From Fibrobacter sp. UWR4 (GTDB taxonomy: Bacteria > Fibrobacterota > Fibrobacteria > Fibrobacterales > Fibrobacteraceae), in the NCBI RefSeq assembly GCF_003149045.1, contig NZ_QGDU01000016.1, positions 1 to 64,000 of the forward strand: a stretch of DNA of 64,000 nucleotides. Direction: 5' to 3'. Of this stretch, positions 1 to 64,000 are shown piece by piece. Under the pieces are notes generated by a model. It searched no databases and was not told the DNA's origin. It worked only from the letters and a program-made list of their open reading frames with translations. A program made the translations under genes and the position numbers. Positions within the stretch are counted from its first letter, which is position 1, and each line of letters begins with the position of its first letter.

Positions 1-132
1 TTTAACCAACAAAAAATAATATTCCACTGAAAGTCTATTTTGGGGAGTCATAATTGTTTTTTGTATGAATTTTTATCGTAAAAGCTCTCTTTTTGTTAAA
101 TTTGAGATAAAAGAGTTCTAACACGGTGCTGG
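1..132. other. AT-rich left edge upstream of licD genes
   Basis: No gene is visible here. The stretch is strongly AT-rich and lies directly upstream of the first licD gene, so it probably holds the promoter of the licD-wzx operon, but I could not pick a convincing -35/-10 pair. I see no tandem tetranucleotide repeat of the kind that phase-varies lic genes in Haemophilus. Confidence 0.3.
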
Positions 133-972
133 ATGAAATTAAGTGAGAGAAGAATGCAAGCTTTATCGTTAATAGACATTCAAAATGTAAGCCTCGATAT
201 TTTAACCGAGGTCCACCAATTTTGCAAGGCAAATGACATCCAGTACTCCTTAGCATACGGAACCCTCCTAGGTGCAATTAGGCACAAGGGCTTCATTCCA
301 TGGGATGACGACATCGATATATTTATGACTCGTCCCAACTATGAAAAATTTGCAAGGCTTTTCAAGCCACAGGAAGGAATCGCCTTTATTTCGGAAAAGG
401 ACAGCTATATCGCACTACCAAGAGTTTGTGATGTAAAAAGGACTGTCTTCCAGTCAACACTTCCTTGGGCACCGAATAAAGATCTCGGTATATGGATTGA
501 CATTTTCCCCATTGATGGCGTGGAAGATGACAGAGCGGCCTTTAAAAAAAGAATGATTGAGAACGCCAGATTGTACAATCTTCAACTGGCGGTCCGTAGG
601 GCAATGCCAAACTTATCAACCAAGCTATCCTTGCGACAAAATATCAAACAGCTCTGCCGAAAAATTCGTTACTTCAACTGGACTCCAAGAAAAATCAACG
701 ACAAAATCCTTGACCAATGCAAGGAATACCCGTTCGCAACAGCAAGCCATTGTAGTCAATTAGTCAGCACAACTACATTGGACAAGCAGTTCTACGACAA
801 GAAAATTTTCGACGAGTACACAGAAGTTGAATTTGAAGGCCGCATGTTCTCTGCAATTCGAGACTGGGATACCATACTCAAATTGAACTATGGATCCTAC
901 ATGCAGCTTCCTCCTGAAGAAGAACGTGTTCAACATAGTTGTGACCACACGAAGTTTTATTGGAAGGAATAA
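133..972 (+). CDS. LicD-family phosphocholine transferase, copy 1
   Basis: 279-residue cytoplasmic LicD-family (PF04991) protein. LicD enzymes move phosphocholine, or a related phospho-alcohol, from its CDP form onto a sugar. The family core is clear at about residues 36-60: YGTLLGAIRHKGFIPWDDD followed by IDIF, with the acidic cluster thought to bind metal. The start at 133 has a poor ribosome site; an in-frame ATG at 154 after a GAGAG stretch is an alternative and would match the usual LicD start, just before the long first helix. It is the first of three tandem licD genes and overlaps the next one by one base. The acceptor sugar cannot be read from the sequence. Confidence 0.88.
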   Translation: MKLSERRMQALSLIDIQNVSLDILTEVHQFCKANDIQYSLAYGTLLGAIRHKGFIPWDDDIDIFMTRPNYEKFARLFKPQEGIAFISEKDSYIALPRVCDVKRTVFQSTLPWAPNKDLGIWIDIFPIDGVEDDRAAFKKRMIENARLYNLQLAVRRAMPNLSTKLSLRQNIKQLCRKIRYFNWTPRKINDKILDQCKEYPFATASHCSQLVSTTTLDKQFYDKKIFDEYTEVEFEGRMFSAIRDWDTILKLNYGSYMQLPPEEERVQHSCDHTKFYWKE

Positions 973-1781
973 TGAAGGACATCTCAGTCGAAGAAATGAA
1001 GCAGATTCAGGTGGACATCCTTAAGGACATCCATCGTTTTTGCGAGCAGAACAGACTTAGATACACCCTTATATTCGGGTCTCTTTTAGGAGCTATCAGA
1101 CATAAGGGATACATTCCCTGGGATGACGACATCGACATCGCCATGCCCCGAAAGGACTACGAAAAGTTCATCCAAAGCTACCAACACGAATATTATTACG
1201 CCTACGACTATCGTAAAGATAAAGATTACCACAATCCCTACGCCAAAGTCGCGGACACCCGCACCATCCTAGAAGAAAACATCTGTATGAAAAACATCGG
1301 TATCAACATCGACGTTTTTCCATTCGACAACATGTTTGACACTAAGGAAGAATGTAATGCATTCATTGATTCTCTGAACTCCATCAAAAAGAAATTCAGA
1401 ATTAAGTTGGTCAAGCCCGGACGTAAGAATGTTTGGTGGAAGCGTATTTTGATTCGTCTTGCTAAGGTCGCCATGTTGCCGTATTCCATGAAGGGTTTGA
1501 CCCAACAGGAATACGAGAAAGTAAACACACTTTCCAACGATCAGGCAGCCTTTGTCGCCCTGGCGGTGGATCCAGAAATAGACGCAGCATACAGATCGAT
1601 TTATCCCAGAAGTATGTTCGATAATTTTACCAAGAAACCTTTTGGGAACGACGAGTTTATGGTCACTACGGATTACCACCAGTGGCTCACACAAATGTAC
1701 GGAGACTACATGACGCCCCCTCCGGACGCCAATAGAACTTCCCCTCATACATTAAGCAAAATTTATTGGATAAAAGACTAG
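972..1781 (+). CDS. LicD-family phosphocholine transferase, copy 2
   Basis: 269-residue LicD-family protein, clearly paralogous to its neighbours. The catalytic core near residue 33 reads FGSLLGAIRHKGYIPWDDD and keeps every acidic residue. I chose the ATG at 972, which shares its A with the upstream stop (TAATG) and sits behind an AAGGAA ribosome site; a TTG start at 960 is possible but less likely. The coupling to copy 1 suggests the two are made together. Different LicD copies in one locus often modify different sugars or positions, so the copies need not be redundant. The C-terminal half is the usual poorly conserved part of the family. Confidence 0.9.
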   Translation: MKDISVEEMKQIQVDILKDIHRFCEQNRLRYTLIFGSLLGAIRHKGYIPWDDDIDIAMPRKDYEKFIQSYQHEYYYAYDYRKDKDYHNPYAKVADTRTILEENICMKNIGINIDVFPFDNMFDTKEECNAFIDSLNSIKKKFRIKLVKPGRKNVWWKRILIRLAKVAMLPYSMKGLTQQEYEKVNTLSNDQAAFVALAVDPEIDAAYRSIYPRSMFDNFTKKPFGNDEFMVTTDYHQWLTQMYGDYMTPPPDANRTSPHTLSKIYWIKD

Positions 1782-1789
1782 AGGTATTT

Positions 1790-2509
1790 ATGGGCATCGC
1801 TCACAAACTTTATCAGGCTATTGGCGGCAAGGAAGGCTCATTCCTTCAGAAAAAATGGTCCGCTTACTGTATCAAGAAAGACTTGAAGGCTAAGCAAAAA
1901 AGACTGCACGAAAACGGTCTCGAGGCCCTGAAAATTTTCAGGGACACCTGCAAGGAATGCGGCGCAAATTACTGGCTTGAATACGGCACCCTCCTCGGAG
2001 CAGTAAGACACAAGTCTTTTATTCCCCATGACTTTGATCTGGACGCAGGCATGATGGCCACAGACTACACCGAAGAACTTCATAAAAAATTGATTGATCG
2101 CGGTTTTGTTTTCAGCCACGCCTTTGACTACATGAATCTCAAGACTGGCGAACGCAAAAAGTCTGAATACACATTCACTTATAAGGGCATCGCATTTGAT
2201 ATTTTCCTCGCCTTCCGCGAAGGAGATATCTGCAAGGTATTCTGCTACGAAATCGGGAAAGGCTGCGTCGTTAAGTTTTCCATGTCCTATACCTTGGATT
2301 GCTCCAAGCCTTTATCCACAGTCACCATCGATGGCGAAGAATTTAGCGCACCTTCTGACCCGGCCAAGGCTCTGACCATGTACTACGGCGAAGATTTCAT
2401 GACGCCTAATTCTGGCTGGACAAACGATTACGGCGGAAGCAAATATGCCGAATACTACTCTCCTGAAGAAATCACCGGCATAAGAATTCTGCCCGAAACG
2501 AATGAGTAA
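1790..2509 (+). CDS. LicD-family transferase, copy 3 (divergent acidic motif)
   Basis: 239-residue LicD-family protein. It keeps YGTLLGAVRHKSFIPHD, but the acidic cluster is DFDLD where copies 1 and 2 have DDDID, and the Trp before it is His. The alternate-residue aspartates are kept, so activity is plausible, perhaps with another donor or acceptor. The start is the ATG at 1790, five bases after GAGGT; a TTG at 1766 is in frame but has no such site. The N-terminus is longer and basic. The stop lies eight bases inside the flippase gene, so translation is probably coupled. Confidence 0.82.
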   Translation: MGIAHKLYQAIGGKEGSFLQKKWSAYCIKKDLKAKQKRLHENGLEALKIFRDTCKECGANYWLEYGTLLGAVRHKSFIPHDFDLDAGMMATDYTEELHKKLIDRGFVFSHAFDYMNLKTGERKKSEYTFTYKGIAFDIFLAFREGDICKVFCYEIGKGCVVKFSMSYTLDCSKPLSTVTIDGEEFSAPSDPAKALTMYYGEDFMTPNSGWTNDYGGSKYAEYYSPEEITGIRILPETNE

Positions 2510-3938
2510 AAAAAACACACCTTTTCTAGCGGTCATCTGGAGTCTTCTGGAAAGATTGTCTTCCCAGGCAGTCAGCTTCGTTATCGGGGTTGTCCTTGCT
2601 AGACTTTTGACGCCAAATGAATATGGCATCGTAGGACTCACTACCATATTCATCTCTCTTTCGAACACCTTCGTTGACGCCGGTTTTGCCAACGGACTTA
2701 TTCGAAAAATTGACCGCACAGAAAAGGATCTATCTACAGCTTTTTATTTCAATATTGCCATTGGCATTGTAGCTTACGGCATTCTTTGGCTGTGTTCACC
2801 CATTATCGCAAACTTCTTTAACGAGCCGATTCTCATTCCGCTCGTAAAGATCATTGGATTAAGTGTCTTGCTTAATTCCCTTTGCGTGGTACAGAGCGCC
2901 ATTCTAACAGCCAACCTGAATATTAGACTGCAGACAATCATCAACCTCTGCGGTCAAATTCCCGCAGGCCTTATCGCAATCCTTCTCGCCTATCGAGGAT
3001 GGGGCGTTTACGCATTGGCCTTGCAGACAGTTCTTGCAGCATTTATCAGAACTACCCTGCTCTGGATTTTTGCCAAATGGCGCCCCCATGAAAAATTCAG
3101 CAAGGAATCCTTTTCCTACTTATTTGGATTCGGTTCAAAGCTTTTAGGCGCCAACCTAATCGGAACTGTATTTAACGAAATCTACTCCGTTCTCATCGGT
3201 AAGTTTTTCACCAAAGCCGATCTAGGATATTTTTCCAAGGCAAACGGCCTCAGCAACAACTTCAATTCCGTAGCTTCCGGAATCGTCCAGAAGGTCGCCT
3301 TACCTGTTTTATCCAGACACCAAAATGACAAGGTCCAGCTACAGGAAAATTTCCGCGAAATCATGCGTCTCCTAGTCATGATTATTGCGCCCCTTTCCGC
3401 ATTCCTTTGTTTCTCCGGTAGAGACATCATCGTCTTTTTATGGACCGACAAATGGTTGCCCGCAGTAGTTCTTTTCCAGATTATCGTCGCAGGTACAATG
3501 TGGAATCCCATAGGCCAATTAAGCCTCAGCCTGCTTCAAGTCGCTAACCGTACCGGACTCATTCTTAAGCTTGAATTTCCCAAAAAAGCAATTTATGTGG
3601 TCATTATCTTTATTGGTTTCCAATATGGGGTATTGGGTATTGCAGCCACCCAGTTTTTCATCAACTTCGTTGCAGCGGCAATCAATTTACACCCAACAAA
3701 AAAGATTTTGGACTACAGTTATGTCCAGCAAATGGTAGATGTTATTAAGTATATGGTCATCGCCTATCCTATCGCCTGGGGACTATCCCTTTTAATCAAC
3801 ACGGATATACCATTACTCAATATATTACTAAACTTCTTGACATTCCTCCCCATCTATGGCCTCGTCATTTTAGCAATTCGAGACTCTGTAGCAGTTAAAT
3901 ACTTCGCAAAGATCAAGGGGAAATTTAAGAAAGCTTAA
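2502..3938 (+). CDS. Wzx-type polysaccharide flippase
   Basis: 478-residue integral membrane protein of the MOP/Wzx family (polysaccharide biosynthesis proteins). It has about 12-14 hydrophobic segments and the family start, in which a short basic stretch leads into a helix with ARLLTPNEYGIVGL, the usual ARxLxPxxyGxxxL signature. The expected job is to flip an undecaprenyl-linked oligosaccharide across the inner membrane. It overlaps licD copy 3 by eight bases and ends the plus-strand operon, followed by a bidirectional terminator. With the Wzy-like protein on the opposite strand, it points to a Wzx/Wzy-dependent surface glycan. MATE-family membership is unlikely given the N-terminal signature and context. 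Confidence 0.88.
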   Translation: MSKKNTPFLAVIWSLLERLSSQAVSFVIGVVLARLLTPNEYGIVGLTTIFISLSNTFVDAGFANGLIRKIDRTEKDLSTAFYFNIAIGIVAYGILWLCSPIIANFFNEPILIPLVKIIGLSVLLNSLCVVQSAILTANLNIRLQTIINLCGQIPAGLIAILLAYRGWGVYALALQTVLAAFIRTTLLWIFAKWRPHEKFSKESFSYLFGFGSKLLGANLIGTVFNEIYSVLIGKFFTKADLGYFSKANGLSNNFNSVASGIVQKVALPVLSRHQNDKVQLQENFREIMRLLVMIIAPLSAFLCFSGRDIIVFLWTDKWLPAVVLFQIIVAGTMWNPIGQLSLSLLQVANRTGLILKLEFPKKAIYVVIIFIGFQYGVLGIAATQFFINFVAAAINLHPTKKILDYSYVQQMVDVIKYMVIAYPIAWGLSLLINTDIPLLNILLNFLTFLPIYGLVILAIRDSVAVKYFAKIKGKFKKA

Positions 3939-3952
3939 TTTTTTCTCAAAAG

Positions 3953-3984
3953 AAAAAGACCCTTCCATTATGAAGGGTCTTTTG
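3953..3984. terminator. Bidirectional terminator between wzx and BCCT gene
   Basis: The hairpin has stems AAGACCCTTC and GAAGGGTCTT around a short ATTAT loop, with A-rich and T-rich flanks on both sides. It lies between two convergent genes and should stop transcription from both directions. Confidence 0.88.
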
Positions 3985-4005
3985 TTTAAGGAACTTCTCA
4001 AAAAA

Positions 4006-5529
4006 TTACTTCTGTTCTCTTTCCTCAATGCATTTTTTTCCATCCTTCAAGAAACTCACCACGATCAAAATCATGACAAGGCCAATGGGGAATGCAGCAA
4101 GGATACTTACAGACTGAAGGTTACTCATGGAACTTTCAGAGAAAACCAGAGCAATCGGCAAAATAATCAGCAAAATGCAAACCATCAGCTGAATCAGCTT
4201 ATGAGGCGTTTCGCCATCTTCCAATTTATGATAGCTATAGCAAGATGCCGTATAAGCAATGGAATCAAAGGATGTCGCATAGAAGGCCACCATGGTCAAT
4301 AACACGAGTACAAGAACCAAAGGAGCACAAGGCAGTGTATTGATGACGCTAATAATCATCGCATACAGATCTCCATTTGCTATATAGGGAGCCATGTAAT
4401 CAGCGACGCCAGCAGTCTGCTGACCAAGAGAATAGTTACCTAGAACGATGAAACTCAGAATTGTAGATCCAACGCCGAAGACGTAACCTCCAAGCAGTGT
4501 TTGGCGAATAGTTCGTCCCTTGGAAATATTGCCGATGAAGAAGGGAGCCGCGACACACCAAACCATCCAATATGCCCAGTAATAAATCGTCCAATCTTGC
4601 GGGAAATTATTCTTACGGAGAGGATCCGTATAAGTGGACAGACCAATAAAGTTCTGTACCATTCTACCCAGAGATTCAAATCCCGTATCAATGATATAAC
4701 GTGCTTCGCCGCCAAAGGCAAGGACATAGAAGTTCAAGCCAAAGAACATAAAGATACAGACTTTCGCAAGAATGCTAATACCCTTAAATCCGTGAAGCAA
4801 GGAATAGGTATAGACAGCACAGGTAAATATCAGAATAACGATAGTAATTGCAGTTCTGCTAATTTCCACATGGAACAGTTCTGTGATAATACTTGCCATA
4901 AGGGGCGTTGCAATACTGAAAGTGGTTGCAGTACCTGCCAAGAGGGCAAAGACAGCCAACAAGTCAATCACGCGACCAAGAACGCCATCCGTATGTTTTC
5001 CCAAAATAGGACGACATGCTTCGGAATACTTCTGACGAGACTGTTTACGAACGTGAAGCATAAAGCCAAAGGCTACAGCCAATACTAAGTAAAATGCCCA
5101 AGGAATGAGACTCCAGTGGAAAATCGGGAAAACGCCAGCCCAATCCTGAACACTACCGAGATCGGCAAGATGGGGATTGGTCGCATACATAACCCATTCG
5201 GAAAAGGAATAGAAAAGGATATCCGCAGCAAGGCCACAGGTAAACATCATACAGCCCCAAGCGAAGAATGAATACTTTGGTTTTTCATCCTTTCCTCCAA
5301 GGACAATATCACCATACTTAGACATCGCCAGGAATAAAGACATAATGAAAAATCCAAGACCAATAATCAAATAATAAGTCCCAAAAGTATCACCAAAGAA
5401 GAAGCGCACCTTACTTAAGATTGCGTTAGACTGCTCCGGCCAAGCAAAGAACAGTAAACTAAAAATAATCACGATTGAAAACGGGACTATCGTGATCATC
5501 CAATCTATTTTGCCTTTATGCTTTTCCAT
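4006..5529 (-). CDS. BCCT-family transporter, likely choline importer
   Basis: 507-residue membrane protein of the betaine/choline/carnitine transporter family, with about 12 helices. The family signature in the eighth helix is present: DWTIYYWAYWMVWC, then NISKGRTIRQ. BCCT proteins take up quaternary amines coupled to Na+ or H+. It is the last gene of the glycan operon, 33 bases after licC, with an AAGGA ribosome site. Position beside the LicC and LicA domains argues that it feeds choline to phosphocholine synthesis rather than serving osmoprotection. Other phosphocholine loci often use a DMT-type LicB permease here, so this looks like a functional replacement. The substrate is inferred from context only. 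Confidence 0.9.
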   Translation of the reverse strand: MEKHKGKIDWMITIVPFSIVIIFSLLFFAWPEQSNAILSKVRFFFGDTFGTYYLIIGLGFFIMSLFLAMSKYGDIVLGGKDEKPKYSFFAWGCMMFTCGLAADILFYSFSEWVMYATNPHLADLGSVQDWAGVFPIFHWSLIPWAFYLVLAVAFGFMLHVRKQSRQKYSEACRPILGKHTDGVLGRVIDLLAVFALLAGTATTFSIATPLMASIITELFHVEISRTAITIVILIFTCAVYTYSLLHGFKGISILAKVCIFMFFGLNFYVLAFGGEARYIIDTGFESLGRMVQNFIGLSTYTDPLRKNNFPQDWTIYYWAYWMVWCVAAPFFIGNISKGRTIRQTLLGGYVFGVGSTILSFIVLGNYSLGQQTAGVADYMAPYIANGDLYAMIISVINTLPCAPLVLVLVLLTMVAFYATSFDSIAYTASCYSYHKLEDGETPHKLIQLMVCILLIILPIALVFSESSMSNLQSVSILAAFPIGLVMILIVVSFLKDGKKCIEEREQK

Positions 5530-5562
5530 ATTATTTCCTTATTAGGTTTATAGTGATTGTCT

Positions 5563-6270
5563 TTAAACATTCTTATAGCTAGGATCCATAGCAACCAACT
5601 CATCAAAGTTGTCTATTTCCACTATATCGCCAGAATTCATGGGACGAATACCTAGATCATATTCTTCAAAATGACAGAACATAGCCACATCATCCCAATA
5701 AATCTGGCGATTCTGTTTTTCGTCAAATTCAACTTCAAGATGGTGTTTCAATTTCGCACCGTCTTCAGCAGTCCAGCGGGAAACGCTAAATAGCTGCCAT
5801 CCCCCAACGCCGCCAGTCCTACTACAAGACGTCACTCTATTATCTTCTACCTGCATCAACCATTCCGCAGTTTCGCCATCGGTCCAAATCGCATTATAGC
5901 CAGACTTTTCAAATTCAGGCGACAAAATTTCGTCATTGAAGATAATCTGGTCTCCATCCAAAATAATAGACTCACCTATATAATCGCGAGCAACATAAAG
6001 AGATGAAATATTGTTGCAAACGTCATACAGAGGATTTTCTATGACATGCAGGTTTTCATATTCCTTTTCCAGAACATAGAATTGTTCCTTAAGATAGCCC
6101 ACCACTACATAGATTTCGTTAATTCCATTTCTATGAAGAGCCTGTATAACAGAATCAATCATTCTGACACCATTCACTTTAATCATCGGCTTCGGTGTTT
6201 TCAGGGTAACGGGACGCATTCTACTGCCAATCCCTGCAGCCATAATAATCGCGCGTTTAACACAATGCAT
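5563..6270 (-). CDS. licC: LicC-like CTP:phosphocholine cytidylyltransferase
   Basis: 235-residue nucleotidyltransferase expected to make CDP-choline from CTP and phosphocholine. The N-terminal loop AIIMAAGIGSRMRPVT and the following KTPKPMIKV are the nucleotide-binding signature. LicC-type features are YVVVGYLKEQF, an Asp pair region at ILDGDQIIFND, and IYWDDVA near the C-terminus, which resemble pneumococcal LicC as I remember it. I used the ATG at 6270; a GTG one codon earlier is also possible. It lies 15 bases after the fused regulator-LicC-LicA gene, so the operon has two LicC-like domains. The second may act on another phospho-alcohol such as phosphoethanolamine, but nothing in the sequence settles that. 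Confidence 0.85.
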   Translation of the reverse strand: MHCVKRAIIMAAGIGSRMRPVTLKTPKPMIKVNGVRMIDSVIQALHRNGINEIYVVVGYLKEQFYVLEKEYENLHVIENPLYDVCNNISSLYVARDYIGESIILDGDQIIFNDEILSPEFEKSGYNAIWTDGETAEWLMQVEDNRVTSCSRTGGVGGWQLFSVSRWTAEDGAKLKHHLEVEFDEKQNRQIYWDDVAMFCHFEEYDLGIRPMNSGDIVEIDNFDELVAMDPSYKNV

Positions 6271-6285
6271 CACAAATCTCTTTTC

Positions 6286-8052
6286 TTAAATGTTCAACAA
6301 TTCACGTTCTTTAACAACGAGTTTGAAAAAATCCTTGGCATAACGATATTGGCGTAAATGATACTCACCAAATTCCACGCCAAGGGATCTCTTATATTCG
6401 CACCAGTTACTCCAAAGAAAACCACAAACGGCCATATAGGCATACACCTTGACACGAACCACATCCGGGCAATTCCCCTGAAAATAAATATTCAACAAAT
6501 GGTCAGTCTGTTCCTTATCATAGAACGAATAAATACAGAACATGGCCAAGTCCACATGGGGATCTTGCATGCCAGCATATTCCCAGTCAATCAAGCTTAC
6601 TATCGTTTCACCAGAACTTCCCTTAGAAAACAAGAAGTTATCCGGAATTGCGTCAATATGAGTTAAAACTTTTTCGCCAGCATGTTCTTCAACGAAAGAC
6701 TTCAATGACAGTACATTTCGTTTTGTTTCAGCATAATCCCTAAATACAGATGGAGCCCCGTTCCATAGACTTTCGTAATATGCAATTTGACCAAAAATAT
6801 CGAATTCATGATCAACAGAAATTTTTAGTTCATGGAAATAACGAAGTTTATCCATGCATTGCAGAAGATCATCATCGTTAACCGGATCGCAGACACGAAC
6901 TCCCTCCAAAAAACTTGTAATCTTATACCCTGTTTCAGGATTAATATAAACAACATCGTCACACACACCCTTGCCAGAAACAGCCTGATATACAGCCGCC
7001 TCATTTTTTCTGTCAATCAGCAAGGACGTTCCTTCGCCAGGAATACGCATGATATACTTTTTCCCTTTACAGGAAAAAAGGAAAGACCTGTTGGTCATAC
7101 CCTTCTTCAAAACGCAAATATCAACAATCTGCCTGGGAGCTACCTTAAAACAATTTGCGATGACATCTATAGCATCGGTTTTTAAATGATTTGAATTCTC
7201 ATCAAAATTGCGAAGCTGCTCATAAGTATTAATCTCAAAAAAGTCTGCAGAACGGACCAACTTTGCAGGAATTGCAATCCGACTATTATCAAACAGCGCT
7301 TCTTCCCAGAAGGATGATTCATACTGACTTTTTTGATCAAAGGACAACAAGCGTCGCTTCAATTCAGAGGCAACTTCCCCAACCAAGTAGGAAATGCCAA
7401 TCATCTGATTCCCTCCGGAAACAGAGGAAGCCGAGGTTAATTCCATTTTTCGATTCACTCGAACAGAACTGCCCTTACAGGCCTCTTCAGAAACCATATA
7501 CCAAGAGTGAAGCTCACAATGACTAAACGGATTTTCCCTACACCAAATATCACAAGGAATCACATAGACATTTTCAAGATAATTCGCTGCAAGAGTCAAT
7601 GAATGCAAATTGTTTTTAGAGCCATACAGATCATTCACAATCAACTTGACACCATATTTATCCACTAGGTAGTCAAATGATTCTTTTAAAAAACCAACCA
7701 CAATATAGATTTCATTAACACCTACTTCATGAAGATGGCGAATCATTCTTTCGATGAGAATTTCACCTCGAACCTCAAGAAGAGCCTTAGGCCTCTCTAA
7801 ATTTACAGGAACCATGCGCATGCCAAAACCGGCAGCCAATATAATAGCTCTCTTGGGAGCTTTATTTTTAATTTCATCCTTTGCCTTGACAGTCAATTGC
7901 GAATTCTCATCCAAAAACTCCTGTGACGTCAAGCTCTTGATAGACTTATTGATCAATCCCAAGGAAAAACCAGACAGATCCGAAAGCAATCTCTGGCCTG
8001 CCGAAGGATTCTGCCAAATGCACTTTAGAATGTCTTGTTCAATAGAAGTCAT
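6286..8052 (-). CDS. Fusion: winged helix, LicC-like transferase, LicA-like choline kinase
   Basis: 588-residue three-part protein. Residues 1-65 look like a winged-helix DNA-binding domain (MTSIEQDILKCIWQNPSAGQ, then a predicted recognition helix near 30-42). Residues 68-295 are a LicC-like nucleotidyltransferase with AIILAAGFGMRMVPVN and YIVVGFLKESFDYL. Residues 300-588 are a choline-kinase/aminoglycoside-phosphotransferase fold with the catalytic loop HIDAIPDNFL at 465 and the metal motif IDWEYAG at 488. It should phosphorylate choline and activate the product in one polypeptide, with a possible regulatory head. I chose the ATG at 8052 (ribosome site AAGGA) over a GTG at 8067. LicC-LicA fusions are known in other phyla; I do not know how common the added winged helix is. 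Confidence 0.85.
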   Translation of the reverse strand: MTSIEQDILKCIWQNPSAGQRLLSDLSGFSLGLINKSIKSLTSQEFLDENSQLTVKAKDEIKNKAPKRAIILAAGFGMRMVPVNLERPKALLEVRGEILIERMIRHLHEVGVNEIYIVVGFLKESFDYLVDKYGVKLIVNDLYGSKNNLHSLTLAANYLENVYVIPCDIWCRENPFSHCELHSWYMVSEEACKGSSVRVNRKMELTSASSVSGGNQMIGISYLVGEVASELKRRLLSFDQKSQYESSFWEEALFDNSRIAIPAKLVRSADFFEINTYEQLRNFDENSNHLKTDAIDVIANCFKVAPRQIVDICVLKKGMTNRSFLFSCKGKKYIMRIPGEGTSLLIDRKNEAAVYQAVSGKGVCDDVVYINPETGYKITSFLEGVRVCDPVNDDDLLQCMDKLRYFHELKISVDHEFDIFGQIAYYESLWNGAPSVFRDYAETKRNVLSLKSFVEEHAGEKVLTHIDAIPDNFLFSKGSSGETIVSLIDWEYAGMQDPHVDLAMFCIYSFYDKEQTDHLLNIYFQGNCPDVVRVKVYAYMAVCGFLWSNWCEYKRSLGVEFGEYHLRQYRYAKDFFKLVVKERELLNI

Positions 8053-8139
8053 GATCGTCCTTTTCACGAAAACGTCGTTTTATAATTTCATGAACAGATT
8101 AAGCAAGCCTCAACCGAGGAAATTCTTTTTTAGAATTAT
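8053..8139 (-). promoter_or_regulatory. Gap before the fusion gene, possible internal promoter
   Basis: The 87-base gap is by far the longest inside the minus-strand glycan operon. It is AT-rich and holds a small inverted repeat (CCTC-GGTT-GAGG) and an AATTCT/AGAATT hairpin without a T run. An internal promoter for the choline genes is plausible but unproven. Confidence 0.3.
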
Positions 8140-9423
8140 TTAGGGCATGGGATCTGCGTCAGATTTAGATTCAGATTCCACCGCGGGCGTTTCTTTTTCC
8201 GTTTTTTCCTGGTTAAACTCATGATACTTAATCAGCATCATGCTCAAAATAAAGAAGTAATTCAAATCAAGACCAAGGAAAGTGGACATCGTATAAGCCG
8301 CTATTACAGACAAAGGAATAACAATATAATCCTTTTTGCACTTTCTCAACTGAATCACCATAGAAGATATGCAAGCGATGTAGGCCAAAGCACCAATTAA
8401 ACCATTGTCCACAAGAACCTGAAGCCAAATACTTTCTGCACCAAGAATATCCTGATCTACCGCCTTCACAAAACTCCAGGTATAGGCATAACCATTACCC
8501 CAAATGGGTGAATTCAGGAAAAAGGGGAGAATAACAGCAAACTGAATCAAACGCATATCAAAGCTGCTTCCAGTCACAGCCGTATCGGAATGAACAAAAG
8601 AATCCACCAACAACGTAACCCAGCCACCAAGAGCAAAAACAGCGCTGCCAACTAAAGCCATCTTAAGCAGCAGAAAGCGGCCACTACTCATCAATCTCTT
8701 TAAAACAGGAATCAAGATCAAAAATTCCGCAACAAACACAGAACGAGCACCGGTCAACCAAGGCAAAACAAAGCAACCAATCATCAGAATTGAATAATAC
8801 AGTGACTTTTCCTTATTCATCTTGTCCAATTCATACATCACATAAGCGAATGCACCCATGGAAAGTCCCATAGACATCGGTGTACAGAAGAAACTCTGCA
8901 AGCGTTTAATTCCAAAGCGATGTTCGTCGTAATTAATCACGTTCTGGTTTACAATTCCCTGAGACAAAAAGGAATCCAAAACAAAGTTGTCATCCAACGC
9001 AAGCTCTATCAAGGCATACATGGCTGCAACACCAAAAAGCACCATAAATCCTTTTATAAGGAACCGAATATCATCTTCGGATTTCAGTTGAGTCCACACA
9101 ACCAAAGGATAAATATAAATGGTGTTGAAAACAATTATGGTACTGGGCCAATGAGCTTCCGCAAGGACGTTCGTTATGCAATAAGAGAAAAACACCAAAA
9201 AACAAGGGATTTTAAAAGGATATTCCTTGAACGACGAAACAACATTTGTCTTAAAAGGAAGAAGTGCAGTCAATCCCAAGCAGCAGAAATCCACCATGGA
9301 AAACATCTGTCCATGAATCACAGGGAACATGTACAAAGCCAGAGCCAGCGGAGCTAAGGCTAAGACAGCCTTCCTATAGGAAAGCAGAGCAAAGAACAAA
9401 TATGCAGCAATCAAATAAGTCAT
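8140..9423 (-). CDS. O-antigen polymerase/ligase-like membrane protein (Wzy or WaaL)
   Basis: 427-residue polytopic membrane protein with about ten to twelve hydrophobic segments and a large periplasmic loop near residues 270-320. The stretch LPWLTGARSVFVAEFLIL fits the Wzy_C/O-antigen-ligase superfamily, in which an Arg after a TGSR- or TGAR-type motif is conserved. The last 30 residues are a hydrophilic Glu/Lys/Ser tail. It should either polymerise repeat units in the periplasm or ligate a glycan to its lipid carrier. Wzy is favoured because a Wzx gene is at the other end of the locus. It sits nine bases after the GT2 gene. Sequence alone cannot separate Wzy from WaaL. Confidence 0.78.
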   Translation of the reverse strand: MTYLIAAYLFFALLSYRKAVLALAPLALALYMFPVIHGQMFSMVDFCCLGLTALLPFKTNVVSSFKEYPFKIPCFLVFFSYCITNVLAEAHWPSTIIVFNTIYIYPLVVWTQLKSEDDIRFLIKGFMVLFGVAAMYALIELALDDNFVLDSFLSQGIVNQNVINYDEHRFGIKRLQSFFCTPMSMGLSMGAFAYVMYELDKMNKEKSLYYSILMIGCFVLPWLTGARSVFVAEFLILIPVLKRLMSSGRFLLLKMALVGSAVFALGGWVTLLVDSFVHSDTAVTGSSFDMRLIQFAVILPFFLNSPIWGNGYAYTWSFVKAVDQDILGAESIWLQVLVDNGLIGALAYIACISSMVIQLRKCKKDYIVIPLSVIAAYTMSTFLGLDLNYFFILSMMLIKYHEFNQEKTEKETPAVESESKSDADPMP

Positions 9424-9432
9424 AATGTTCTA

Positions 9433-10422
9433 TTATCTCTTTAGATTCATTTTCCGATATACCCACTGGAATTTCTGGAACAAGGAGAAAACAACCTTAT
9501 AGGAAACTCCATGAGCAAGGGCAAACATAAATGCCTTATGGATTTTTTTCGACTTGCAATGTTTTCTTATCAAGGATTTGGCATCCTGAACATCTTTCAC
9601 TAAAGCCGGAATTTCTTCGGATAGAACAGGAACATCTGCTTTCACGAGTTTTTCGAGAAAGTTAAAACTGCTAACAGCAAGCCTTACCTTGGCCTCACCT
9701 TCAAATCCACACCGTGCGGCCAATTTTACGTTTTCGCGTAATTCCTTTACCAAGGTATATTGAGACTCGTTGACAGTTGAATTTACAATACTTCCCTGAC
9801 GTTGGCGATAGTGGTACGAAGCCTTCCCTGTAAGGGCCACCTTCTCCACCAAGGAAAAGAGACTTCTTGCAACAGGGATATCCTCATAGCTCTGTTTTGG
9901 ATATTGAAGATATGGGACAAGATCCTTATGGTACAACTTATTCCACGCCCAAGCGGTCAAGCGGTCACTCAAATACCTTTGGAGAGCATCCTGCTTCGTT
10001 AGGCAAGTTTCTTCCTTAGAAAAGCATGCTGTCTCTGTAGCCCAGCCACATTCCCAATCAACAAATACATTGCATATAGACATGGGGGCATTATACTTTT
10101 CGCAAGCGTCAAGCAAAGACTGGAACATATCTTTTTCACACCAGTCATCGCTATCCATAAAACCAATGTAATCACCCGTGGCGACCTTTAACCCGGCATT
10201 ACGAGCATCGCCCAAGCCTCCATTAGCCTTATGGACTACTTTTATACGTGCATCCAATTCCGCCCACTTATCGCACATCGCCGGACAAGTGTCGGGCGAT
10301 CCGTCATCCACCAGGATAATTTCCAGATTTCGATATGTTTGATCAACAACACTCTGAACGCACTGGTCCAGAAATTGTTCAACCTTAAATACGGGAATAA
10401 TTACGGAAATCAACGGTCCCAT
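9433..10422 (-). CDS. Family 2 glycosyltransferase
   Basis: 329-residue cytoplasmic GT-A enzyme. The N-terminal domain has LISVIIPVFKVEQFLDQC, the nucleotide-binding VDDGSPDTC and the DxD-type motif IGFMDSDDW, all typical of family 2 inverting transferases. The C-terminal 120 residues are basic and probably membrane-associated. The start at ATG 10422 leaves a seven-base gap to the previous gene; a TTG at 10446 would overlap it by 17 bases and adds residues not expected in the family. It adds one sugar to the lipid-linked repeat; donor and linkage are unknown. Confidence 0.88.
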   Translation of the reverse strand: MGPLISVIIPVFKVEQFLDQCVQSVVDQTYRNLEIILVDDGSPDTCPAMCDKWAELDARIKVVHKANGGLGDARNAGLKVATGDYIGFMDSDDWCEKDMFQSLLDACEKYNAPMSICNVFVDWECGWATETACFSKEETCLTKQDALQRYLSDRLTAWAWNKLYHKDLVPYLQYPKQSYEDIPVARSLFSLVEKVALTGKASYHYRQRQGSIVNSTVNESQYTLVKELRENVKLAARCGFEGEAKVRLAVSSFNFLEKLVKADVPVLSEEIPALVKDVQDAKSLIRKHCKSKKIHKAFMFALAHGVSYKVVFSLFQKFQWVYRKMNLKR

Positions 10423-10429
10423 GAGTTGA

Positions 10430-11605
10430 TCATCCGTAAATTTCAAGAATCTGCTTCAGGTAAGACACCTTGGAATACTGCTGACACAGAGCTGTTGCAT
10501 CATAGCAATAGCTCTTACTGAACATTAGGTCGATCTTCTGAGAAAGATCATCCTTATTTCCAGATTCATAAAGCTCACCGGTTACACCAGCAGATATGAG
10601 TTCCGGAATGCCGCCAATATTCGCTCCAAGAACAGGCGTTCCCAAGCTCAAGGATTCAATCACAGACAGCGGATTGTTTTCGTACCACTCACTGGAAATT
10701 ACGCTGAACTTCGACTTCAGCAAAATATCCTTACAGGTATTCCAGTCACAATGTCCCATAAACTTGATCTGAGGGAAAGCGGCAAATTCATTTTTCAGCT
10801 CTTCACTCAAAGGACCTGTGCCCAGCACATACAAAACCTGTTTTTTCTGAGAAGCAGCCTTCAGCAAGGTACGAACGCCTTTCTCCTTAGAAAGACGTCC
10901 TACATAGCAATAACAATCTTCCTTAGCCACAGACTCATGAGCCAGCTTGCTTATGTCGATAAAATTATGAAGAGCGATTAACTTAGACGGTTCAAAGCCA
11001 CCCTGCTCCATTTTCTTTTTCATGAAGGCACTAGGGCAAACATACTTGTCCACGCACTTCTCAAGACGAGAGCAGTTCCATGTTTCAGCTTCCTTCTGAG
11101 CAATAACGCTGCCAAGTTTATTCTTAACACAACACTTTGCAGAGCAAGGCTTTTTAGAGCCACCAATACATTCTTCACAAAGCTCACCATTACAATAGCA
11201 TGTATAAGCAGGACATACTAATTTGTAATCGTGAAGAGTCCATACAACCTTTACCCCACGGGAATGCGCAATTTCCGCAATCACCGGAGAAAGCTGTGTA
11301 TGAATGTTGTTCAAATGAAGAACATCCGGTTTAAATTCATCCAGCAAGGCCGTAAATTTACTGATGGTTTCAGAATCACCAAAAGGACGCTTAAATGCGC
11401 GAATAAAGGCCCCGGGCTTCTTAGGAGAAAAAGCCACTTCCCTAGGCCAGAACTTCGACCAGGATGATTCAATATTTTCAGCGAAATCCATCGCAAAGAA
11501 AGCTACTTCATGACCGGCCTCTCTTAACAAGGATTCCAGTTCAATGGAATAGATGCAGTCTCCACCACGACGATAATAAAACTTGTTTGCCAGCAGGATT
11601 CGCAT
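10430..11605 (-). CDS. Family 4 glycosyltransferase with Cys-rich insert
   Basis: 391-residue GT-B enzyme. MRILLANKFYYRRGGDCIYS opens the N-terminal Rossmann domain; the C-terminal domain has the E-x7-E motif in WYENNPLSVIESLSLGTPVL, typical of retaining GT4 enzymes. Between residues about 130 and 165 there are nine or more cysteines (for example CPAYTCYC, CEECIGGS, CSAKCC), an arrangement I associate with a subgroup of GT4 proteins and which may bind zinc. Gaps to neighbours are seven and eight bases, so it is cotranscribed with the radical SAM gene upstream. Confidence 0.87.
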   Translation of the reverse strand: MRILLANKFYYRRGGDCIYSIELESLLREAGHEVAFFAMDFAENIESSWSKFWPREVAFSPKKPGAFIRAFKRPFGDSETISKFTALLDEFKPDVLHLNNIHTQLSPVIAEIAHSRGVKVVWTLHDYKLVCPAYTCYCNGELCEECIGGSKKPCSAKCCVKNKLGSVIAQKEAETWNCSRLEKCVDKYVCPSAFMKKKMEQGGFEPSKLIALHNFIDISKLAHESVAKEDCYCYVGRLSKEKGVRTLLKAASQKKQVLYVLGTGPLSEELKNEFAAFPQIKFMGHCDWNTCKDILLKSKFSVISSEWYENNPLSVIESLSLGTPVLGANIGGIPELISAGVTGELYESGNKDDLSQKIDLMFSKSYCYDATALCQQYSKVSYLKQILEIYG

Positions 11606-11613
11606 TCTACACC

Positions 11614-12720
11614 CTACTTGTCTTCAATTCTCAAGTCGCCCTGACGCGGATCCTGACCCACATCGAAAAGCTTAAAGTCCTTTTCGTAGCTAATGGTGCC
11701 GCCAAGAAGGCTCTTCAACTTAGCCTTCATAGCCCAAGGAGCAGTCTTGGTGATATACTTCTTCATCACGGGAGCTGCAGTACCCACCATCCAGCAATTC
11801 TTGGGGCAACTACGTACCTTTTCACGAACTCTGTTAGCCTGTTCGCTAAACCAGATTTCTTCGAAGGTCTTGGCATTGTGAATGTTACCCATGGATTCTT
11901 GCCAGTACTTGGGTTCCAGACCGTTACAGGGATAAACTTCACCCCACGGGTCTGTAAAGAAGTTGACGGTACCTGCTTCACAAGGCAAGCTACGGCGATT
12001 ACCATTAATGTAATTGATCAAGCCCAAATTGAAGAATGCACGGAACCAGGCCTTGGGATGCTTTTCCTGCAAAAGACGATTTGCCAACTTTTCAATATTA
12101 GCGCACACTTCTTCCTTGTTGGTAATGAAGTTGTCTTCCTTGTGGAAGTAGAAGCTATTGTGGAAAGCAGCCGTTGCAAATTCAAAATTCATGGAACGGG
12201 CAAGTTCATACAAGGGAATAAGATCATGACTGTTCTTATTGCTCAAGGTCTGACCGAAACCGATATCCTTGATACCCATTTCATGCAAGGTCTTCAATGT
12301 TCTGAGGCCTCGTTCAAAGCCATCATCACGACCGCGGAGGAAGTTGTTGGTACCTTCCATACCTTCGATGGAAACGCGAATACCAATGTTGGGGAAACGT
12401 TCTGCCAGCTTGATAACACGATCCACCCACCAGCCGCTGGTACTAATCACAATACGCGGAGCCTTGGTGAAGAGGACTTCAACAATTTCTTCCAAATCCT
12501 GGCGGATGAAAGGTTCACCACCAGTAACATTGGCAAACTTAAGCTGCGGGAGAATTTCAAGATCTTCCGCCTTGATTTCCTCACTTTTCTTAGTGGGATT
12601 CTTCCAAATGTTGCACATTTTGCAACGCATCTGGCAACGATAGGTCGTAATCACCGACACATCGGTAGGCATCTGGATCTTATCAGATTTGCAATTTCCA
12701 TTACAGCTTGAACAAGACAT
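11614..12720 (-). CDS. Radical SAM enzyme with SPASM-like C-terminal domain
   Basis: 368-residue radical S-adenosylmethionine enzyme. The cluster motif is C29-x3-C33-x2-C36 (TTYRCQMRCKMCNIW), followed by a GGEPF motif after strand 2 (VTGGEPFIRQD). The C-terminal part has a SPASM-like cysteine pattern: CEAG, then DPWGEVYPCNG, then SCPKNCW, so one or two auxiliary iron-sulfur clusters are likely. The extreme N-terminus carries another C3-x2-C6-x3-C10 group. The ribosome site is AGAGGA. It lies between two glycosyltransferase genes with gaps of 8 and 11 bases, so a sugar, lipid-carrier or peptide modification in this pathway is likely; the substrate is unknown. Confidence 0.88.
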   Translation of the reverse strand: MSCSSCNGNCKSDKIQMPTDVSVITTYRCQMRCKMCNIWKNPTKKSEEIKAEDLEILPQLKFANVTGGEPFIRQDLEEIVEVLFTKAPRIVISTSGWWVDRVIKLAERFPNIGIRVSIEGMEGTNNFLRGRDDGFERGLRTLKTLHEMGIKDIGFGQTLSNKNSHDLIPLYELARSMNFEFATAAFHNSFYFHKEDNFITNKEEVCANIEKLANRLLQEKHPKAWFRAFFNLGLINYINGNRRSLPCEAGTVNFFTDPWGEVYPCNGLEPKYWQESMGNIHNAKTFEEIWFSEQANRVREKVRSCPKNCWMVGTAAPVMKKYITKTAPWAMKAKLKSLLGGTISYEKDFKLFDVGQDPRQGDLRIEDK

Positions 12721-12731
12721 AAAATCCTCTA

Positions 12732-13838
12732 TTAACGATGAGCAAGACTTTCGTAGACTTCCTTAGTCTGGTCAGCAATCTTATCCCAATTATAACATTC
12801 TTCAACAATCTGCCTGTAATTTCTTTGAACAGGATTATTGACAAACTCACTTAGCTTCTTTGCAAGTTCATCAACATCTCCAGTTTTAAAGAAGCATTCT
12901 CTAGGCAGAGGAACTTCTGTATTTGCAGGAATATCACTAGCAACCACATTCAAATTGTGGCTCAATGCTTCCAGCAACACAATAGGAAGACCTTCATGGT
13001 AACTCGGAATAGCAAACAGTTCTGCGTTTTCAAACACAGCCTGCAATTCCTCTCCATGAATAAATCCAGGCAGCACGACACCTGCAGAATAAGCAGCCTC
13101 TCTCAATTCCTTAGAGTATTCGCTTTCATGATCTGCAGTGCCTGCAATCACAAGCTTTACATCGCCAAGGTTTGCTTTCTTATAGGCCGCAATTAAATCG
13201 AGGAATCCCTTTTCCTTGACAAATCGACCTAAGGCAAACACATAGCGTTTTCCAACGAGGCAGTACTTTTCCAAGTACTTTTGAGCAACGCTTTCCGACA
13301 ACCGGACAGGAACATTGACACCATTATGGATCAAGGCAGTTTTCTTGCAATTGTACCTCTTCTGGAGCCACTGTTCCAAGTAGTCAGAAATGACAATAAC
13401 CTTATTGGAGAAAACCGTTCCCAATCGTTCGCTTAACCGGAGAATAGCCTTCGCAAGACCGCCCCACTTGGCGCGATTGTAATCCTGGCCATGATGGGTA
13501 TACACAACCTTAATACCAGCCATTCTAAAGAATGGAGCAATGGCGGAAGGGCCAATAGCGTGAAGATGTATCACATCCGGACGAAGTTTCAACGCCTTTC
13601 GATAGCATCTGAAGGTATGAACAAAAGCTTCAAATCCAGAAACCTTAGGTGTATACACAGGGATAACGCGAACACCCTTATAGCTGTAAGGTTCTGACTG
13701 GGGCGTGTAGGCCTTACGGCCTAAAATAACAACTTCGACTCCTCGCTCCACCAATCGTGGATACAACTCCTGACAATGGGTTTCAATGCCACCCATTATA
13801 TCGGGAATCCCGCGAGTACCAAGCACAACAACTTTCAA
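12732..13838 (-). CDS. Family 4 glycosyltransferase (DUF1972 N-terminus)
   Basis: 368-residue GT-B enzyme. The N-terminus LGTRGIPDIMGGIETHCQEL is the DUF1972 signature seen in rhamnosyl- and other GT4 transferases that act early on cell-surface glycans. The C-terminal domain has E-x7-E in YHEGLPIVLLEALSHNL. The start is TTG at 13838: it lies 10 bases after GGAG and no in-frame ATG precedes the glycine-rich loop, so an ATG start would remove needed residues. The gene follows ugd by six bases. It may add the second sugar or an early branch. Confidence 0.87.
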   Translation of the reverse strand: MKVVVLGTRGIPDIMGGIETHCQELYPRLVERGVEVVILGRKAYTPQSEPYSYKGVRVIPVYTPKVSGFEAFVHTFRCYRKALKLRPDVIHLHAIGPSAIAPFFRMAGIKVVYTHHGQDYNRAKWGGLAKAILRLSERLGTVFSNKVIVISDYLEQWLQKRYNCKKTALIHNGVNVPVRLSESVAQKYLEKYCLVGKRYVFALGRFVKEKGFLDLIAAYKKANLGDVKLVIAGTADHESEYSKELREAAYSAGVVLPGFIHGEELQAVFENAELFAIPSYHEGLPIVLLEALSHNLNVVASDIPANTEVPLPRECFFKTGDVDELAKKLSEFVNNPVQRNYRQIVEECYNWDKIADQTKEVYESLAHR

Positions 13839-13844
13839 AAGAAA

Positions 13845-15215
13845 TTACTCCGCCTTACCCTTGCCAATGCTAGTGACTTCGAAGCCAATCTTGCGAAGGG
13901 CTTCTGCATCAAGGATATTTCGACCATCAAACACAAATGCAGGCTTGGCCATGGAACCATAAATACGTTTCCAATCCAGCTCAGCGAAGCACTTCCATTC
14001 GGTGCAAACCACCACTGCGTGAGCACCTTCTGCAGCCTTATAGACATCTTCTTCAAACTGAACCTGATCAAGGACATCCTTCAAGTCGCGCTTAGCATCA
14101 GGAATAGCCTTGGGATCAGTTACGACCGGCACCGCATGTTCGGCCAGCAAATCGCGAACAACCAGGTTAGCCGGACTTTCGCGAGTATCGCCAGTATTAG
14201 CCTTAAAGGCGAAACCGAAGACGGCAATCTTCTTACCTGCGATAGTATTGAACATGGTTTCCAGCATGCGATCAACCACACGGTGAGTCTGCCATTCGTT
14301 AATCTTCACCACGCTTTCCCAATAGGCAGCCACTTCGGGAAGACCATAGTAACCGCAAAGGTACACCAGGTTTAAAATATCCTTCTTGAAGCAGGATCCA
14401 CCGAAACCGATGGATGCCTTCAGGAACTTGGAACCAATACGTCTGTCCTTGCCCATAACGTAAGCGACTTCGTCAACATCGGCACCGGTACGTTCGCAGA
14501 GGGCGCTAATGGAGTTGATAGAACTGATTCGCTGGGCAAGGAATGCATTAGCAGTAAGCTTTGTAAGTTCAGAGGACCAAAGGTTGGTGGTGAGGATGCG
14601 GTCACGGGGAACCCAGTGTGCATAGACGTCCACCAGCTTCTGGCAAGCGGCAAGACCAGACTCCGTCTGATGGCTACCGATCAACACTCGATCCGGTTCA
14701 AACAAGTCCTGGATTGCAGTGCCTTCTGCAAGGAATTCCGGATTGGAAAGGACTTCGAAGTGAAGGCCCTTATCGTTGGAATTCAGGATTCGTTCCATAG
14801 CGGCGGCGGTACGGACGGGCAGGGTGGATTTTTCCACAATGATCTTGCCTTCGTTAGCAACATCCAGGATGTTGCGAGCAGTCTTTTCCCAGTACTGGAG
14901 GTCGGAAGCCTTACCGGCACCATGGCCAAAAGTCTTGGTGGGAGTATTCACGGAAACGAAGATAATGTCAGCTTCCTTAATGGCGGCCGGAATATCGGTG
15001 CTAAAGAAGAGGTTACGACCACGGGCGCGCTTCACCACATCGTCCAGACCCGGTTCAAAAATCGGAAGGTTTTCGCTGTTCCAAGCGTCAATGCGGGACT
15101 GGTTGATGTCCACGACGGTTACCTTGACATCGGGACACTTATCGGCGATAACAGTCATAGTGGGGCCACCGACATAGCCCGCACCAATACAAAGAATCTT
15201 AGTAGTGAAACTCAT
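13845..15215 (-). CDS. ugd: UDP-glucose 6-dehydrogenase, eukaryote-like type
   Basis: 456-residue NAD-dependent enzyme that oxidises UDP-glucose twice to UDP-glucuronate, a donor for acidic surface glycans. The Rossmann loop GAGYVGGPT is at 11-19, the catalytic Cys275 in [11 protein letters not shown], and [13 protein letters not shown] near 325 is the C-terminal NAD/UDP motif. The length, the [20 protein letters not shown] segment and the position of the catalytic Cys are those of the animal-type subfamily rather than short bacterial KfiD-like enzymes. I chose the ATG at 15215 after GGGG; an in-frame start at 15242 lacks support. It heads the minus-strand glycan operon, so the glycan probably contains glucuronate or a derived sugar. 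Confidence 0.93.
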
Positions 15216-15341
15216 AATACCCCAAATGTAGATAATTTCCAATTTTGAAAATAATTAAACCTCAACAACGGCCCTATTCACCTAGTCTACAGGGACTTTA
15301 TCGAGTTTTTCCGTTCACCAGATGTTCCCCATATAAATTCA
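15216..15341 (-). promoter_or_regulatory. Probable promoter region of the nine-gene glycan operon
   Basis: This 126-base gap lies upstream of ugd and downstream of the CotH gene. All gaps from here to 5.5 kb are short, so transcription of the whole glycan operon most likely starts here. The DNA is AT-rich; I could not assign exact -35 and -10 boxes, and saw no strong terminator for the CotH gene. Confidence 0.4.
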
Positions 15342-18134
15342 CTATCTAAAGACGGCTCTCAATTCACTCACTTTCTCCGGAATAATCACACGGGTGGCAG
15401 AGGTTTCGCCATCACTCCACTGCATAAACATACCTCCACTAGAAGGGATCGCAGACACTTCCACTGGTAATCCCTTGAAGAACCCCACCGTAAGAGGATT
15501 TGCATCCAGAGAAAGTCCATGAACAGCTATCACCCCTGGCCCCGTCGAAGACAATGTCACGGGAACATTTTCGCCTAATTCAAAGAATTCCTGCAGCTCT
15601 TTTTGAATTACGCCAGGACGTTTCTTGGCAAAGTTCTTGATATTACTCAGGGAAGTGTTCATCCAGTTGACATTTCTGCCCCAGTTTTTTTGATCTCGAG
15701 TAACTTCAGAGTCAATATCCGCCATCAGTTTGTTAATTCGGGCCGTTACCCTCGAGGTTTCAAAATTCGTAACCAGAAGAACAGCCATTCTATTTATAAA
15801 AGAGGTTCTAAAAGCGGAATTCTCGAGCAATCTTCGGAGAAGCAAAGTAGAAGCAGGGCCATTGGGCCAGGAATCTCCATCCTCCGCAGTAGCAAATTCA
15901 AAAACATTGTTCTTGAAGGAGCTCATTCCCGATCCGAATCCAAAATCCGTATCGTAAATAAACCATTTCCACAGGGTTTTCGGATTACTACAGCGCCACT
16001 TTTTCAGATTATTGCTGGGCCAATCCCTGTTGTCAATGAACAGTTCCGAAAGAACGTAATTGATAAAATTGCCCACATCGATTTGGGAAGCCACCTTTTC
16101 GTAATTTGCATCTACATCCAGATGGGCTGTTTCCAGCCAGTCCATCATGGCCTGGTATTCAGCAGAAGATCCATTGGACGCTGCATTATCGGCCTTCAAA
16201 AGGTCGATGCTCTTGGGATCCATCCCATAGTGAGTTTCAAAGTAGTATTCCGTAGACCGTTCGCGAATGTTATGGATACCATAGTATTCACCATTGTAGT
16301 ACACGATAGAAGCGCGACCTCGCTGGTAATCCACCCCAAGCCCTTCTGTAATGGAAGAGGCCAGCATATCACGAATATAATCGTTATTGCTGTTGCTGCC
16401 ATTATTACGCAGTACAAAGCCCTTGAAAGATTTCAATTCCGGAAATTCCGGGAACAAGGGATATTTCAAACGTTTATCGCCGTATTTTTCCCTGAAGGTG
16501 ATGGCCACGGATTTTTTCTCGTTCATGCGGCTGTAATTACCGAATATTTCAAGACCAGCATCTTTCGCAAACGCAGGCTGATTTACTCCTGCTTCAATCA
16601 ATTCAACAAAGACGGGGATTTCCTTATCCAGCCAGTAGTTGGCACCATAGTGAGGTTCCGCAGTCTGTGCAAAATTGCCTTCCATATAGATGCCTGTATC
16701 CGGATTAAACATGGAGCCCGGATCTACGGTAACGAATACGGCGGGAACAGCAGGAGCCTTTTCAAAAATGTAGGTGCGATTCAGCAGTTTACCTGGCATG
16801 GCTCCTGGAACAAAACTGCCGCAGCGAACGGTCGTGTTTTTATCAAAGCCAAGTACCGTTATAAGAGGGCTTTCTTCGGTAGGAGCTTTTCCACCTAGCT
16901 CACAACGGATCGCATAACCTTCGGGAAAATTCACCACAAAAGGTGCCTGATAAAAACCGGAGGGCGGCAGTTCTGTCAGCGAATCCAAAGCCGGAGATCT
17001 TGCAGGGAACACCTCCCCTACGGACATTCCATAGGGAGACGGTTCTGCAAATCCAAAACCCGATCCGCCAGCAACACTGCCGAAGGCCCAGCTCTTTCCC
17101 GCAGGAATTTCCGGATAGGAAAGGGAATCCATAATGGCTCCGTTTTCGTCCATCAGATACAGGGAACCGCCAGTCTTTTTCGCCTTGAAGGAGGCATGCG
17201 GTTCGTGACCTCTATTACGGGCCATATAGCTGAAGATTTTGACAGATACTTCCTGGGACTCCTTGGATTCAGGGCTCATGCGGGTGCCGTAAATATGGGC
17301 AAGATCCGGAAAGGTCGTTCCCGCAGGAAGCGTTCCGCGGTAGACCGTGGAAGAGTCTCCCGTCCCTGTGAATACAAATTCATATCCCTGCCAGTCATCC
17401 ACATCGGGCTGGGCAAGCCTGAAGGAAACCTTACGACCCTTGGTGATGTAGGCTTTCATCAGAATTTCATTGGCCTTAGATATGTCCGTTACATCCTCAG
17501 GATCCGTAGAGCCCGTACCAATCATGACCGAAATAGAGGACCACCCCAATTCCTCGTTGTCTCCGAACTTCATGACGGCACCACAATGTCTTTCCGAATT
17601 TTCGTTAAAGCAAAGCTTTTTCTGTCCTGGCAGCGGGTTCGCATAACTGAAGCCAACGGGATCCTCATTCTGGGAGTCTGTCCAACTCCAGAAACCGGGA
17701 CCAATCATATCTGTTGTATCGGAAGGGGGGACAAAGTCAGGCAGGTTCTTTTCGGAAAGATACACTACCATATATCCCTGGGCAGGAACAACCACATTCC
17801 CGAACATCCACTTGGTAGGCTTTTCCAAATTGTTGGTCAGGAATTTTCCCGCAAGATTGACAGGTTCTGCCGAGGTGTTGAAAATTTCAATCCAGCTACC
17901 ATCACCACCCTCGTGGTCTTCATATACAAGGTTCGTAGGGTCCACTTCCGTAAACATGAGAGGACCACCCACAAAAGGCACAGATGGGCCAGTCTGTCCG
18001 CCGGGATTTTCTGCCGGCATGTAGGGCTTAAAGACATGTTCGTCCGAACAGGAGCATAGGCCAAAAACCAGGCAAGTCGCTGCTAACCTGGCAAGGGAAT
18101 TTTCAAAAAACAAACGGTTTAAGTCATACCCCAT
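15342..18134 (-). CDS. CotH-kinase-like lipoprotein with lamin-tail domain
   Basis: 930-residue exported lipoprotein. The N-terminal hydrophobic segment ends in a lipobox-like GLCSC near residue 29. Residues about 55-165 match a lamin-tail domain (LMFTEVDPTNLVYED, then GSWIEIFNTSAEPVNLAG). Residues about 465-800 are a CotH-like protein-kinase-fold domain, with NNGSNSNNDYIRDML, YYNGEYYGIHNIRERSTEYY and the paired acids in WKWFIYDTDFGFGSG. The C-terminus (about 855-930) resembles a bacterial InlB-type repeat ending in WSDGETSATRVIIPE. CotH domains phosphorylate extracellular proteins in Bacillus spores; such domains with lamin tails occur in surface proteins of other bacteria. It may modify or anchor surface proteins. 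No partner is evident nearby. Confidence 0.82.
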   Translation of the reverse strand: MGYDLNRLFFENSLARLAATCLVFGLCSCSDEHVFKPYMPAENPGGQTGPSVPFVGGPLMFTEVDPTNLVYEDHEGGDGSWIEIFNTSAEPVNLAGKFLTNNLEKPTKWMFGNVVVPAQGYMVVYLSEKNLPDFVPPSDTTDMIGPGFWSWTDSQNEDPVGFSYANPLPGQKKLCFNENSERHCGAVMKFGDNEELGWSSISVMIGTGSTDPEDVTDISKANEILMKAYITKGRKVSFRLAQPDVDDWQGYEFVFTGTGDSSTVYRGTLPAGTTFPDLAHIYGTRMSPESKESQEVSVKIFSYMARNRGHEPHASFKAKKTGGSLYLMDENGAIMDSLSYPEIPAGKSWAFGSVAGGSGFGFAEPSPYGMSVGEVFPARSPALDSLTELPPSGFYQAPFVVNFPEGYAIRCELGGKAPTEESPLITVLGFDKNTTVRCGSFVPGAMPGKLLNRTYIFEKAPAVPAVFVTVDPGSMFNPDTGIYMEGNFAQTAEPHYGANYWLDKEIPVFVELIEAGVNQPAFAKDAGLEIFGNYSRMNEKKSVAITFREKYGDKRLKYPLFPEFPELKSFKGFVLRNNGSNSNNDYIRDMLASSITEGLGVDYQRGRASIVYYNGEYYGIHNIRERSTEYYFETHYGMDPKSIDLLKADNAASNGSSAEYQAMMDWLETAHLDVDANYEKVASQIDVGNFINYVLSELFIDNRDWPSNNLKKWRCSNPKTLWKWFIYDTDFGFGSGMSSFKNNVFEFATAEDGDSWPNGPASTLLLRRLLENSAFRTSFINRMAVLLVTNFETSRVTARINKLMADIDSEVTRDQKNWGRNVNWMNTSLSNIKNFAKKRPGVIQKELQEFFELGENVPVTLSSTGPGVIAVHGLSLDANPLTVGFFKGLPVEVSAIPSSGGMFMQWSDGETSATRVIIPEKVSELRAVFR

Positions 18135-18181
18135 ATAAGCAAATATACTCGCTTATTTTCGGAAAAGGGTTTACAGTTCCA

Positions 18182-19054
18182 TTACAACTCGGAACAATCC
18201 TGACTCTTGTTTTCAAATTTTCCGGATTTCTTTCGTGGTCTGCGAACAACGAACAAGGCAGAGCCCGAAAGGACCAGGGCCACAGAGATGATCTTTCCAA
18301 GCGGAAAACTTTCGGAGAAGACCACGGCACCTGCAATAGTGGGAACAGCAGCCCCTACAGCGGCGCTAAAGGGAATGATAAAGAGAGCTCTACCTCTGGA
18401 AAAGGAAATCTGGGAATAAAGGAACGCAATGCCATAGGTGGCAACATATCCTAACGTTCTAAAATCCAGCAGCAGGTTTCCTACGGAGGAAAGAGTAATA
18501 TTATCCAGATCGAAATCCATGGCCAAGCTTTTATAGAATGCGGCAGAAATTCCAAAGCCTACACCCATAATCAGGGAATCCGCAATTTCACGATCACGGC
18601 CAAACAAGTGAACCAAGAGGGTTATTCCACAGACAATACCCGCATAAATCCAGAGCATGGAAATATTCTGGACGCTAGATGCACCTCCTAAGGATTCCAC
18701 AGAATAAAGGAGGCCCGCCACCACAAAGCAAATGGCAACCACAATGCGACGGGTCAGAATTTCCTTCAGGATTACAAAGCCCATCAAAGCCGTAAGCACC
18801 GGATTCAAGACCATCATGGGCTGGACCTGGCTCAGGTCATAGCGAGCCATGGCAATGTAGTAGCCTAGAGTCGCAAGGCCAGAGCAGGCAATACCAAGCC
18901 ACCAGTATCCATTGGAAAGCACCCCCTTCAGGAACAGCCAGGGTTTAGATACTCCACCCGTTTTTTTTCCCACGGTGGACACCCCGGATTTTTCCAGAAT
19001 ATTTCCGCAAGCAAACAGGAACGCAGGACCGATTGTAAGAAGAAGGAAGAGCAT
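18182..19054 (-). CDS. EamA/DMT-family permease
   Basis: 290-residue membrane protein with about ten hydrophobic segments arranged as two EamA halves. The end of each half has the typical pattern, for example MMVLNPVLTALMGFVILKE at the end of half one. DMT permeases export or import small metabolites; the substrate cannot be read here. The N-terminal helix has the signal-like GPAFLFACGNILEK typical of EamA proteins. The short C-terminal tail is basic. It follows the transglycosylase gene by 48 bases and precedes the CotH gene by 47 bases, so it could belong to either transcription unit. Confidence 0.85.
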   Translation of the reverse strand: MLFLLLTIGPAFLFACGNILEKSGVSTVGKKTGGVSKPWLFLKGVLSNGYWWLGIACSGLATLGYYIAMARYDLSQVQPMMVLNPVLTALMGFVILKEILTRRIVVAICFVVAGLLYSVESLGGASSVQNISMLWIYAGIVCGITLLVHLFGRDREIADSLIMGVGFGISAAFYKSLAMDFDLDNITLSSVGNLLLDFRTLGYVATYGIAFLYSQISFSRGRALFIIPFSAAVGAAVPTIAGAVVFSESFPLGKIISVALVLSGSALFVVRRPRKKSGKFENKSQDCSEL

Positions 19055-19102
19055 AGTTAGACGAGGGTCAAGAGGCGAGAGTCAAGAGAGGTATTTTCTC
19101 TT

Positions 19103-21451
19103 CTATAGGGCATCGTAGATTTCCTGATAGATCCAGTAGTTACCCATGACGCGTTTTACATAGTCACGAGTTTCGCGGTAGCTGATTTCTTCGGAACGAA
19201 TATCCCAAGGCAAGTGGCCACTAGCAGTCTGCCAACGTTTAGTGGGCTTGGGACCAGCATTGTAATTCCCCAGCACGTACATGTAATCATCCTTGTAGGC
19301 AGCCTTCAAGTCCACCAGATAGCGAACTCCCAGACGAATGTTCATGTAGGGATTGTACAATTGCTTGGGATCAAAGGATTCAATGTTTTCCTGCTTAGCC
19401 AACATCTTGCCGGTGGAGGGCATAATCTGGAGAAGTCCACAGGCACCTGCCGGGGAAGCGATTTCAAAATTGAAGATGGATTCCTGACGCATGACGCTAT
19501 AGACAAAGAAGGGGTCGATGCGGCTTCCTGAATGGAACTTCACCTGATCCCTGAAGGGCGTGGGATACAGATAGTGCAGCACACCCATAGGAGGAGCAAG
19601 CAGAAGTCTGCGATCGATATTTGCCTGGAACTGACGGGCAAGACGATAGCCGGCGGCAACTTCCCCCATTTCGTAGAACAGCAGGCCGTATTCGTAAAGG
19701 AAGTCCAGGCGTTTTGCGTTCTTCTTGCGGGCCAAATCGTACAAGTCGAAAGCATGATCGCTAAAGCCATACAGGAACAAGGTCTTAATGCGGTCATAAC
19801 GTTCCGGGCTGTAGCTGGAATCAGGCTTGCCAGCCTTCTGTACATTACGAATCCAATTGAGGGTTTCCTCGGCACTCATTTCCACGCCATGAGCAAAGGG
19901 AACCTGGGCTGAATCCATCAGTTTGTATTCCAGAAGTTTTACGCGACTGCGATGAGCATAGGAGGACAGCGGGAAATCCTGGATACAATCCAGATAGGCT
20001 TCTCGAGCCAGGGAATCCTGTCCAAGTTTCATGTAGGCGTCCCCAAGGAACATGCGGGCGCCACTGCTGCTCCAGCGGTCATTTTCCTGTTTGGCCTGCT
20101 GGAACATATCAACCGCATTCTGCCACTGTTCCATCTTAAAGTAGACAAAGCCCGTACGGAACTTAGCCCACTGACGGAAACTGCTCTTGCCATAACGCTT
20201 ATCCGCAAGTTCCTTATAGCAAGTCAAGGCACTATCGTACTTCTCCACCTGTTCGTAATCAAAACCACGACGCCATAGATTATCGCCTGTACTTTTACTG
20301 TACTTGCTTACCACCTGGAGCTTAGAATCATAACGACGGATAGTCTTTGCATACTTGGTGGAATTCACCGTACGCATACGCTTGAGGGCGGTTTCAATCC
20401 AGTCCTTCTTCGCTTCTACGGAATCCACCAGGAAGCAGTACTGCTTGATGGCATCCTCTTCACGGCCTAAATTGCGATAGACAGTAGCGCGTTTTTCCCA
20501 TAGGGCAATACGATCCGACATCGGGAGGGTACTGACAGGAAGCTTGCCCTGAAGTGAATCCTCCGGAAGGGCTACAGCGCTTTCGGGATTTTTAGCAAGA
20601 AGATCCGCATCCATGATCTGGATGGAATCCAGCAAGGACAAACAAGCGGAAGCTTCTTCCTTACCGCAAGCGATTCTTGCATAGGCCACCTTCTCGCTCA
20701 AGGATTCCGGAGAAACTCTTTCCTGACGGAGACGCTTGATGGAAGCGAATGCAGAATCCTTGTAGGCTGCACTGGTCAGCAGCTGCATGTAGACACGTTT
20801 TGCTTCCTTGGTCTTCTTGAACTGCTCCATGTACTGGGCGTAGCGATACTTGAAGCTAGCAGACTCTTCCGTTTTCGGATACTTGTCGATAAAAGCCTTC
20901 AGGGAATCCGCCTGGGCCTTGTCCCCCAGTTTTTTGTCAAAGGCAACTGCACGAATACGGAGCAAGTCAGCCTGACGAAGCCAGGTGGAATTCTTTTCGA
21001 GACTTTTGTTCAAAGCAAGAGTTTCTCGCATCTTGGCGTAATCACCAAGATTGAACTGTGCGGTAGCCATACGCAGGATTACACTTCCATCCAGGAAGGA
21101 ATCCCTGCCACGAAGGGAATCGTAGGCCGCATAGGAATTTTCCCAATCGCCCTTGTAGTAGAACATGGCGGCTGTAGCAAAGTCGCGGATGTTCTTGGAA
21201 AGGGACGTATCCTCGCTGGCAGCCTTCACACGGTTAAAGCGGATTTCAACATCCTGGAACAACTTAGGGTCAATCTGTTCAAGTTCCGCATAGGGATTAC
21301 CCGCCACAGGTTCTTCTACGGAAAGAGCCGCTACGGAACTATCCGTCACAGCAGCAGGAGTCATAACAGCAGAAGAAGAACTTAAAGTTTGAGAAATCGC
21401 AAAAACTCCCACCGAGCCTACGCCTAGGAGGATACAAAGGAATCGAATCAT
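19103..21451 (-). CDS. Slt-type lytic transglycosylase with TPR-like region
   Basis: 782-residue periplasmic or envelope-attached enzyme that cleaves peptidoglycan with formation of 1,6-anhydro ends. An N-terminal hydrophobic segment is followed by about 550 residues of helical, TPR-like repeats. The C-terminal SLT domain (about 640-775) has the catalytic Glu in MRQESIFNFEIASPAGACGL and then LQIMPSTGK, and ends with YNAGPKPTKRW. I chose the ATG at 21451, seven bases after ptsI; a TTG at 21478 would overlap ptsI and put charged residues before the signal. The long solenoid resembles E. coli Slt70, which is shorter. It is the last gene of the operon that begins with the M16-like gene. Confidence 0.9.
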   Translation of the reverse strand: MIRFLCILLGVGSVGVFAISQTLSSSSAVMTPAAVTDSSVAALSVEEPVAGNPYAELEQIDPKLFQDVEIRFNRVKAASEDTSLSKNIRDFATAAMFYYKGDWENSYAAYDSLRGRDSFLDGSVILRMATAQFNLGDYAKMRETLALNKSLEKNSTWLRQADLLRIRAVAFDKKLGDKAQADSLKAFIDKYPKTEESASFKYRYAQYMEQFKKTKEAKRVYMQLLTSAAYKDSAFASIKRLRQERVSPESLSEKVAYARIACGKEEASACLSLLDSIQIMDADLLAKNPESAVALPEDSLQGKLPVSTLPMSDRIALWEKRATVYRNLGREEDAIKQYCFLVDSVEAKKDWIETALKRMRTVNSTKYAKTIRRYDSKLQVVSKYSKSTGDNLWRRGFDYEQVEKYDSALTCYKELADKRYGKSSFRQWAKFRTGFVYFKMEQWQNAVDMFQQAKQENDRWSSSGARMFLGDAYMKLGQDSLAREAYLDCIQDFPLSSYAHRSRVKLLEYKLMDSAQVPFAHGVEMSAEETLNWIRNVQKAGKPDSSYSPERYDRIKTLFLYGFSDHAFDLYDLARKKNAKRLDFLYEYGLLFYEMGEVAAGYRLARQFQANIDRRLLLAPPMGVLHYLYPTPFRDQVKFHSGSRIDPFFVYSVMRQESIFNFEIASPAGACGLLQIMPSTGKMLAKQENIESFDPKQLYNPYMNIRLGVRYLVDLKAAYKDDYMYVLGNYNAGPKPTKRWQTASGHLPWDIRSEEISYRETRDYVKRVMGNYWIYQEIYDAL

Positions 21452-21458
21452 GTTCTTT

Positions 21459-23282
21459 TTATTTTCCGTTTTTTTCAACTTGACCTACAAAGCTAGAGAT
21501 GCCAAGATCCATAATCGTCTGTGCATACTTCTTGTGCAAGTAGGCATTCACACTTTCAGCATCGTCCATCTGGAGCACCGTCAAAGCCGTATCACGGACA
21601 TCTTCGAAGTTGATGGAACGAATAATTTTCTTTGTGGACATGACACTCCAGGGCGTCATGGAAAGTTCGTCAATTCCAAGACCAACCAACAAAAGGACGC
21701 TCATGGGGTCAGCACTCATTTCACCACAAACCGCCACAGGAATACCTTCGCGATGGGCGGCCTGCACGGTCTGATAGATCATGCTAAGCACTGCCGGATG
21801 GTGGGGCTGGAACATGTCTGTAATAAGTTCGTTGGTACGGTCCACAGCCAAGGTAAACTGAATCAAGTCGTTAGTACCGATACTGAAGAAATCAGCTTCC
21901 TTCGCTAATTTGTCCACAATCATGACGGCGGAAGGTACTTCGATCATGACGCCAACCTTTACTTTGGCGCATTTCTTTCCAGAAGCTTCCAGTTCTTCAC
22001 GGCAGCGCTTGATGCAAGCCTTAGCACGACGAAGTTCCGTCATGCTGGAAATCATGGGCAAAAGTATACGGAGGTTCCCCTTGGTATTTGCAAGGAGCAG
22101 GGCCTTCAGCTGTTCACAGAACAAGTCTTCCTTGTCCAGGCAGACTCGGATGGAACGCCACCCCATAAAGGGATTGGATTCACTTACCGCGTTAATTCCA
22201 CTTACAAGCTTATCGCCACCAGCATCCAAGGTACGGATGACCACGGGGCAGGGAGCCATCGTTTCAAGAATATAACGATAAGCGTCACGCTGTTCGTCCA
22301 TGGTAGGAGCGGTCTTGCGCAGGAACAAAAATTCGGAACGGTAAAGGCCAATGCCTGACGCACCGAAGTCCTTCACCTTATCAGCCTCCGCAGGCAGCTC
22401 GATGTTTGCATGAAGGGTAATGTACTTGCCATCACGGGTCATGGGTTCCAGCTGTCGCATGGTAAACAGTTCCCGACGTTGGCGCTCGAACACTTCCTGA
22501 CGTTCATGGAAGTCGCGGATATCCTCTTCGTTCGGATTGACAATGACAGTACCAGTGGAACCGTCTACAATCAGGATATCCCCCTGCTTGACCACTGCAG
22601 CGGAGTTTCGCAGGCCAGACACCAGCGGTAGCTGGAGGGACCTAGCCAAAATGGCAACGTGGCTTGTACGGCCACCAGTATCCATCACAAGGCCACAGAC
22701 CTGACCAGGCTTGATGGACATAAGCATGCTTGGCAGAAACTCATGACCTACCAGCACCACACCGTCTTCGTCAGCCACATCCTCCAGCACAGGTCCGGAG
22801 TCTTCCATGGCGGCCATGAGACGATTATAAAGATCTCGCAAGTCCGTAGCCTTGTCGCGCATTGCAGCGGAATTGATGGACTCGAACTTTTCGATATAGG
22901 CACCAAGAACTACATGCACGGCCCAGCGCGCATTCTTGTGCTCCCTACGAATCTTGTCCAGGATACCATTGACCAAGCCCGGATCCTGAAGGATCATCAG
23001 GTGGGTGGCAAAAATCAGGCTATCCTTGACGCCTGTGCGACCTTCGGAGATTTCCTTGATCTGGGTAATCTCCTTGGCAGTCTTGTTGATGGCTTTCAGG
23101 AAAACCTGTTCCTCATCGGGAATACGACTTTCGGGAAGGGTTTCCTCCACCACGGAAACTTCACGGTTAATAACCGGAAAAACCCGGCCCATTGCAAAGC
23201 CGGGAGATGCGGGCACGCCTGTTAAAACAGTACGTACCGGTTTTTTCTTTTCATCAGCAAGGTTCTTCGTTGAAGTGGTCAT
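21459..23282 (-). CDS. ptsI: Phosphoenolpyruvate-protein phosphotransferase (enzyme I)
   Basis: 607-residue cytoplasmic enzyme I, which autophosphorylates from phosphoenolpyruvate and passes the phosphate to HPr. The active-site His208 is in DTGGRTSHVAILARS; the phosphoenolpyruvate-binding C-terminal barrel has FGASGIGLYRSEFLF and VAVCGEMSAD. The first 20 residues are a polar extension before the usual GVPASPGFAMG. I chose the ATG at 23282, which overlaps ptsH by 29 bases; an upstream frame start at 23339 would lie deep inside ptsH. No sugar permease component (EII) is seen in the window, so the pathway may be regulatory here. Confidence 0.95.
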   Translation of the reverse strand: MTTSTKNLADEKKKPVRTVLTGVPASPGFAMGRVFPVINREVSVVEETLPESRIPDEEQVFLKAINKTAKEITQIKEISEGRTGVKDSLIFATHLMILQDPGLVNGILDKIRREHKNARWAVHVVLGAYIEKFESINSAAMRDKATDLRDLYNRLMAAMEDSGPVLEDVADEDGVVLVGHEFLPSMLMSIKPGQVCGLVMDTGGRTSHVAILARSLQLPLVSGLRNSAAVVKQGDILIVDGSTGTVIVNPNEEDIRDFHERQEVFERQRRELFTMRQLEPMTRDGKYITLHANIELPAEADKVKDFGASGIGLYRSEFLFLRKTAPTMDEQRDAYRYILETMAPCPVVIRTLDAGGDKLVSGINAVSESNPFMGWRSIRVCLDKEDLFCEQLKALLLANTKGNLRILLPMISSMTELRRAKACIKRCREELEASGKKCAKVKVGVMIEVPSAVMIVDKLAKEADFFSIGTNDLIQFTLAVDRTNELITDMFQPHHPAVLSMIYQTVQAAHREGIPVAVCGEMSADPMSVLLLVGLGIDELSMTPWSVMSTKKIIRSINFEDVRDTALTVLQMDDAESVNAYLHKKYAQTIMDLGISSFVGQVEKNGK

Positions 23283-23526
23283 TGAACAAGACCTCCAACT
23301 GGGAGGCCACGTTTTCTTCGTCCTCACCGTCGATTTCAAACTTCACTTCAGATCCAGCGGGAATCGCAAGCATCATCACATTCAGAATACTCTTGGCATT
23401 GGCCTTAGAGCCCTCGAATATGATGGAGACATCACTCTGTGCCTGGCCGGTAACATCTACAATCATACCGGCAGGGCGCGCGTGAATACCCAGTTTATTT
23501 GTGACCACCAAAGTTTTAACTATCAT
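23254..23526 (-). CDS. ptsH: HPr phosphocarrier protein
   Basis: 90-residue HPr. His15 in KLGIHARPAG is the site phosphorylated by enzyme I. Ser46 in NAKSILNV is at the position used by HPr kinase/phosphorylase for regulation, so regulatory phosphorylation is possible. The ribosome site GAGGA lies six bases before the ATG. It overlaps ptsI by 29 bases and follows the MCE gene by eight bases. Placement between an MCE lipid-transport gene and a peptidoglycan enzyme, without EII genes, is unusual for a sugar-uptake PTS. Confidence 0.95.
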   Translation of the reverse strand: MIVKTLVVTNKLGIHARPAGMIVDVTGQAQSDVSIIFEGSKANAKSILNVMMLAIPAGSEVKFEIDGEDEENVASQLEVLFNDHFNEEPC

Positions 23527-23534
23527 CTTTTTCC

Positions 23535-24455
23535 TCAGAAAATATCAACGTTGACGTCCAGACCGTCCTTCAAAATGACACGGAACAGACTATCGGCAGA
23601 ATGGATAGTCTTGACCAGATCATCATGGAGGGCTCTGTCGTTCAGCAAAATACCGGCGGTGTTGTCCTTGGAGTTGATCTTCTTCTGGACATTAGCCAGA
23701 AGGTCATCCAGATGCTTGGTCACCCCTTCCAGTTCACCCATCAGTTTGTCTGCGTTGCCCATGAGCTTGTCGGTATTTGCAAACATATTGTCAATGGGGG
23801 GCTTCACGCCGTCAATCAATTCGTTCACCTTCACTGTCACCTGATTCAAGCCATCCAGGCTCTTCTTGATCTGGGGATCAGTAGTGTTCAAGAGTTTCAT
23901 CGTGCGATCTTCCAGAGCTTCAGCCTTTACGAGAAGGGTCTTAAAGCGTTCCTGGAATTCGGGATTGGTAATGGTCTGTCCCAGAGCCTGCTTCACAGAT
24001 TCCAGGAGAACCTTGGTACTATCGCACACTTCACCAGCAAGACCCAAGGCTTCTGCAATACCTGCGTCAAACTGGCCGTTAATAGTATCACCAGGAGCGA
24101 AATAGGTGGTAGAATCGCCAAGAATCATACCAATCTGACGTTCACCCATGATACCGATATTCTGCACTCGAATTTCGGAATCCGTAGGAATCTTCACATC
24201 GGTACGCAGGCGGACAGTCACCACCACACGATGGCCGGAAAGTTCAATCTTTTCCACCTTACCAAGCTTAACGCCATTCACCTTGACAGGGTCATCCAAC
24301 ACAAGGGTGCTGACCTGGGTAAAGCGCAAATAGAACGTATTAAAGGTTTCCCTAGGATCCTTTTCATTTAGGAAAAAGATGCCAAAAACCAAAATCACAA
24401 GGGCCAGTATTACAACCAGTCCAACGGAAAAATAGAGTGCAGAATACTTTTTCAT
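23535..24455 (-). CDS. MCE/MlaD-family protein
   Basis: 306-residue protein with one N-terminal membrane helix (ALYFSVGLVVILALVILVFG) and a periplasmic MCE domain at about residues 40-115 (DPVKVNGVKLGKVEKIEL, then VQNIGIMGERQIGM). The remainder is a long amphipathic helical region (about 140-300) likely to form a coiled coil or tunnel. MlaD-type proteins form hexameric rings that pass phospholipids between membranes together with an ABC permease MlaE and ATPase MlaF; neither gene is in this neighbourhood. It lies eight bases upstream of ptsH and 19 bases downstream of trmH. Confidence 0.9.
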   Translation of the reverse strand: MKKYSALYFSVGLVVILALVILVFGIFFLNEKDPRETFNTFYLRFTQVSTLVLDDPVKVNGVKLGKVEKIELSGHRVVVTVRLRTDVKIPTDSEIRVQNIGIMGERQIGMILGDSTTYFAPGDTINGQFDAGIAEALGLAGEVCDSTKVLLESVKQALGQTITNPEFQERFKTLLVKAEALEDRTMKLLNTTDPQIKKSLDGLNQVTVKVNELIDGVKPPIDNMFANTDKLMGNADKLMGELEGVTKHLDDLLANVQKKINSKDNTAGILLNDRALHDDLVKTIHSADSLFRVILKDGLDVNVDIF

Positions 24456-24474
24456 TTGGTTTTTAATCTAGTTA

Positions 24475-25134
24475 TTATTCTTCAATTCTTGCAATAGGAC
24501 TGTTATTTTCAATGCCATTTACGTGGCGATCCAGCCAATCATACAGCAATGCGTCCCTTTCATCCTTCTTCAGGAGGAACTTTTCACGGCCTTCCTTCTG
24601 CATATACACGTCCAGATAGGTCATCAGTACGCCACCAGCCACAGAAACGTTCATGGACTCGGTAATGCCATACTGGGGCAGCTTGAATTCGTAATCTGCA
24701 TGGGCCAAAGTGTCGGGGTGATTGCCATGGAATTCACTACCCAGGTAGAAAGCGGTAGGCTGACTCAAGTCCAGGTCCAGAACAGAGTTGGTGGTATTGG
24801 TGCTGGCAACAGCAATCTTGTATCCCTTGGCACGCAGTTTTTCCATACAGAGCATGCGCTTCTTGTACAGGTAAAGATTCATCCACTTATAGGAGCCCTT
24901 AAGGATGGACTTGTTCACGCTATAAGCGTTGTCTTCTTCGATAATATGGACATCCTGAAGGCCAAAACATTCTGCAGTACGAATCACGGCGGAGATATTA
25001 TGGGGGTCGAACAAGTCTTCCAATACCATGCAGAAATGCCTTGTGCGGCGATCCACCACAGAAGAGAGAAGTTCCTTACGGCGGTCGGTCACACGAGCCA
25101 ACAGAGATTCCAGACTTTCCTTATTTTCACTCAT
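24475..25134 (-). CDS. trmH: TrmH-family tRNA 2'-O-methyltransferase
   Basis: 219-residue SpoU-class methyltransferase with the trefoil-knot motifs: LEDLFDPHNISAVIRTAE (motif 1), AFYLGSEFHGNHPDTL (motif 2) and YGITESMNVSVAGGVLMTYL (motif 3). It most resembles TrmH, which methylates the ribose of G18 in tRNA with S-adenosylmethionine; the short N- and C-terminal extensions fit TrmH better than TrmL or RlmB. The ribosome site AAGGAT precedes the ATG. It is embedded in the envelope operon with gaps of 23 and 19 bases, with no obvious functional link to its neighbours. Confidence 0.88.
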   Translation of the reverse strand: MSENKESLESLLARVTDRRKELLSSVVDRRTRHFCMVLEDLFDPHNISAVIRTAECFGLQDVHIIEEDNAYSVNKSILKGSYKWMNLYLYKKRMLCMEKLRAKGYKIAVASTNTTNSVLDLDLSQPTAFYLGSEFHGNHPDTLAHADYEFKLPQYGITESMNVSVAGGVLMTYLDVYMQKEGREKFLLKKDERDALLYDWLDRHVNGIENNSPIARIEE

Positions 25135-25157
25135 AATCTATCCTTGATTCTATTTAA

Positions 25158-26222
25158 TTATTCCACAACCTTTAAAGGAGCGGGAGTAGAAGCATTTGCC
25201 TTCGCCTTTGCCCGTTCCTTCTGTAACTTTTCAAAGTCCCCCAGTTTCCAGGAACCGCCATTTACTACGGTCTCGAAATCCAGGATATACTGGACATTCT
25301 GCTGAGACTTTAACGCGGCGCTCTTAAGCATGGGTTCCTTATTGCCGCCAAAATACATCCCCGAAGCCTTCTTGACATCGTCGACAATATGATCAATCTT
25401 GCTATTGACCACACTCTTAAAGACTTTCATCTGCATGATAGAATTCAGCACGGAATTTGCGGGGAACACAATGGCAGTTAATTTATACTTAATACGATTC
25501 CCAGGAATAGGATCCATATCCAGGAACGCAATAGCAGTACCCGTCAAAGACCATTTAAGGACCTTCGCATGACCATAGCCAAAGAACAAGTCACGAAGGC
25601 CCAGTTTCTGACCAGCACTATCCTGTAGAGCCCAATAGAATTCACCAGAAAGACTACGGCCATTACTTCCATTGAAGAACCTACGGTCCTTGCTAGCGTA
25701 CTCCAGGGTATAGCCTGTTTCCAGATAGGCGTTAATCAGTTCGGCGGTAAACGGCATGTTATCGAACAAGTAGCTAATCACATGCTGGTTCAAAGGCAGC
25801 GTACCTTCATTCACGTAGACAGCTCGATACTGGCGACCAAGACGAGCAAATATTTCCGGCACACTAGTCGCATTCATATCCGTACTTAGGCCACGTTTCC
25901 TTACTTCCTTGTAAACGCTACAGAACGCCTCATCGTACTTCACCTTCTTCAGGGGAATCTTATCCGCATCCGTGCAGCCAGGGACATCCACCCCAAGACA
26001 GGCCTTCATACCGGAACAAAGGGGACGAACATCGTCTTCGCCCACCTTCTTCACCAAGGAATTACGGTCAGGAATGACCACATTCACCTTGGGCTGTTCA
26101 GGAGCAGCCTTAATCACAACACGAGATTCACCCTGTTCAGCGGTATCTGCAGCAAAGGCAGAAAATACGCACAAAAGGACAGTGGCGATTGTTTTCAGGA
26201 AGTGGTTCAGAGAGTTCTTCAT
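25158..26222 (-). CDS. Secreted protein of unknown function
   Basis: 354-residue protein with a clear signal peptide (TIATVLLCVFSAFAAD). I do not recognise the family. Visible features: four cysteines between residues 68 and 97 that may form disulfides, a globular region of about 230 residues rich in aromatic and basic residues (YGHAKVLKWSLTGTAIAFLD), and a charged Lys/Ala-rich C-terminal tail. It lies between the M16-like gene (12 bases) and trmH (23 bases), so it is part of the same operon and probably acts in the periplasm. Confidence 0.7.
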   Translation of the reverse strand: MKNSLNHFLKTIATVLLCVFSAFAADTAEQGESRVVIKAAPEQPKVNVVIPDRNSLVKKVGEDDVRPLCSGMKACLGVDVPGCTDADKIPLKKVKYDEAFCSVYKEVRKRGLSTDMNATSVPEIFARLGRQYRAVYVNEGTLPLNQHVISYLFDNMPFTAELINAYLETGYTLEYASKDRRFFNGSNGRSLSGEFYWALQDSAGQKLGLRDLFFGYGHAKVLKWSLTGTAIAFLDMDPIPGNRIKYKLTAIVFPANSVLNSIMQMKVFKSVVNSKIDHIVDDVKKASGMYFGGNKEPMLKSAALKSQQNVQYILDFETVVNGGSWKLGDFEKLQKERAKAKANASTPAPLKVVE

Positions 26223-26234
26223 AAGGACGTCTCC

Positions 26235-27746
26235 CTAATTTCTGAATTCAAGGCTATCCATAGGAATCACCGTGAAAGGTTTCAAGGCTTCAAGTTTGGA
26301 TACAGGAGCCACGATAGAAATGGTCATCTTGTCCTTGTCAAAATACTTGGTAATCATAGCCTTCACCTGATCCGGAGTAACAGTGTTGATTTCCTTTACG
26401 TATTCCAAATAATGGTCCTGAGATTTTCCAATGAGTTCACCATTGGCGAAGATCACCGCAGTAGAAGCAGGGCTGTCAAAAAGACTCGGCAAGCTCTCAA
26501 TCAGGGACTTCTTTGCCTGAGCCAATTCTTCGGCAGACGGACCTTCCTTTGCAAGCTTTTCCACCTCTTCGTAAATTAATTTCAGGGCGAAATCCACGGA
26601 TTCAACCTTGGTCTGTAACGCGATGGTCACCATGGACGTATCACGATAATCGTTACCCACAGAACTATAGATGCTATAGGCCAGGCCCTCGTCACTACGG
26701 ACACGGTTCATAAGGCGGCTGGTAAAGCTACCTCCACCCAGGATGAAACTGGCCACTGCAGCAGGATAGTAATCCGGATGGGGGCGTTTCACGAAAGGTT
26801 GGTTCATGGAGATGTTCGCCTGGGTAATATCCTTATCTACCACATAAATACCCGGCCTTCTCAGGAAACTTAAAGGCTTAGGAGCGGGTTTCTCTGCAAC
26901 AGGTTCTACTTTCCAGCTAGCGAAGAAATCCTTCAGCATCGCGATGGAGGAATCACGATCCACATCACCAGAAAGAGCGAACACAATACGCTTGGATGAA
27001 TATGTTCCTGCAGCAAGGCGCTTCACATCTTCGGCTGTTACAGCCTTATATTCGTCAGCGTTAGCATCCCACAATCTTGGATTAGGGGCATAGTTCACCT
27101 TCGCCTTCAAGGAGGAAAGGATCTTCGCAGGCGTATCAAAGCGGCGATCATAGCTGGTTACAAATCCGGCCTTTACGATTTCCAGCTGTTCCTTGTCAAA
27201 GGCCGGAGCCGTCAAGACCTTTTTGGACAATTCCAGCAAGTTCGCAAAATCCTTGGAAAGGCAGTTAATATCGAACATGGAGGAAAAGGTCCCTGCGGAA
27301 GTGCTAATACCAGCGCTTATAAATTCCAGAGAATCATCCAAATCATGGGGAGAAACTCCACCGCCAGCACCGCGACGCAACATAGAACTAACCATGGAGC
27401 GCGGAGCTTCATCCTTCAGCTGGGAAGCCTGGGTACTTTCATCGAAATACACGGAAAAGTTCACCAGAGGCAAGGAACGATCGCTTGCAATATAGCCGGT
27501 AATACCAGGAGCAACTTCTACACGATAGTCCTTAGGATGGGGAGCAACATATACGAATTCAGGAAACTGGACATCCTTGTAACTGGCAGGAATTGCCGCT
27601 ACAGGCGTTTCTGCAGGAGCCGCCACCGGAGTTTCGACAACTTCAGACGACCTAGGAGAATCTGCCACAGGGGCAGGTGCAGAAGAACAGGACATGAGGA
27701 AAGATCCACATGCCGCCAGACAGGATAGAAATCGTAGATTACGCAT
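26235..27746 (-). CDS. M16-family peptidase-like lipoprotein without zinc motif
   Basis: 503-residue lipoprotein (lipobox SFLMSC at about residue 20). Two M16 halves are visible: the first with GITGYIASDRSLPLVNFSVY and the second with FILGGGSFTSRLMNRVRSDEGLAYSIYS, the typical SRL..LREKxGLxYs signature. The place where active M16 proteases have HxxEH reads PRSMVSSMLRRGAGG, so zinc binding and catalysis are unlikely. Many bacteria pair an active and an inactive M16 subunit; no active partner is next to it. The start is ATG 27746; an in-frame TTG at 27755 is weaker. First gene of the seven-gene envelope operon. Confidence 0.85.
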   Translation of the reverse strand: MRNLRFLSCLAACGSFLMSCSSAPAPVADSPRSSEVVETPVAAPAETPVAAIPASYKDVQFPEFVYVAPHPKDYRVEVAPGITGYIASDRSLPLVNFSVYFDESTQASQLKDEAPRSMVSSMLRRGAGGGVSPHDLDDSLEFISAGISTSAGTFSSMFDINCLSKDFANLLELSKKVLTAPAFDKEQLEIVKAGFVTSYDRRFDTPAKILSSLKAKVNYAPNPRLWDANADEYKAVTAEDVKRLAAGTYSSKRIVFALSGDVDRDSSIAMLKDFFASWKVEPVAEKPAPKPLSFLRRPGIYVVDKDITQANISMNQPFVKRPHPDYYPAAVASFILGGGSFTSRLMNRVRSDEGLAYSIYSSVGNDYRDTSMVTIALQTKVESVDFALKLIYEEVEKLAKEGPSAEELAQAKKSLIESLPSLFDSPASTAVIFANGELIGKSQDHYLEYVKEINTVTPDQVKAMITKYFDKDKMTISIVAPVSKLEALKPFTVIPMDSLEFRN

Positions 27747-27811
27747 TACCGTCAAATTAGAAAAAAGAAAAGAAGTTCAACCTTAAAGTTTCTATCTTGT
27801 GATGCAGAACA

Positions 27812-28711
27812 ATGGATTTTTCTGGAAAAATACGTTTCGCCCCTAGCCCCACAGGGTACCTTCACGAAGGCCACCTGCTTTCGGCGCTCTATGTATGGGC
27901 TGCAGCCAGAAAATGGAACCTCCACATCCATCTGAGAATTGAAGATCATGATCGAGGTCGCACTCGAGAAGCCTATATCCAAGGCATCCGTGAAGATCTT
28001 GCCTGGATGGGATTCATTTCCCACAGCGAAAGCATCCAGAGCGAACGTCAAGACATTTACCTGTCTGTCATGAAGAAACTGGCCGCTGCAGGCCTTACCT
28101 ACCCCTGCACCTGCAGTAGAAAGCAGCTTGAAGCGGAAAATCCTCGCAGCGAAACCGGAGAAATCATCTATCAAGGCAAATGCAGTAGGCAAATTCCTGA
28201 TGCACAAGCCCCACACAATACCCGATTTAGAATTACAGACAAAGTAATTGCATGGACGGATTATAGACTTGGGGAATTTCGGGAAAATCCTATCCATCAA
28301 TGCGGCGATTTCCCCCTAATGGATCGGGAGGGGTGCTACACCTACCAACTCTGCGTCTGTACAGACGATCTAGAACAGGGCATTACACACATTGTCCGCG
28401 GAGAAGACATCATCAATTCCACCGCCCGACAGATTGCCTTGAGCGAAGCCCTCTGCCAGGTGGCTACTGGCGTAGGCAATATCCCTAAGGAATATACCCG
28501 TCCCCTCTACCTACACCACCCCCTCATTGTAGACCCTTCCGGCAAGAAACTTTCCAAGCGGGAGTTAGCGCACAGCATCCGTCAGGACAAGGAAGCAGGA
28601 ATTAGCCCAGAAACCCTGCTGGGCAGAGTGCTTTTCAAGGCAGGATTCATTCCTCGTGAGGTCCCAACCTCCCTGGAAGACGCTATTGGAAGGATTGTCA
28701 ACACTTTGTAA
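27812..28711 (+). CDS. gluQ: Glutamyl-Q tRNA(Asp) synthetase
   Basis: 299-residue truncated glutamyl-tRNA synthetase paralogue that attaches glutamate to queuosine in the tRNA(Asp) anticodon. It has the catalytic class I motifs FAPSPTGYLHEGHLLSAL (HIGH-type) and KKLSKREL (KMSKS-type), and a cysteine-rich zinc site (CTCSRKQLE ... GKCSRQ). It lacks the anticodon-binding C-terminal domain of GltX, which fixes it as GluQ. It is transcribed away from the M16-like gene and lies 45 bases upstream of the helicase-like giant, with which it may be cotranscribed. Confidence 0.92.
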   Translation: MDFSGKIRFAPSPTGYLHEGHLLSALYVWAAARKWNLHIHLRIEDHDRGRTREAYIQGIREDLAWMGFISHSESIQSERQDIYLSVMKKLAAAGLTYPCTCSRKQLEAENPRSETGEIIYQGKCSRQIPDAQAPHNTRFRITDKVIAWTDYRLGEFRENPIHQCGDFPLMDREGCYTYQLCVCTDDLEQGITHIVRGEDIINSTARQIALSEALCQVATGVGNIPKEYTRPLYLHHPLIVDPSGKKLSKRELAHSIRQDKEAGISPETLLGRVLFKAGFIPREVPTSLEDAIGRIVNTL

Positions 28712-28756
28712 GCTTTTCCGAAAAACTTTCTTTTCAAAAAAATTTATATTCAGGAC

Positions 28757-31700
28757 ATGTCCCCAGCGTCATCTTCTGCAAATATTTCAAAGCTACGCCA
28801 AGAAGTTTTACTTTTTGATTCTAAGGATCGTCTTTTGAATTTTTCTTCAAAGGGTGATTTTCAGTCTCCGCTCATTATGGAAGCGGGCGACCTTTTCTTT
28901 GAAAAATGGTTGCAGTCTAAGGGACCTCTCCCTCTGGATTCCTTCTTCCCGATTAACGCCAATTACACGGCCCAGCAGAAGCTTACCCAGATTGACGTTT
29001 TCTCCACCGTACTTCGTGAAAAGATGGAAGATTTCGGGGAAACCGATTTATACCTGGTATTGGGCTTTTTAAAGTGGGATGGAAACGCCCTTGCCCCCAG
29101 TCTTCTCGTTCCCGTAGAGGTGGACGTAGCCAAGAAGACCCTGACCCTCTCCAACAAGGCACCTATCGAGAACGTAGTGCTGAGAGAGCGCCTAAAGGAT
29201 GTCCTCCCCAACGCCCTCCCCAAGGTAGACGACGCCATCATCAATGGCCAGTTCAGCATTCTGCTGTACTTCTCCCTGTTCGAAAAGGCCGTTGCCACAG
29301 CCCGCAACTGGAAATTCACACGCCATGGAATCTGCCTAAGCTTCTTCAATACTGGCGACCTTCATATGCGCCAGTGGTTTGACGAAGTTCCCCAGGACAA
29401 GAAACTGGATTCAAACCCCAACCTGAACGCCCTCTTTACCCAGAACGGTTTTGAACTTCAGGAATCCCTTTTTGAGGACGGGGACATCAACCAGATGTTC
29501 TCCCCTGCGGACTACCATTTCCCCTACGTGATGGACTCCCACACCAGCAAGGTGACCCTGGACGCCCTGAACGAGGAATGCAAGGCCTACGCCATCAGTA
29601 CCCTCCCTGGAACAAGCAAGATGAAAGTCGCCACAAACATCGTGGCAGAAAATGTATCCAAGGGAAAGAAGGTCCTTGTTGTAAACCGCAGGGCCGTAAC
29701 CGCCAGTACTTTTAAAAACACCTGGAAGCCTCCCTTCAGAACCTTCCCCGATTCTGACCGTGCAAAGCTCCAGCAGGATTTGAAGACCTTCCGCCAGGAA
29801 CTGGTGGAGTACTACGAAACCGTCAACAAGCCCATCCAGCCCTCTGGCATCATGCTGGGCGATCTTCTGACGGAATTCGGCAAGGCAAAGATATCCAAGC
29901 AGAAGATTCCCGAATCCGTATTCCAGGGAATCAACCAGCTGGACTACCCCACCTACCAGAATCTTAAATCCGATCTCCTGAATTTGGTGGACCTTTATTT
30001 TGAAAAGAAAGGTTTTGAGGCTCGTCGCGCATTCCAGGACGTACATGTTCCTAGCCTGAACGACAACCAGAAATTATCCCTGGCCAATGAATTAACAGAG
30101 GCAGCGGAAAAGGTTGCCGAACTGGACACCATCATCACCTTGATGGAAACAGCCGGTCTCTTCCCTACTGGAATTTTCCTTTCAAGCCTAGCCGACCTGC
30201 TGAAACTCATTCAGGATCATTTCGACCAGGACACACCATCCTTTGAAGATTGGGTACTCCGATCCAGCAACTGGGACTCCTACAAGGATACCCTGATGGC
30301 CCTGCCCGAGGCCGGTGACAAGTGGGTCCGCTACCGTAGGCAGACATCAGAAATTTACACGGACAATGCAGTGGACGAAAACATCCTGTCCGCCCGTGAA
30401 GATTTTGCAGAAAGCCAGAACACCACCCTTAAGGGCCTATCCGACAGATACAGGACTTCCCGTCGTACGCTCATGAAGGTAATCCGCGATCCTAAGTCCG
30501 TGGATTCCGACCTCAAGCTCCTGGATTTGATCGACACACTTCTGGATCTCCAGGAAAACAAGCGAGCCTACAAGGAAACATCCGTCCTTGGAAACCACCT
30601 GCTGGGCAAGGACTGGCTGTACGAACGTTCCGACTGGGTCGAGCTGAATCGAAAGATTCGCTACATCTACGACTTCAAGGAAAAGAACAAGAATAACCCC
30701 AAGATGGATTTGCTCCTGCAGATCCTGGAGCAGTGGCATCTCTTCAAGGACCTGCAGCCTAAAATCGCAAGATTCTATCAGGCCGTTCTTGAGTTGCAAA
30801 AATCCATCAAGCAAATTTCCAAGGACATGGGGCTTGAGTCCTCCTTGGAAAGTCTGAGCATCGAAAAATGGCTGGATACGATTAAGTCCTGGAGTGAAAA
30901 CTGGGAAAATCTGGACATTCACCTGGAGCTCTCCGCCCTTATTGCAAAACTCGGAAGCTACAACTGTCCGGGTCTCGTGAAATTTGTAGAGGACACCAAC
31001 AACGTCAGCAAGGAAGTGGCGCAGGCTGTTATCCATTACTGGACCGGCTACCAGATCCAGCTGGCAACCAAGTCCTGTCCGGACCTATTCTCCCTGAATC
31101 CCAAGGCTCGCGCCAAGAAGACCAAGAGCTATCAGGCATTGCTAGACTCTTTTAGTAACGCCAACTTCAGGGAATTCCAGACCACCGTGGAAAACGATAG
31201 CAGCCTTCTGACGGTCGTCCACCTGAACGACACTTATCAGTTGGGACACAAGCATTTCGATTTGGCAATCATCCTGGATGCAGACAGCATTTCCGCAGTG
31301 GAAGCGCTGCCTACCCTGATTGCAGCCGATCGCGTCGTCCTTATGGGCGATCCCCAGAATCCGGCCCTGGAACATCTCCCCTTCGATGCCTACCAGGAAA
31401 CGGCATCCAACCATACGGCCATGTTCCACGAAAGCATTCTCGCTTCCGCCCTCCGCCGTGGCATTCCCACCCGCGAGCTGTGGTTCTCCAGCAACTACGC
31501 CAATTCCGCATTGGTAGATTTCGCCAACAGGAAAATTTACAACAGGGGAATCAAGCAATTGCCTCTTCCCAACAGGGAAGAATTCAAGGGCATCCGTTTC
31601 AAGGCCGTGCAGAACAAAGTACTGGCAGTTGCCCAGGCGGCAGTCCGACATGCGGAACGAAATCCAGGAAAGACCCTGGGTATTGTCGCATTCCATCAGT

Positions 31701-32875
31701 CTACCTGCCACGAAATTGAATCCGCCATAAAGGCTATGCTTATGGCAGATTCTCCTGCAGCAAGATTTTTCTCCCAGCAAAATCTGGACATTCGTTACTA
31801 CGTAAAGACTCCGGAACGTGCGGTAGACCGTTATCGCGACGTCGTTCTGGTCTGCGCGGAATCTGAAGGCGCTACAGGCATCGCAGGCGACCACAAGGTC
31901 GCTGTCTGCACATCCCTGGCAAAGACGGAACAATACGTATTCATTTCCGAATCAGACCTAGCCAAGAAGGCAAGTGCAAAGCACAGCAATCTGTTCTGGG
32001 AATGGATCAACTACCTGCAACAGAAGGAATTCTGCAGCGAGATTCATTATACTCCGGCAAGTTCCGTCATTCGTCCCCAAGTGATGTCCGCCCTGCAGGA
32101 AGAAAACATTCTGGTGGAAGAATACTTCAACCCCGCAGGCATTGCAGTTGGCCCCGTCATCGTGGACGCCAACAACAGCAAGCGATTCCTTGCCCTCGTT
32201 GAAGACGACTGCACTACAGAACGCTTCAGAAGTTCTATCGAGGATCGGGATTATATCAGGCCCACCCTTCTAAAGCAACAAGGCTGGAAGATTCTAAATC
32301 TTTGGCTCCCCTTCTGGTACATGGTTCGCCAGGACGAAATCGGCCACTTGGTAGCCACCATCGCTATTGAACAGAGCGTAGCACCTCCGCCTCCGGATCC
32401 TCAGGAAGAGGCTCAGGAGGAAGAACTCTTTAGCGAAGCTACCTCCGGCAGTAATGTTGTCCCCTACCAGGTGCAGCATCCTAAGATTGAAGGAACACCC
32501 CACGACAAACCCATTGCGGAATTGCCGGCAGCAGCCCTCATCACCCAGTTGAAATTCTACGTGGATCATGAAGCCCCCATCCATCAGGATGTGCTGAAGA
32601 ACCGTGTGCTAGAACTTCATCATGTGGACCGTGCAGGTCCCATGATTCAGCAGGCTCTTACGGAAGCTATCAACCAGGGTCTCCAGAAGAAGCGATTCGT
32701 CAAGACAGGTCTCTTCTTCTATTCCTTGAATCCGACCGAATATGTTCCTCGCGATCGTTCCGGACGTCCTGATTCCGAAAGGAAACTGGCTTACGTCGGT
32801 CCCGAAGAAAGAGCCCTAATGCCAGACTCCATGGACGAGCACGCATTGAAGCAGGCCCTTGGCCTACTGGAATAA
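28757..32875 (+). CDS. DUF4011/DUF3320 helicase-like giant with decayed motifs
   Basis: 1372-residue protein with the layout of DUF4011-helicase-Vsr/MTES_1575-DUF3320 proteins. The DUF4011 start is seen in LLFDSKDRLLNFSSKG (19-34). The Walker A site aligns to STLPGTSKMKVATN (281-294): the Lys is kept but the flanking Gly and Ser/Thr are lost. Walker B aligns to FDLAIILDADSIS, with DEAS changed to LDAD, although MGDPQNP is recognisable. The HYRS motif reads SSNYAN and QGDERD reads AVDRYRD. The nuclease-like part (RSSIEDRDYIRP, QQGWKILNLW) keeps the tail motif but seems to lack the first acidic residues. DUF3320 follows (HEAPIHQDVLKNRVLELHHV). The reading frame is intact, so it is a conserved-looking but probably non-catalytic relative. 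Function unknown. Confidence 0.8.
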   Translation: MSPASSSANISKLRQEVLLFDSKDRLLNFSSKGDFQSPLIMEAGDLFFEKWLQSKGPLPLDSFFPINANYTAQQKLTQIDVFSTVLREKMEDFGETDLYLVLGFLKWDGNALAPSLLVPVEVDVAKKTLTLSNKAPIENVVLRERLKDVLPNALPKVDDAIINGQFSILLYFSLFEKAVATARNWKFTRHGICLSFFNTGDLHMRQWFDEVPQDKKLDSNPNLNALFTQNGFELQESLFEDGDINQMFSPADYHFPYVMDSHTSKVTLDALNEECKAYAISTLPGTSKMKVATNIVAENVSKGKKVLVVNRRAVTASTFKNTWKPPFRTFPDSDRAKLQQDLKTFRQELVEYYETVNKPIQPSGIMLGDLLTEFGKAKISKQKIPESVFQGINQLDYPTYQNLKSDLLNLVDLYFEKKGFEARRAFQDVHVPSLNDNQKLSLANELTEAAEKVAELDTIITLMETAGLFPTGIFLSSLADLLKLIQDHFDQDTPSFEDWVLRSSNWDSYKDTLMALPEAGDKWVRYRRQTSEIYTDNAVDENILSAREDFAESQNTTLKGLSDRYRTSRRTLMKVIRDPKSVDSDLKLLDLIDTLLDLQENKRAYKETSVLGNHLLGKDWLYERSDWVELNRKIRYIYDFKEKNKNNPKMDLLLQILEQWHLFKDLQPKIARFYQAVLELQKSIKQISKDMGLESSLESLSIEKWLDTIKSWSENWENLDIHLELSALIAKLGSYNCPGLVKFVEDTNNVSKEVAQAVIHYWTGYQIQLATKSCPDLFSLNPKARAKKTKSYQALLDSFSNANFREFQTTVENDSSLLTVVHLNDTYQLGHKHFDLAIILDADSISAVEALPTLIAADRVVLMGDPQNPALEHLPFDAYQETASNHTAMFHESILASALRRGIPTRELWFSSNYANSALVDFANRKIYNRGIKQLPLPNREEFKGIRFKAVQNKVLAVAQAAVRHAERNPGKTLGIVAFHQSTCHEIESAIKAMLMADSPAARFFSQQNLDIRYYVKTPERAVDRYRDVVLVCAESEGATGIAGDHKVAVCTSLAKTEQYVFISESDLAKKASAKHSNLFWEWINYLQQKEFCSEIHYTPASSVIRPQVMSALQEENILVEEYFNPAGIAVGPVIVDANNSKRFLALVEDDCTTERFRSSIEDRDYIRPTLLKQQGWKILNLWLPFWYMVRQDEIGHLVATIAIEQSVAPPPPDPQEEAQEEELFSEATSGSNVVPYQVQHPKIEGTPHDKPIAELPAAALITQLKFYVDHEAPIHQDVLKNRVLELHHVDRAGPMIQQALTEAINQGLQKKRFVKTGLFFYSLNPTEYVPRDRSGRPDSERKLAYVGPEERALMPDSMDEHALKQALGLLE

Positions 32876-32895
32876 AAGGGAATGCAAATGAAAAA

Positions 32896-32922
32896 AGCGG
32901 AGTTTAGAACTCCGCTTTTTTT
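32896..32922 (+). terminator. Terminator after the helicase-like gene
   Basis: The stem AAGCGGAGTT pairs with AACTCCGCTT around a TAG-type loop, followed by a run of seven T on the plus strand. The A run before it would also allow function on the minus strand for the SPOR gene. Confidence 0.9.
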
Positions 32923-32977
32923 ATGCTTTTTTCTGGTGCAAGATTGCTGATACTGACCTACACCAGCATGGGGCGAA

Positions 32978-33382
32978 TTAGCGAATCTTCACCACAAAGG
33001 CGTTGATGTTATAGGCAGACAGTTCGCGAGCCTTGTCTTCTGCGGCCTTCTTGGAGGACCATCCACCTCCACGAAGCTTGTAGAAGGGAGATTCAAACAC
33101 CACAGAAATGGTATAGCCGGTGCTTGCGACAAGCTGAGCCTTACGACGCTGAGCCGCATCAAAATCCGCCACAGCTTCGAACTGAAGCATATAAAGGCCA
33201 TCGGACTTAGAGTCCTTCTTGGTCTTGCCGGCAATGTTCTGGCTGGTAGTAGTAGTATCCCTCAGAGAAGCATTCAGTTCAGGCTTGTATTCCCTGCCCT
33301 GAAACAGAGAATCCATATCGGTGGGACCAGCAGCCCACGCAACGGACATGGACACTAAAAAAGCGGCAATAAACTTAAACAT
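32978..33382 (-). CDS. SPOR-domain exported protein
   Basis: 134-residue protein with a signal peptide (FIAAFLVSMSVAWAAG) and a C-terminal SPOR-like domain at about 65-134 (YMLQFEAVADFDAAQRRKAQ, then YKLRGGGWSSKKAAEDKA, and NAFVVKI at the end). SPOR domains bind glycan strands lacking stem peptides at division sites. Between them is a polar linker rich in Thr, Asp and Lys. It is transcribed toward the helicase-like gene and separated from the fibro-slime gene by a terminator, so it is a single-gene unit. Confidence 0.86.
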   Translation of the reverse strand: MFKFIAAFLVSMSVAWAAGPTDMDSLFQGREYKPELNASLRDTTTTSQNIAGKTKKDSKSDGLYMLQFEAVADFDAAQRRKAQLVASTGYTISVVFESPFYKLRGGGWSSKKAAEDKARELSAYNINAFVVKIR

Positions 33383-33396
33383 GGCTCAAATATAAC

Positions 33397-33429
33397 AAAA
33401 AAAGTGGCGGATTAAACCGCCACTTTTTT
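33397..33429. terminator. Bidirectional terminator after fibro-slime gene
   Basis: AGTGGCGG and CCGCCACT form a perfect stem around ATTAAA, with an A run on one side and a T run on the other. It ends the fibro-slime gene on the minus strand, 20 bases after its stop. Confidence 0.92.
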
Positions 33430-33448
33430 CAAGATCACTTGGCAGATG

Positions 33449-36400
33449 CTACTTGGTAGCAGCACCTCTTCTCACACCCCAAACATTGGTCTTGTCCAGA
33501 GAGTTCTTCTTGCCGAACTTACCCAGCTTGATGTAGGACTGGAGCTTGGTAATGTAGGCGCCAGTAGCAACTTCACGGCCTTCTGCGGAACGCATGTTCC
33601 AGGCGATGTAGAAGTTACGGCCAACATCCAAGCAGGACTTACCTGCACCGAAGACGGTTTCATCGTTACAGTAGATCTTACCGCTCTGACCGCCAACATA
33701 ACCACCCAGGTTGGTGTAGTATTCAACGTTGTAGAAGAAGTAGATCTTGTTGAGTTCGCCAGACTTCTTCAAACTATTAGCGTATTCGAAGTAGCGTTCT
33801 TCGGAGTTTGCCAGAGCGAACATGTCAGACTGAACGAAGTGGCCAACAACCTGATTCATAGAGTCTGCAGCGAATTCGAAGCTCTTGGTAGTAGCGAAGG
33901 GAACCACGGAAACCATGGGGACATTTTCGCCAGCCGGAGCGTTACCGGTATGAGCGAAGGTCACTTCCTTCACAGTCACTTCAGCTTCACCGTTGATCTG
34001 GACCCACGGAGCAGGCAGACGCTTAGTGCAATTGTAGCTGGTGGGTGCATTCCAGTTGTAGGAAGCATCATCTGCCGGACGATTTTCTGCATAGACATCG
34101 GCACTGACATCAACATTGTCAGACCAGAATACGTTGTCAATATCGCCACTGAAGCGGATGTAGTCGCCCACATGCGGAGTGTTGGACTGTCCATCGTTCA
34201 TATAGTATGCACGAACAGTTTCAGAACGGTCCTGAACATCACTACTTGTAGCCACATCAGTCTTAAAGCGCTGATCTTCAGAGAGGGACGTTGCGGAGTT
34301 CAGGTAGAAGGTGAAGGAAGTTCTGTTGAACTGAACGTTAGAGACAGGTTCAGAGACGGTCAAAACCAGCTGGTCCTGAGTTTCACTCATTCTGGACACG
34401 CGAGCGGACAGAATCACAGGAGCCATACGATCGGTAATAGCACCATCGAATCCCTGAGTAACGACCTTACCCTTATCCAGGAACTTTGCCCAGGAGAACA
34501 CCTTACCGGAGCCACCAGTCTTTGCTGACTTGGAAAGCTTCAGGCCGCCAATGTCAAGACGAGCAGTGCAGTAGCCGTCTGCGTCCGGAGTACCCACGCA
34601 GCTCAGCTTTTCCTGAGAAACGTAGTCATTACAAAGCATTTCCTTATCAGTAGACTTGTTGGAAATACCAAGTTCATACGGATTCAGCTTTTCTGCGGAA
34701 GTGGAATCCCACAGGAAGCAGACGAAGGAAGGCAGGGAGTCCTTATGAATCGGACGGTTGTAGTAAACGGAAGCGGAGTCACCGATACCATCCAGATATT
34801 CCTGAGTGGAGCTGTAGTATGCAGCCGGAAGATTCAATTCAGCATCCGGAGTTACACCATGAACATCGAAGACGTCGGTCAGCACAGGATAAGGAACCGG
34901 AGGTTCACGGAAGAAAATCGGGTTATAGACAGCCTTAACGTTGCTGTTCATGGTAGCCATGACAGATACTACAGCAGGACCACAGTCATCCTTCGGGTCG
35001 GTAGGATTGGCAACGCAGCCTTCTTCGTAGTAGCGATATTCCTTCAGGGAACGAACAGGAACCTTGCCCTGACCACCAACCAAGGTAAGATCAGAAGCGG
35101 CGTCTGCTTCAACCTTGGCAGAGGTTTCAGAACCCAGCATCAATTCAAGATTACATCTTTCGCAAAGGTTACCATAGGGATCCAGTGCATGGACATACAG
35201 ATCCACAAAGCCACCCACGAAGTGTTCGTCATAGGAACCTTCGGCATTCTTGGATTCACCCGTAATAGCCTTTTCGCTGTAGGTGGAATCGGTAAAGGCA
35301 AGAATCGGCAGATAGAATTCAATAGTAGCCGGAGTGCCAGAAGAAGATGCAGTCTTGACGATGTAGTTCTGAGTACCAGCAGCAGCAGCGAAGTCCACCG
35401 TTGCCCAGACCGTATCCACACCGGTAGAACCGATGGTACGAGAGTTGGATGCAAGGATCTGGACAAATTCACCAGCGGCATTCTTTTCGTAAAGGGTCAG
35501 ACCTTCTGCGGAAAGGGTATAGGCAACACCCACAGCATCATCCGGAGAAAGGCTCAGGTCCTTACCATCGTCAATCAAAGCAGTGACGTAGAACGGGACC
35601 AGTTCACCAGCCAGTTCAGATTCAACATATTCGTACTTAACACCCTTGATGATATCACCATTGGAGTCAAGGACAGCAACCGGAGTCTTGAACATCACGT
35701 CCACCTTACCAGTGGTACGGAAGGTTTCAATCTTCTTGGCCTTGCCTTCTGCGAAGGCGAAGAGAGTCCACTTACCCGGTTCCAAGGTAACATTCTTCTT
35801 GTTAACCTTCGGAGCGGAAACGTCGGTCAGGTCAATGCCACCCTTATTGATGGTACCCGGAGTAAGAGTAATTGCTTCATCCAGGTTGAAGGAAGTACCC
35901 TTCACCAGGTAGTAGCTAATAGAAACGTTACACTTGGTAGCGATTTCTGCGCCACAGCAACGGAGTTCAGATTCTTCACCGGTCATTGCACCAGCGCAAG
36001 TACCGTCACCAGTCTTGGTATAGCACATTTCAAAGGTCTTTTCACCAGTTGCGCGGTTGGTAGTCGGAGTAGCTTCAAGAGCAACGGTCTGCTTGATGTA
36101 CATGTTGGTCTTGATACGAACGTTGGACATGGTAGTACGACGGTCGCAGAAGAAGATATCCAGGTCATACTGCTGACCTTCTTCCAAGGTGCGTCCACCA
36201 AAACCCTTGAACTTATCCAGGTTCACGTAGCCAGGAGCAGCCAGATGGGTACCACCCAGGTCCACAGCCAGAGTATTATCGATGAACACCCAAATATCAT
36301 CGTCACCACGGAAGTTGAACTTCAGACCAGGCTTGTGAGTAAACTTAGCGTGAGATTCGAAGCAGTAATGCTGGTTACGTTCGCCAGTCCAGCGAGGAGC

Positions 36401-37987
36401 ACCAGTAGCCATCTTGGTTTCGGTACCATCCTTGAAGAAGGTCCAACCGTTAGGAGCCAAATCCTGGCAGGACCAACCGATCACGCAAGTAGCAGCGGGG
36501 GTAGTACCCTTCATCTTCAGGTTGGTCTGGATAGCGGAAGTGGTTTCATCACCATCGCCAAAAAGGCCTTCGCAGTCGTAACCGCCATCCCATCCGGCGC
36601 CGTTACAGAACACGTCAATAAGGGGAAGTCCTTCGGTGGGGTGGTTTTCACGAAGTGCAGGACCGTAGAAAATAGGACCTTCTGCAGTACGCTTTTTACG
36701 AGCAGCCAGAACCGGAGTCTGGGTGGGGTCTGCAGCAAGAATTGCGGCATCGTCGGTAGTTTCTACAGGATAGAAGCCACCCGGGACCTTGGTACCAGCA
36801 CTCTGGTAGAAGTCAGAGTCAAATTCCCACTTACCATCTGCAGAACGTTCAAAAGGCATGTTGTAGCAGGACTTTTCATTCACGCCCTTGGTATAGTTGA
36901 ACAGCTGGTTGAAGAAGGTTTCATTGATAAAGCACTTTGCACCTGCAGCGGAAAGCTTGGGCTTACGCTGTTTCTGGGGGACGTTGGGATCCAGGTACTT
37001 TTCAACAACACCAGTGGTCACACCGATACAGGCGTTCACATAGGCCTGAGCCTGCTGAGCGGTAAGACCACCAACACCATACTGGCAGCCTTCGCCACCG
37101 GCAGAGTAGCAGGAGAAGGAAGGATGGAGGCTGGCGTCGGTATCGTAGATGATAGCGGCCATGTCATAGGAACAAGTACCTTCCACGCCTTCGGGGAAGG
37201 TGGTATACCAACCGTCATCGCCTTCACTCAGGAACTGTTCTTCATCCGGAACAAAGAACAGAGTATCGGATTCATAAGCTTCGAAGAAGGTTCCCAGAGG
37301 AATGGGGGTTGCTACCGCATTCATTTCCCAGTTACCATTCACACCAAGCAAGTCTTCACGTTCAATATCGTCGTCACGGTACAGAACAACATTGTCGGAA
37401 ATCTTTTCGTTAAACCATACGAAAGAGTACCAGCCACACTTTTCCGGATCAGCAGTAAGGGCACGGCCAGTCTTACCGCCATCCATACTGATCATGGGAA
37501 CAGAAGACATCCAGTCTTCGTAGTCGGGCGGAATCATGATGTAAAGATACTTTGCATCAGGAGGATTGGGGCCGAAAGCCGTCTTTGCGGGATCGGTGGG
37601 GTCCTGATAGATGTAGAGAGTGCCAGAAGCCAGGTCGGCGCAGGTAAAAGCGTCGGTATTGGCACTACCGTTGTTGCCGATATCGTAATTGACACGGTCG
37701 ATCCACTGTGCAGGATAGTGAATTCCAGCACTGTTGACACGGAAGGTTTCGCCCTGACCGACAGCCATGGCCTTAGCTTCGTACCAACCGGAAGGGCCGA
37801 CAGAAAGTTCGGGGAACATACCGCCCGCTTCCAGGGTAACCATGTCCCAGGATGCAGGAGCCTTAATATAGATGGTGCCATCGCACTGCAGAGCAAATGC
37901 ACTCTGTACTCCAGCGAAGAGCATTCCAATACCCAAAACCCATTTTAGCAAGGTATTCTTCGTGTTTTTCATAATCTTAGTATCCAT
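33449..37987 (-). CDS. Fibro-slime domain surface protein
   Basis: 1512-residue secreted protein. The start ATG at 37987 follows GGAAGGAA; a longer frame to 38158 has no ribosome site. The signal peptide is LLKWVLGIGMLFAGVQSAFA. The fibro-slime domain lies at about residues 440-650: WSCQDLAPNGWTFFKDG, RGDDDIWVFIDNTLAVDLGG and YDLDIFFCDRRTTMSNVRI, which resemble a PA14-type carbohydrate-binding fold. It is followed by several Ig-like modules, and the C-terminus (WNMRSAEGREVATGAYI near 1466) is a FlgD-like or sorting-type tail. Fibro-slime proteins of Fibrobacter are surface proteins implicated in adhesion to cellulose. Many cysteines in the N-terminal 450 residues suggest disulfides. The gene has its own terminator and strongly biased codon use. 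Confidence 0.92.
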   Translation of the reverse strand: MDTKIMKNTKNTLLKWVLGIGMLFAGVQSAFALQCDGTIYIKAPASWDMVTLEAGGMFPELSVGPSGWYEAKAMAVGQGETFRVNSAGIHYPAQWIDRVNYDIGNNGSANTDAFTCADLASGTLYIYQDPTDPAKTAFGPNPPDAKYLYIMIPPDYEDWMSSVPMISMDGGKTGRALTADPEKCGWYSFVWFNEKISDNVVLYRDDDIEREDLLGVNGNWEMNAVATPIPLGTFFEAYESDTLFFVPDEEQFLSEGDDGWYTTFPEGVEGTCSYDMAAIIYDTDASLHPSFSCYSAGGEGCQYGVGGLTAQQAQAYVNACIGVTTGVVEKYLDPNVPQKQRKPKLSAAGAKCFINETFFNQLFNYTKGVNEKSCYNMPFERSADGKWEFDSDFYQSAGTKVPGGFYPVETTDDAAILAADPTQTPVLAARKKRTAEGPIFYGPALRENHPTEGLPLIDVFCNGAGWDGGYDCEGLFGDGDETTSAIQTNLKMKGTTPAATCVIGWSCQDLAPNGWTFFKDGTETKMATGAPRWTGERNQHYCFESHAKFTHKPGLKFNFRGDDDIWVFIDNTLAVDLGGTHLAAPGYVNLDKFKGFGGRTLEEGQQYDLDIFFCDRRTTMSNVRIKTNMYIKQTVALEATPTTNRATGEKTFEMCYTKTGDGTCAGAMTGEESELRCCGAEIATKCNVSISYYLVKGTSFNLDEAITLTPGTINKGGIDLTDVSAPKVNKKNVTLEPGKWTLFAFAEGKAKKIETFRTTGKVDVMFKTPVAVLDSNGDIIKGVKYEYVESELAGELVPFYVTALIDDGKDLSLSPDDAVGVAYTLSAEGLTLYEKNAAGEFVQILASNSRTIGSTGVDTVWATVDFAAAAGTQNYIVKTASSSGTPATIEFYLPILAFTDSTYSEKAITGESKNAEGSYDEHFVGGFVDLYVHALDPYGNLCERCNLELMLGSETSAKVEADAASDLTLVGGQGKVPVRSLKEYRYYEEGCVANPTDPKDDCGPAVVSVMATMNSNVKAVYNPIFFREPPVPYPVLTDVFDVHGVTPDAELNLPAAYYSSTQEYLDGIGDSASVYYNRPIHKDSLPSFVCFLWDSTSAEKLNPYELGISNKSTDKEMLCNDYVSQEKLSCVGTPDADGYCTARLDIGGLKLSKSAKTGGSGKVFSWAKFLDKGKVVTQGFDGAITDRMAPVILSARVSRMSETQDQLVLTVSEPVSNVQFNRTSFTFYLNSATSLSEDQRFKTDVATSSDVQDRSETVRAYYMNDGQSNTPHVGDYIRFSGDIDNVFWSDNVDVSADVYAENRPADDASYNWNAPTSYNCTKRLPAPWVQINGEAEVTVKEVTFAHTGNAPAGENVPMVSVVPFATTKSFEFAADSMNQVVGHFVQSDMFALANSEERYFEYANSLKKSGELNKIYFFYNVEYYTNLGGYVGGQSGKIYCNDETVFGAGKSCLDVGRNFYIAWNMRSAEGREVATGAYITKLQSYIKLGKFGKKNSLDKTNVWGVRRGAATK

Positions 37988-38304
37988 CGATGGTTTCCTT
38001 CCAACAAAGGCATAACAAAAAGACCGGCCTTTTCGAAACGCCACACCGGCTTGAAATTTATTCTTTTCTTGCCGAAAATGCCAATTATTTTTCCAAATTA
38101 AGAAAAAAAAATGGTTTATTCCGTATACAAAAAGTGAATATGCAGGTATAAGTGGCACAAATCACACAAAATTGCGGCAAAAACAGTTTCGATTTCTTTA
38201 CAATCAGGGGTAAATCACCCTAACTTGACCATAAAAGCCTTAGCCCCATCCAAAAAATTGTAGTTTTTGTCCATCAGTAAACGTCCCTTATTTCAGGATT
38301 TTTT
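37988..38304. promoter_or_regulatory. Divergent 317-base region between fibro-slime and FHA genes
   Basis: No gene is visible. The region is AT-rich and must hold promoters for both divergent genes. Just upstream of the fibro-slime ribosome site the minus strand has two direct copies of GCCGGT about 17 bases apart and a near-palindrome AAAAGGCCGGTCTTTT. These may fold in the leader mRNA, but match no riboswitch I know. Confidence 0.4.
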
Positions 38305-39087
38305 ATGCCCGTTTTTGAAGTTCAGCCCCAACTAGTTGTTTTATACCCCCAGAAAATGTTCAAGCAGTTCCCCCTGGAGAAAGGGACCCAGGTGCTGGGC
38401 CGAGGCCAGGACGCCGACATCCGTCTGGAGGACGACCTTGTCAGCCGTAGGCACTGTGAAATTTCCTTCGATGGAACTCATGTAACGGTCACCGACCTGG
38501 GCAGCACTAACGGAACTTTCGTGGACGGTTGCCAGATACAGACGTCCATCCTTAAGGACGAAAACCGCCTACAGGTGGGATGCATGGTCCTGAAGGTGGA
38601 ATTCCAGGCTCCCCAGGGTCTTTTCGACCTGAAGGTCTACGAAGAGTCCACCAAGGACCCCCTAACTGGAGTCATGAACTTCAAGACTTTCGACAACAGA
38701 AGTTTTGGCGAGCTTTCCATGGCAAGGCTTAACGACCTGAATCTGCATGTGGCCACAGTGAAACTGACCAACTATGAAAGCCTCCAGGAAACCCAGGGAG
38801 AGCCGTGCGGTGACATGGTCCTAAAGGACATGGGACGAATTTTAAGAGAGGAAACCAGGGACCACGACCTACTGGCCCGACTGAACGGGGACACCTTCGT
38901 TCTTTTGGTCACTTCGATGCAGGCGGAAGACGCCCGTAAGCACCTGGAAAAGATCTGCGGCACCATTCAGCACCACCGATTCTCCTGGAAAGACGGCCTG
39001 GTCCCCGTAAATCTGCAGTTGAAAGTCTGCAGCAGACAGGGAAAAGAGGTGGGTACCCTCCAGGAAATGCTGGTCCAGTGCCTGTGA
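38305..39087 (+). CDS. FHA-domain protein with degenerate GGDEF domain
   Basis: 260-residue cytoplasmic protein. The FHA domain (residues 20-95) has LGRGQDADIRLEDDLVSRRH and DLGSTNGTFVDG, the residues that read phosphothreonine. The rest (about 115-255) aligns with a diguanylate cyclase: KDPLTGVMNFKTFDNR is the usual DxLTGLxNR entry, but the GGDEF site reads RLNGDTF, so cyclase activity is unlikely. It probably senses phosphorylation and passes the signal through protein contact or nucleotide binding. The ribosome site AGGA is seven bases before the ATG. It is followed by its own terminator. Confidence 0.87.
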   Translation: MPVFEVQPQLVVLYPQKMFKQFPLEKGTQVLGRGQDADIRLEDDLVSRRHCEISFDGTHVTVTDLGSTNGTFVDGCQIQTSILKDENRLQVGCMVLKVEFQAPQGLFDLKVYEESTKDPLTGVMNFKTFDNRSFGELSMARLNDLNLHVATVKLTNYESLQETQGEPCGDMVLKDMGRILREETRDHDLLARLNGDTFVLLVTSMQAEDARKHLEKICGTIQHHRFSWKDGLVPVNLQLKVCSRQGKEVGTLQEMLVQCL

Positions 39088-39109
39088 TTTGACTTAAGGC
39101 GCCATTTTA

Positions 39110-39137
39110 GCCCCCTTTTATTAAGGGGGCCTTTTTT
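39110..39137 (+). terminator. Terminator after FHA gene
   Basis: GCCCCCTTTTA and TTAAGGGGGC form a GC-rich stem followed by a T run, 22 bases after the FHA gene and just before the MATE gene. Confidence 0.9.
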
Positions 39138-39154
39138 CTAACTTTGGCGCCGAA

Positions 39155-40540
39155 ATGAGTGAACTTCATAACGAGAAGCTAAAATCCTTCGGAACAGCCG
39201 GCATTCCCAAGTTGGTATTGCAGTTTTCCGTCCCCGCCATCATCAGTATGGTGGTAAACGCACTATATAATATAGTGGACCGTTTTTTCGTAGGTCAGGG
39301 AGTTGGTTCCCTAGGTATCGCAGGGATTACCCTCTGCTTCCCCATCGCCTTGTTCATTATGGCCATGTCCATGATCGTAGGCGTCGGCGGAAACACCCTA
39401 TTTTCCATCCGTCTAGGTGAAAAGAAATACCAGCAGGCGGCCATCATCCTGAACAACTCCTTCGTGCTGTTGATCATCATGGCTGTTGGAGCCTTCGCCT
39501 TCGGTGAAATTTTCATGGAACCGCTGCTCCGCCTGTTTGGCGCCAGCGACCAGACACTGCCTGTTGCAACCAGCTACATGCGCATCATTCTGCTGGGAGC
39601 GGTTTTCCAGACTGTTGCACCGGGCATGAACCATTTCATCCGTTCCATGGGACATCCCAAGACGGCCATGTTCCGAGAAATCATCGGCGCATGCACCAAC
39701 GTGATTCTGGACTACGTCTTCATCATGAAGCTTCACTGGGGCATTGAAGGCGCGGCCTGGGCAACCATCTGCTCCCAGCTGGTAAGCAGCGCCCTGATTA
39801 CCCAATTCTTCCTGAAGAAGTCTACGCCGGTAAAGATCAGCCGCCGTTACATGAAGTTACGCCTCCCCTACGTCCGCAAGATTTACATCCTGGGCCTGCC
39901 TCCTTCGGTCATGCAGGTTTGCAACAGCTTGATGAACGCCATTCTGGCATGGAGCTTGACCACCTACGGAAACAAGAGCCTGGAATCTACCGCCACCATG
40001 AGCGGCGGAGACATGGCAATTTCCGCTTTCGGAATTCTCAACAGCATCGTTTCCATTATCGTGCTGCCGTTGCTTGGTTTCGTGAACGGGACACAGCCTA
40101 TTGTGGGATACAACTACGGAGCGAAGCTTTACGAACGCGTTAAGGGCGTAGTAAAGTTCGCCTATCTGTACTCCATGATCTTTATGATCACCGCCTGGCT
40201 TCTCGTGCAGTGGCAGGCAGAAGCTTTCGTGGCACCGTTCGCTCCTGACGATATGACAATGCAGGCTGTCGCCGCCAAGGCCATGAGATACTTTACCTGT
40301 TTTATCTTCATGGTTCCCTGTGGCATGATTGCAGGTAGTTTCTTCCAGGGTACAGGAAAGGCAGGCAAATCCATGTTCCTGAATGCCTGCCGTCAATTGA
40401 TCCTGTTTATTCCGTTCCTGCTGATCCTCCCCCCGTTCCTGGGACTGAAGGGAGTGTTCTTCGCACAGCCTGTAGCTGACGTAGGAACCGCCTTCATCGG
40501 GTTATTTATGCTACGTAGGGAATGGAAGAAAATGATGTAA
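39155..40540 (+). CDS. MATE-family efflux transporter, copy 1
   Basis: 461-residue membrane protein with 12 hydrophobic segments in two six-helix halves. The N-terminus PKLVLQFSVPAIISMVVNAL followed by YNIVDRFFVGQGVGSLGIAG is the DinF/MepA-like MATE signature. The second half has NGTQPIVGYNYGAKLYERV, also typical. It should export small molecules with Na+ or H+. It stands alone between two terminators. The substrate is not indicated. Confidence 0.92.
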   Translation: MSELHNEKLKSFGTAGIPKLVLQFSVPAIISMVVNALYNIVDRFFVGQGVGSLGIAGITLCFPIALFIMAMSMIVGVGGNTLFSIRLGEKKYQQAAIILNNSFVLLIIMAVGAFAFGEIFMEPLLRLFGASDQTLPVATSYMRIILLGAVFQTVAPGMNHFIRSMGHPKTAMFREIIGACTNVILDYVFIMKLHWGIEGAAWATICSQLVSSALITQFFLKKSTPVKISRRYMKLRLPYVRKIYILGLPPSVMQVCNSLMNAILAWSLTTYGNKSLESTATMSGGDMAISAFGILNSIVSIIVLPLLGFVNGTQPIVGYNYGAKLYERVKGVVKFAYLYSMIFMITAWLLVQWQAEAFVAPFAPDDMTMQAVAAKAMRYFTCFIFMVPCGMIAGSFFQGTGKAGKSMFLNACRQLILFIPFLLILPPFLGLKGVFFAQPVADVGTAFIGLFMLRREWKKMM

Positions 40541-40583
40541 GGGGAAGCGGAGCTTCCTCCTCAAATATATTTGATAACAAAAG

Positions 40584-40608
40584 AGCCTCGCGGATGCGAG
40601 GCTTTTTC
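40584..40608. terminator. Terminator between MATE 1 and lipoprotein genes
   Basis: AGCCTCGC and GCGAGGCT form a perfect stem around GGAT, with a T run on the plus strand and A-rich flank on the other side. It lies between convergent genes and probably serves both. Confidence 0.9.
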
Positions 40609-40655
40609 TTTGAACACGGAACGAAGGATCCGGGGGATCTTTTTTTATTTCGACC

Positions 40656-41141
40656 TTAAAAGACCTTCTTGGCGTCGGTAAGTTCGCCACCCTTTTCGTG
40701 GAAGAGGTAAAGGGAACCACCCTCCATTTTCTTGAAAAGGCTGGTCATCTTCTGGATAGCGGGAGCTTCCTCGAAGCCAATTTCGTTGGCAGCGGATTCA
40801 CCGATGACGAGGCCCACCTGGACCATGGAGGGGGCTACGCGGCGGAGGTATGCCAGAAGTTCGTCATCGCTGTTGATGATGTTGGTAGCGGTAGGCTTCT
40901 GGAAATCAGAAGGATCACGAGTGCTGACCAGCAGGGGGTACATTTCGTCGGCTACCATCTGCTTTGCATTGAGGTAAAGGGTGTTGCCCACAAAGAGGCT
41001 GATAGAATCGTTAAGAACCTGGCGAACCTCAACAACCACATCACACTGGGAGGACATTTCCTGCATTTCCAGCTTGGAAGCGCCACAGGCCATGAATGTG
41101 AGGGAAACTGCGGCTACGAGGGCTGCGATCATTTTCTTCAT
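40656..41141 (-). CDS. Small lipoprotein of unknown function
   Basis: 161-residue lipoprotein: MIAALVAAVSLTFMACGAS is a signal peptide with a lipobox (FMAC, Cys19). The mature part is an alpha/beta mix without a motif I recognise, with one further Cys (SSQCDVVVE). The ribosome site GGAG is seven bases before the ATG. It is a monocistronic gene with a convergent MATE gene downstream. Confidence 0.72.
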   Translation of the reverse strand: MKKMIAALVAAVSLTFMACGASKLEMQEMSSQCDVVVEVRQVLNDSISLFVGNTLYLNAKQMVADEMYPLLVSTRDPSDFQKPTATNIINSDDELLAYLRRVAPSMVQVGLVIGESAANEIGFEEAPAIQKMTSLFKKMEGGSLYLFHEKGGELTDAKKVF

Positions 41142-41190
41142 AATAACTCCATTGTTTTCCTAGGGTAGAAAAATATAAAAAAAAACGCCT

Positions 41191-41217
41191 AAAAAGACGA
41201 TTACAAAAGTTCTTTTA
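41191..41217 (-). terminator. Weak terminator after NAT-like gene
   Basis: On the minus strand CGTC and GGCG can pair with one G-U around a TTTTTA loop, followed by nine T. The stem is short, so this is a weak call. Confidence 0.45.
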
Positions 41218-42012
41218 CTTTTCCAGGATCCCCAGGGCGTTTTCCACTAGGCCAGCGTCCAGCCCGAAAATTCGGCTGAGAGTCTCCACCCGCTGGGAAG
41301 GGTCGATTCGTTCCATACGGGAGCCGTTGGAGTCGCGAGTGACCAGGTTACCTTTCTGGTAATAATACTGGATTCCTTTTTCACGGTCCAGGCGATTGAG
41401 AACAGGATAATTCATCATCTCGCGATAGAAACTTTCATTCCAATGCTGCTTGAATTCCTCCACGGACACTCCAGCCACCGGATAGTCAAAACGTAGTTTC
41501 ATGGGAGCGGAAAGATTGCCTGACGCCTGGAGGGCGCCACCGGTCCAGAGTTCCATGGATTCCATGTTGGGTCGATCCAGACGGACGCAATTGGGAACCA
41601 GAGGGAAAAGTGCAGTACCTGGCCCAAAAGGTGGCGGCAGCGGCATGGGAAGAGGTTCAAAAATCAGGTAGCCCGGATCGAACAAGTATTCCTGGGCGCC
41701 ACCAATTTCCGGCGTGTCATCGGGAAGAATGAGAGCGCAGTGGACGTTTCGCTCCTTGCGCTTGTGCCCCATTACAAGACGAGGGCGCAAGCCCATATCC
41801 CGAAGACTCTGGTAAAGATACCAGGTCATGCTAAAGCAGGTACCGCCCCCCATCCAGGCATCTACATCGTTCTGGAAACTGTCATCCAGCTTTTGCGCAG
41901 CGGAAGAACTGCCCGTCTTGTTCAGGCGGATAATCTTGGTCAGGTTCTCGTAGGTCACCTTGGAGAGCTTATCGCAAAGCTCGTTGATCTTTTCCCACTG
42001 GTCTTTTTGCAT
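41215..42012 (-). CDS. Arylamine N-acetyltransferase-like enzyme
   Basis: 265-residue cytoplasmic protein with the NAT/transglutaminase-like triad: Cys59 in GGGTCFSMTWYLYQSL, His91 in RNVHCALIL and Asp112 in YLFDPGYL. NAT enzymes transfer acetyl groups from acetyl-CoA, and relatives form amide bonds in polyketide and macrolactam synthesis. A proline-rich segment (PLPMPLPPPFGPG) follows Asp112. Overall identity to NAT is low, so the substrate is open. It may be cotranscribed with azlCD, nine bases upstream. Confidence 0.7.
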   Translation of the reverse strand: MQKDQWEKINELCDKLSKVTYENLTKIIRLNKTGSSSAAQKLDDSFQNDVDAWMGGGTCFSMTWYLYQSLRDMGLRPRLVMGHKRKERNVHCALILPDDTPEIGGAQEYLFDPGYLIFEPLPMPLPPPFGPGTALFPLVPNCVRLDRPNMESMELWTGGALQASGNLSAPMKLRFDYPVAGVSVEEFKQHWNESFYREMMNYPVLNRLDREKGIQYYYQKGNLVTRDSNGSRMERIDPSQRVETLSRIFGLDAGLVENALGILEK

Positions 42013-42021
42013 GAAGCAAAT

Positions 42022-42336
42022 TTATAAAAGTCCATCCACCAGCAGGACGGTCACACATGCGACCACAGCCACAACCACAAGACCACGGCCCAGAAGGGAC
42101 GCAATCACCGCGGTCACCAAGGCGCATATACCGGAGAGACGGGATTCGGTAGCATAAAAAATCGCAGGCACCGTCATGGCGGCAAGAACCGTGTAGGGAA
42201 TATAGGCCAGGAAGGACTTCCAGAACGGGCTGGTCAGTTCCTTCTTCAAAAGCACAAAAGGTACCGCACGCAATAAATATGTCACGCCCGTCATGACGGC
42301 CAGGAACTGGATGTAAGTCTTGAAATCGATCATCAT
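42022..42336 (-). CDS. azlD: AzlD-family branched-chain amino acid export subunit
   Basis: 104-residue membrane protein with about four hydrophobic segments and the AzlD pattern LRAVPFVLLKKELTSPFWKS and FLAYIPYTVLAAM. AzlD works with the larger AzlC to export leucine, valine, isoleucine or analogues. It overlaps azlC by four bases, the usual arrangement. Confidence 0.88.
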   Translation of the reverse strand: MMIDFKTYIQFLAVMTGVTYLLRAVPFVLLKKELTSPFWKSFLAYIPYTVLAAMTVPAIFYATESRLSGICALVTAVIASLLGRGLVVVAVVACVTVLLVDGLL

Positions 42337-43055
42337 ACGGTCTCCTGGGTAGATTCCGCCGTGCAGGAATCCTTAACGGGGAATAGCGCGGCACAAATCA
42401 GGGAAGCAACCACGGCGCAAATAATGATTGCAAAACCGGAACTGACGTCCTTAAGAACTGGTGCATAGAAGAAAGCAAAACTCAGGGCGATTGCAATGAG
42501 TACGGCAATCAAGGTGGGACGGCTAGATTTCATGGGAGGCACAACGATGGCGACAAACATGCCATAAAGTGCAACGCCAAGGGCATTTACCACCATGTCC
42601 GGGAGAATCTGTCCGCAGACAGCGCCTGTCAATGTACCACCGCTCCATCCTAAGTACGGAAGAGTCATGAGGCCGAGAAAATAAATAGGATTGACCTTTT
42701 CCTTCTGGGCCATGGACACTGCATAAATTTCGTCCGTAATGCCGGTCGCCAACAGAAGACGCTTTGCCGTTGTAAAACTGGGCGAGACCTTCTGGGAAAG
42801 GGAAATGGCCATCAGAGAATAGCGAAGGTTGATAAAGAAACTTGCAATGGCAAGCTCGATCAAGGTACCCGTGGCGCTGGACATAATCTTGAGACCGGCG
42901 AACTGGCCAACGGAAGTCACGTTGGTCATGGAAATGAAGGTTGCCAACAGCCAGGAATTCAGTGCCGCGCCCGCATTGATGCCAAAAGCGAAGGACACCG
43001 CAAAGTATCCAACACCAATTGGCAAGCCGTCTTTTACACCCTTTGAAAAAGTCAT
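42333..43055 (-). CDS. azlC: AzlC-family branched-chain amino acid exporter
   Basis: 240-residue membrane protein with about seven or eight helices. The family start is clear: GVKDGLPIGVGYFAVSFAFG, followed by NVTSVGQFAGLKIM. AzlC is the main channel-forming subunit of the AzlCD exporter. The gene begins downstream of tandem TTTGCATA repeats that could be an operator. The cytoplasmic C-terminus is short and has two cysteines. Confidence 0.9.
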   Translation of the reverse strand: MTFSKGVKDGLPIGVGYFAVSFAFGINAGAALNSWLLATFISMTNVTSVGQFAGLKIMSSATGTLIELAIASFFINLRYSLMAISLSQKVSPSFTTAKRLLLATGITDEIYAVSMAQKEKVNPIYFLGLMTLPYLGWSGGTLTGAVCGQILPDMVVNALGVALYGMFVAIVVPPMKSSRPTLIAVLIAIALSFAFFYAPVLKDVSSGFAIIICAVVASLICAALFPVKDSCTAESTQETV

Positions 43056-43098
43056 GGCCCAAATATAGAAATAAAATATAAAGGGCGGGAATTTTATT

Positions 43099-43124
43099 TA
43101 TGCAAATATGCAAATACGTGCATA
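43099..43124 (-). promoter_or_regulatory. TTTGCATA repeats upstream of azlC
   Basis: Two abutting direct TGCAAATA copies (43101-43116 on the plus strand) are flanked by the inverted pair TATGCA/TGCATA. The site lies 45-70 bases upstream of azlC, a normal place for an operator such as an Lrp-type site. It also borders the cellulase terminator, so it could be incidental. Confidence 0.35.
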
Positions 43125-43127
43125 AAA

Positions 43128-43157
43128 GAAAGACCCTGCCGCATTCGACAAGGTCTT
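43128..43157. terminator. Terminator of the first GH5 gene
   Basis: GACCCTGCCG and CGACAAGGTC pair with two G-U positions around CATT and are flanked by A/T runs on both sides. It lies 28 bases after the stop of the first GH5 gene. Confidence 0.85.
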
Positions 43158-43185
43158 GAATTTTTTTAACCATTAAAGGTTTCAG

Positions 43186-46100
43186 TTACTTGATTGCAAT
43201 ACGAGCGCTCTTGATCAGGCTGCCGCTAACAACACGAACCAGATAGCTACCCTTATTCAAGTGTTCCAGATTCATGACGTAGGATCCGGAAACTCGTTCC
43301 ATACGGGATTCAATAGCGTTACCCATCAGGTCAAAGATCTGAATCTTGACGGACCCATTGTTTGCGGAAACCGTCAGGGCATTGCCAGAGAAACCAAGGT
43401 TCAGCATGGAACGAATACCTGCGATAGTCAGCGGGCCTTCCATGTCGGAGCTGGAGGATTCCTGGGGCTGTTCCACGGAGCTGCTGGAAATTTCCGACAA
43501 GCTGCTGCTAGAAGAAATTACAGGCTGTTCGCTGCTGCTGGAGAGTCCGGACAGGCTGCTAGAGGACTGCGGTGGAACTTCGACGGAACTGCTGGATTCC
43601 AGAGGCTTTTCGCTGGAGGAAGACTTCGCGGAACTGGAAGACTTGGGAAGTACCGTCAAGTTGAAGAAGAGCAATTCACCATTCACCTTAATGGTATCCA
43701 CATAAGCCTTCACAGGAGCCCAGGAGGCAACCGTGCCAGAAATGACCACCTGTCCATCCGTAGCCTGCTGGGGGAAGGAAAGGAAGTTGATGTTCCAGGA
43801 CTTGCGAGAGGATTTTTCCACGCCCGTAATCACAATCGGTTCAATCTCTCCGCCAATTGCAACCGTCTGATCCAGGCTACCAGAAATCACATAAGTCGCG
43901 ACACTGCTGGAGGAAACCGTCTCGCTGGAGCTGGAAATTTCAAGAGCAATACTGCTACTGGAACTTTCCTCAGCAGGTTCACTGCTGGAAGATGCGACCA
44001 CCACACTGGAGCTAGAGACTGGAGGGATTTCGCTAGAGCTGGAAACAACAGGCTCTTCGCTGGAGGAAGATTCCACGCTGGAAGAAGATGCCGGCGGAAG
44101 AGCGGTTACCTTGATGAGAACCTTTGCGGAAGTATTTTCATCCACACCGGTAACAGCGATGGAAATTTCATAATCATGAGTTGCGCTAGAGGCATCAATC
44201 TTACCGCTAATGGTATAAGTCTTTGCTTTTTCATCCAAAGAACTCGTCAAACCTTTAGGCATTCCCGTTGCAGAAATACTCTTCATGTTTTCGTACTTGA
44301 AAACAATGGGTTCAATCATGTCACCTGCAACTACAGACTGTTCCGTCTCGCTAGTAGTGGTGAACGTGGTCTTCACAGGAGCGCGGGTTACCTTGATGGT
44401 TCCCGTTGCAGTCTTATTTTCATCTACACCGGTAACGGAAATGACGTACTTGTAATCGAAGGTTCCGGATTCGGCATCAACCGTTCCGCTAAGAGTGTAG
44501 GTCTTTGCAGTTTCATTCAGGACTGCTTTAATTCCAACAGGCAAACCTGATACAGAGATGTTCGTTACGTTTTCAAAGGTATAGACAATTGGCTCGATGG
44601 CATCGCCTGCTACAACAGACTGTACAGTCTTGTCTGTTGTAGAGAATGTGGTCACTACAGGAGCGCGTGTCACCTTGATGGTTCCAGTGACAGTCTTGTT
44701 TTCATCTACACCGGTAACGGAAATGGTATAGGCATAATCATGAGTTCCTGAAGTTGCATCAACCTTGCCGCTGAGAGTATAGGTCTTTGCAGTTTCATCC
44801 AGCTTTGCCGTAATGCCATTCGGTAAACCTGAAGCAGAAATGTCCGTTACGTTTTCAAAGGTATAGACAATTGGCTCGATGGCATCGCCTGCTACAACAG
44901 ACTGTACAGTCTTGTCTGTTGTGGAGAACGTGGTCACCAGCGGAGTACGAGAGCTGGAACTAGCGACAGAGCTGCTGGATACTGCAGAACTGGAACTGGA
45001 ATTCACGCTGCTAGAACTTGCTGCAGTTGTGGACGGTTTCTTAATGGACCAGCCACTGCAACGGACGTCATCAATGTAGAGATAGTTCAGGAACGGCTGA
45101 CTGCCCTTGATTTCCCAGGTGAATTTATTGATACGGCTCTTGGAAAGTGCCACCGGATCCGGCCAGGAATCCTGGAGAAGTTCATCCCAGGAAATTTCCG
45201 CCGTAGTCCAATCAGAAGAACCAGCCATGGCAATCTGATGATAACCATAATCCTTTACCGCAGTATCTTCAGCCTTGAAATTATGAGCGGCACCCCTATA
45301 CTTGTAGCTAATGGTATTGCACTTGGAAAGATCGTAAGCAGATTCATCCGCATTCAGTTTCACGCCAAGAGCAACAAACGGATCGTATTCGTAGGAACCC
45401 TGATTCAATTTAACGCCTGTTAGGCCAGCCACATTCTTGGAGATATTTCCAGCAGTAGACCCAGCAAGAACAACCTTATAACCATCCTTATTGGTTGCAT
45501 TGCTGAAAGTAGATGAGGCTCCATTTTCGTTATCATTATAGGCATACCAGACACCACCAGTATATGCCAGGGAGTCTCCATCTTCAATGTCGTCAATATA
45601 ATCGATATAGCCAGCAGGCAAAACAACACTGGAGGAACTAGCTGCGGAACTACTGGAAGCTGGACTCGTTGAGCCGTCGCAAGCGGTATAAGTCTTGGGA
45701 AGTCCCGCAAAAACGTTTTCGTTTACCCACTCGCCACTTTCGGAATAGTTCCATGCAGAACCGCTAAAGTAAGATGCGGATTCAGGCTTATTGGATACAG
45801 ACCAGTTTGCACCGGAAAGTTTATGCTGGTTCATCCAGGAAAGCCATGTGGCGCTATTGTTTTTGCTGAAGCCGCCATTACCGGAAGCGTCAACAGTGCC
45901 CCATTCCGTAACGAATACGGAAAGGCCAGCGTTCATAGCCCTGACCGCATTGGCACCTTCGCCATTAGTGGAATGGGATCCTGCATAGAAATGGAATGTA
46001 TAAGCAACGTTCTTGTCGTTAATGGGACTAGAAATTGCATCGCTAGAATACTGGTCCCAGGAACGATTGCCCACAACAACGAGGTTATCGGAATACTTAC

Positions 46101-46695
46101 GGATTTCAGAAATAACGGCTTCAGCGTAAGTTTTAATCGTACTCCAGCTAACGCCTTCCAAAGGCTCGTTATATACTTCAAAGATTACGTTATCATACTT
46201 ACCGTACTTTTCTGCCATCGTCCTAAAAAAGGTCTTGGCATTTTCGACATTTTCGTGCGCATGATGAGAGTGGTAGTCGATAATGACGTAAATATCATTA
46301 GCGATTGCAGCCTGGACCACATTGTTCATCAAGCCTTGGTAATAACTTGTCTTACCGCTAGAGAAGTAATGGCCAGAACTCCAATCTTCATCCACGCCCA
46401 TGGGGGCGCGAATCACCTGGATATTCTGTTTTTCCACCAGCCCGTTAACATAAGTATCTTTCCAGAAGGGAGCGCCCACATCACTAGCAATGCTCCAGAA
46501 CAGGCTCATTCCCTGAACCTGAACTTCGTTGCCTGCGGAAACACCCTTACAGGCGCCATAAATCTGACCCTTGCCGCTGGAATTTTTTCCAGCCTGAAGT
46601 TGACCATACTGACTTACAGGACCAATGCGGTTTGCACCAAAAGCGGAAGCCAAAAGACCCGCTACCAGAATACCGAAACCAAAAAGCTTTTTCAT
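43186..46695 (-). CDS. GH5 endoglucanase with CBM11-like module and Ig-like repeats
   Basis: 1169-residue secreted cellulase. Domains in order: signal peptide (1-21), GH5 catalytic domain (about 22-338) with acid/base Glu177 in YNEPLEG and nucleophile Glu264 in FVTEWGTVD, Ser-rich linker (345-357), CBM11-like jelly roll (about 362-555; DDIEDGDSLAYTGGVWYAY), Ser-rich linker, three 94-residue Ig-like repeats (584-865), Ser-rich spacers, a fourth diverged module (about 930-1010), more Ser linkers, and a C-terminal sorting-like tail (last 80 residues, FDLMGNAIESRMERVSGSYV). It cleaves beta-1,4-glucan. The start ATG at 46695 follows GGAGA; a TTG 18 bases earlier is less likely. First gene of the cellulase cluster from the left. 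Confidence 0.93.
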   Translation of the reverse strand: MKKLFGFGILVAGLLASAFGANRIGPVSQYGQLQAGKNSSGKGQIYGACKGVSAGNEVQVQGMSLFWSIASDVGAPFWKDTYVNGLVEKQNIQVIRAPMGVDEDWSSGHYFSSGKTSYYQGLMNNVVQAAIANDIYVIIDYHSHHAHENVENAKTFFRTMAEKYGKYDNVIFEVYNEPLEGVSWSTIKTYAEAVISEIRKYSDNLVVVGNRSWDQYSSDAISSPINDKNVAYTFHFYAGSHSTNGEGANAVRAMNAGLSVFVTEWGTVDASGNGGFSKNNSATWLSWMNQHKLSGANWSVSNKPESASYFSGSAWNYSESGEWVNENVFAGLPKTYTACDGSTSPASSSSAASSSSVVLPAGYIDYIDDIEDGDSLAYTGGVWYAYNDNENGASSTFSNATNKDGYKVVLAGSTAGNISKNVAGLTGVKLNQGSYEYDPFVALGVKLNADESAYDLSKCNTISYKYRGAAHNFKAEDTAVKDYGYHQIAMAGSSDWTTAEISWDELLQDSWPDPVALSKSRINKFTWEIKGSQPFLNYLYIDDVRCSGWSIKKPSTTAASSSSVNSSSSSAVSSSSVASSSSRTPLVTTFSTTDKTVQSVVAGDAIEPIVYTFENVTDISASGLPNGITAKLDETAKTYTLSGKVDATSGTHDYAYTISVTGVDENKTVTGTIKVTRAPVVTTFSTTDKTVQSVVAGDAIEPIVYTFENVTNISVSGLPVGIKAVLNETAKTYTLSGTVDAESGTFDYKYVISVTGVDENKTATGTIKVTRAPVKTTFTTTSETEQSVVAGDMIEPIVFKYENMKSISATGMPKGLTSSLDEKAKTYTISGKIDASSATHDYEISIAVTGVDENTSAKVLIKVTALPPASSSSVESSSSEEPVVSSSSEIPPVSSSSVVVASSSSEPAEESSSSSIALEISSSSETVSSSSVATYVISGSLDQTVAIGGEIEPIVITGVEKSSRKSWNINFLSFPQQATDGQVVISGTVASWAPVKAYVDTIKVNGELLFFNLTVLPKSSSSAKSSSSEKPLESSSSVEVPPQSSSSLSGLSSSSEQPVISSSSSLSEISSSSVEQPQESSSSDMEGPLTIAGIRSMLNLGFSGNALTVSANNGSVKIQIFDLMGNAIESRMERVSGSYVMNLEHLNKGSYLVRVVSGSLIKSARIAIK
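44101..44946 (-). repeat. Three tandem 282-base Ig-like repeats in GH5 gene
   Basis: Units occupy 44665-44946, 44383-44664 and 44101-44382 (94 codons each; first to third in protein order). Units 1 and 2 share a 78-base exact match (44563-44640 and its copy 282 bases to the right), including the codons for QSVVAGDAIEPIVYTFENVT. Unit 3 is more diverged but keeps the register. This suggests recent duplication of unit 1 or 2. Confidence 0.92.
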
Positions 46696-46796
46696 ATGTC
46701 TCCATGGAGGCAAAATTTTGCGGTGTAAAAATAGCTTTTTACCCCCAAAATCCCACCCTAAAAAAACAGTCCCTTCCAGATTGTGATTGGGCTAAC

Positions 46797-46830
46797 AAAA
46801 AGACACCCAGCCTTTTTCAGCGGGTGTCAT
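46797..46830 (-). terminator. Terminator of the second GH5 gene
   Basis: On the minus strand TGACACCCGC pairs with GCTGGGTGTC around TGAAAAAG, followed by five T. The loop and stem closely match the terminator of the third GH5 gene. Confidence 0.88.
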
Positions 46831-46856
46831 TTGCGGTATATATCGTTCCGTTTTTT

Positions 46857-48548
46857 TTACTTCAAGGTGATTCGTTTCATCACACTGGAGGATCCCATAT
46901 GAAGCATCACGATGTAGCTACCGGTAGCAAGATTATCCAGGGCAACACCCCCCTGAACATTCTGCACGTTCACCACAGGGCGGCCCTGCATGTCGAACAT
47001 CACCATATTTACACGGTCAGCTCCGGAAATCTGGAGGGAACGGCCCTGAAGTTTAACATCCACCTGGACACGCCCAGCAATAGAACCCACAGCCTGCGAA
47101 CCCTGGGAAGAGCTAGACGCAACCGGAGCGGTGGAAGTACTGGACGGGATAACCGTTCCAGCCGCAACCACGGTCAACTTGAGAGTAACGGGCTGGCCAT
47201 TCACCGTCAAGGTTTCTTCAAAAGAGCCCTCCTCGATATAGTCGGGGATAGAACCAGAAATAGTTACGGTACCGTTAGTAGCCTGCTGAGGAATCTGCAG
47301 GAAGTGAAGATTCCAGGTATCGCGAGAATAGAAAGTCACACCGGAAATGGTGACTGTCTGGAGAGAACCACCCTTTGCAACCATCTGGGTCAAGCTGCCG
47401 GACACGTTCAAGTTACCAGGCACCACAGATGCGCTGGATGACGGTTGCACCTGGCTACTAGAGGACTTGGGAGCCACGGAACTGCTGGACTTGGCAACAC
47501 TGGCGCTAGACTGGGGAACAGGAGCCACATAGCCATCACAGGCCGTATAGGATTTGGGCAGTTTGGAGAAAATGTTCTCGTTTACCCAGCTTCCACTCTG
47601 GGAATAGGACCAGGCGCTGCCACTGAAATAGGAAGCAGTTTCACCCTTGGTGGAAACGGACCAGTTTGCACCGGAAAGCTTATGCTGGTTCATCCAATTT
47701 ACCCACTGGGTACTATAAGAAGTATTGAAACCGCCATTACCGCTAGGAGCAGAAGTTCCCCATTCCGTAACGAACACGGAAAGACCCGCATTCATAGCCT
47801 TTTCCGCATTGGCACCCTGGTTATCAATGGTGTGACGCCACTGATCTTCACCGGCATAGAAATGGAAAGTGTATGCCACATTCTTGTCGTTAATTGCATT
47901 TCCGATAGCATCATCGGGATGCTGGTCCCAGTCATGGTTACCAACCACCACCAGGTTATCGGAATACTTACGGATCACGGACAGAACCGTTTCCGCATAG
48001 GACTTCACAGAACCCCAGGAAGCGCTGGTCGGTTCATTATAAATTTCAAAAATCACGTTATCGTACTTACCCCACTTGGAAGCCATCGTTTCAAAGAACT
48101 TCTTGGCATTATCCGGATTCTCATGAGCCTTGTGGGAATGGTAATCAATAATGACGTAAATATCATTGTCAATGGCGGCCTGGACCACATTGTCCATCAA
48201 GCCGCCATAATAATCAGGCTTGGTAAAATAGTTGCCTTCGTTCCAGTCTTCATCCACGCCCATGGGAGCACGAATAATCTGGATATTCTGTTTCTGTACC
48301 AGGCCATCCACGATATCCTTGGTCCAGAACTGACCGCCATCCTTTTCGGAAATAGACCAGAACAGGCTCATGCCCTGTACTTGCACTTCGTTACCGGCAG
48401 TAACACCCTTACAGGCGCCATAAATCTGCCCCTTGGAGCCAGCCTTACCAGCTTGAAGTTGACCATACTGACTTACGGGGCCGATACGGCCAAAAGCCAT
48501 GGAAGAAAGGGCCAAGAATGCAAGACCCATACCAAACATCGTCTTCAT
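46857..48548 (-). CDS. GH5 endoglucanase with single Ig-like module
   Basis: 563-residue secreted cellulase. Signal peptide (1-20), GH5 domain (about 21-335) with acid/base Glu172 in IYNEPTSA and nucleophile Glu262 in FVTEWGTSA, Ser-rich linker (345-378), one Ig-like module (about 380-465; SGSLTQMVAKGGSLQTVTI) and a C-terminal sorting-like tail (about 490-563; FDMQGRPVVNVQNVQGG). It lacks a CBM11-like module. The GH5 domain is nearly the same as that of its left neighbour, differing mainly in an insert near 235-245 (EDQWRHTIDNQG). The ATG at 48548 follows GAGGA. Its Ig-like module is homologous to the fourth one of the left neighbour. Confidence 0.93.
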   Translation of the reverse strand: MKTMFGMGLAFLALSSMAFGRIGPVSQYGQLQAGKAGSKGQIYGACKGVTAGNEVQVQGMSLFWSISEKDGGQFWTKDIVDGLVQKQNIQIIRAPMGVDEDWNEGNYFTKPDYYGGLMDNVVQAAIDNDIYVIIDYHSHKAHENPDNAKKFFETMASKWGKYDNVIFEIYNEPTSASWGSVKSYAETVLSVIRKYSDNLVVVGNHDWDQHPDDAIGNAINDKNVAYTFHFYAGEDQWRHTIDNQGANAEKAMNAGLSVFVTEWGTSAPSGNGGFNTSYSTQWVNWMNQHKLSGANWSVSTKGETASYFSGSAWSYSQSGSWVNENIFSKLPKSYTACDGYVAPVPQSSASVAKSSSSVAPKSSSSQVQPSSSASVVPGNLNVSGSLTQMVAKGGSLQTVTISGVTFYSRDTWNLHFLQIPQQATNGTVTISGSIPDYIEEGSFEETLTVNGQPVTLKLTVVAAGTVIPSSTSTAPVASSSSQGSQAVGSIAGRVQVDVKLQGRSLQISGADRVNMVMFDMQGRPVVNVQNVQGGVALDNLATGSYIVMLHMGSSSVMKRITLK

Positions 48549-48687
48549 AAACAAATCCTCTTGTTTAATCCAATCTCTTCATCCACCAATCCAAAGATAG
48601 ATTTTTACCCTCTAAATCCTAGTATTCCGCCTTGTACATCAAAACAACTGTATTAACTGTTACATCGTTTGTGATATAGGTCAAATA

Positions 48688-48716
48688 AAAAGACACCCAC
48701 TTTTTCAGCAGGTGCC
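48688..48716 (-). terminator. Terminator of the third GH5 gene
   Basis: On the minus strand GGCACCTGC pairs with GTGGGTGTC (one G-U, one mismatch) around TGAAAAA, followed by a T run. It resembles the terminator of the second GH5 gene. Confidence 0.82.
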
Positions 48717-48751
48717 TTGGATGAAAATTTCAGAATGTTTCGTTACGTATT

Positions 48752-51466
48752 TTATTTCAGCGCAACACGTTTCATCATGTTGTCGGAACCGGAACGAACA
48801 CGGACGATGTAGTTACCAGTTGCCAGACTTTCCAGAGAAACTTCACCCTGAACATTACGGAAACTCTTTACCGGACGGCCCTGCATATCGAACACATCCA
48901 CATTTGCAAAGCTTACGCCAGAAATCTGGAGAGAACGACCGATGAGGTTAGCGCCAATCCTGGAGAGGGCGGCAATATCACCGATATCCAGAACACTTCC
49001 TCTAGAGGAACTGCTTCTGGGCTTCACCGTTGCGCTAGAACTGCTTGCGGGAGCAACGATCTTAAGGCCTTCGCACTTGAAGTTATCCACATAGAGGTAG
49101 TTGGGAACTGCGGATTCACCCTTCACTTCCCAGTGGAATGCGGAAACCTTATTCTTGCTGAGAGCAACTTCTTCACCCCAACCAGCCTGTTCCAGGTCAG
49201 CCCATGCGATAGAAGCTGTAGTCCAGGAGGTAGAAGCCGGAACTGCTGCCGTGTGGCGGTCATAACTGGTAACCGCGCCCTTGCCATCGCCGGCAAGAAT
49301 TGCCTTGAAATTATGGGCCGCACCGATGTAATCGTAAGAAATGGACCTGCAGCTGGAGAGATCATATGCAGCATCTTCCTTTGCAAGATTCAAGCCAAGA
49401 GCAACATACGGATCATAAGCATTTCCACCCTGATCCAGCTTAATATCCTTAAGGCCACCCATCGTGGTAGAGCCGTTAGTAGCCGGGAAGATTACTACGT
49501 AACCACCATTTTCCACATCTTCTTCATTTGCGAAGGTAGAGGCGCCCTTGTCGCCCTTATCGTTATAGGCAAACCAGTAGCCGCTGGTATAGGCCTGATT
49601 GTCGCCGTCTTCGAAGTCATCCACCATGCCAGTTGCCGCAACAGTTGCGCTAGAAGTAGGCTTAACAGAGCTAGAGGAAGCGACAACAGAAGAACTGCTG
49701 GACTTTACAACAGAGCTGGAGCTACGGACAACCGTGGAGCTGGAAGACTTCGGAGTGCTACTAGAAGAACTGGGAGTGGCGACCACGTTGATAGACATAC
49801 CATCGCACATGAAATCGTCAATGTAGAGGTAGTCGTACTTCAAGGTTGTGGTAGGTTCGTCATCGTCACCCTTCACTTCCCAGGCAAACTTGTTCACAGT
49901 ATTCTTGAACTTGGAAATGTCAAAGTGTGTTTCAGCTTCTGCAGCACCCCAATTGCCCTGAACCAAATCAGCCCAATCGATGGTCACAGTTTTCCATTCA
50001 CCCTGGTCAATAAAGCTTGTGGAGTGATAATTGTAGTTTTCAACCTTTGTGGACTGGACCTTAAAGTTATGGGCAGCGCCCTTGTACTTATAGCTGAAGG
50101 TCTTGCAAGAAGTCAAGTCGAAAGCGGATTCATCCTTGTTGAGGTTAATACCCAAGGCAATATAAGGAGCATATTCGTTTTCACCCTTAACGAGCTTAAT
50201 ACCTGTAGCGGCCAACATGCCCTTGGTGCTGTTGCTGTTATCAGTGGGGACAACCACAGTCCAGCCTTCTCCATCATCATCGACAACGACCTTGTTGCCA
50301 ATGGAAGACTGGCCCTTGTCATCCTTATCGGTATAGGCATACCAGACACCACCCGTAAAGGCATACTTGTTCAAATCTTCAAAGTCATCGAACATGTTGG
50401 TCTTGCCACCAGATACGACGCCACCAACGCTAGAAGAGGAGGAAGCGGGAATCACAGCACCGGAACGCCAAGGAGCAACCTTTGCCCAATCCTGCAACTT
50501 GTTGTAGACATACTTACCAGACTCGGAGTAGCCATCATAGCTCCAATTCTGCGGGTTGGTATAGGAAGACTGATTGGCAAAGATAGATGCACTTTCATCC
50601 TTGCTATGAACGGACCAGTTGCACCAGGAAATCTTCTTCTGGTCAAGATAGGACAGCCATGCGTCAGAATTGGAAGAATTGTAACCGCCATTGCCGCTAG
50701 CGTCCACAGTACCCCATTCCGTCACGAAAACGGTGAGGCCAGCCTGAATTGCCTGGTTGATTCCGTTTCTATAGGTGGGAGCGCCATCGTAGGAGCCACC
50801 ATCCAACTGGTGGGAACCGGCATAGAAATGGAAAGTATAAGCAACGTTGCTATCCTTAATCGGATTAGAAACAGCTTCACCCGGACGGATGGAATATTCG
50901 CTATTACCCACGATAATCAAGTTGTCGGTACCACCATTCTGACGAATCACAGGAATAACCTGATCCGCATAAGTCTTGATAGTACTCCACATGTTTTTAC
51001 CCATGGGTTCATTATAAATTTCAAAAATTACGTTGGGGTATTTTCCCCACTTGCTGGCCATGGTCTTGAAGAAGGCCTTTGCATCGTCAGTTTGAATATG
51101 AGCCTCATGGGAATGGAAATCGATAATGACATAAATACCGTTATCAATGGCTGCCTGAATGACAGTTTCGTCAACACTCTGCCAGTTGGCCATGGGGCCA
51201 CCGCCCTTTGTACCGCCGACACCATGAGGAACGCGGATAATTTCAATCTTCCACTTATCCACCAAGTTCTTGATCACGCTGGAAGTATAAAATTCAGAGG
51301 ACCATACGTCCCAGAACATACTCATACCCTTAAGCTGGACCGGCTGACCAGTCTTGGCACTATAAAGCATGCCTTCTTTAGCCTGGAGCTTGCCATACAC
51401 GTCTGCAGGACCTGCGGCAAAAAGCGAAGCTGCCAACAAAAGGCAGAAACCAAATATTCTTTTCAT
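48752..51466 (-). CDS. GH5 endoglucanase with two CBM11-like modules
   Basis: 904-residue secreted cellulase. Signal peptide (1-18), GH5 domain (about 20-335) with acid/base Glu153 in IYNEPMGKN and nucleophile Glu250 in FVTEWGTVD, Ser linker, first CBM11-like module (about 356-555; NMFDDFEDLNKYAFTGGVWY), a Ser-rich linker (560-600), second CBM11-like module (about 603-790; MVDDFEDGDNQAYTSGYWFA) and a sorting-like tail (about 835-904; FDMQGRPVKSFRNVQG). The GH5 domain is more diverged than those of the two neighbours (for example it has FHSHEAH where they have YHSHHAH). The ATG at 51466 follows GAGAGGA. It has a possible promoter and operator upstream. Confidence 0.93.
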   Translation of the reverse strand: MKRIFGFCLLLAASLFAAGPADVYGKLQAKEGMLYSAKTGQPVQLKGMSMFWDVWSSEFYTSSVIKNLVDKWKIEIIRVPHGVGGTKGGGPMANWQSVDETVIQAAIDNGIYVIIDFHSHEAHIQTDDAKAFFKTMASKWGKYPNVIFEIYNEPMGKNMWSTIKTYADQVIPVIRQNGGTDNLIIVGNSEYSIRPGEAVSNPIKDSNVAYTFHFYAGSHQLDGGSYDGAPTYRNGINQAIQAGLTVFVTEWGTVDASGNGGYNSSNSDAWLSYLDQKKISWCNWSVHSKDESASIFANQSSYTNPQNWSYDGYSESGKYVYNKLQDWAKVAPWRSGAVIPASSSSSVGGVVSGGKTNMFDDFEDLNKYAFTGGVWYAYTDKDDKGQSSIGNKVVVDDDGEGWTVVVPTDNSNSTKGMLAATGIKLVKGENEYAPYIALGINLNKDESAFDLTSCKTFSYKYKGAAHNFKVQSTKVENYNYHSTSFIDQGEWKTVTIDWADLVQGNWGAAEAETHFDISKFKNTVNKFAWEVKGDDDEPTTTLKYDYLYIDDFMCDGMSINVVATPSSSSSTPKSSSSTVVRSSSSVVKSSSSSVVASSSSVKPTSSATVAATGMVDDFEDGDNQAYTSGYWFAYNDKGDKGASTFANEEDVENGGYVVIFPATNGSTTMGGLKDIKLDQGGNAYDPYVALGLNLAKEDAAYDLSSCRSISYDYIGAAHNFKAILAGDGKGAVTSYDRHTAAVPASTSWTTASIAWADLEQAGWGEEVALSKNKVSAFHWEVKGESAVPNYLYVDNFKCEGLKIVAPASSSSATVKPRSSSSRGSVLDIGDIAALSRIGANLIGRSLQISGVSFANVDVFDMQGRPVKSFRNVQGEVSLESLATGNYIVRVRSGSDNMMKRVALK

Positions 51467-51560
51467 AGACAATCCTCTCTCTATGTTAGTCTAATGAATG
51501 ACACCGAGAGGAAATCTATACCCATGCAAAACAAAAAAAACTTTCCCCAAATGCAAAAAC

Positions 51561-51574
51561 GTACACAACTGTAC
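51561..51574 (-). promoter_or_regulatory. Palindrome near third GH5 transcription start
   Basis: GTACA-CAAC-TGTAC is a perfect 5+5 palindrome. It lies just downstream of the predicted -10 box on the minus strand and so would cover the start site, as repressor operators do. The position is inferred from an unproven promoter. Confidence 0.4.
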
Positions 51575-51579
51575 CCACC

Positions 51580-51608
51580 GTTATACCATACGAAGCAAGA
51601 ATACCCAA
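51580..51608 (-). promoter_or_regulatory. Candidate promoter of the third GH5 gene
   Basis: On the minus strand TTGGGT and TATAAC are separated by exactly 17 bases. The -10 box is good, the -35 weak. The leader to the ATG would be about 105 bases. Confidence 0.45.
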
Positions 51609-51615
51609 TCCCGAA

Positions 51616-51644
51616 TAAAAAAAGCCCTGCTTATTCAGCAGGGC
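51616..51644 (-). terminator. Strong minus-strand terminator, no gene upstream
   Basis: On the minus strand GCCCTGCTGAATAAGCAGGGC is a perfect stem-loop followed by seven T. It is not needed by the small secreted protein gene, which already has its own terminator at 51837, so it suggests a separate minus-strand transcript from 51645-51836. Confidence 0.85.
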
Positions 51645-51836
51645 CGCGTCCCCACATCAACGTCATGCTGTCATATGCAGTCATATGCGGCGGGGAAATG
51701 GGTCCTGACGGCAGGGTGGGACAGGAGCATAAGGCGAGATTCGCGGCAAAGCAAGCTTTGCCATGAACGAGCCGAGCATCCTGGCGTTTGCGCCGTCTGG
51801 GGGCGGGGGCTGCGCCCCCGCATCCAGAATATGACA
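51645..51836. other. Hairpin-rich intergenic segment, possible ncRNA
   Basis: About 190 bases, GC-rich, between two terminators. It holds a perfect palindrome GCGGGGGC-GCA-GCCCCCGC near 51800-51822, GGCG-CAAA-CGCC next to it, GGCAAAGC-TT-GCTTTGCC near 51750-51768, and three tandem near-copies of TGTCATATGC at 51661-51688. Short open frames here overlap the terminators and lack ribosome sites, so I do not call a protein. It could be a small RNA, or the remnant of a repeat element. Confidence 0.4.
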
Positions 51837-51863
51837 AAAGCCCCGCTTGACGGCGGGGCTTTT
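51837..51863. terminator. Terminator of the small secreted protein gene
   Basis: AAGCCCCGC and GCGGGGCTT form a perfect stem around TTGACG, with A and T runs at the ends, 17 bases after the stop of the small secreted protein gene. It could work in both directions. Confidence 0.9.
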
Positions 51864-51879
51864 AGTCATATTCCCAACA

Positions 51880-52314
51880 TTAGTTTTCGTTGTTGCGCAT
51901 TTCGGTCTGTTCGCGGTCCATAGTGTGCTGGAGGTATTCCTTGAAGTCACGGTCGATGTTCACGCCATCGAAGTCGACATCATCGTTTTCCAACACGAAC
52001 ACTGCAGACGGGTTATCCAGCCAGCCCACGATGTCCTGGTCGTCCAAGGTCATGGACTTATCGCCAGCCTTCTGGGCAACGTATTCAATCTTAGACTTAG
52101 GAACCCAACCCTGACCGCAAGAACCCTTAACGAGTACGTCAGTGTCAGCTTCCTTAACGATGGTCATTTCATCATTGAAGCCTGCGGTGCAGACTACAGA
52201 TCCACCGCCTTTTTCCTTGGTCAGTTCGATGTCACCGAGCTTGGACTTAACCTTATTGGCTGCAAAGGACATGCTGACCAGCATAGCGAGAGCAATAAAG
52301 AGCACCTTTTTCAT
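51880..52314 (-). CDS. Small secreted protein of unknown function
   Basis: 144-residue protein with a signal peptide (FIALAMLVSMSFAAN). The mature part is about 125 residues with two cysteines (VVCTAG, GSCGQGW) that may form a disulfide, a WVPKSKIEYV segment that recalls SH3-like exported domains, and an acidic C-terminal third. I do not recognise the family firmly. The ribosome site GAGGA lies eight bases before the ATG. It is divergent to mltG. Confidence 0.7.
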   Translation of the reverse strand: MKKVLFIALAMLVSMSFAANKVKSKLGDIELTKEKGGGSVVCTAGFNDEMTIVKEADTDVLVKGSCGQGWVPKSKIEYVAQKAGDKSMTLDDQDIVGWLDNPSAVFVLENDDVDFDGVNIDRDFKEYLQHTMDREQTEMRNNEN

Positions 52315-52409
52315 ATCAATCCTCAGAAACAGGGTAAAATTTCAAAATGCAATAGGAATATACCTTTTATTTTTCCTTTTCGTCAAATTTTCTTTTAAAT
52401 TTTTGCTCT

Positions 52410-53423
52410 ATGAAGAAGATTTTACTTGTTTTAGTGCTTATTTTGGCCCTGGCAGCAGGTGCTTTCCTGTTTTACATCCAGCCAAACATGGAAAAAACCT
52501 CAAATAATCAAGAAATTGTCCTAATCCAGGTCCCCAAGGGAAGCTCCCCCACAAAAGTGTTCCATATCCTAAAAGACAACGGAATCTGGGATGACGAATT
52601 GTCCTATAAGATGATTTGCCGTAAAATAAAGCCGTCCTTGAAGGCCGGTTGGTTTGAAATCCCCCCGAACCAGACTCTACCCCAGGTCCTGGCCATTATT
52701 GAAAGCGGCAAGAATGCCGTCAAAAAGGTGACCATCCCCGAAGGTCGCGCCTCCTGGGAAATGCCTGCCTACCTGAAGAAGTCTTTTCCAGACCTGGACG
52801 AGAACCGCTGGAACTCCCTGGTCCAGGACAGCAAGTTCGCCAAATCCCTGGGACTCGAAGCTAACACCTTGGAAGGTTACCTCCTTCCGGACACGTACCC
52901 CTTCCCCATCGATGCCAACGAAGAAACCATCCTGAAGCAGATGGTGGCTGCAAACCTTAAACTCCGTGACGAGTTCAAGGCCAAGTCCAACGGCTCCATG
53001 TGGTCCACCCTGGGTAGCTGGCACAAGGTGCTTACTCTAGCAAGCGTGGTAGAAGAGGAAACCGGTATTCCTTCTGAACGCCCCCTCATTGCAGGAGTGT
53101 TCCACAACCGTCTTCGTTTCGGCATGCCCCTGGGTGCAGACCCCACCGTACGATTCATCTTCAGGAACCTGACAGGTCCTATCTACAAGAGCCAGCTGAA
53201 CAGCGACAGTCCCTACAACACCCGTAAGTTCAAGGGCCTGATGCCCGGCCCCATTTCCAACCCGGGCCGCAAGGCAATCGAAGCTGCCCTCTTCCCCGCT
53301 ACCACGGACGCTCTTTACTTCGTTGCCAAGGACGACGGTTCCATGACCCATTTCTTCAGCAGCACACTTGCCGACCATAACAAGTACAAGGACGTCGCCG
53401 CCAAGAACCGCGGAGAGAAATAA
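52410..53423 (+). CDS. mltG: Endolytic transglycosylase MltG
   Basis: 337-residue membrane-anchored enzyme thought to terminate glycan strands by endolytic cleavage of nascent peptidoglycan. One N-terminal membrane helix (ILLVLVLILALAAGAFLFYI), a LysM-like segment (VPKGSSPTKVFHILKDNGIW) and the YceG/MltG core. The catalytic Glu215 lies in ASVVEEETGIPSERPLIAGV, followed by FHNRLRFGMPLGADPTVRF, and NTRKFKGLMPGPISNPGRKA is near the end. Length matches the family. The ribosome site is weak. It is monocistronic, followed by hairpin-rich DNA. Confidence 0.95.
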   Translation: MKKILLVLVLILALAAGAFLFYIQPNMEKTSNNQEIVLIQVPKGSSPTKVFHILKDNGIWDDELSYKMICRKIKPSLKAGWFEIPPNQTLPQVLAIIESGKNAVKKVTIPEGRASWEMPAYLKKSFPDLDENRWNSLVQDSKFAKSLGLEANTLEGYLLPDTYPFPIDANEETILKQMVAANLKLRDEFKAKSNGSMWSTLGSWHKVLTLASVVEEETGIPSERPLIAGVFHNRLRFGMPLGADPTVRFIFRNLTGPIYKSQLNSDSPYNTRKFKGLMPGPISNPGRKAIEAALFPATTDALYFVAKDDGSMTHFFSSTLADHNKYKDVAAKNRGEK

Positions 53424-53436
53424 GAGGTATTAAGAC

Positions 53437-53455
53437 GCAGGGGGACACCCCCTGC
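53437..53455. repeat. Perfect palindrome GCAGGGGG-ACA-CCCCCTGC
   Basis: Eight-base stems around an ACA loop, 14 bases after the mltG stop. A second hairpin with the same GGGGACACCCC core is at 53584-53600. No T run follows directly. Confidence 0.85.
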
Positions 53456-53474
53456 CACCCCCAAAAAAGAATAC

Positions 53475-53511
53475 GGCTACGCAAACAGAGTTTGCTAGCC
53501 TTTTCTTTTTT
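53475..53511 (+). terminator. Terminator after mltG
   Basis: GGCTA-C-GCAAAC pairs with GTTTGC-TAGCC around AGA with one bulged base, followed by TTTTCTTTTTTG. It is the probable terminator of mltG. Confidence 0.8.
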
Positions 53512-53583
53512 GTTTGAGTGGACATAAATGTCCTACTCAATGATGTTAAGTTCTTTCCGCGTTTCTATTCCATAACCATTATG

Positions 53584-53600
53584 CAAGGGGACACCCCTTG
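53584..53600. repeat. Perfect palindrome CAAGGGG-ACA-CCCCTTG
   Basis: Seven-base stems around the same ACA loop as the palindrome at 53437-53455. It lies between the mltG terminator and the second MATE gene, so is not explained as a terminator. Confidence 0.8.
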
Positions 53601-53616
53601 AATTTTAAAATCACAT

Positions 53617-53633
53617 TATACAGTTGTATACAA
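53617..53633 (+). promoter_or_regulatory. Palindromic operator candidate before MATE 2
   Basis: Two overlapping perfect palindromes: TATACA-GT-TGTATA (53617-53630) and TTGTATACAA (53624-53633). The second matches the usual form of MarR-type operators. It lies 54-70 bases before the MATE gene, a plausible promoter position. Confidence 0.5.
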
Positions 53634-53686
53634 AACGGCTCTTTTTATAGCTAGCAGGGGGCTACGGGCATTTCTAATTTTGGGCC

Positions 53687-55024
53687 ATGCAAAAGTCCGT
53701 GCAAGTAAAAGACCGTTCCCTTTTGAGCCTTTCCTGGCCCTTATTCCTCACCTTTGGAATTGCTACCTGCCAGCCCATGATGGATAGCTGGTTCCTGGCC
53801 AGAACCTCGGAAACGGCGGCAGCGGGCGTTGGCGCCCTGGGCCCCATTCTCGGAGCCATTTTCATGGCCATTACCGCCTTTTCCCAGGCAGGGGCCAGTA
53901 TCGCCTCCCAGTTCATGGGCGCAGAACGCCCCCGCCAGGCAGGTACCACCCAGACCATGGTCCTGCTAGGCAGCCTCCTTCTGGGGATAGCCATCATGCT
54001 GGTCACACTCCCCCTGTCTCACAACATCGTAAGCTGGATGGGACTTACCGGTGACGCGGCCACTTACGGTTACGAATTCCTGTATATCGTCTCCTTCGGG
54101 TTTGCATTCCGTTCCCTGCAGACCACCCTCACGTCTTTAATCGCGACCCACGGACTTACCGGCTGGAACCTGATCGGAAACGTCATCACCATCGTTTCCA
54201 ACGCCATCATGAACGTAATCTTCCTGAACGGATACCTGGGACTTCCCAAGATGGGCGTGAAGGGTGTGGCTCTTGCCACTATGCTTTCCTGGTTTATTTC
54301 CAGCGTGGTACTGTACGTAATCCTGAAGTACAAAATCCATCACAAGATTCGCAACACGGACTTCAAACGTTCCCGCGTGATTTTGCCGGACTGGATCCGC
54401 ATTGGCGTCCCTGCAGCCGTGGAGCCTGTCAGCTTCCAGATTTTCCAGGTGGTCCTGACCGCCATCATCGTACACCTGGGCATTACCGCCATGACGGCGC
54501 GAATCTTCAGTGCAAACTTCGCCATGTTGGCAGTGATCCTAAGTGTCGGCCTCAGCAGCGGAAACCAGATTCTGGTGGCCCACCTGGTAGGCGCCCACGA
54601 TTTTGACAAGGCCAACAGGCGTCTGCACCAGAGCCTTGCAGCAGGTTGCAGCAGCGGTCTTATCGTTGCAATCCTCGTCGCTCTCTGCGGAACAAAGCTG
54701 ATGTCCTTTTATACGCTGGACCCTGAAATCCAGCGTCTGGGTCAAATTTGTCTCTGGTGCGATGTGGCCCTGCAGCCCTTCAAGGCCGCCAATATGACTA
54801 TTACAGCGGCGCTACGTGCAGCAGGCGATTCCAAGTTCCCGGCCATCGTAGGCTCCACCATGATGTGGACTTGCGGTCTAGGCACCGCTCTGCTCCTGGG
54901 ATTCGTCCTGGATATGGGACTGGCAGGAATCTGGCTGGGCATGGCCGCAGACGAATTCTACCGTTCTATCGTGAATTACATCCGCTGGCGCAAAGGCAAC
55001 TGGAAAACCCTAGGCGTCGTCTAA
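53687..55024 (+). CDS. MATE-family efflux transporter, copy 2
   Basis: 445-residue membrane protein with 12 hydrophobic segments. The N-terminal half has LSWPLFLTFGIATCQPMMDS, then SETAAAGVGALGPILGAIFM; the second half has SVGLSSGNQILVAHLVGAHD, the usual conserved QxxxGxxxGA-type stretch. It differs strongly from the MATE protein at 39.2 kb and belongs to another subgroup. The ATG lies in a region without a clear ribosome site. It is convergent with the patatin gene, 15 bases away. The palindromic site upstream suggests a drug-responsive repressor. Confidence 0.88.
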   Translation: MQKSVQVKDRSLLSLSWPLFLTFGIATCQPMMDSWFLARTSETAAAGVGALGPILGAIFMAITAFSQAGASIASQFMGAERPRQAGTTQTMVLLGSLLLGIAIMLVTLPLSHNIVSWMGLTGDAATYGYEFLYIVSFGFAFRSLQTTLTSLIATHGLTGWNLIGNVITIVSNAIMNVIFLNGYLGLPKMGVKGVALATMLSWFISSVVLYVILKYKIHHKIRNTDFKRSRVILPDWIRIGVPAAVEPVSFQIFQVVLTAIIVHLGITAMTARIFSANFAMLAVILSVGLSSGNQILVAHLVGAHDFDKANRRLHQSLAAGCSSGLIVAILVALCGTKLMSFYTLDPEIQRLGQICLWCDVALQPFKAANMTITAALRAAGDSKFPAIVGSTMMWTCGLGTALLLGFVLDMGLAGIWLGMAADEFYRSIVNYIRWRKGNWKTLGVV

Positions 55025-55039
55025 CCTAGGCGGCCACGT

Positions 55040-57337
55040 CTAGAATTCGTAATCACCTACACGAATGAAGTAGGTGTGTTCCTGGAAATTTTTCAGGGAG
55101 CCAAGGTTATTCTGGTCCACAACACGGTTCATACCCGCATATATGGTGATGGACTTGTAATTAAAGCGCAAGGCTGGTTCCAGAATGAACTTGTTGGGTC
55201 TAAGAGTTGCGTAAGGGTTCTCTTCAAAGTCGTGGAAGTACGCCCCGAAAATCCACAGGCCAAAGCGCTTGCTATGGATTGCTGCACTTGCTCGCAGGAG
55301 TGCGTATTCATGGGATGCCAGTTCAGGATCGTTCCACTGGCTAGTCCAGGGCGTAGCCTCTCCATGAAGACGATATACGAGGTCCAGAGGAGCATATCCA
55401 AAAGATTCCGGAACTACGTATCCATAACCATCTTCGCGATAGCGTTCAATGCCTGCAGATGCCCCCACCGTAAAGGTTGCAAAAGGTCTGGGAGAAACCG
55501 TATAACGAGAATCCAAAATAAGCTTCCAGTATATGGGGACAACGTCATTCACGCCAAAATCAAAGCCAATACTTTCTAGGCCCACGAAACCATCTACAGC
55601 CAAGCCTTTAGTAGAGAACCACTTGTCATCCTCCCCCTTCTTGAAGCTGTAATGAATTGCAGGGGAAACGGGATAAGTCCTTATGGACTTATTGCCATAG
55701 TAAAGATCCAATTCAAAAATTCGCTGACCGAAAAGGAAATCCAGGGAGACCTTCTGTTCCTGATTCAAGCTATACATCAGGGACATGGTAAAGTCATTAC
55801 GTTCTTCGGAACAGATACGCAAGGAGGATCTGATGTCATTGTTGAAGCTCTTCAACGGGACCAGTTTCATCAGGTCATAGCCCACCTGAACCGCCCAATG
55901 CTTGTTCCACAATCTGGAAAAAGCCAGACGGGGCGTAAACCCGTAGGAAGATCCTCCCCAGAAGCCTTTCAAGGACAACTGTATTTCCATCTGGTCGATG
56001 TAATTGACGGTTGCCTCCAGATAGCCATTTGCCCCAATCACATTGGAACCGAACACCCCTGCAGCAAGGTCAAAAGTAGGATGCACCGCAGTTCCTACCA
56101 GCAATTCCCCATTAGGCTGCATCAAGAAAAGGAGAGAGTCATAAGCAGGATTTTCCGCAACACTTAAAGCGAAGTTTATAGGTGCAGCAAATCCAGTATC
56201 CGTTTCCGCCCAGTGAGACTGTACAGCTGTCAGCACTTCCGCAGACACACCATCAAAGGACGGCGTAAACCGGAACCAGGGCAAGGCAGAGGCGTTATGA
56301 TTCTTGGAGTAATCCACCTTACGGTTTGCCAGTCGTTCCATTTCAGGAAGCTTGCGTTCCAACGCAGTAAAGCCCGCCTGGATCCAGGCATTGCGGGCGG
56401 TATCCAGAATAGAATGGGAACGGATGATAACGCCAGGTTGCGTAGCCAAGGTGGCCGCCGCCTGCTTAAGCAAGATGCCCTTACGATCATCCCCCTTAAA
56501 TTCACTACGGAGAGGTTCAGCAACAGCAATAAGAGATATCTCGTCGGCACGGTCCTCTAGAGGAATCGCATAGTGAGGGCAGATTTCTCCGGAAATTTCA
56601 CCTGAGGTATTCGACTCATTCCACAGAGGCAGACTGTTAATGACCGCCTCCACGGAATTTCCTCGAGAGGTACCATCACAACCCTGCACGGAGAACGGTA
56701 TAGTCTGCTTGCCACGCTGACGGTAGAGAATTTCCTGAAAGCGAAGGCGCGCAAGAGAATGTTCCATATAAGTCGAATCCATTTCCAGAGGGAGCAGCTT
56801 TCGTGCTGCATGACCAGCGGAATCTACCCGCAGGGAGAATCGCTGACGAAATGCAGGAACGCCCTTAGGTGAAACGGCTATTTCCTGACCTTCCCTGGAA
56901 TGCATTTTCTTCAAGGTTAGATCTCGCCCTACAAAGGATACGATGGCAGGATCCAACAGCAGTCTCTGAATTTCATCTACCGCAATACCACGGCTCCAGA
57001 GGGAACCAACCCAGGCGCCCCAGGACGTACCCACAATGGAATCCACAGGAATGCCGTATTCCTCGATGGCGTAAAGGACCCCGAGATAATACCACGGGGA
57101 ACGATCACCGCCCCCTAGATAAAGAACGGATTTCGCATCACTGGCGGAAAGCGGAGCTGCACTCTTCTGTGCGGTGGAATCCAGGGATTTCGCAAAGACA
57201 TCCAATACCGGAATGTCCGCCTGAGCCGTAGAGTCGATTGCTTCCCCGGCAAAAGCGGATACGGCAAAAAGGGCTGCAAGAGCAACCCCCTTCACCCCGT
57301 GCGTAAAATTACCCAAGAACCGCAGGATTGGAAACAT
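55040..57337 (-). CDS. Patatin-like protein with C-terminal beta-barrel
   Basis: 765-residue exported protein. The signal peptide is VKGVALAALFAVSAFA. Residues 70-330 are a patatin fold: oxyanion loop YLGGGDRSPW and nucleophile Ser105 in GTSWGAWV. The position of the catalytic Asp (DGG/DGA in the family) reads SGEICPHYAIP, so the dyad seems broken. Residues about 400-765 alternate polar and aromatic residues in strands (for example YGFTPRLAFSRLWN, FIRVGDYEF at the end, with a terminal Phe), as in 16-strand barrels of the Omp85-like group. PlpD-type patatin autotransporters have a similar layout. I chose the ATG at 57337; it overlaps the upstream gene by 29 bases. Confidence 0.82.
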   Translation of the reverse strand: MFPILRFLGNFTHGVKGVALAALFAVSAFAGEAIDSTAQADIPVLDVFAKSLDSTAQKSAAPLSASDAKSVLYLGGGDRSPWYYLGVLYAIEEYGIPVDSIVGTSWGAWVGSLWSRGIAVDEIQRLLLDPAIVSFVGRDLTLKKMHSREGQEIAVSPKGVPAFRQRFSLRVDSAGHAARKLLPLEMDSTYMEHSLARLRFQEILYRQRGKQTIPFSVQGCDGTSRGNSVEAVINSLPLWNESNTSGEISGEICPHYAIPLEDRADEISLIAVAEPLRSEFKGDDRKGILLKQAAATLATQPGVIIRSHSILDTARNAWIQAGFTALERKLPEMERLANRKVDYSKNHNASALPWFRFTPSFDGVSAEVLTAVQSHWAETDTGFAAPINFALSVAENPAYDSLLFLMQPNGELLVGTAVHPTFDLAAGVFGSNVIGANGYLEATVNYIDQMEIQLSLKGFWGGSSYGFTPRLAFSRLWNKHWAVQVGYDLMKLVPLKSFNNDIRSSLRICSEERNDFTMSLMYSLNQEQKVSLDFLFGQRIFELDLYYGNKSIRTYPVSPAIHYSFKKGEDDKWFSTKGLAVDGFVGLESIGFDFGVNDVVPIYWKLILDSRYTVSPRPFATFTVGASAGIERYREDGYGYVVPESFGYAPLDLVYRLHGEATPWTSQWNDPELASHEYALLRASAAIHSKRFGLWIFGAYFHDFEENPYATLRPNKFILEPALRFNYKSITIYAGMNRVVDQNNLGSLKNFQEHTYFIRVGDYEF

Positions 57338-58310
57338 ACTTACCTGCATCTTCCTTGGCGACATAACCAGACTGAACCAAGGAGGCCAGGCAGTCATCCA
57401 TCAGGAGCATTCCTTCGGAAGCAGATGCGGAAATAATGGAAGGCAGGGAGAACAATTCTCCACTACGGATGCGGGAAGATACGTTCTGTGAACCAAAGAG
57501 AACTTCCCATGCCGGGATACTGCTGTTCTCGGCACCGGGCAGCAAGCGCTGCACCACAACAGCCTTCAATACAGAAGCAAGCATGTTACGGGCCAAGTCA
57601 CGTTCTTCGTCAGCAACGTCAGAGAGAAGAGCTTCCAGAGCGCCCACCGTATTGCCGGCCGTAACAGTCAACACCACCAGGGCACCAGCTTCAGCAGCTT
57701 CCAGAATAGGAATCAGCGGGAGACCTTCAAAGTCACCCATCCACATCAGGTCCGAACCACTACGGAGGGCCTGGGTCATCTTGTCCGTCACGCAACCAAA
57801 GGAATCCTTCAAGAGAAGGCTCTCGCCAGTCTTAATGGGAAGTTCGTCTGCGGAAGCCAGATTGTTTACGCGAAGAATTGCGGACTGGCATAGGGCGGAA
57901 ACGTAAGCGGAAGCAGTTGTAGTCTTGCCACTGCAGGCAGGGCCGGCAAACACCACAAGACCGCTGTTCAGGCCAAGCATACTCTCCATGGTAGGAGGAG
58001 CGCCAAGGGAGCTAAAGTCAGGGCATTCCTCCAGCAAGGGGCGGAACACGGCCGTGTTACCAAGAGCAGTCCTATTGTAGCGAACACGCCAGCGGGATCC
58101 ACTCCAAGGGCCAGCGATAACAGAACCGCTTTCGGCATCCATGGCGCCGATAAAACTACGGAGTGTGCCGGGCTCTACGGAGGGAGCGTCGGGAATGGCA
58201 CAAACTTTTCCGGACAGGCGAACAGCAGAAGCCGCACCTTCGGAAATAATCAATTCACTGGCACCCACATTCAGGGCATATTCCAACAAGGATTCAATTT
58301 CTGTCGCCAT
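57309..58310 (-). CDS. PilT-like ATPase, Walker A kept
   Basis: 333-residue cytoplasmic protein of the PilT/GspE secretion-ATPase superfamily. The Walker A motif GPACSGKTTTAS is intact, but the Asp box and the His box are not recognisable and Walker B reads DLMWMGDFEG instead of VGEMRD. The layout (N-terminal PAS-like part of about 100 residues, then the RecA core) matches PilT, and length is close to PilT (about 340-370). The ribosome site AGGAGG is excellent. It follows a paralogue by nine bases and overlaps the patatin gene. It may form hetero-oligomers with that paralogue. No pilin genes are near. Confidence 0.8.
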   Translation of the reverse strand: MATEIESLLEYALNVGASELIISEGAASAVRLSGKVCAIPDAPSVEPGTLRSFIGAMDAESGSVIAGPWSGSRWRVRYNRTALGNTAVFRPLLEECPDFSSLGAPPTMESMLGLNSGLVVFAGPACSGKTTTASAYVSALCQSAILRVNNLASADELPIKTGESLLLKDSFGCVTDKMTQALRSGSDLMWMGDFEGLPLIPILEAAEAGALVVLTVTAGNTVGALEALLSDVADEERDLARNMLASVLKAVVVQRLLPGAENSSIPAWEVLFGSQNVSSRIRSGELFSLPSIISASASEGMLLMDDCLASLVQSGYVAKEDAGKYVSNPAVLG

Positions 58311-58319
58311 AAATCCTCC

Positions 58320-59918
58320 TTACTTTGTGGGACGGTAAGAGACGAAGCGCCTCGAATCGCAAGAACGTTTCCAGGCTTCCATGCCGTCGATATAACCAGA
58401 TTCAACACACTTCTGCAGAGAGTCGTCCAGAGTAATGCCCTGATCCTTCTGGCTGCTGATTGCGGCTGTAATCTGAGCCACACTGCCACGGCGAATCAAG
58501 TTTGCCATGGGAGACGTCATACGAACGGCTTCTACCGCAAGGACCTGACCCTGATTCTGAACCACAGGCACCAGATGCTGCACCACAACACCCTTCAACT
58601 GATCAGCCAAGGTATTGGCAAAGGCAATACGGTTCTTTTCCGGGACAGAGCTCATGAGTCTGGAAAGGAGGGAGTGAACATTATTGCCAGAAGCAACAGC
58701 AAAGACAAGGGCGCCTGCATTGGCGGCGTTCAAAAGCGCGGCAAGCTCCTCGTAGGTTTCCACATGGTCAAAGAGAATCACATCGGCGCCAGACTGTACT
58801 GCCAGGGATATACCCTCCAGGCCCGTATGGACATGGAGACCCACTTCACGCTGGGCAATTGCGCCATTGGGATTCTGGAGGATTCGCTCGATAGGCTTTT
58901 CAACCGTCTGGATATAGACATTACGATTTGCCGCAATAGTTTCGGCAAAGGCGGTCATAGTAGTAGAGCGACCACTTGCAGAAGGACCCGCAATCAACAC
59001 CAAGCCACTGTTCAATTCCGTAAAGCGGTTGCAGAAAGTCGGCAAGTACAAGTTGTCAATAGAAGTCGATTCCGTAGGGATGACGCGTACGGAAATGCTG
59101 GGAGTCGTATTATCCCAGGTAACCGTCACACGGGCGCGTCCCACACCGGGAAGTCCAATGGTCTTACTGAAATTCTTGCCCACGACAATCTTGTAGCCAT
59201 CGGAGAATCCCTTGGCAGCTTCGTTCAGGCGGTCGCTAATGCGGGACAGGTCCAGGGGCTGCTCGGAAGCCACAAAGAGGACACCGGACTGGCGCATGAC
59301 AACAGGGCGGTCAGCAAACAGGTAAATGTCCGTCGCATTGAACTTGCGTGCAAACGCAATAAGCTGGGAGAGGTTCGTCATGGGACGGATCGTCTCGGGC
59401 GCTTCCACCGGTTCGCCTTCCCCTGTGGCCAGAGCAAAACGGCGCGGCAGCTTGCCTTCGTCTTCTTCATTCGCTTCCGCATCAAATTCCACCTGGACGG
59501 TCCCCATGCTGGTCGTTTCAAGACCAGCCACCGCCTCCACCTCTACATTAGAGGAAGACGAGGATTCTCCATAGGGATTGTTGCCTTCAATCTGGAAGGC
59601 AGGCTGTTCGGGTTCCTTAGGGGCGGCAGATGCAGCCTTGGGAGTGGGCGTAACGGACTTGCGTGCAGGAGCGGCCGTAGGCGCCGATTGCACAGGTGCC
59701 GGCGCCGGCTCTACAGGAGCAGCGGCAGCATTCTTTGCCTCGATGTTCTTGACGAAAGCAAGGACCTTGGCATAAATACTTTCGGAAATAATACCTGCTT
59801 CGACCAGGACCTGACCAATATCCTTCTGGTCATTCGCCTGAGCCCAATGGGAGTTAATCTGATCCTCGGTCACCATCTTGTTGTGAACAAGGACCTTAGC
59901 CATATACTGGTTTCTCAT
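58320..59918 (-). CDS. PilT-like protein with degenerate Walker A and MshEN-like head
   Basis: 532-residue protein. Residues 1-55 look like a GspE/MshEN N-terminal domain (MAKVLVHNKMVTEDQINSHW). Residues about 60-180 are a low-complexity Ala/Pro/Glu linker. The C-terminal 345 residues are PilT-like: Walker A reads GPSASGRSTT (Lys to Arg), the Asp box TVEKPIERIL, then QREVGLHVHTGLE; Walker B is ILFDHVETYEE with no GEMRD. The residues needed for ATP hydrolysis are thus largely gone. The ribosome site GGAGGG is strong. It overlaps the ABC permease gene by four bases (ATGA). It probably acts as a regulatory or structural partner of the next ATPase. Confidence 0.8.
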   Translation of the reverse strand: MRNQYMAKVLVHNKMVTEDQINSHWAQANDQKDIGQVLVEAGIISESIYAKVLAFVKNIEAKNAAAAPVEPAPAPVQSAPTAAPARKSVTPTPKAASAAPKEPEQPAFQIEGNNPYGESSSSSNVEVEAVAGLETTSMGTVQVEFDAEANEEDEGKLPRRFALATGEGEPVEAPETIRPMTNLSQLIAFARKFNATDIYLFADRPVVMRQSGVLFVASEQPLDLSRISDRLNEAAKGFSDGYKIVVGKNFSKTIGLPGVGRARVTVTWDNTTPSISVRVIPTESTSIDNLYLPTFCNRFTELNSGLVLIAGPSASGRSTTMTAFAETIAANRNVYIQTVEKPIERILQNPNGAIAQREVGLHVHTGLEGISLAVQSGADVILFDHVETYEELAALLNAANAGALVFAVASGNNVHSLLSRLMSSVPEKNRIAFANTLADQLKGVVVQHLVPVVQNQGQVLAVEAVRMTSPMANLIRRGSVAQITAAISSQKDQGITLDDSLQKCVESGYIDGMEAWKRSCDSRRFVSYRPTK

Positions 59919-60718
59919 AGGAAATCCCTCCTGCTAAACCACCAGCTAGCAATTGCCAGGAATACACCTACGTAGCCTAAAGCATACACGGTATTCCAGA
60001 ACAAATACATGTCCGGCAGTGCAACACCGTGAACCACATAGCTAGTCACGTTGTAGCGGTAAAGACCAGGGAAAACCGCATGGATAGCAACAGCGGCCTT
60101 CTCAAAAAGTGCGCTGGACGAGGCGTCCATTTCACCCATGCGAGCGGCGAAACGAACCTGCTCCAGAAGCTGGTTGCTTAAATGACCAGCCATGTAGACG
60201 CCAAGAGTGAACAAGGCACTCAATACCGTACTGCTAAAGCTACTGAACAGCAAGGCGACTGCGATAACAACAGCCATCTCGCAGAAAATCAAATAAACAG
60301 CAATTAGCAGACTTGCTGTAGGATCAGAACCCGTCACAAGCAAAGTCAGGTAGAAAATCACGGTCAGGAGGACCAGATGGACAGCCACCACCGCCAGAAG
60401 ACCAAAGTACTTACCCACAATAAACGCAGCACGGGTAATGGGCTTAGAAAGCAAGGTAAGGACAGTACGCCTCTGAATTTCCTTCTGCACCAGGCTGATG
60501 CCCACGAAGATGGAAATCAGAAGCCCCGACAGGCTCATGATGGAGAGCGTGGTTGACTTGATCACGTAGGCGCGGTCAAAGACGGACCATTCCCCCAGGA
60601 CAATGCTGAACAAGGCAAGAGCCACAGCAAAGAAGCCGATGTTGTAAAGGATCTTATCGCGAATGGATTCGCGGAAAGTATTCAAGGCAATGACGAAAAT
60701 GTGATTAAGCGTCTGCAC
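59915..60718 (-). CDS. ABC-2-type transporter permease
   Basis: 267-residue membrane protein with six hydrophobic segments. The N-terminal FVIALNTFRESIRDKILYNI and ISLVQKEIQRRTVLTLLSKP followed by the RAAFIVGKYFG stretch are typical of ABC-2 permeases of the NosY/GldF kind. It should pair with the ATPase encoded directly upstream, with which it overlaps. The start is uncertain: GTG at 60718 fits the spacing to GGAGG better than TTG at 60724. The substrate is unknown. Confidence 0.85.
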   Translation of the reverse strand: MQTLNHIFVIALNTFRESIRDKILYNIGFFAVALALFSIVLGEWSVFDRAYVIKSTTLSIMSLSGLLISIFVGISLVQKEIQRRTVLTLLSKPITRAAFIVGKYFGLLAVVAVHLVLLTVIFYLTLLVTGSDPTASLLIAVYLIFCEMAVVIAVALLFSSFSSTVLSALFTLGVYMAGHLSNQLLEQVRFAARMGEMDASSSALFEKAAVAIHAVFPGLYRYNVTSYVVHGVALPDMYLFWNTVYALGYVGVFLAIASWWFSRRDFL

Positions 60719-61616
60719 GAGCAATCTCCTCCGTCAAAATATCTTCAAGACTGGGGCGCTTATGCTCCATACGTTCAATGGAAATGTTCTTGTCCAGACA
60801 ATACCTGAGCAGGCGATCGCGGGCGGCGTCATCTTCACAGATACATTCCTGGGGATGGCCGGCGGGAGTTACACCCTGGGGCAGATCCTGCAGGAGAATT
60901 CCCTGACGGGTTCGAACATGGTATTCAACGCCACAGGCATTAGTGATTTCATCCACCGTACCTTCGCGGACAATGCGACCATCCACGATCATCGCCACAC
61001 GGTGGCTGATGGCTTCCACATCGCTAAGCAAATGGCTGGAGTAGAATACGGTCACACCCATGTTGTTCAGTTCCTGAATGGCACTGCGAACATCACGACG
61101 ACCCACCGGATCAAGACCACTCATAGGTTCGTCCAGAATCAAGAGCTTCGGCTTGCTCAGGATAGACTGAGCAATACCCACACGTTGCATCATGCCCTTG
61201 GAATAGGAACGAAGACGGCGGTCAATCCAGTCCTTATTTGCATGGAGCAATTCCAGGGACCATTCAATCCGCTTGTCCAGTTCAGTTCCCTGCAGCCCCA
61301 CCAGCTTGCCATAGAACTTCAGCAGTTCACGGCCTGTGAGATAGTCATAGAAATAAGGCTGTTCCGGAGAGTAGCCAATAAAAGACCTACTCTTCACATC
61401 GCGGGGACTTACGCCATTCACCAGCACCTTGCCGGAATCATAGCGCAAAAGACCTGTCAACACCTTGATGGTGGTAGACTTTCCGGCCCCGTTAGGACCA
61501 ATAAAACCAAAAACCTGGCCCGGTTCCACCTTAAAACTCACATCCTTCAATGCAAGCTTCGGTTTCATCAGGAAACCCGACCTATACGTCTTATGCAAAT
61601 GCTCGATCTGAATCAT
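60705..61616 (-). CDS. ABC transporter ATP-binding protein
   Basis: 303-residue ATPase with the complete motif set: Walker A GPNGAGKSTTIK, signature YSKGMMQRVGIAQ, Walker B LLILDEPMSGLDPVGRRD and the H-loop SSHLLSDVE. The C-terminal 85 residues carry a small extra domain that often regulates this ABC-2 class. It energises the permease encoded next. It shares its start codon's A with the stop of the two-TM protein gene (TAATG), so translation is coupled. Confidence 0.93.
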   Translation of the reverse strand: MIQIEHLHKTYRSGFLMKPKLALKDVSFKVEPGQVFGFIGPNGAGKSTTIKVLTGLLRYDSGKVLVNGVSPRDVKSRSFIGYSPEQPYFYDYLTGRELLKFYGKLVGLQGTELDKRIEWSLELLHANKDWIDRRLRSYSKGMMQRVGIAQSILSKPKLLILDEPMSGLDPVGRRDVRSAIQELNNMGVTVFYSSHLLSDVEAISHRVAMIVDGRIVREGTVDEITNACGVEYHVRTRQGILLQDLPQGVTPAGHPQECICEDDAARDRLLRYCLDKNISIERMEHKRPSLEDILTEEIARADA

Positions 61617-61888
61617 TAGTTTTCGCCATCCTTATGGAGGCCACCAAAGGCTCTTTCCTGTGCTTCTTCAATTTCACGACGGCGACGATCCGCACGTTCC
61701 TTCTTGTTCACGAAGAAATAAATTACGGCACCCACCATGTAAACACCGATACCAGTGTAGAAAAAGGGGTTAATCGTCGTAGCGCCCGGGAACAAGTCTA
61801 CAATCAAATTCTGACCAAACAAGCTGATCAGAACAACAACAAAACCCAAAGCTCTAAGAACGTAGGTAGCAATCACCAATTTTCGCAT
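61616..61888 (-). CDS. Two-helix membrane protein of unknown function
   Basis: 90-residue protein with two membrane helices (VIATYVLRALGFVVVLISLF and FYTGIGVYMVGAVIYFFV) and a highly charged, Arg/Glu-rich cytoplasmic tail (ERADRRRREIEEAQERAF). I do not recognise the family. The ribosome site GAGGT is six bases before the ATG. It begins the six-gene operon and overlaps the ABC ATPase gene. Confidence 0.72.
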   Translation of the reverse strand: MRKLVIATYVLRALGFVVVLISLFGQNLIVDLFPGATTINPFFYTGIGVYMVGAVIYFFVNKKERADRRRREIEEAQERAFGGLHKDGEN

Positions 61889-62007
61889 GTATATACCTCA
61901 AAACGACGCTCCTTCCGAAGCGCATTTTCTTTTTAGGGAAAAATACACTTTTCAGAGGAAATAGTTAAACCAATCTTTACAAATTTAGGGCTAAATCCGC
62001 TCGTAAT

Positions 62008-62038
62008 AAAAGAAAAGGCCCCGACACCAGTCGGGGTC
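62008..62038 (-). terminator. Terminator of DASS symporter gene
   Basis: On the minus strand ACCCCGAC and GTCGGGGC pair around TGGT, followed by CTTTTCTTTT. It lies 33 bases after the stop of the DASS gene and separates it from the six-gene operon. Confidence 0.9.
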
Positions 62039-62070
62039 CTAAACTTTTCTGCAGACCTTAGGTCTAAAGT

Positions 62071-63768
62071 TTACTTTGCAGCTTCTGCAGCGGGTGCTTC
62101 AGCCTTGACTTCTTCAGCAGCAGCAGGTGCGGCAGCGGCGGAGTCAACAACTTCGACCTTTGCAGCGGAGTCAGCCGGCAGAGCAACAGTGCTATCAGCA
62201 ACAGCGGATTCTACAGCAGCGCTTTCAGCAACAGGTGCTGCAGCGGCAGGAGCCGGTGCTTCAACTGCGGCAGGTGCGGCAGCTTCTTCAGCCTTCGGAG
62301 CCGGAGTGCCAAAGAAGTGAACGTTTGCCAGGAGAATCATCATGCCCCAAGAGAGTACGAGGCCAACGAGCCCCATCACAACGCCAGTGATTGCCATACC
62401 CTTGGTATCGGTGTAACCGGTAGCATGGGCAAGAGCGTTAGGCGGAGTGGAAATCGGCATGGACATACCGAGGGAGGAAGCAAAGGCGACAGAAACCAGG
62501 AGAGCGGTAACACCACCGAGGCCAACCAGGTTGTCCTGGCAAGCAATGCCAACTGCGCAAAGAATAGGAACGAGGAGAGTTGCAGTAGAGGTATGGCTCA
62601 TGAAGTTAGCCATGAACAAGCAGATGATACCGCAACCGATCATGAGAGCAACCGGAGACCAGCTTGCAAACGGAATAGTCTTGATCAAGTGAGCGGCAAG
62701 ACCAGTAGCGTTGAGGCCAACACCGAGAGCAAAGCCACCAGCAACGAGCCACAGAACGTCCCAGCTCATTTCGTTCAAGTCCTTCTTGGTGATAACACCA
62801 GTCAGGGCGAACACGGCCATAGGAATCATAGCAATAGCGTTATCGTTGATACCGTGGACACCCTTACCGGTAACCCACAGGAGAACGCAGAGAACGAAAG
62901 TGATGTAAACGATGATTGCCTTGGGGCTGGTATCGAACTTGCCAGCACCTTCAATGTTCAGAACCATCTGCTTCATCTTGATGGGGTAAATCTTCATGAG
63001 GAGAACCCATGCGATCACCATGAGGATGATAACGTACGGAACACCGAAAGCCATCCACTGACCGAAGGAAACCGGGTTTGCAGCCAGGTCGCCGCGAGCG
63101 ATAGCGTCGTTCAAAGCACCAAGAGCGATAGCGTTAGGAGGAGTGCCGATCGGGGTACCCATACCACCGATGTTTGCACCAAGAGGAATAGCGAGAGCAA
63201 ATGCTGCTTTACCGCGGTCATCTTCGTCGAAGAGCTTGAGCACCGGAGCGAGGATGGCGAGCATCATAGCTGCGGTAGCGGTGTTGCTCATGAACATGGA
63301 GAACACTGCAGTGATGAGCATGAGGCCGAGAAGCACGAACTTCGGATTCTTGCCGAAGGGCTTCAGGAGCACGCGAGCCAAGTTCAAGTCCAGCTTGTAC
63401 TTGGTAGCGGCAGCAGCCAGGAAGAAGCCACCCAGGAACAGCATGATGATCGGGTTAGCAAAAGTAGCCATCACAGACTTGTGGCTAATCATGGTAACAC
63501 CGTCAACACGGAACGGAGAGAGGGCGGAGTCAGACATGGTGATGATCATAAGAACGATCACCAGCATGGAGGTGGACCAAATCGGGAACGGTTGGAGAAT
63601 CCAGAAGAGAGCGGCCATGACGAATACGCCAATGACGCGGATTTCCAGCGGGTTCAGGATGCCCATGGGGCTTGCTGCGTCGAAACCGAGGGATTCGTAC
63701 GGCAAGTAGAGAGCAACAACTGCAAGAATTGTTGCAATAACGAATTTGATGAATTTAGCCTTTGTCAT
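62071..63768 (-). CDS. DASS/SLC13-family sodium:anion symporter with acidic tail
   Basis: 565-residue membrane protein with about 11-13 helices. DASS signatures include FLGGFFLAAAATKYKLDLNL, the SNT-type motif MSNTATAAMMLAIL, GANIGGMGTPIGTPPNAIAL in the first half and MSMPISTPPNALAHATGYTD in the second. Members take up dicarboxylates such as succinate or malate, or sulfate; for a succinate-producing organism a dicarboxylate is likely but not shown. Unusual is the last 75 residues, made almost wholly of Ala, Pro, Glu, Val and Ser, with no parallel in the usual family length (about 480). The ATG has no strong ribosome site. It is monocistronic. Confidence 0.9.
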   Translation of the reverse strand: MTKAKFIKFVIATILAVVALYLPYESLGFDAASPMGILNPLEIRVIGVFVMAALFWILQPFPIWSTSMLVIVLMIITMSDSALSPFRVDGVTMISHKSVMATFANPIIMLFLGGFFLAAAATKYKLDLNLARVLLKPFGKNPKFVLLGLMLITAVFSMFMSNTATAAMMLAILAPVLKLFDEDDRGKAAFALAIPLGANIGGMGTPIGTPPNAIALGALNDAIARGDLAANPVSFGQWMAFGVPYVIILMVIAWVLLMKIYPIKMKQMVLNIEGAGKFDTSPKAIIVYITFVLCVLLWVTGKGVHGINDNAIAMIPMAVFALTGVITKKDLNEMSWDVLWLVAGGFALGVGLNATGLAAHLIKTIPFASWSPVALMIGCGIICLFMANFMSHTSTATLLVPILCAVGIACQDNLVGLGGVTALLVSVAFASSLGMSMPISTPPNALAHATGYTDTKGMAITGVVMGLVGLVLSWGMMILLANVHFFGTPAPKAEEAAAPAAVEAPAPAAAAPVAESAAVESAVADSTVALPADSAAKVEVVDSAAAAPAAAEEVKAEAPAAEAAK

Positions 63769-63820
63769 AGTGCGCGCAAATTTAGAATAAAAGCACCCCT
63801 ATGGCAATGTTTGTAACGTT

Positions 63821-63857
63821 AAAAAAGGCTTCCGATTTTTCGGAAGTCTTTTTTTAT
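63821..63857. terminator. Terminator of the gene at the right edge
   Basis: CTTCCGA and TCGGAAG pair around an A/T run and are flanked by A and T runs, so the hairpin can work in both directions. It ends the partial gene at the right edge. Confidence 0.9.
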
Positions 63858-63886
63858 CAAAAACGGCGTTTTTTGGCTAATTTAGG

Positions 63887-64000
63887 CTATTTTGCCAGAA
63901 ATTTTCCAGAAGCCTGCTGACTTGCCACACGAACGCGGACAAAATACAGTCCAGATTTCGGGATATTCATATGGACTTCGTTCCTGCCGGAGATTGCCTT
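63887..64000 (-). CDS. Partial gene: C-terminal tail of a probable secreted protein
   Basis: The last 37 codons plus stop of a minus-strand gene that continues beyond the window. The read-out is MNIPKSGLYFVRVRVASQ followed by a few basic residues and a TAG at 63887. The pattern (GLYFVRV, then a Lys end) matches the final strands of sorting-like tails in the cellulases of this window, so a secreted protein is likely. The gene's main function is outside the window. Confidence 0.7.
   Translation of the reverse strand, partial: KAISGRNEVHMNIPKSGLYFVRVRVASQQASGKFLAK

Follow-up and report, generated by a model that had tools for sequence, protein, structure and literature searches.

What would an ABC exporter, two relatives of the pilus-retraction ATPase PilT and a patatin-barrel protein do when they are encoded side by side? 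Six open reading frames in Fibrobacter sp. UWR4 raise this question. Members of the genus Fibrobacter are major cellulose degraders, and little is understood of their envelope export and adhesion. We analysed a window of 64,000 nucleotides (contig NZ_QGDU01000016.1, positions 1 to 64,000) in which the six frames, here called A to F, lie at 55040-61888 on the minus strand. An earlier note made from the DNA letters had placed them there, and our analysis located them at the same positions. The features of the locus are as follows.

A, 61616..61888, minus strand: two-TM protein of 90 aa whose gene opens the unit (open reading frame)
B, 60705..61616, minus strand: ABC exporter ATPase of the DrrA/NatA type (PF00005, 101.8 bits, cut-off 25)
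C, 59915..60724, minus strand: ABC-2 permease, start TTG 60724 or GTG 60718 (PF12679, 43 bits, cut-off 27.2)
D, 58320..59918, minus strand: MshEN-like four-helix N-terminus, linker and degenerate PilT fold (TIGR01420, 188.7 bits, cut-off 319.1)
E, 57309..58310, minus strand: degenerate PilT-like protein (TIGR01420, 131.3 bits, cut-off 319.1)
F, 55040..57397, minus strand: patatin domain, one POTRA and a 16-strand Omp85 barrel, likely start 57337 (PF01734, 32.7 bits, cut-off 27.7)
Terminator-like hairpin, 62019..62036, minus strand: between an SLC13-like gene and A (7-pair stem with 6 G-C pairs, T-rich tail)

The sequences at the gene junctions bear out the tight coupling that the earlier note had described. 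A and B meet at TAATG. Read from GTG 60718, C overlaps B by 14 bases; read from TTG 60724, by 20. C and D share the 4 bases ATGA, and D is separated from E by nine bases, GGAGGATTT, that contain a ribosome-binding site. E overlaps F by 29 bases when F is read from ATG 57337; the longest open reading frame for F begins at 57397. This coupling suggests that A to F are co-transcribed as an operon. The strong hairpin at 62019..62036, found by a consensus scan whose total was not above chance, probably bounds the unit on its upstream side. At the other end, F stops 15 bases away from a convergent MATE gene (53687-55024). Among close relatives this gene is inverted or absent, and the genes around it hold their positions.

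Other genes in the window deserve mention. Two large GH5 cellulases (43186-46713 and 48752-51472) are encoded 4-12 kb from the operon, and one of them carries a Por_Secre_tail domain of type IX secretion. Positions 15342-18134 encode a CotH-kinase protein of 930 aa that has a lamin-tail domain. The 1372-aa protein encoded at 28757-32875 has weak DUF4011 and MTES_1575 nuclease matches and is possibly the product of a defence gene.

We compared the locus across Fibrobacter genomes. The order and strand of A to F are kept in 35 of 36 other genomes of the genus, and the contig of the 36th stops inside E, so the arrangement is not due to chance. The 4-base overlap of C and D recurs in all 36, and the 20-base overlap of B and C (longest open reading frame) recurs in nearly all genomes compared. 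The spacing between E and F varies from -89 to +352. B, C and D are thus the most closely linked genes of the unit. All six genes are under purifying selection, with dN/dS values of 0.02-0.11 against the nearest genome and the lowest value, 0.02, for B. Values of 0.05-0.17 for D and E rule out that these two are decaying pseudogenes.

The unit is also conserved beyond the genus. We used a genome-wide permease scan and a phylum search of 168 genomes, whose loci overlap and whose genomes are in many cases metagenome-assembled. Every Fibrobacteraceae locus uncut by a contig end kept the gene order, including that of F. intestinalis ATCC 43854 (L177). Two deep lineages, L178 and L179, keep the order B-C-D-E-F, and A was not detected in them. 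The phylum search recovered D from every Fibrobacter genome except one of 71% completeness and from most other genera of Fibrobacteraceae. It found no D in the 12-genome genus g17, where the sole match (G102) was an ordinary PilT adjoining PilC. The earlier note had proposed that the six genes form one system; the shared gene order supports a single conserved unit, and the genes were not found scattered in relatives inside Fibrobacteraceae.

B and C both score above their Pfam cut-offs, which identifies them as the ATPase and permease of an ABC-2 exporter. B is predicted to be the sole protein of the six with canonical motifs for ATP hydrolysis. A matched no family above cut-off in Pfam or NCBIfam, and a homologue of A precedes B in Fibrobacter, in the genus g5 (family f3, same class as Fibrobacter) and in several Fibrimonadales. 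Orthologues of C are 45-51% identical across the class Fibrobacteria. The A-B-C module occurs alone, without D and E, in Fibrimonadales, and it predates the full A-F unit. A search for permease relatives on plasmids returned just two weak Manganitrophus matches. Several B-C pairs in families f7 and f10 (L114, L116-L118) are followed by a gene of about 220-270 aa in place of D, in some cases with a possible signal peptide.

The residues lost from D and E indicate that neither protein works as a motor. The Walker-A Lys of D is replaced by Arg in 97 of 99 sequences (the D protein of locus L175 retains it), the catalytic Glu is kept in none of the 99, and only two of them still have the His box. 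In E, Walker A is kept in 95 of 97 sequences. The catalytic Glu of E is Asp or Asn in 94 of 97 and is kept in one, where it was aligned in a protein from L178 that lacks a P-loop; the His-box His is kept in none of the 97. The Asp box is gone from both proteins. In L178, where the identity of D falls to 25%, neither D nor E has a P-loop, yet the gene order is kept. The earlier note had described D as a PilT-like protein with a broken Walker A and E as a PilT-like ATPase. Its description of D stands, but E is no normal PilT ATPase.

The relation of D and E to PilT is nonetheless clear in fold for D, by its AlphaFold model (match to PilT 6ojx, TM 0.92 on the target, rmsd 2.0), and in profile for E. 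The two share fold, domain layout and tandem pairing with the PilT/PilU retraction ATPases of type IVa pili (TIGR01420). Unlike PilT/PilU, both fall below the family cut-off, both have lost the catalytic Glu and His box, D has also lost the Walker-A Lys, and the pair is encoded with an ABC exporter and not with pilus genes. The N-terminus of D is modelled as a four-helix bundle resembling MshEN. It scores 25.7 bits against the MshEN profile NF053729 (cut-off 38) and, compared with the published consensus (PMC11731258), it lacks both N-terminal Arg residues, the Gly residues of the first motif and the terminal Gln of the second RLG...Q motif. The low score and the missing key residues rule out a functional c-di-GMP sensor. 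The linker between this bundle and the PilT fold (residues 110-137) carries the motif IEGN.NxYG ... GLE.T, which is kept even in the deepest lineages amid an otherwise disordered stretch and is a possible docking motif. Because D and E have lost their catalytic parts, we suggest that they are retired pilus-retraction motors that now have a structural role in an export machine.

F has the layout of PlpD-type (type Vd) patatin-Omp85 proteins. In its AlphaFold model (mean pLDDT 81.8), the POTRA and 16-strand barrel match TamA and BamA with Z scores of about 20-23 (TamA, 22.7), and the patatin domain matches PlpD with a Z score of 19.6. This agrees with the patatin/beta-barrel assignment of the earlier note. 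F keeps the nucleophile motif GTSWG, and the position of the dyad DG[GA] reads SGE by alignment. The dyad Asp is thus probably lost or replaced, and the patatin domain looks inactive. This would set F apart from PlpD, as would the altered nucleophile motifs of its relatives in L179 (VGSGWG) and L178 (ASGIAS) and its encoding with an ABC exporter and a pseudo-PilT pair. In PlpD the patatin domain is periplasmic and has an effect on the phospholipids of the outer membrane (PMC11116518). Surface display of F is therefore not implied. We found nothing on a patatin in F. succinogenes among the open-licence papers searched.

Where did the D-E pair come from? A MshEN-PilT gene followed by a PilT gene, here called D'-E', stands alone in four families of the phylum (f3, f7, f10 and f13; the f7 copy has its N-terminus cut off by a contig end), and its neighbours include no homologue of the ABC genes or of F. 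This two-gene unit occurs phylum-wide (L075-L080, L216-L218), and in g5 it adjoins a two-component sensor and regulator pair. Its N-terminal domain, order and adjacency are the same as those of D-E. Unlike D-E, the stand-alone pair has intact Walker A and GEMRD-type motifs, although D' already carries Asn in place of the His-box His, and the five proteins we scanned pass the TIGR01420 cut-off at 356-417 bits. The UWR4 genome has no separate intact D'-E' copy; its other T2SSE matches are two PilT proteins, intact and one of them adjoining PilC, and four PilB/GspE-like proteins.

The genus g5 shows the parts in another arrangement. Its A-B-C genes lie at a locus separate from D'-E', and a barrel gene (F') whose product is weakly similar to F lies 1-2 kb away. 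Two opposite-strand genes, neither of them D nor E, stand between C and F'. This proximity indicates that exporter and barrel were once neighbours without D and E. A tree groups D with D' and E with E' without starred support (55/99 and 53/87), nor is a D+E clade rejected (p-AU 0.35). Orthology of the two pairs rests on domain layout and pair order together with this unstarred grouping. The simplest history is that a D'-E'-type pair moved between exporter and barrel in the ancestor of Fibrobacteraceae and then lost catalysis, a course with which the tree is compatible without proving it.

The reading that we favour, tentatively and at slightly less than an even chance, is that A to F form one envelope export complex. 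B and C, with A, would do the exporting, and B would supply the energy. D and E would descend from a tandem PilT-like retraction ATPase pair relocated between the exporter and the barrel gene; having ceased to hydrolyse ATP, they may be retained in the cytoplasm as a ring or scaffold, docked on C and B, that positions or gates the exporter. F would be the Omp85 partner in the outer membrane, its patatin domain binding lipid or the exported product without cleaving it. Candidate substrates include a lipid, a glycolipid or a peptide. A bolder form, which we think somewhat unlikely, is a previously undescribed envelope machine in which two pilus motors, both catalytically dead, form a hetero-ring that gates or anchors an ABC exporter and is linked to a non-enzymatic patatin-Omp85 channel in the outer membrane. 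Each of the six parts has known relatives. The assembly itself was not found in the open-licence papers searched, in keeping with the remark of the earlier note that no described system is known to have this set.

Several other readings account for parts of the evidence. D and E might have kept a role in type IV pili. As PilT paralogues that no longer hydrolyse ATP, they could become part of PilT/PilB rings or of the PilC platform, or cap them, and so adjust pilus dynamics, and the ABC exporter might serve the same pilus, as suggested for PilGHI of Myxococcus. The PilT ancestry of D and E fits this proposal, as does a genome with a PilT beside PilC, another PilT, PilM and four secretins. Adjacent duplicates of pilT/pilU are frequent (PMC6668835), and in Myxococcus PilGHI counts among the non-core type IV pilus sets (PMC6060248). 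As an ABC exporter linked with type IV pilus biology, PilGHI offers a lead only. The A-F unit itself contains no pilus genes, however, and translational coupling ties D and E to C, not to any such gene. On balance we judge this reading unlikely, if a serious contender. Less probable still is an operon of convenience, in which three unrelated modules (a lipid or drug exporter, a pilus-derived pair and an outer-membrane barrel) share a promoter and require similar dosage but do no joint work. The separate occurrence of A-B-C in Fibrimonadales and of D'-E' elsewhere in the phylum, together with the loose E/F junction, would suit such an arrangement. It sits poorly with an order that is strict across the family despite the deep divergence seen in L178, and with the joint loss of catalysis by D and E only where they are placed in the A-F unit.

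We give very little credence to the idea that D and E remain ATPases that work through non-standard residues, as a mixed ring powering movement of a product or filament. The Walker A of E and the Walker-A Lys of the L175 D protein would allow it, but both proteins have lost the Walker B Glu, the Asp box and the His box, and L178 keeps the pair without any P-loop. A gliding-type exporter is hardly credible. The earlier note had seen a likeness to GldA/GldF in the ABC parts, and B does match the GldA profile TIGR03522 with an E-value of 3e-54; DrrA/NatA and GldA/GldF exporters, like B and C, have separate ATPase and permease genes. The resemblance is weak, however, and the curated cut-offs rule out this identity: B reaches 184 bits where 402.6 are required, and C reaches 20 bits against GldF (TIGR03518, cut-off 288.5). 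The 2-TM, pseudo-PilT and barrel partners further distinguish the Fibrobacter unit. F. succinogenes has not been shown to be motile (PMC3079729), and the surface display or gliding-like motility that the earlier note had floated gained no support from anything we found. We also rejected a defence system, for which PADLOC matches were weak and confined to generic ATPase and phospholipase hits.

The D-E pair bears on how a motor can change its role. Because one phylum holds both the intact stand-alone pair and its degenerate operonic counterpart, the proposed transition from motor to scaffold can be tested there. A pilus-type motor pair of one family that moved beside an exporter, lost catalysis and is still under selection would amount to a natural experiment on the conversion of a motor ATPase into a scaffold.
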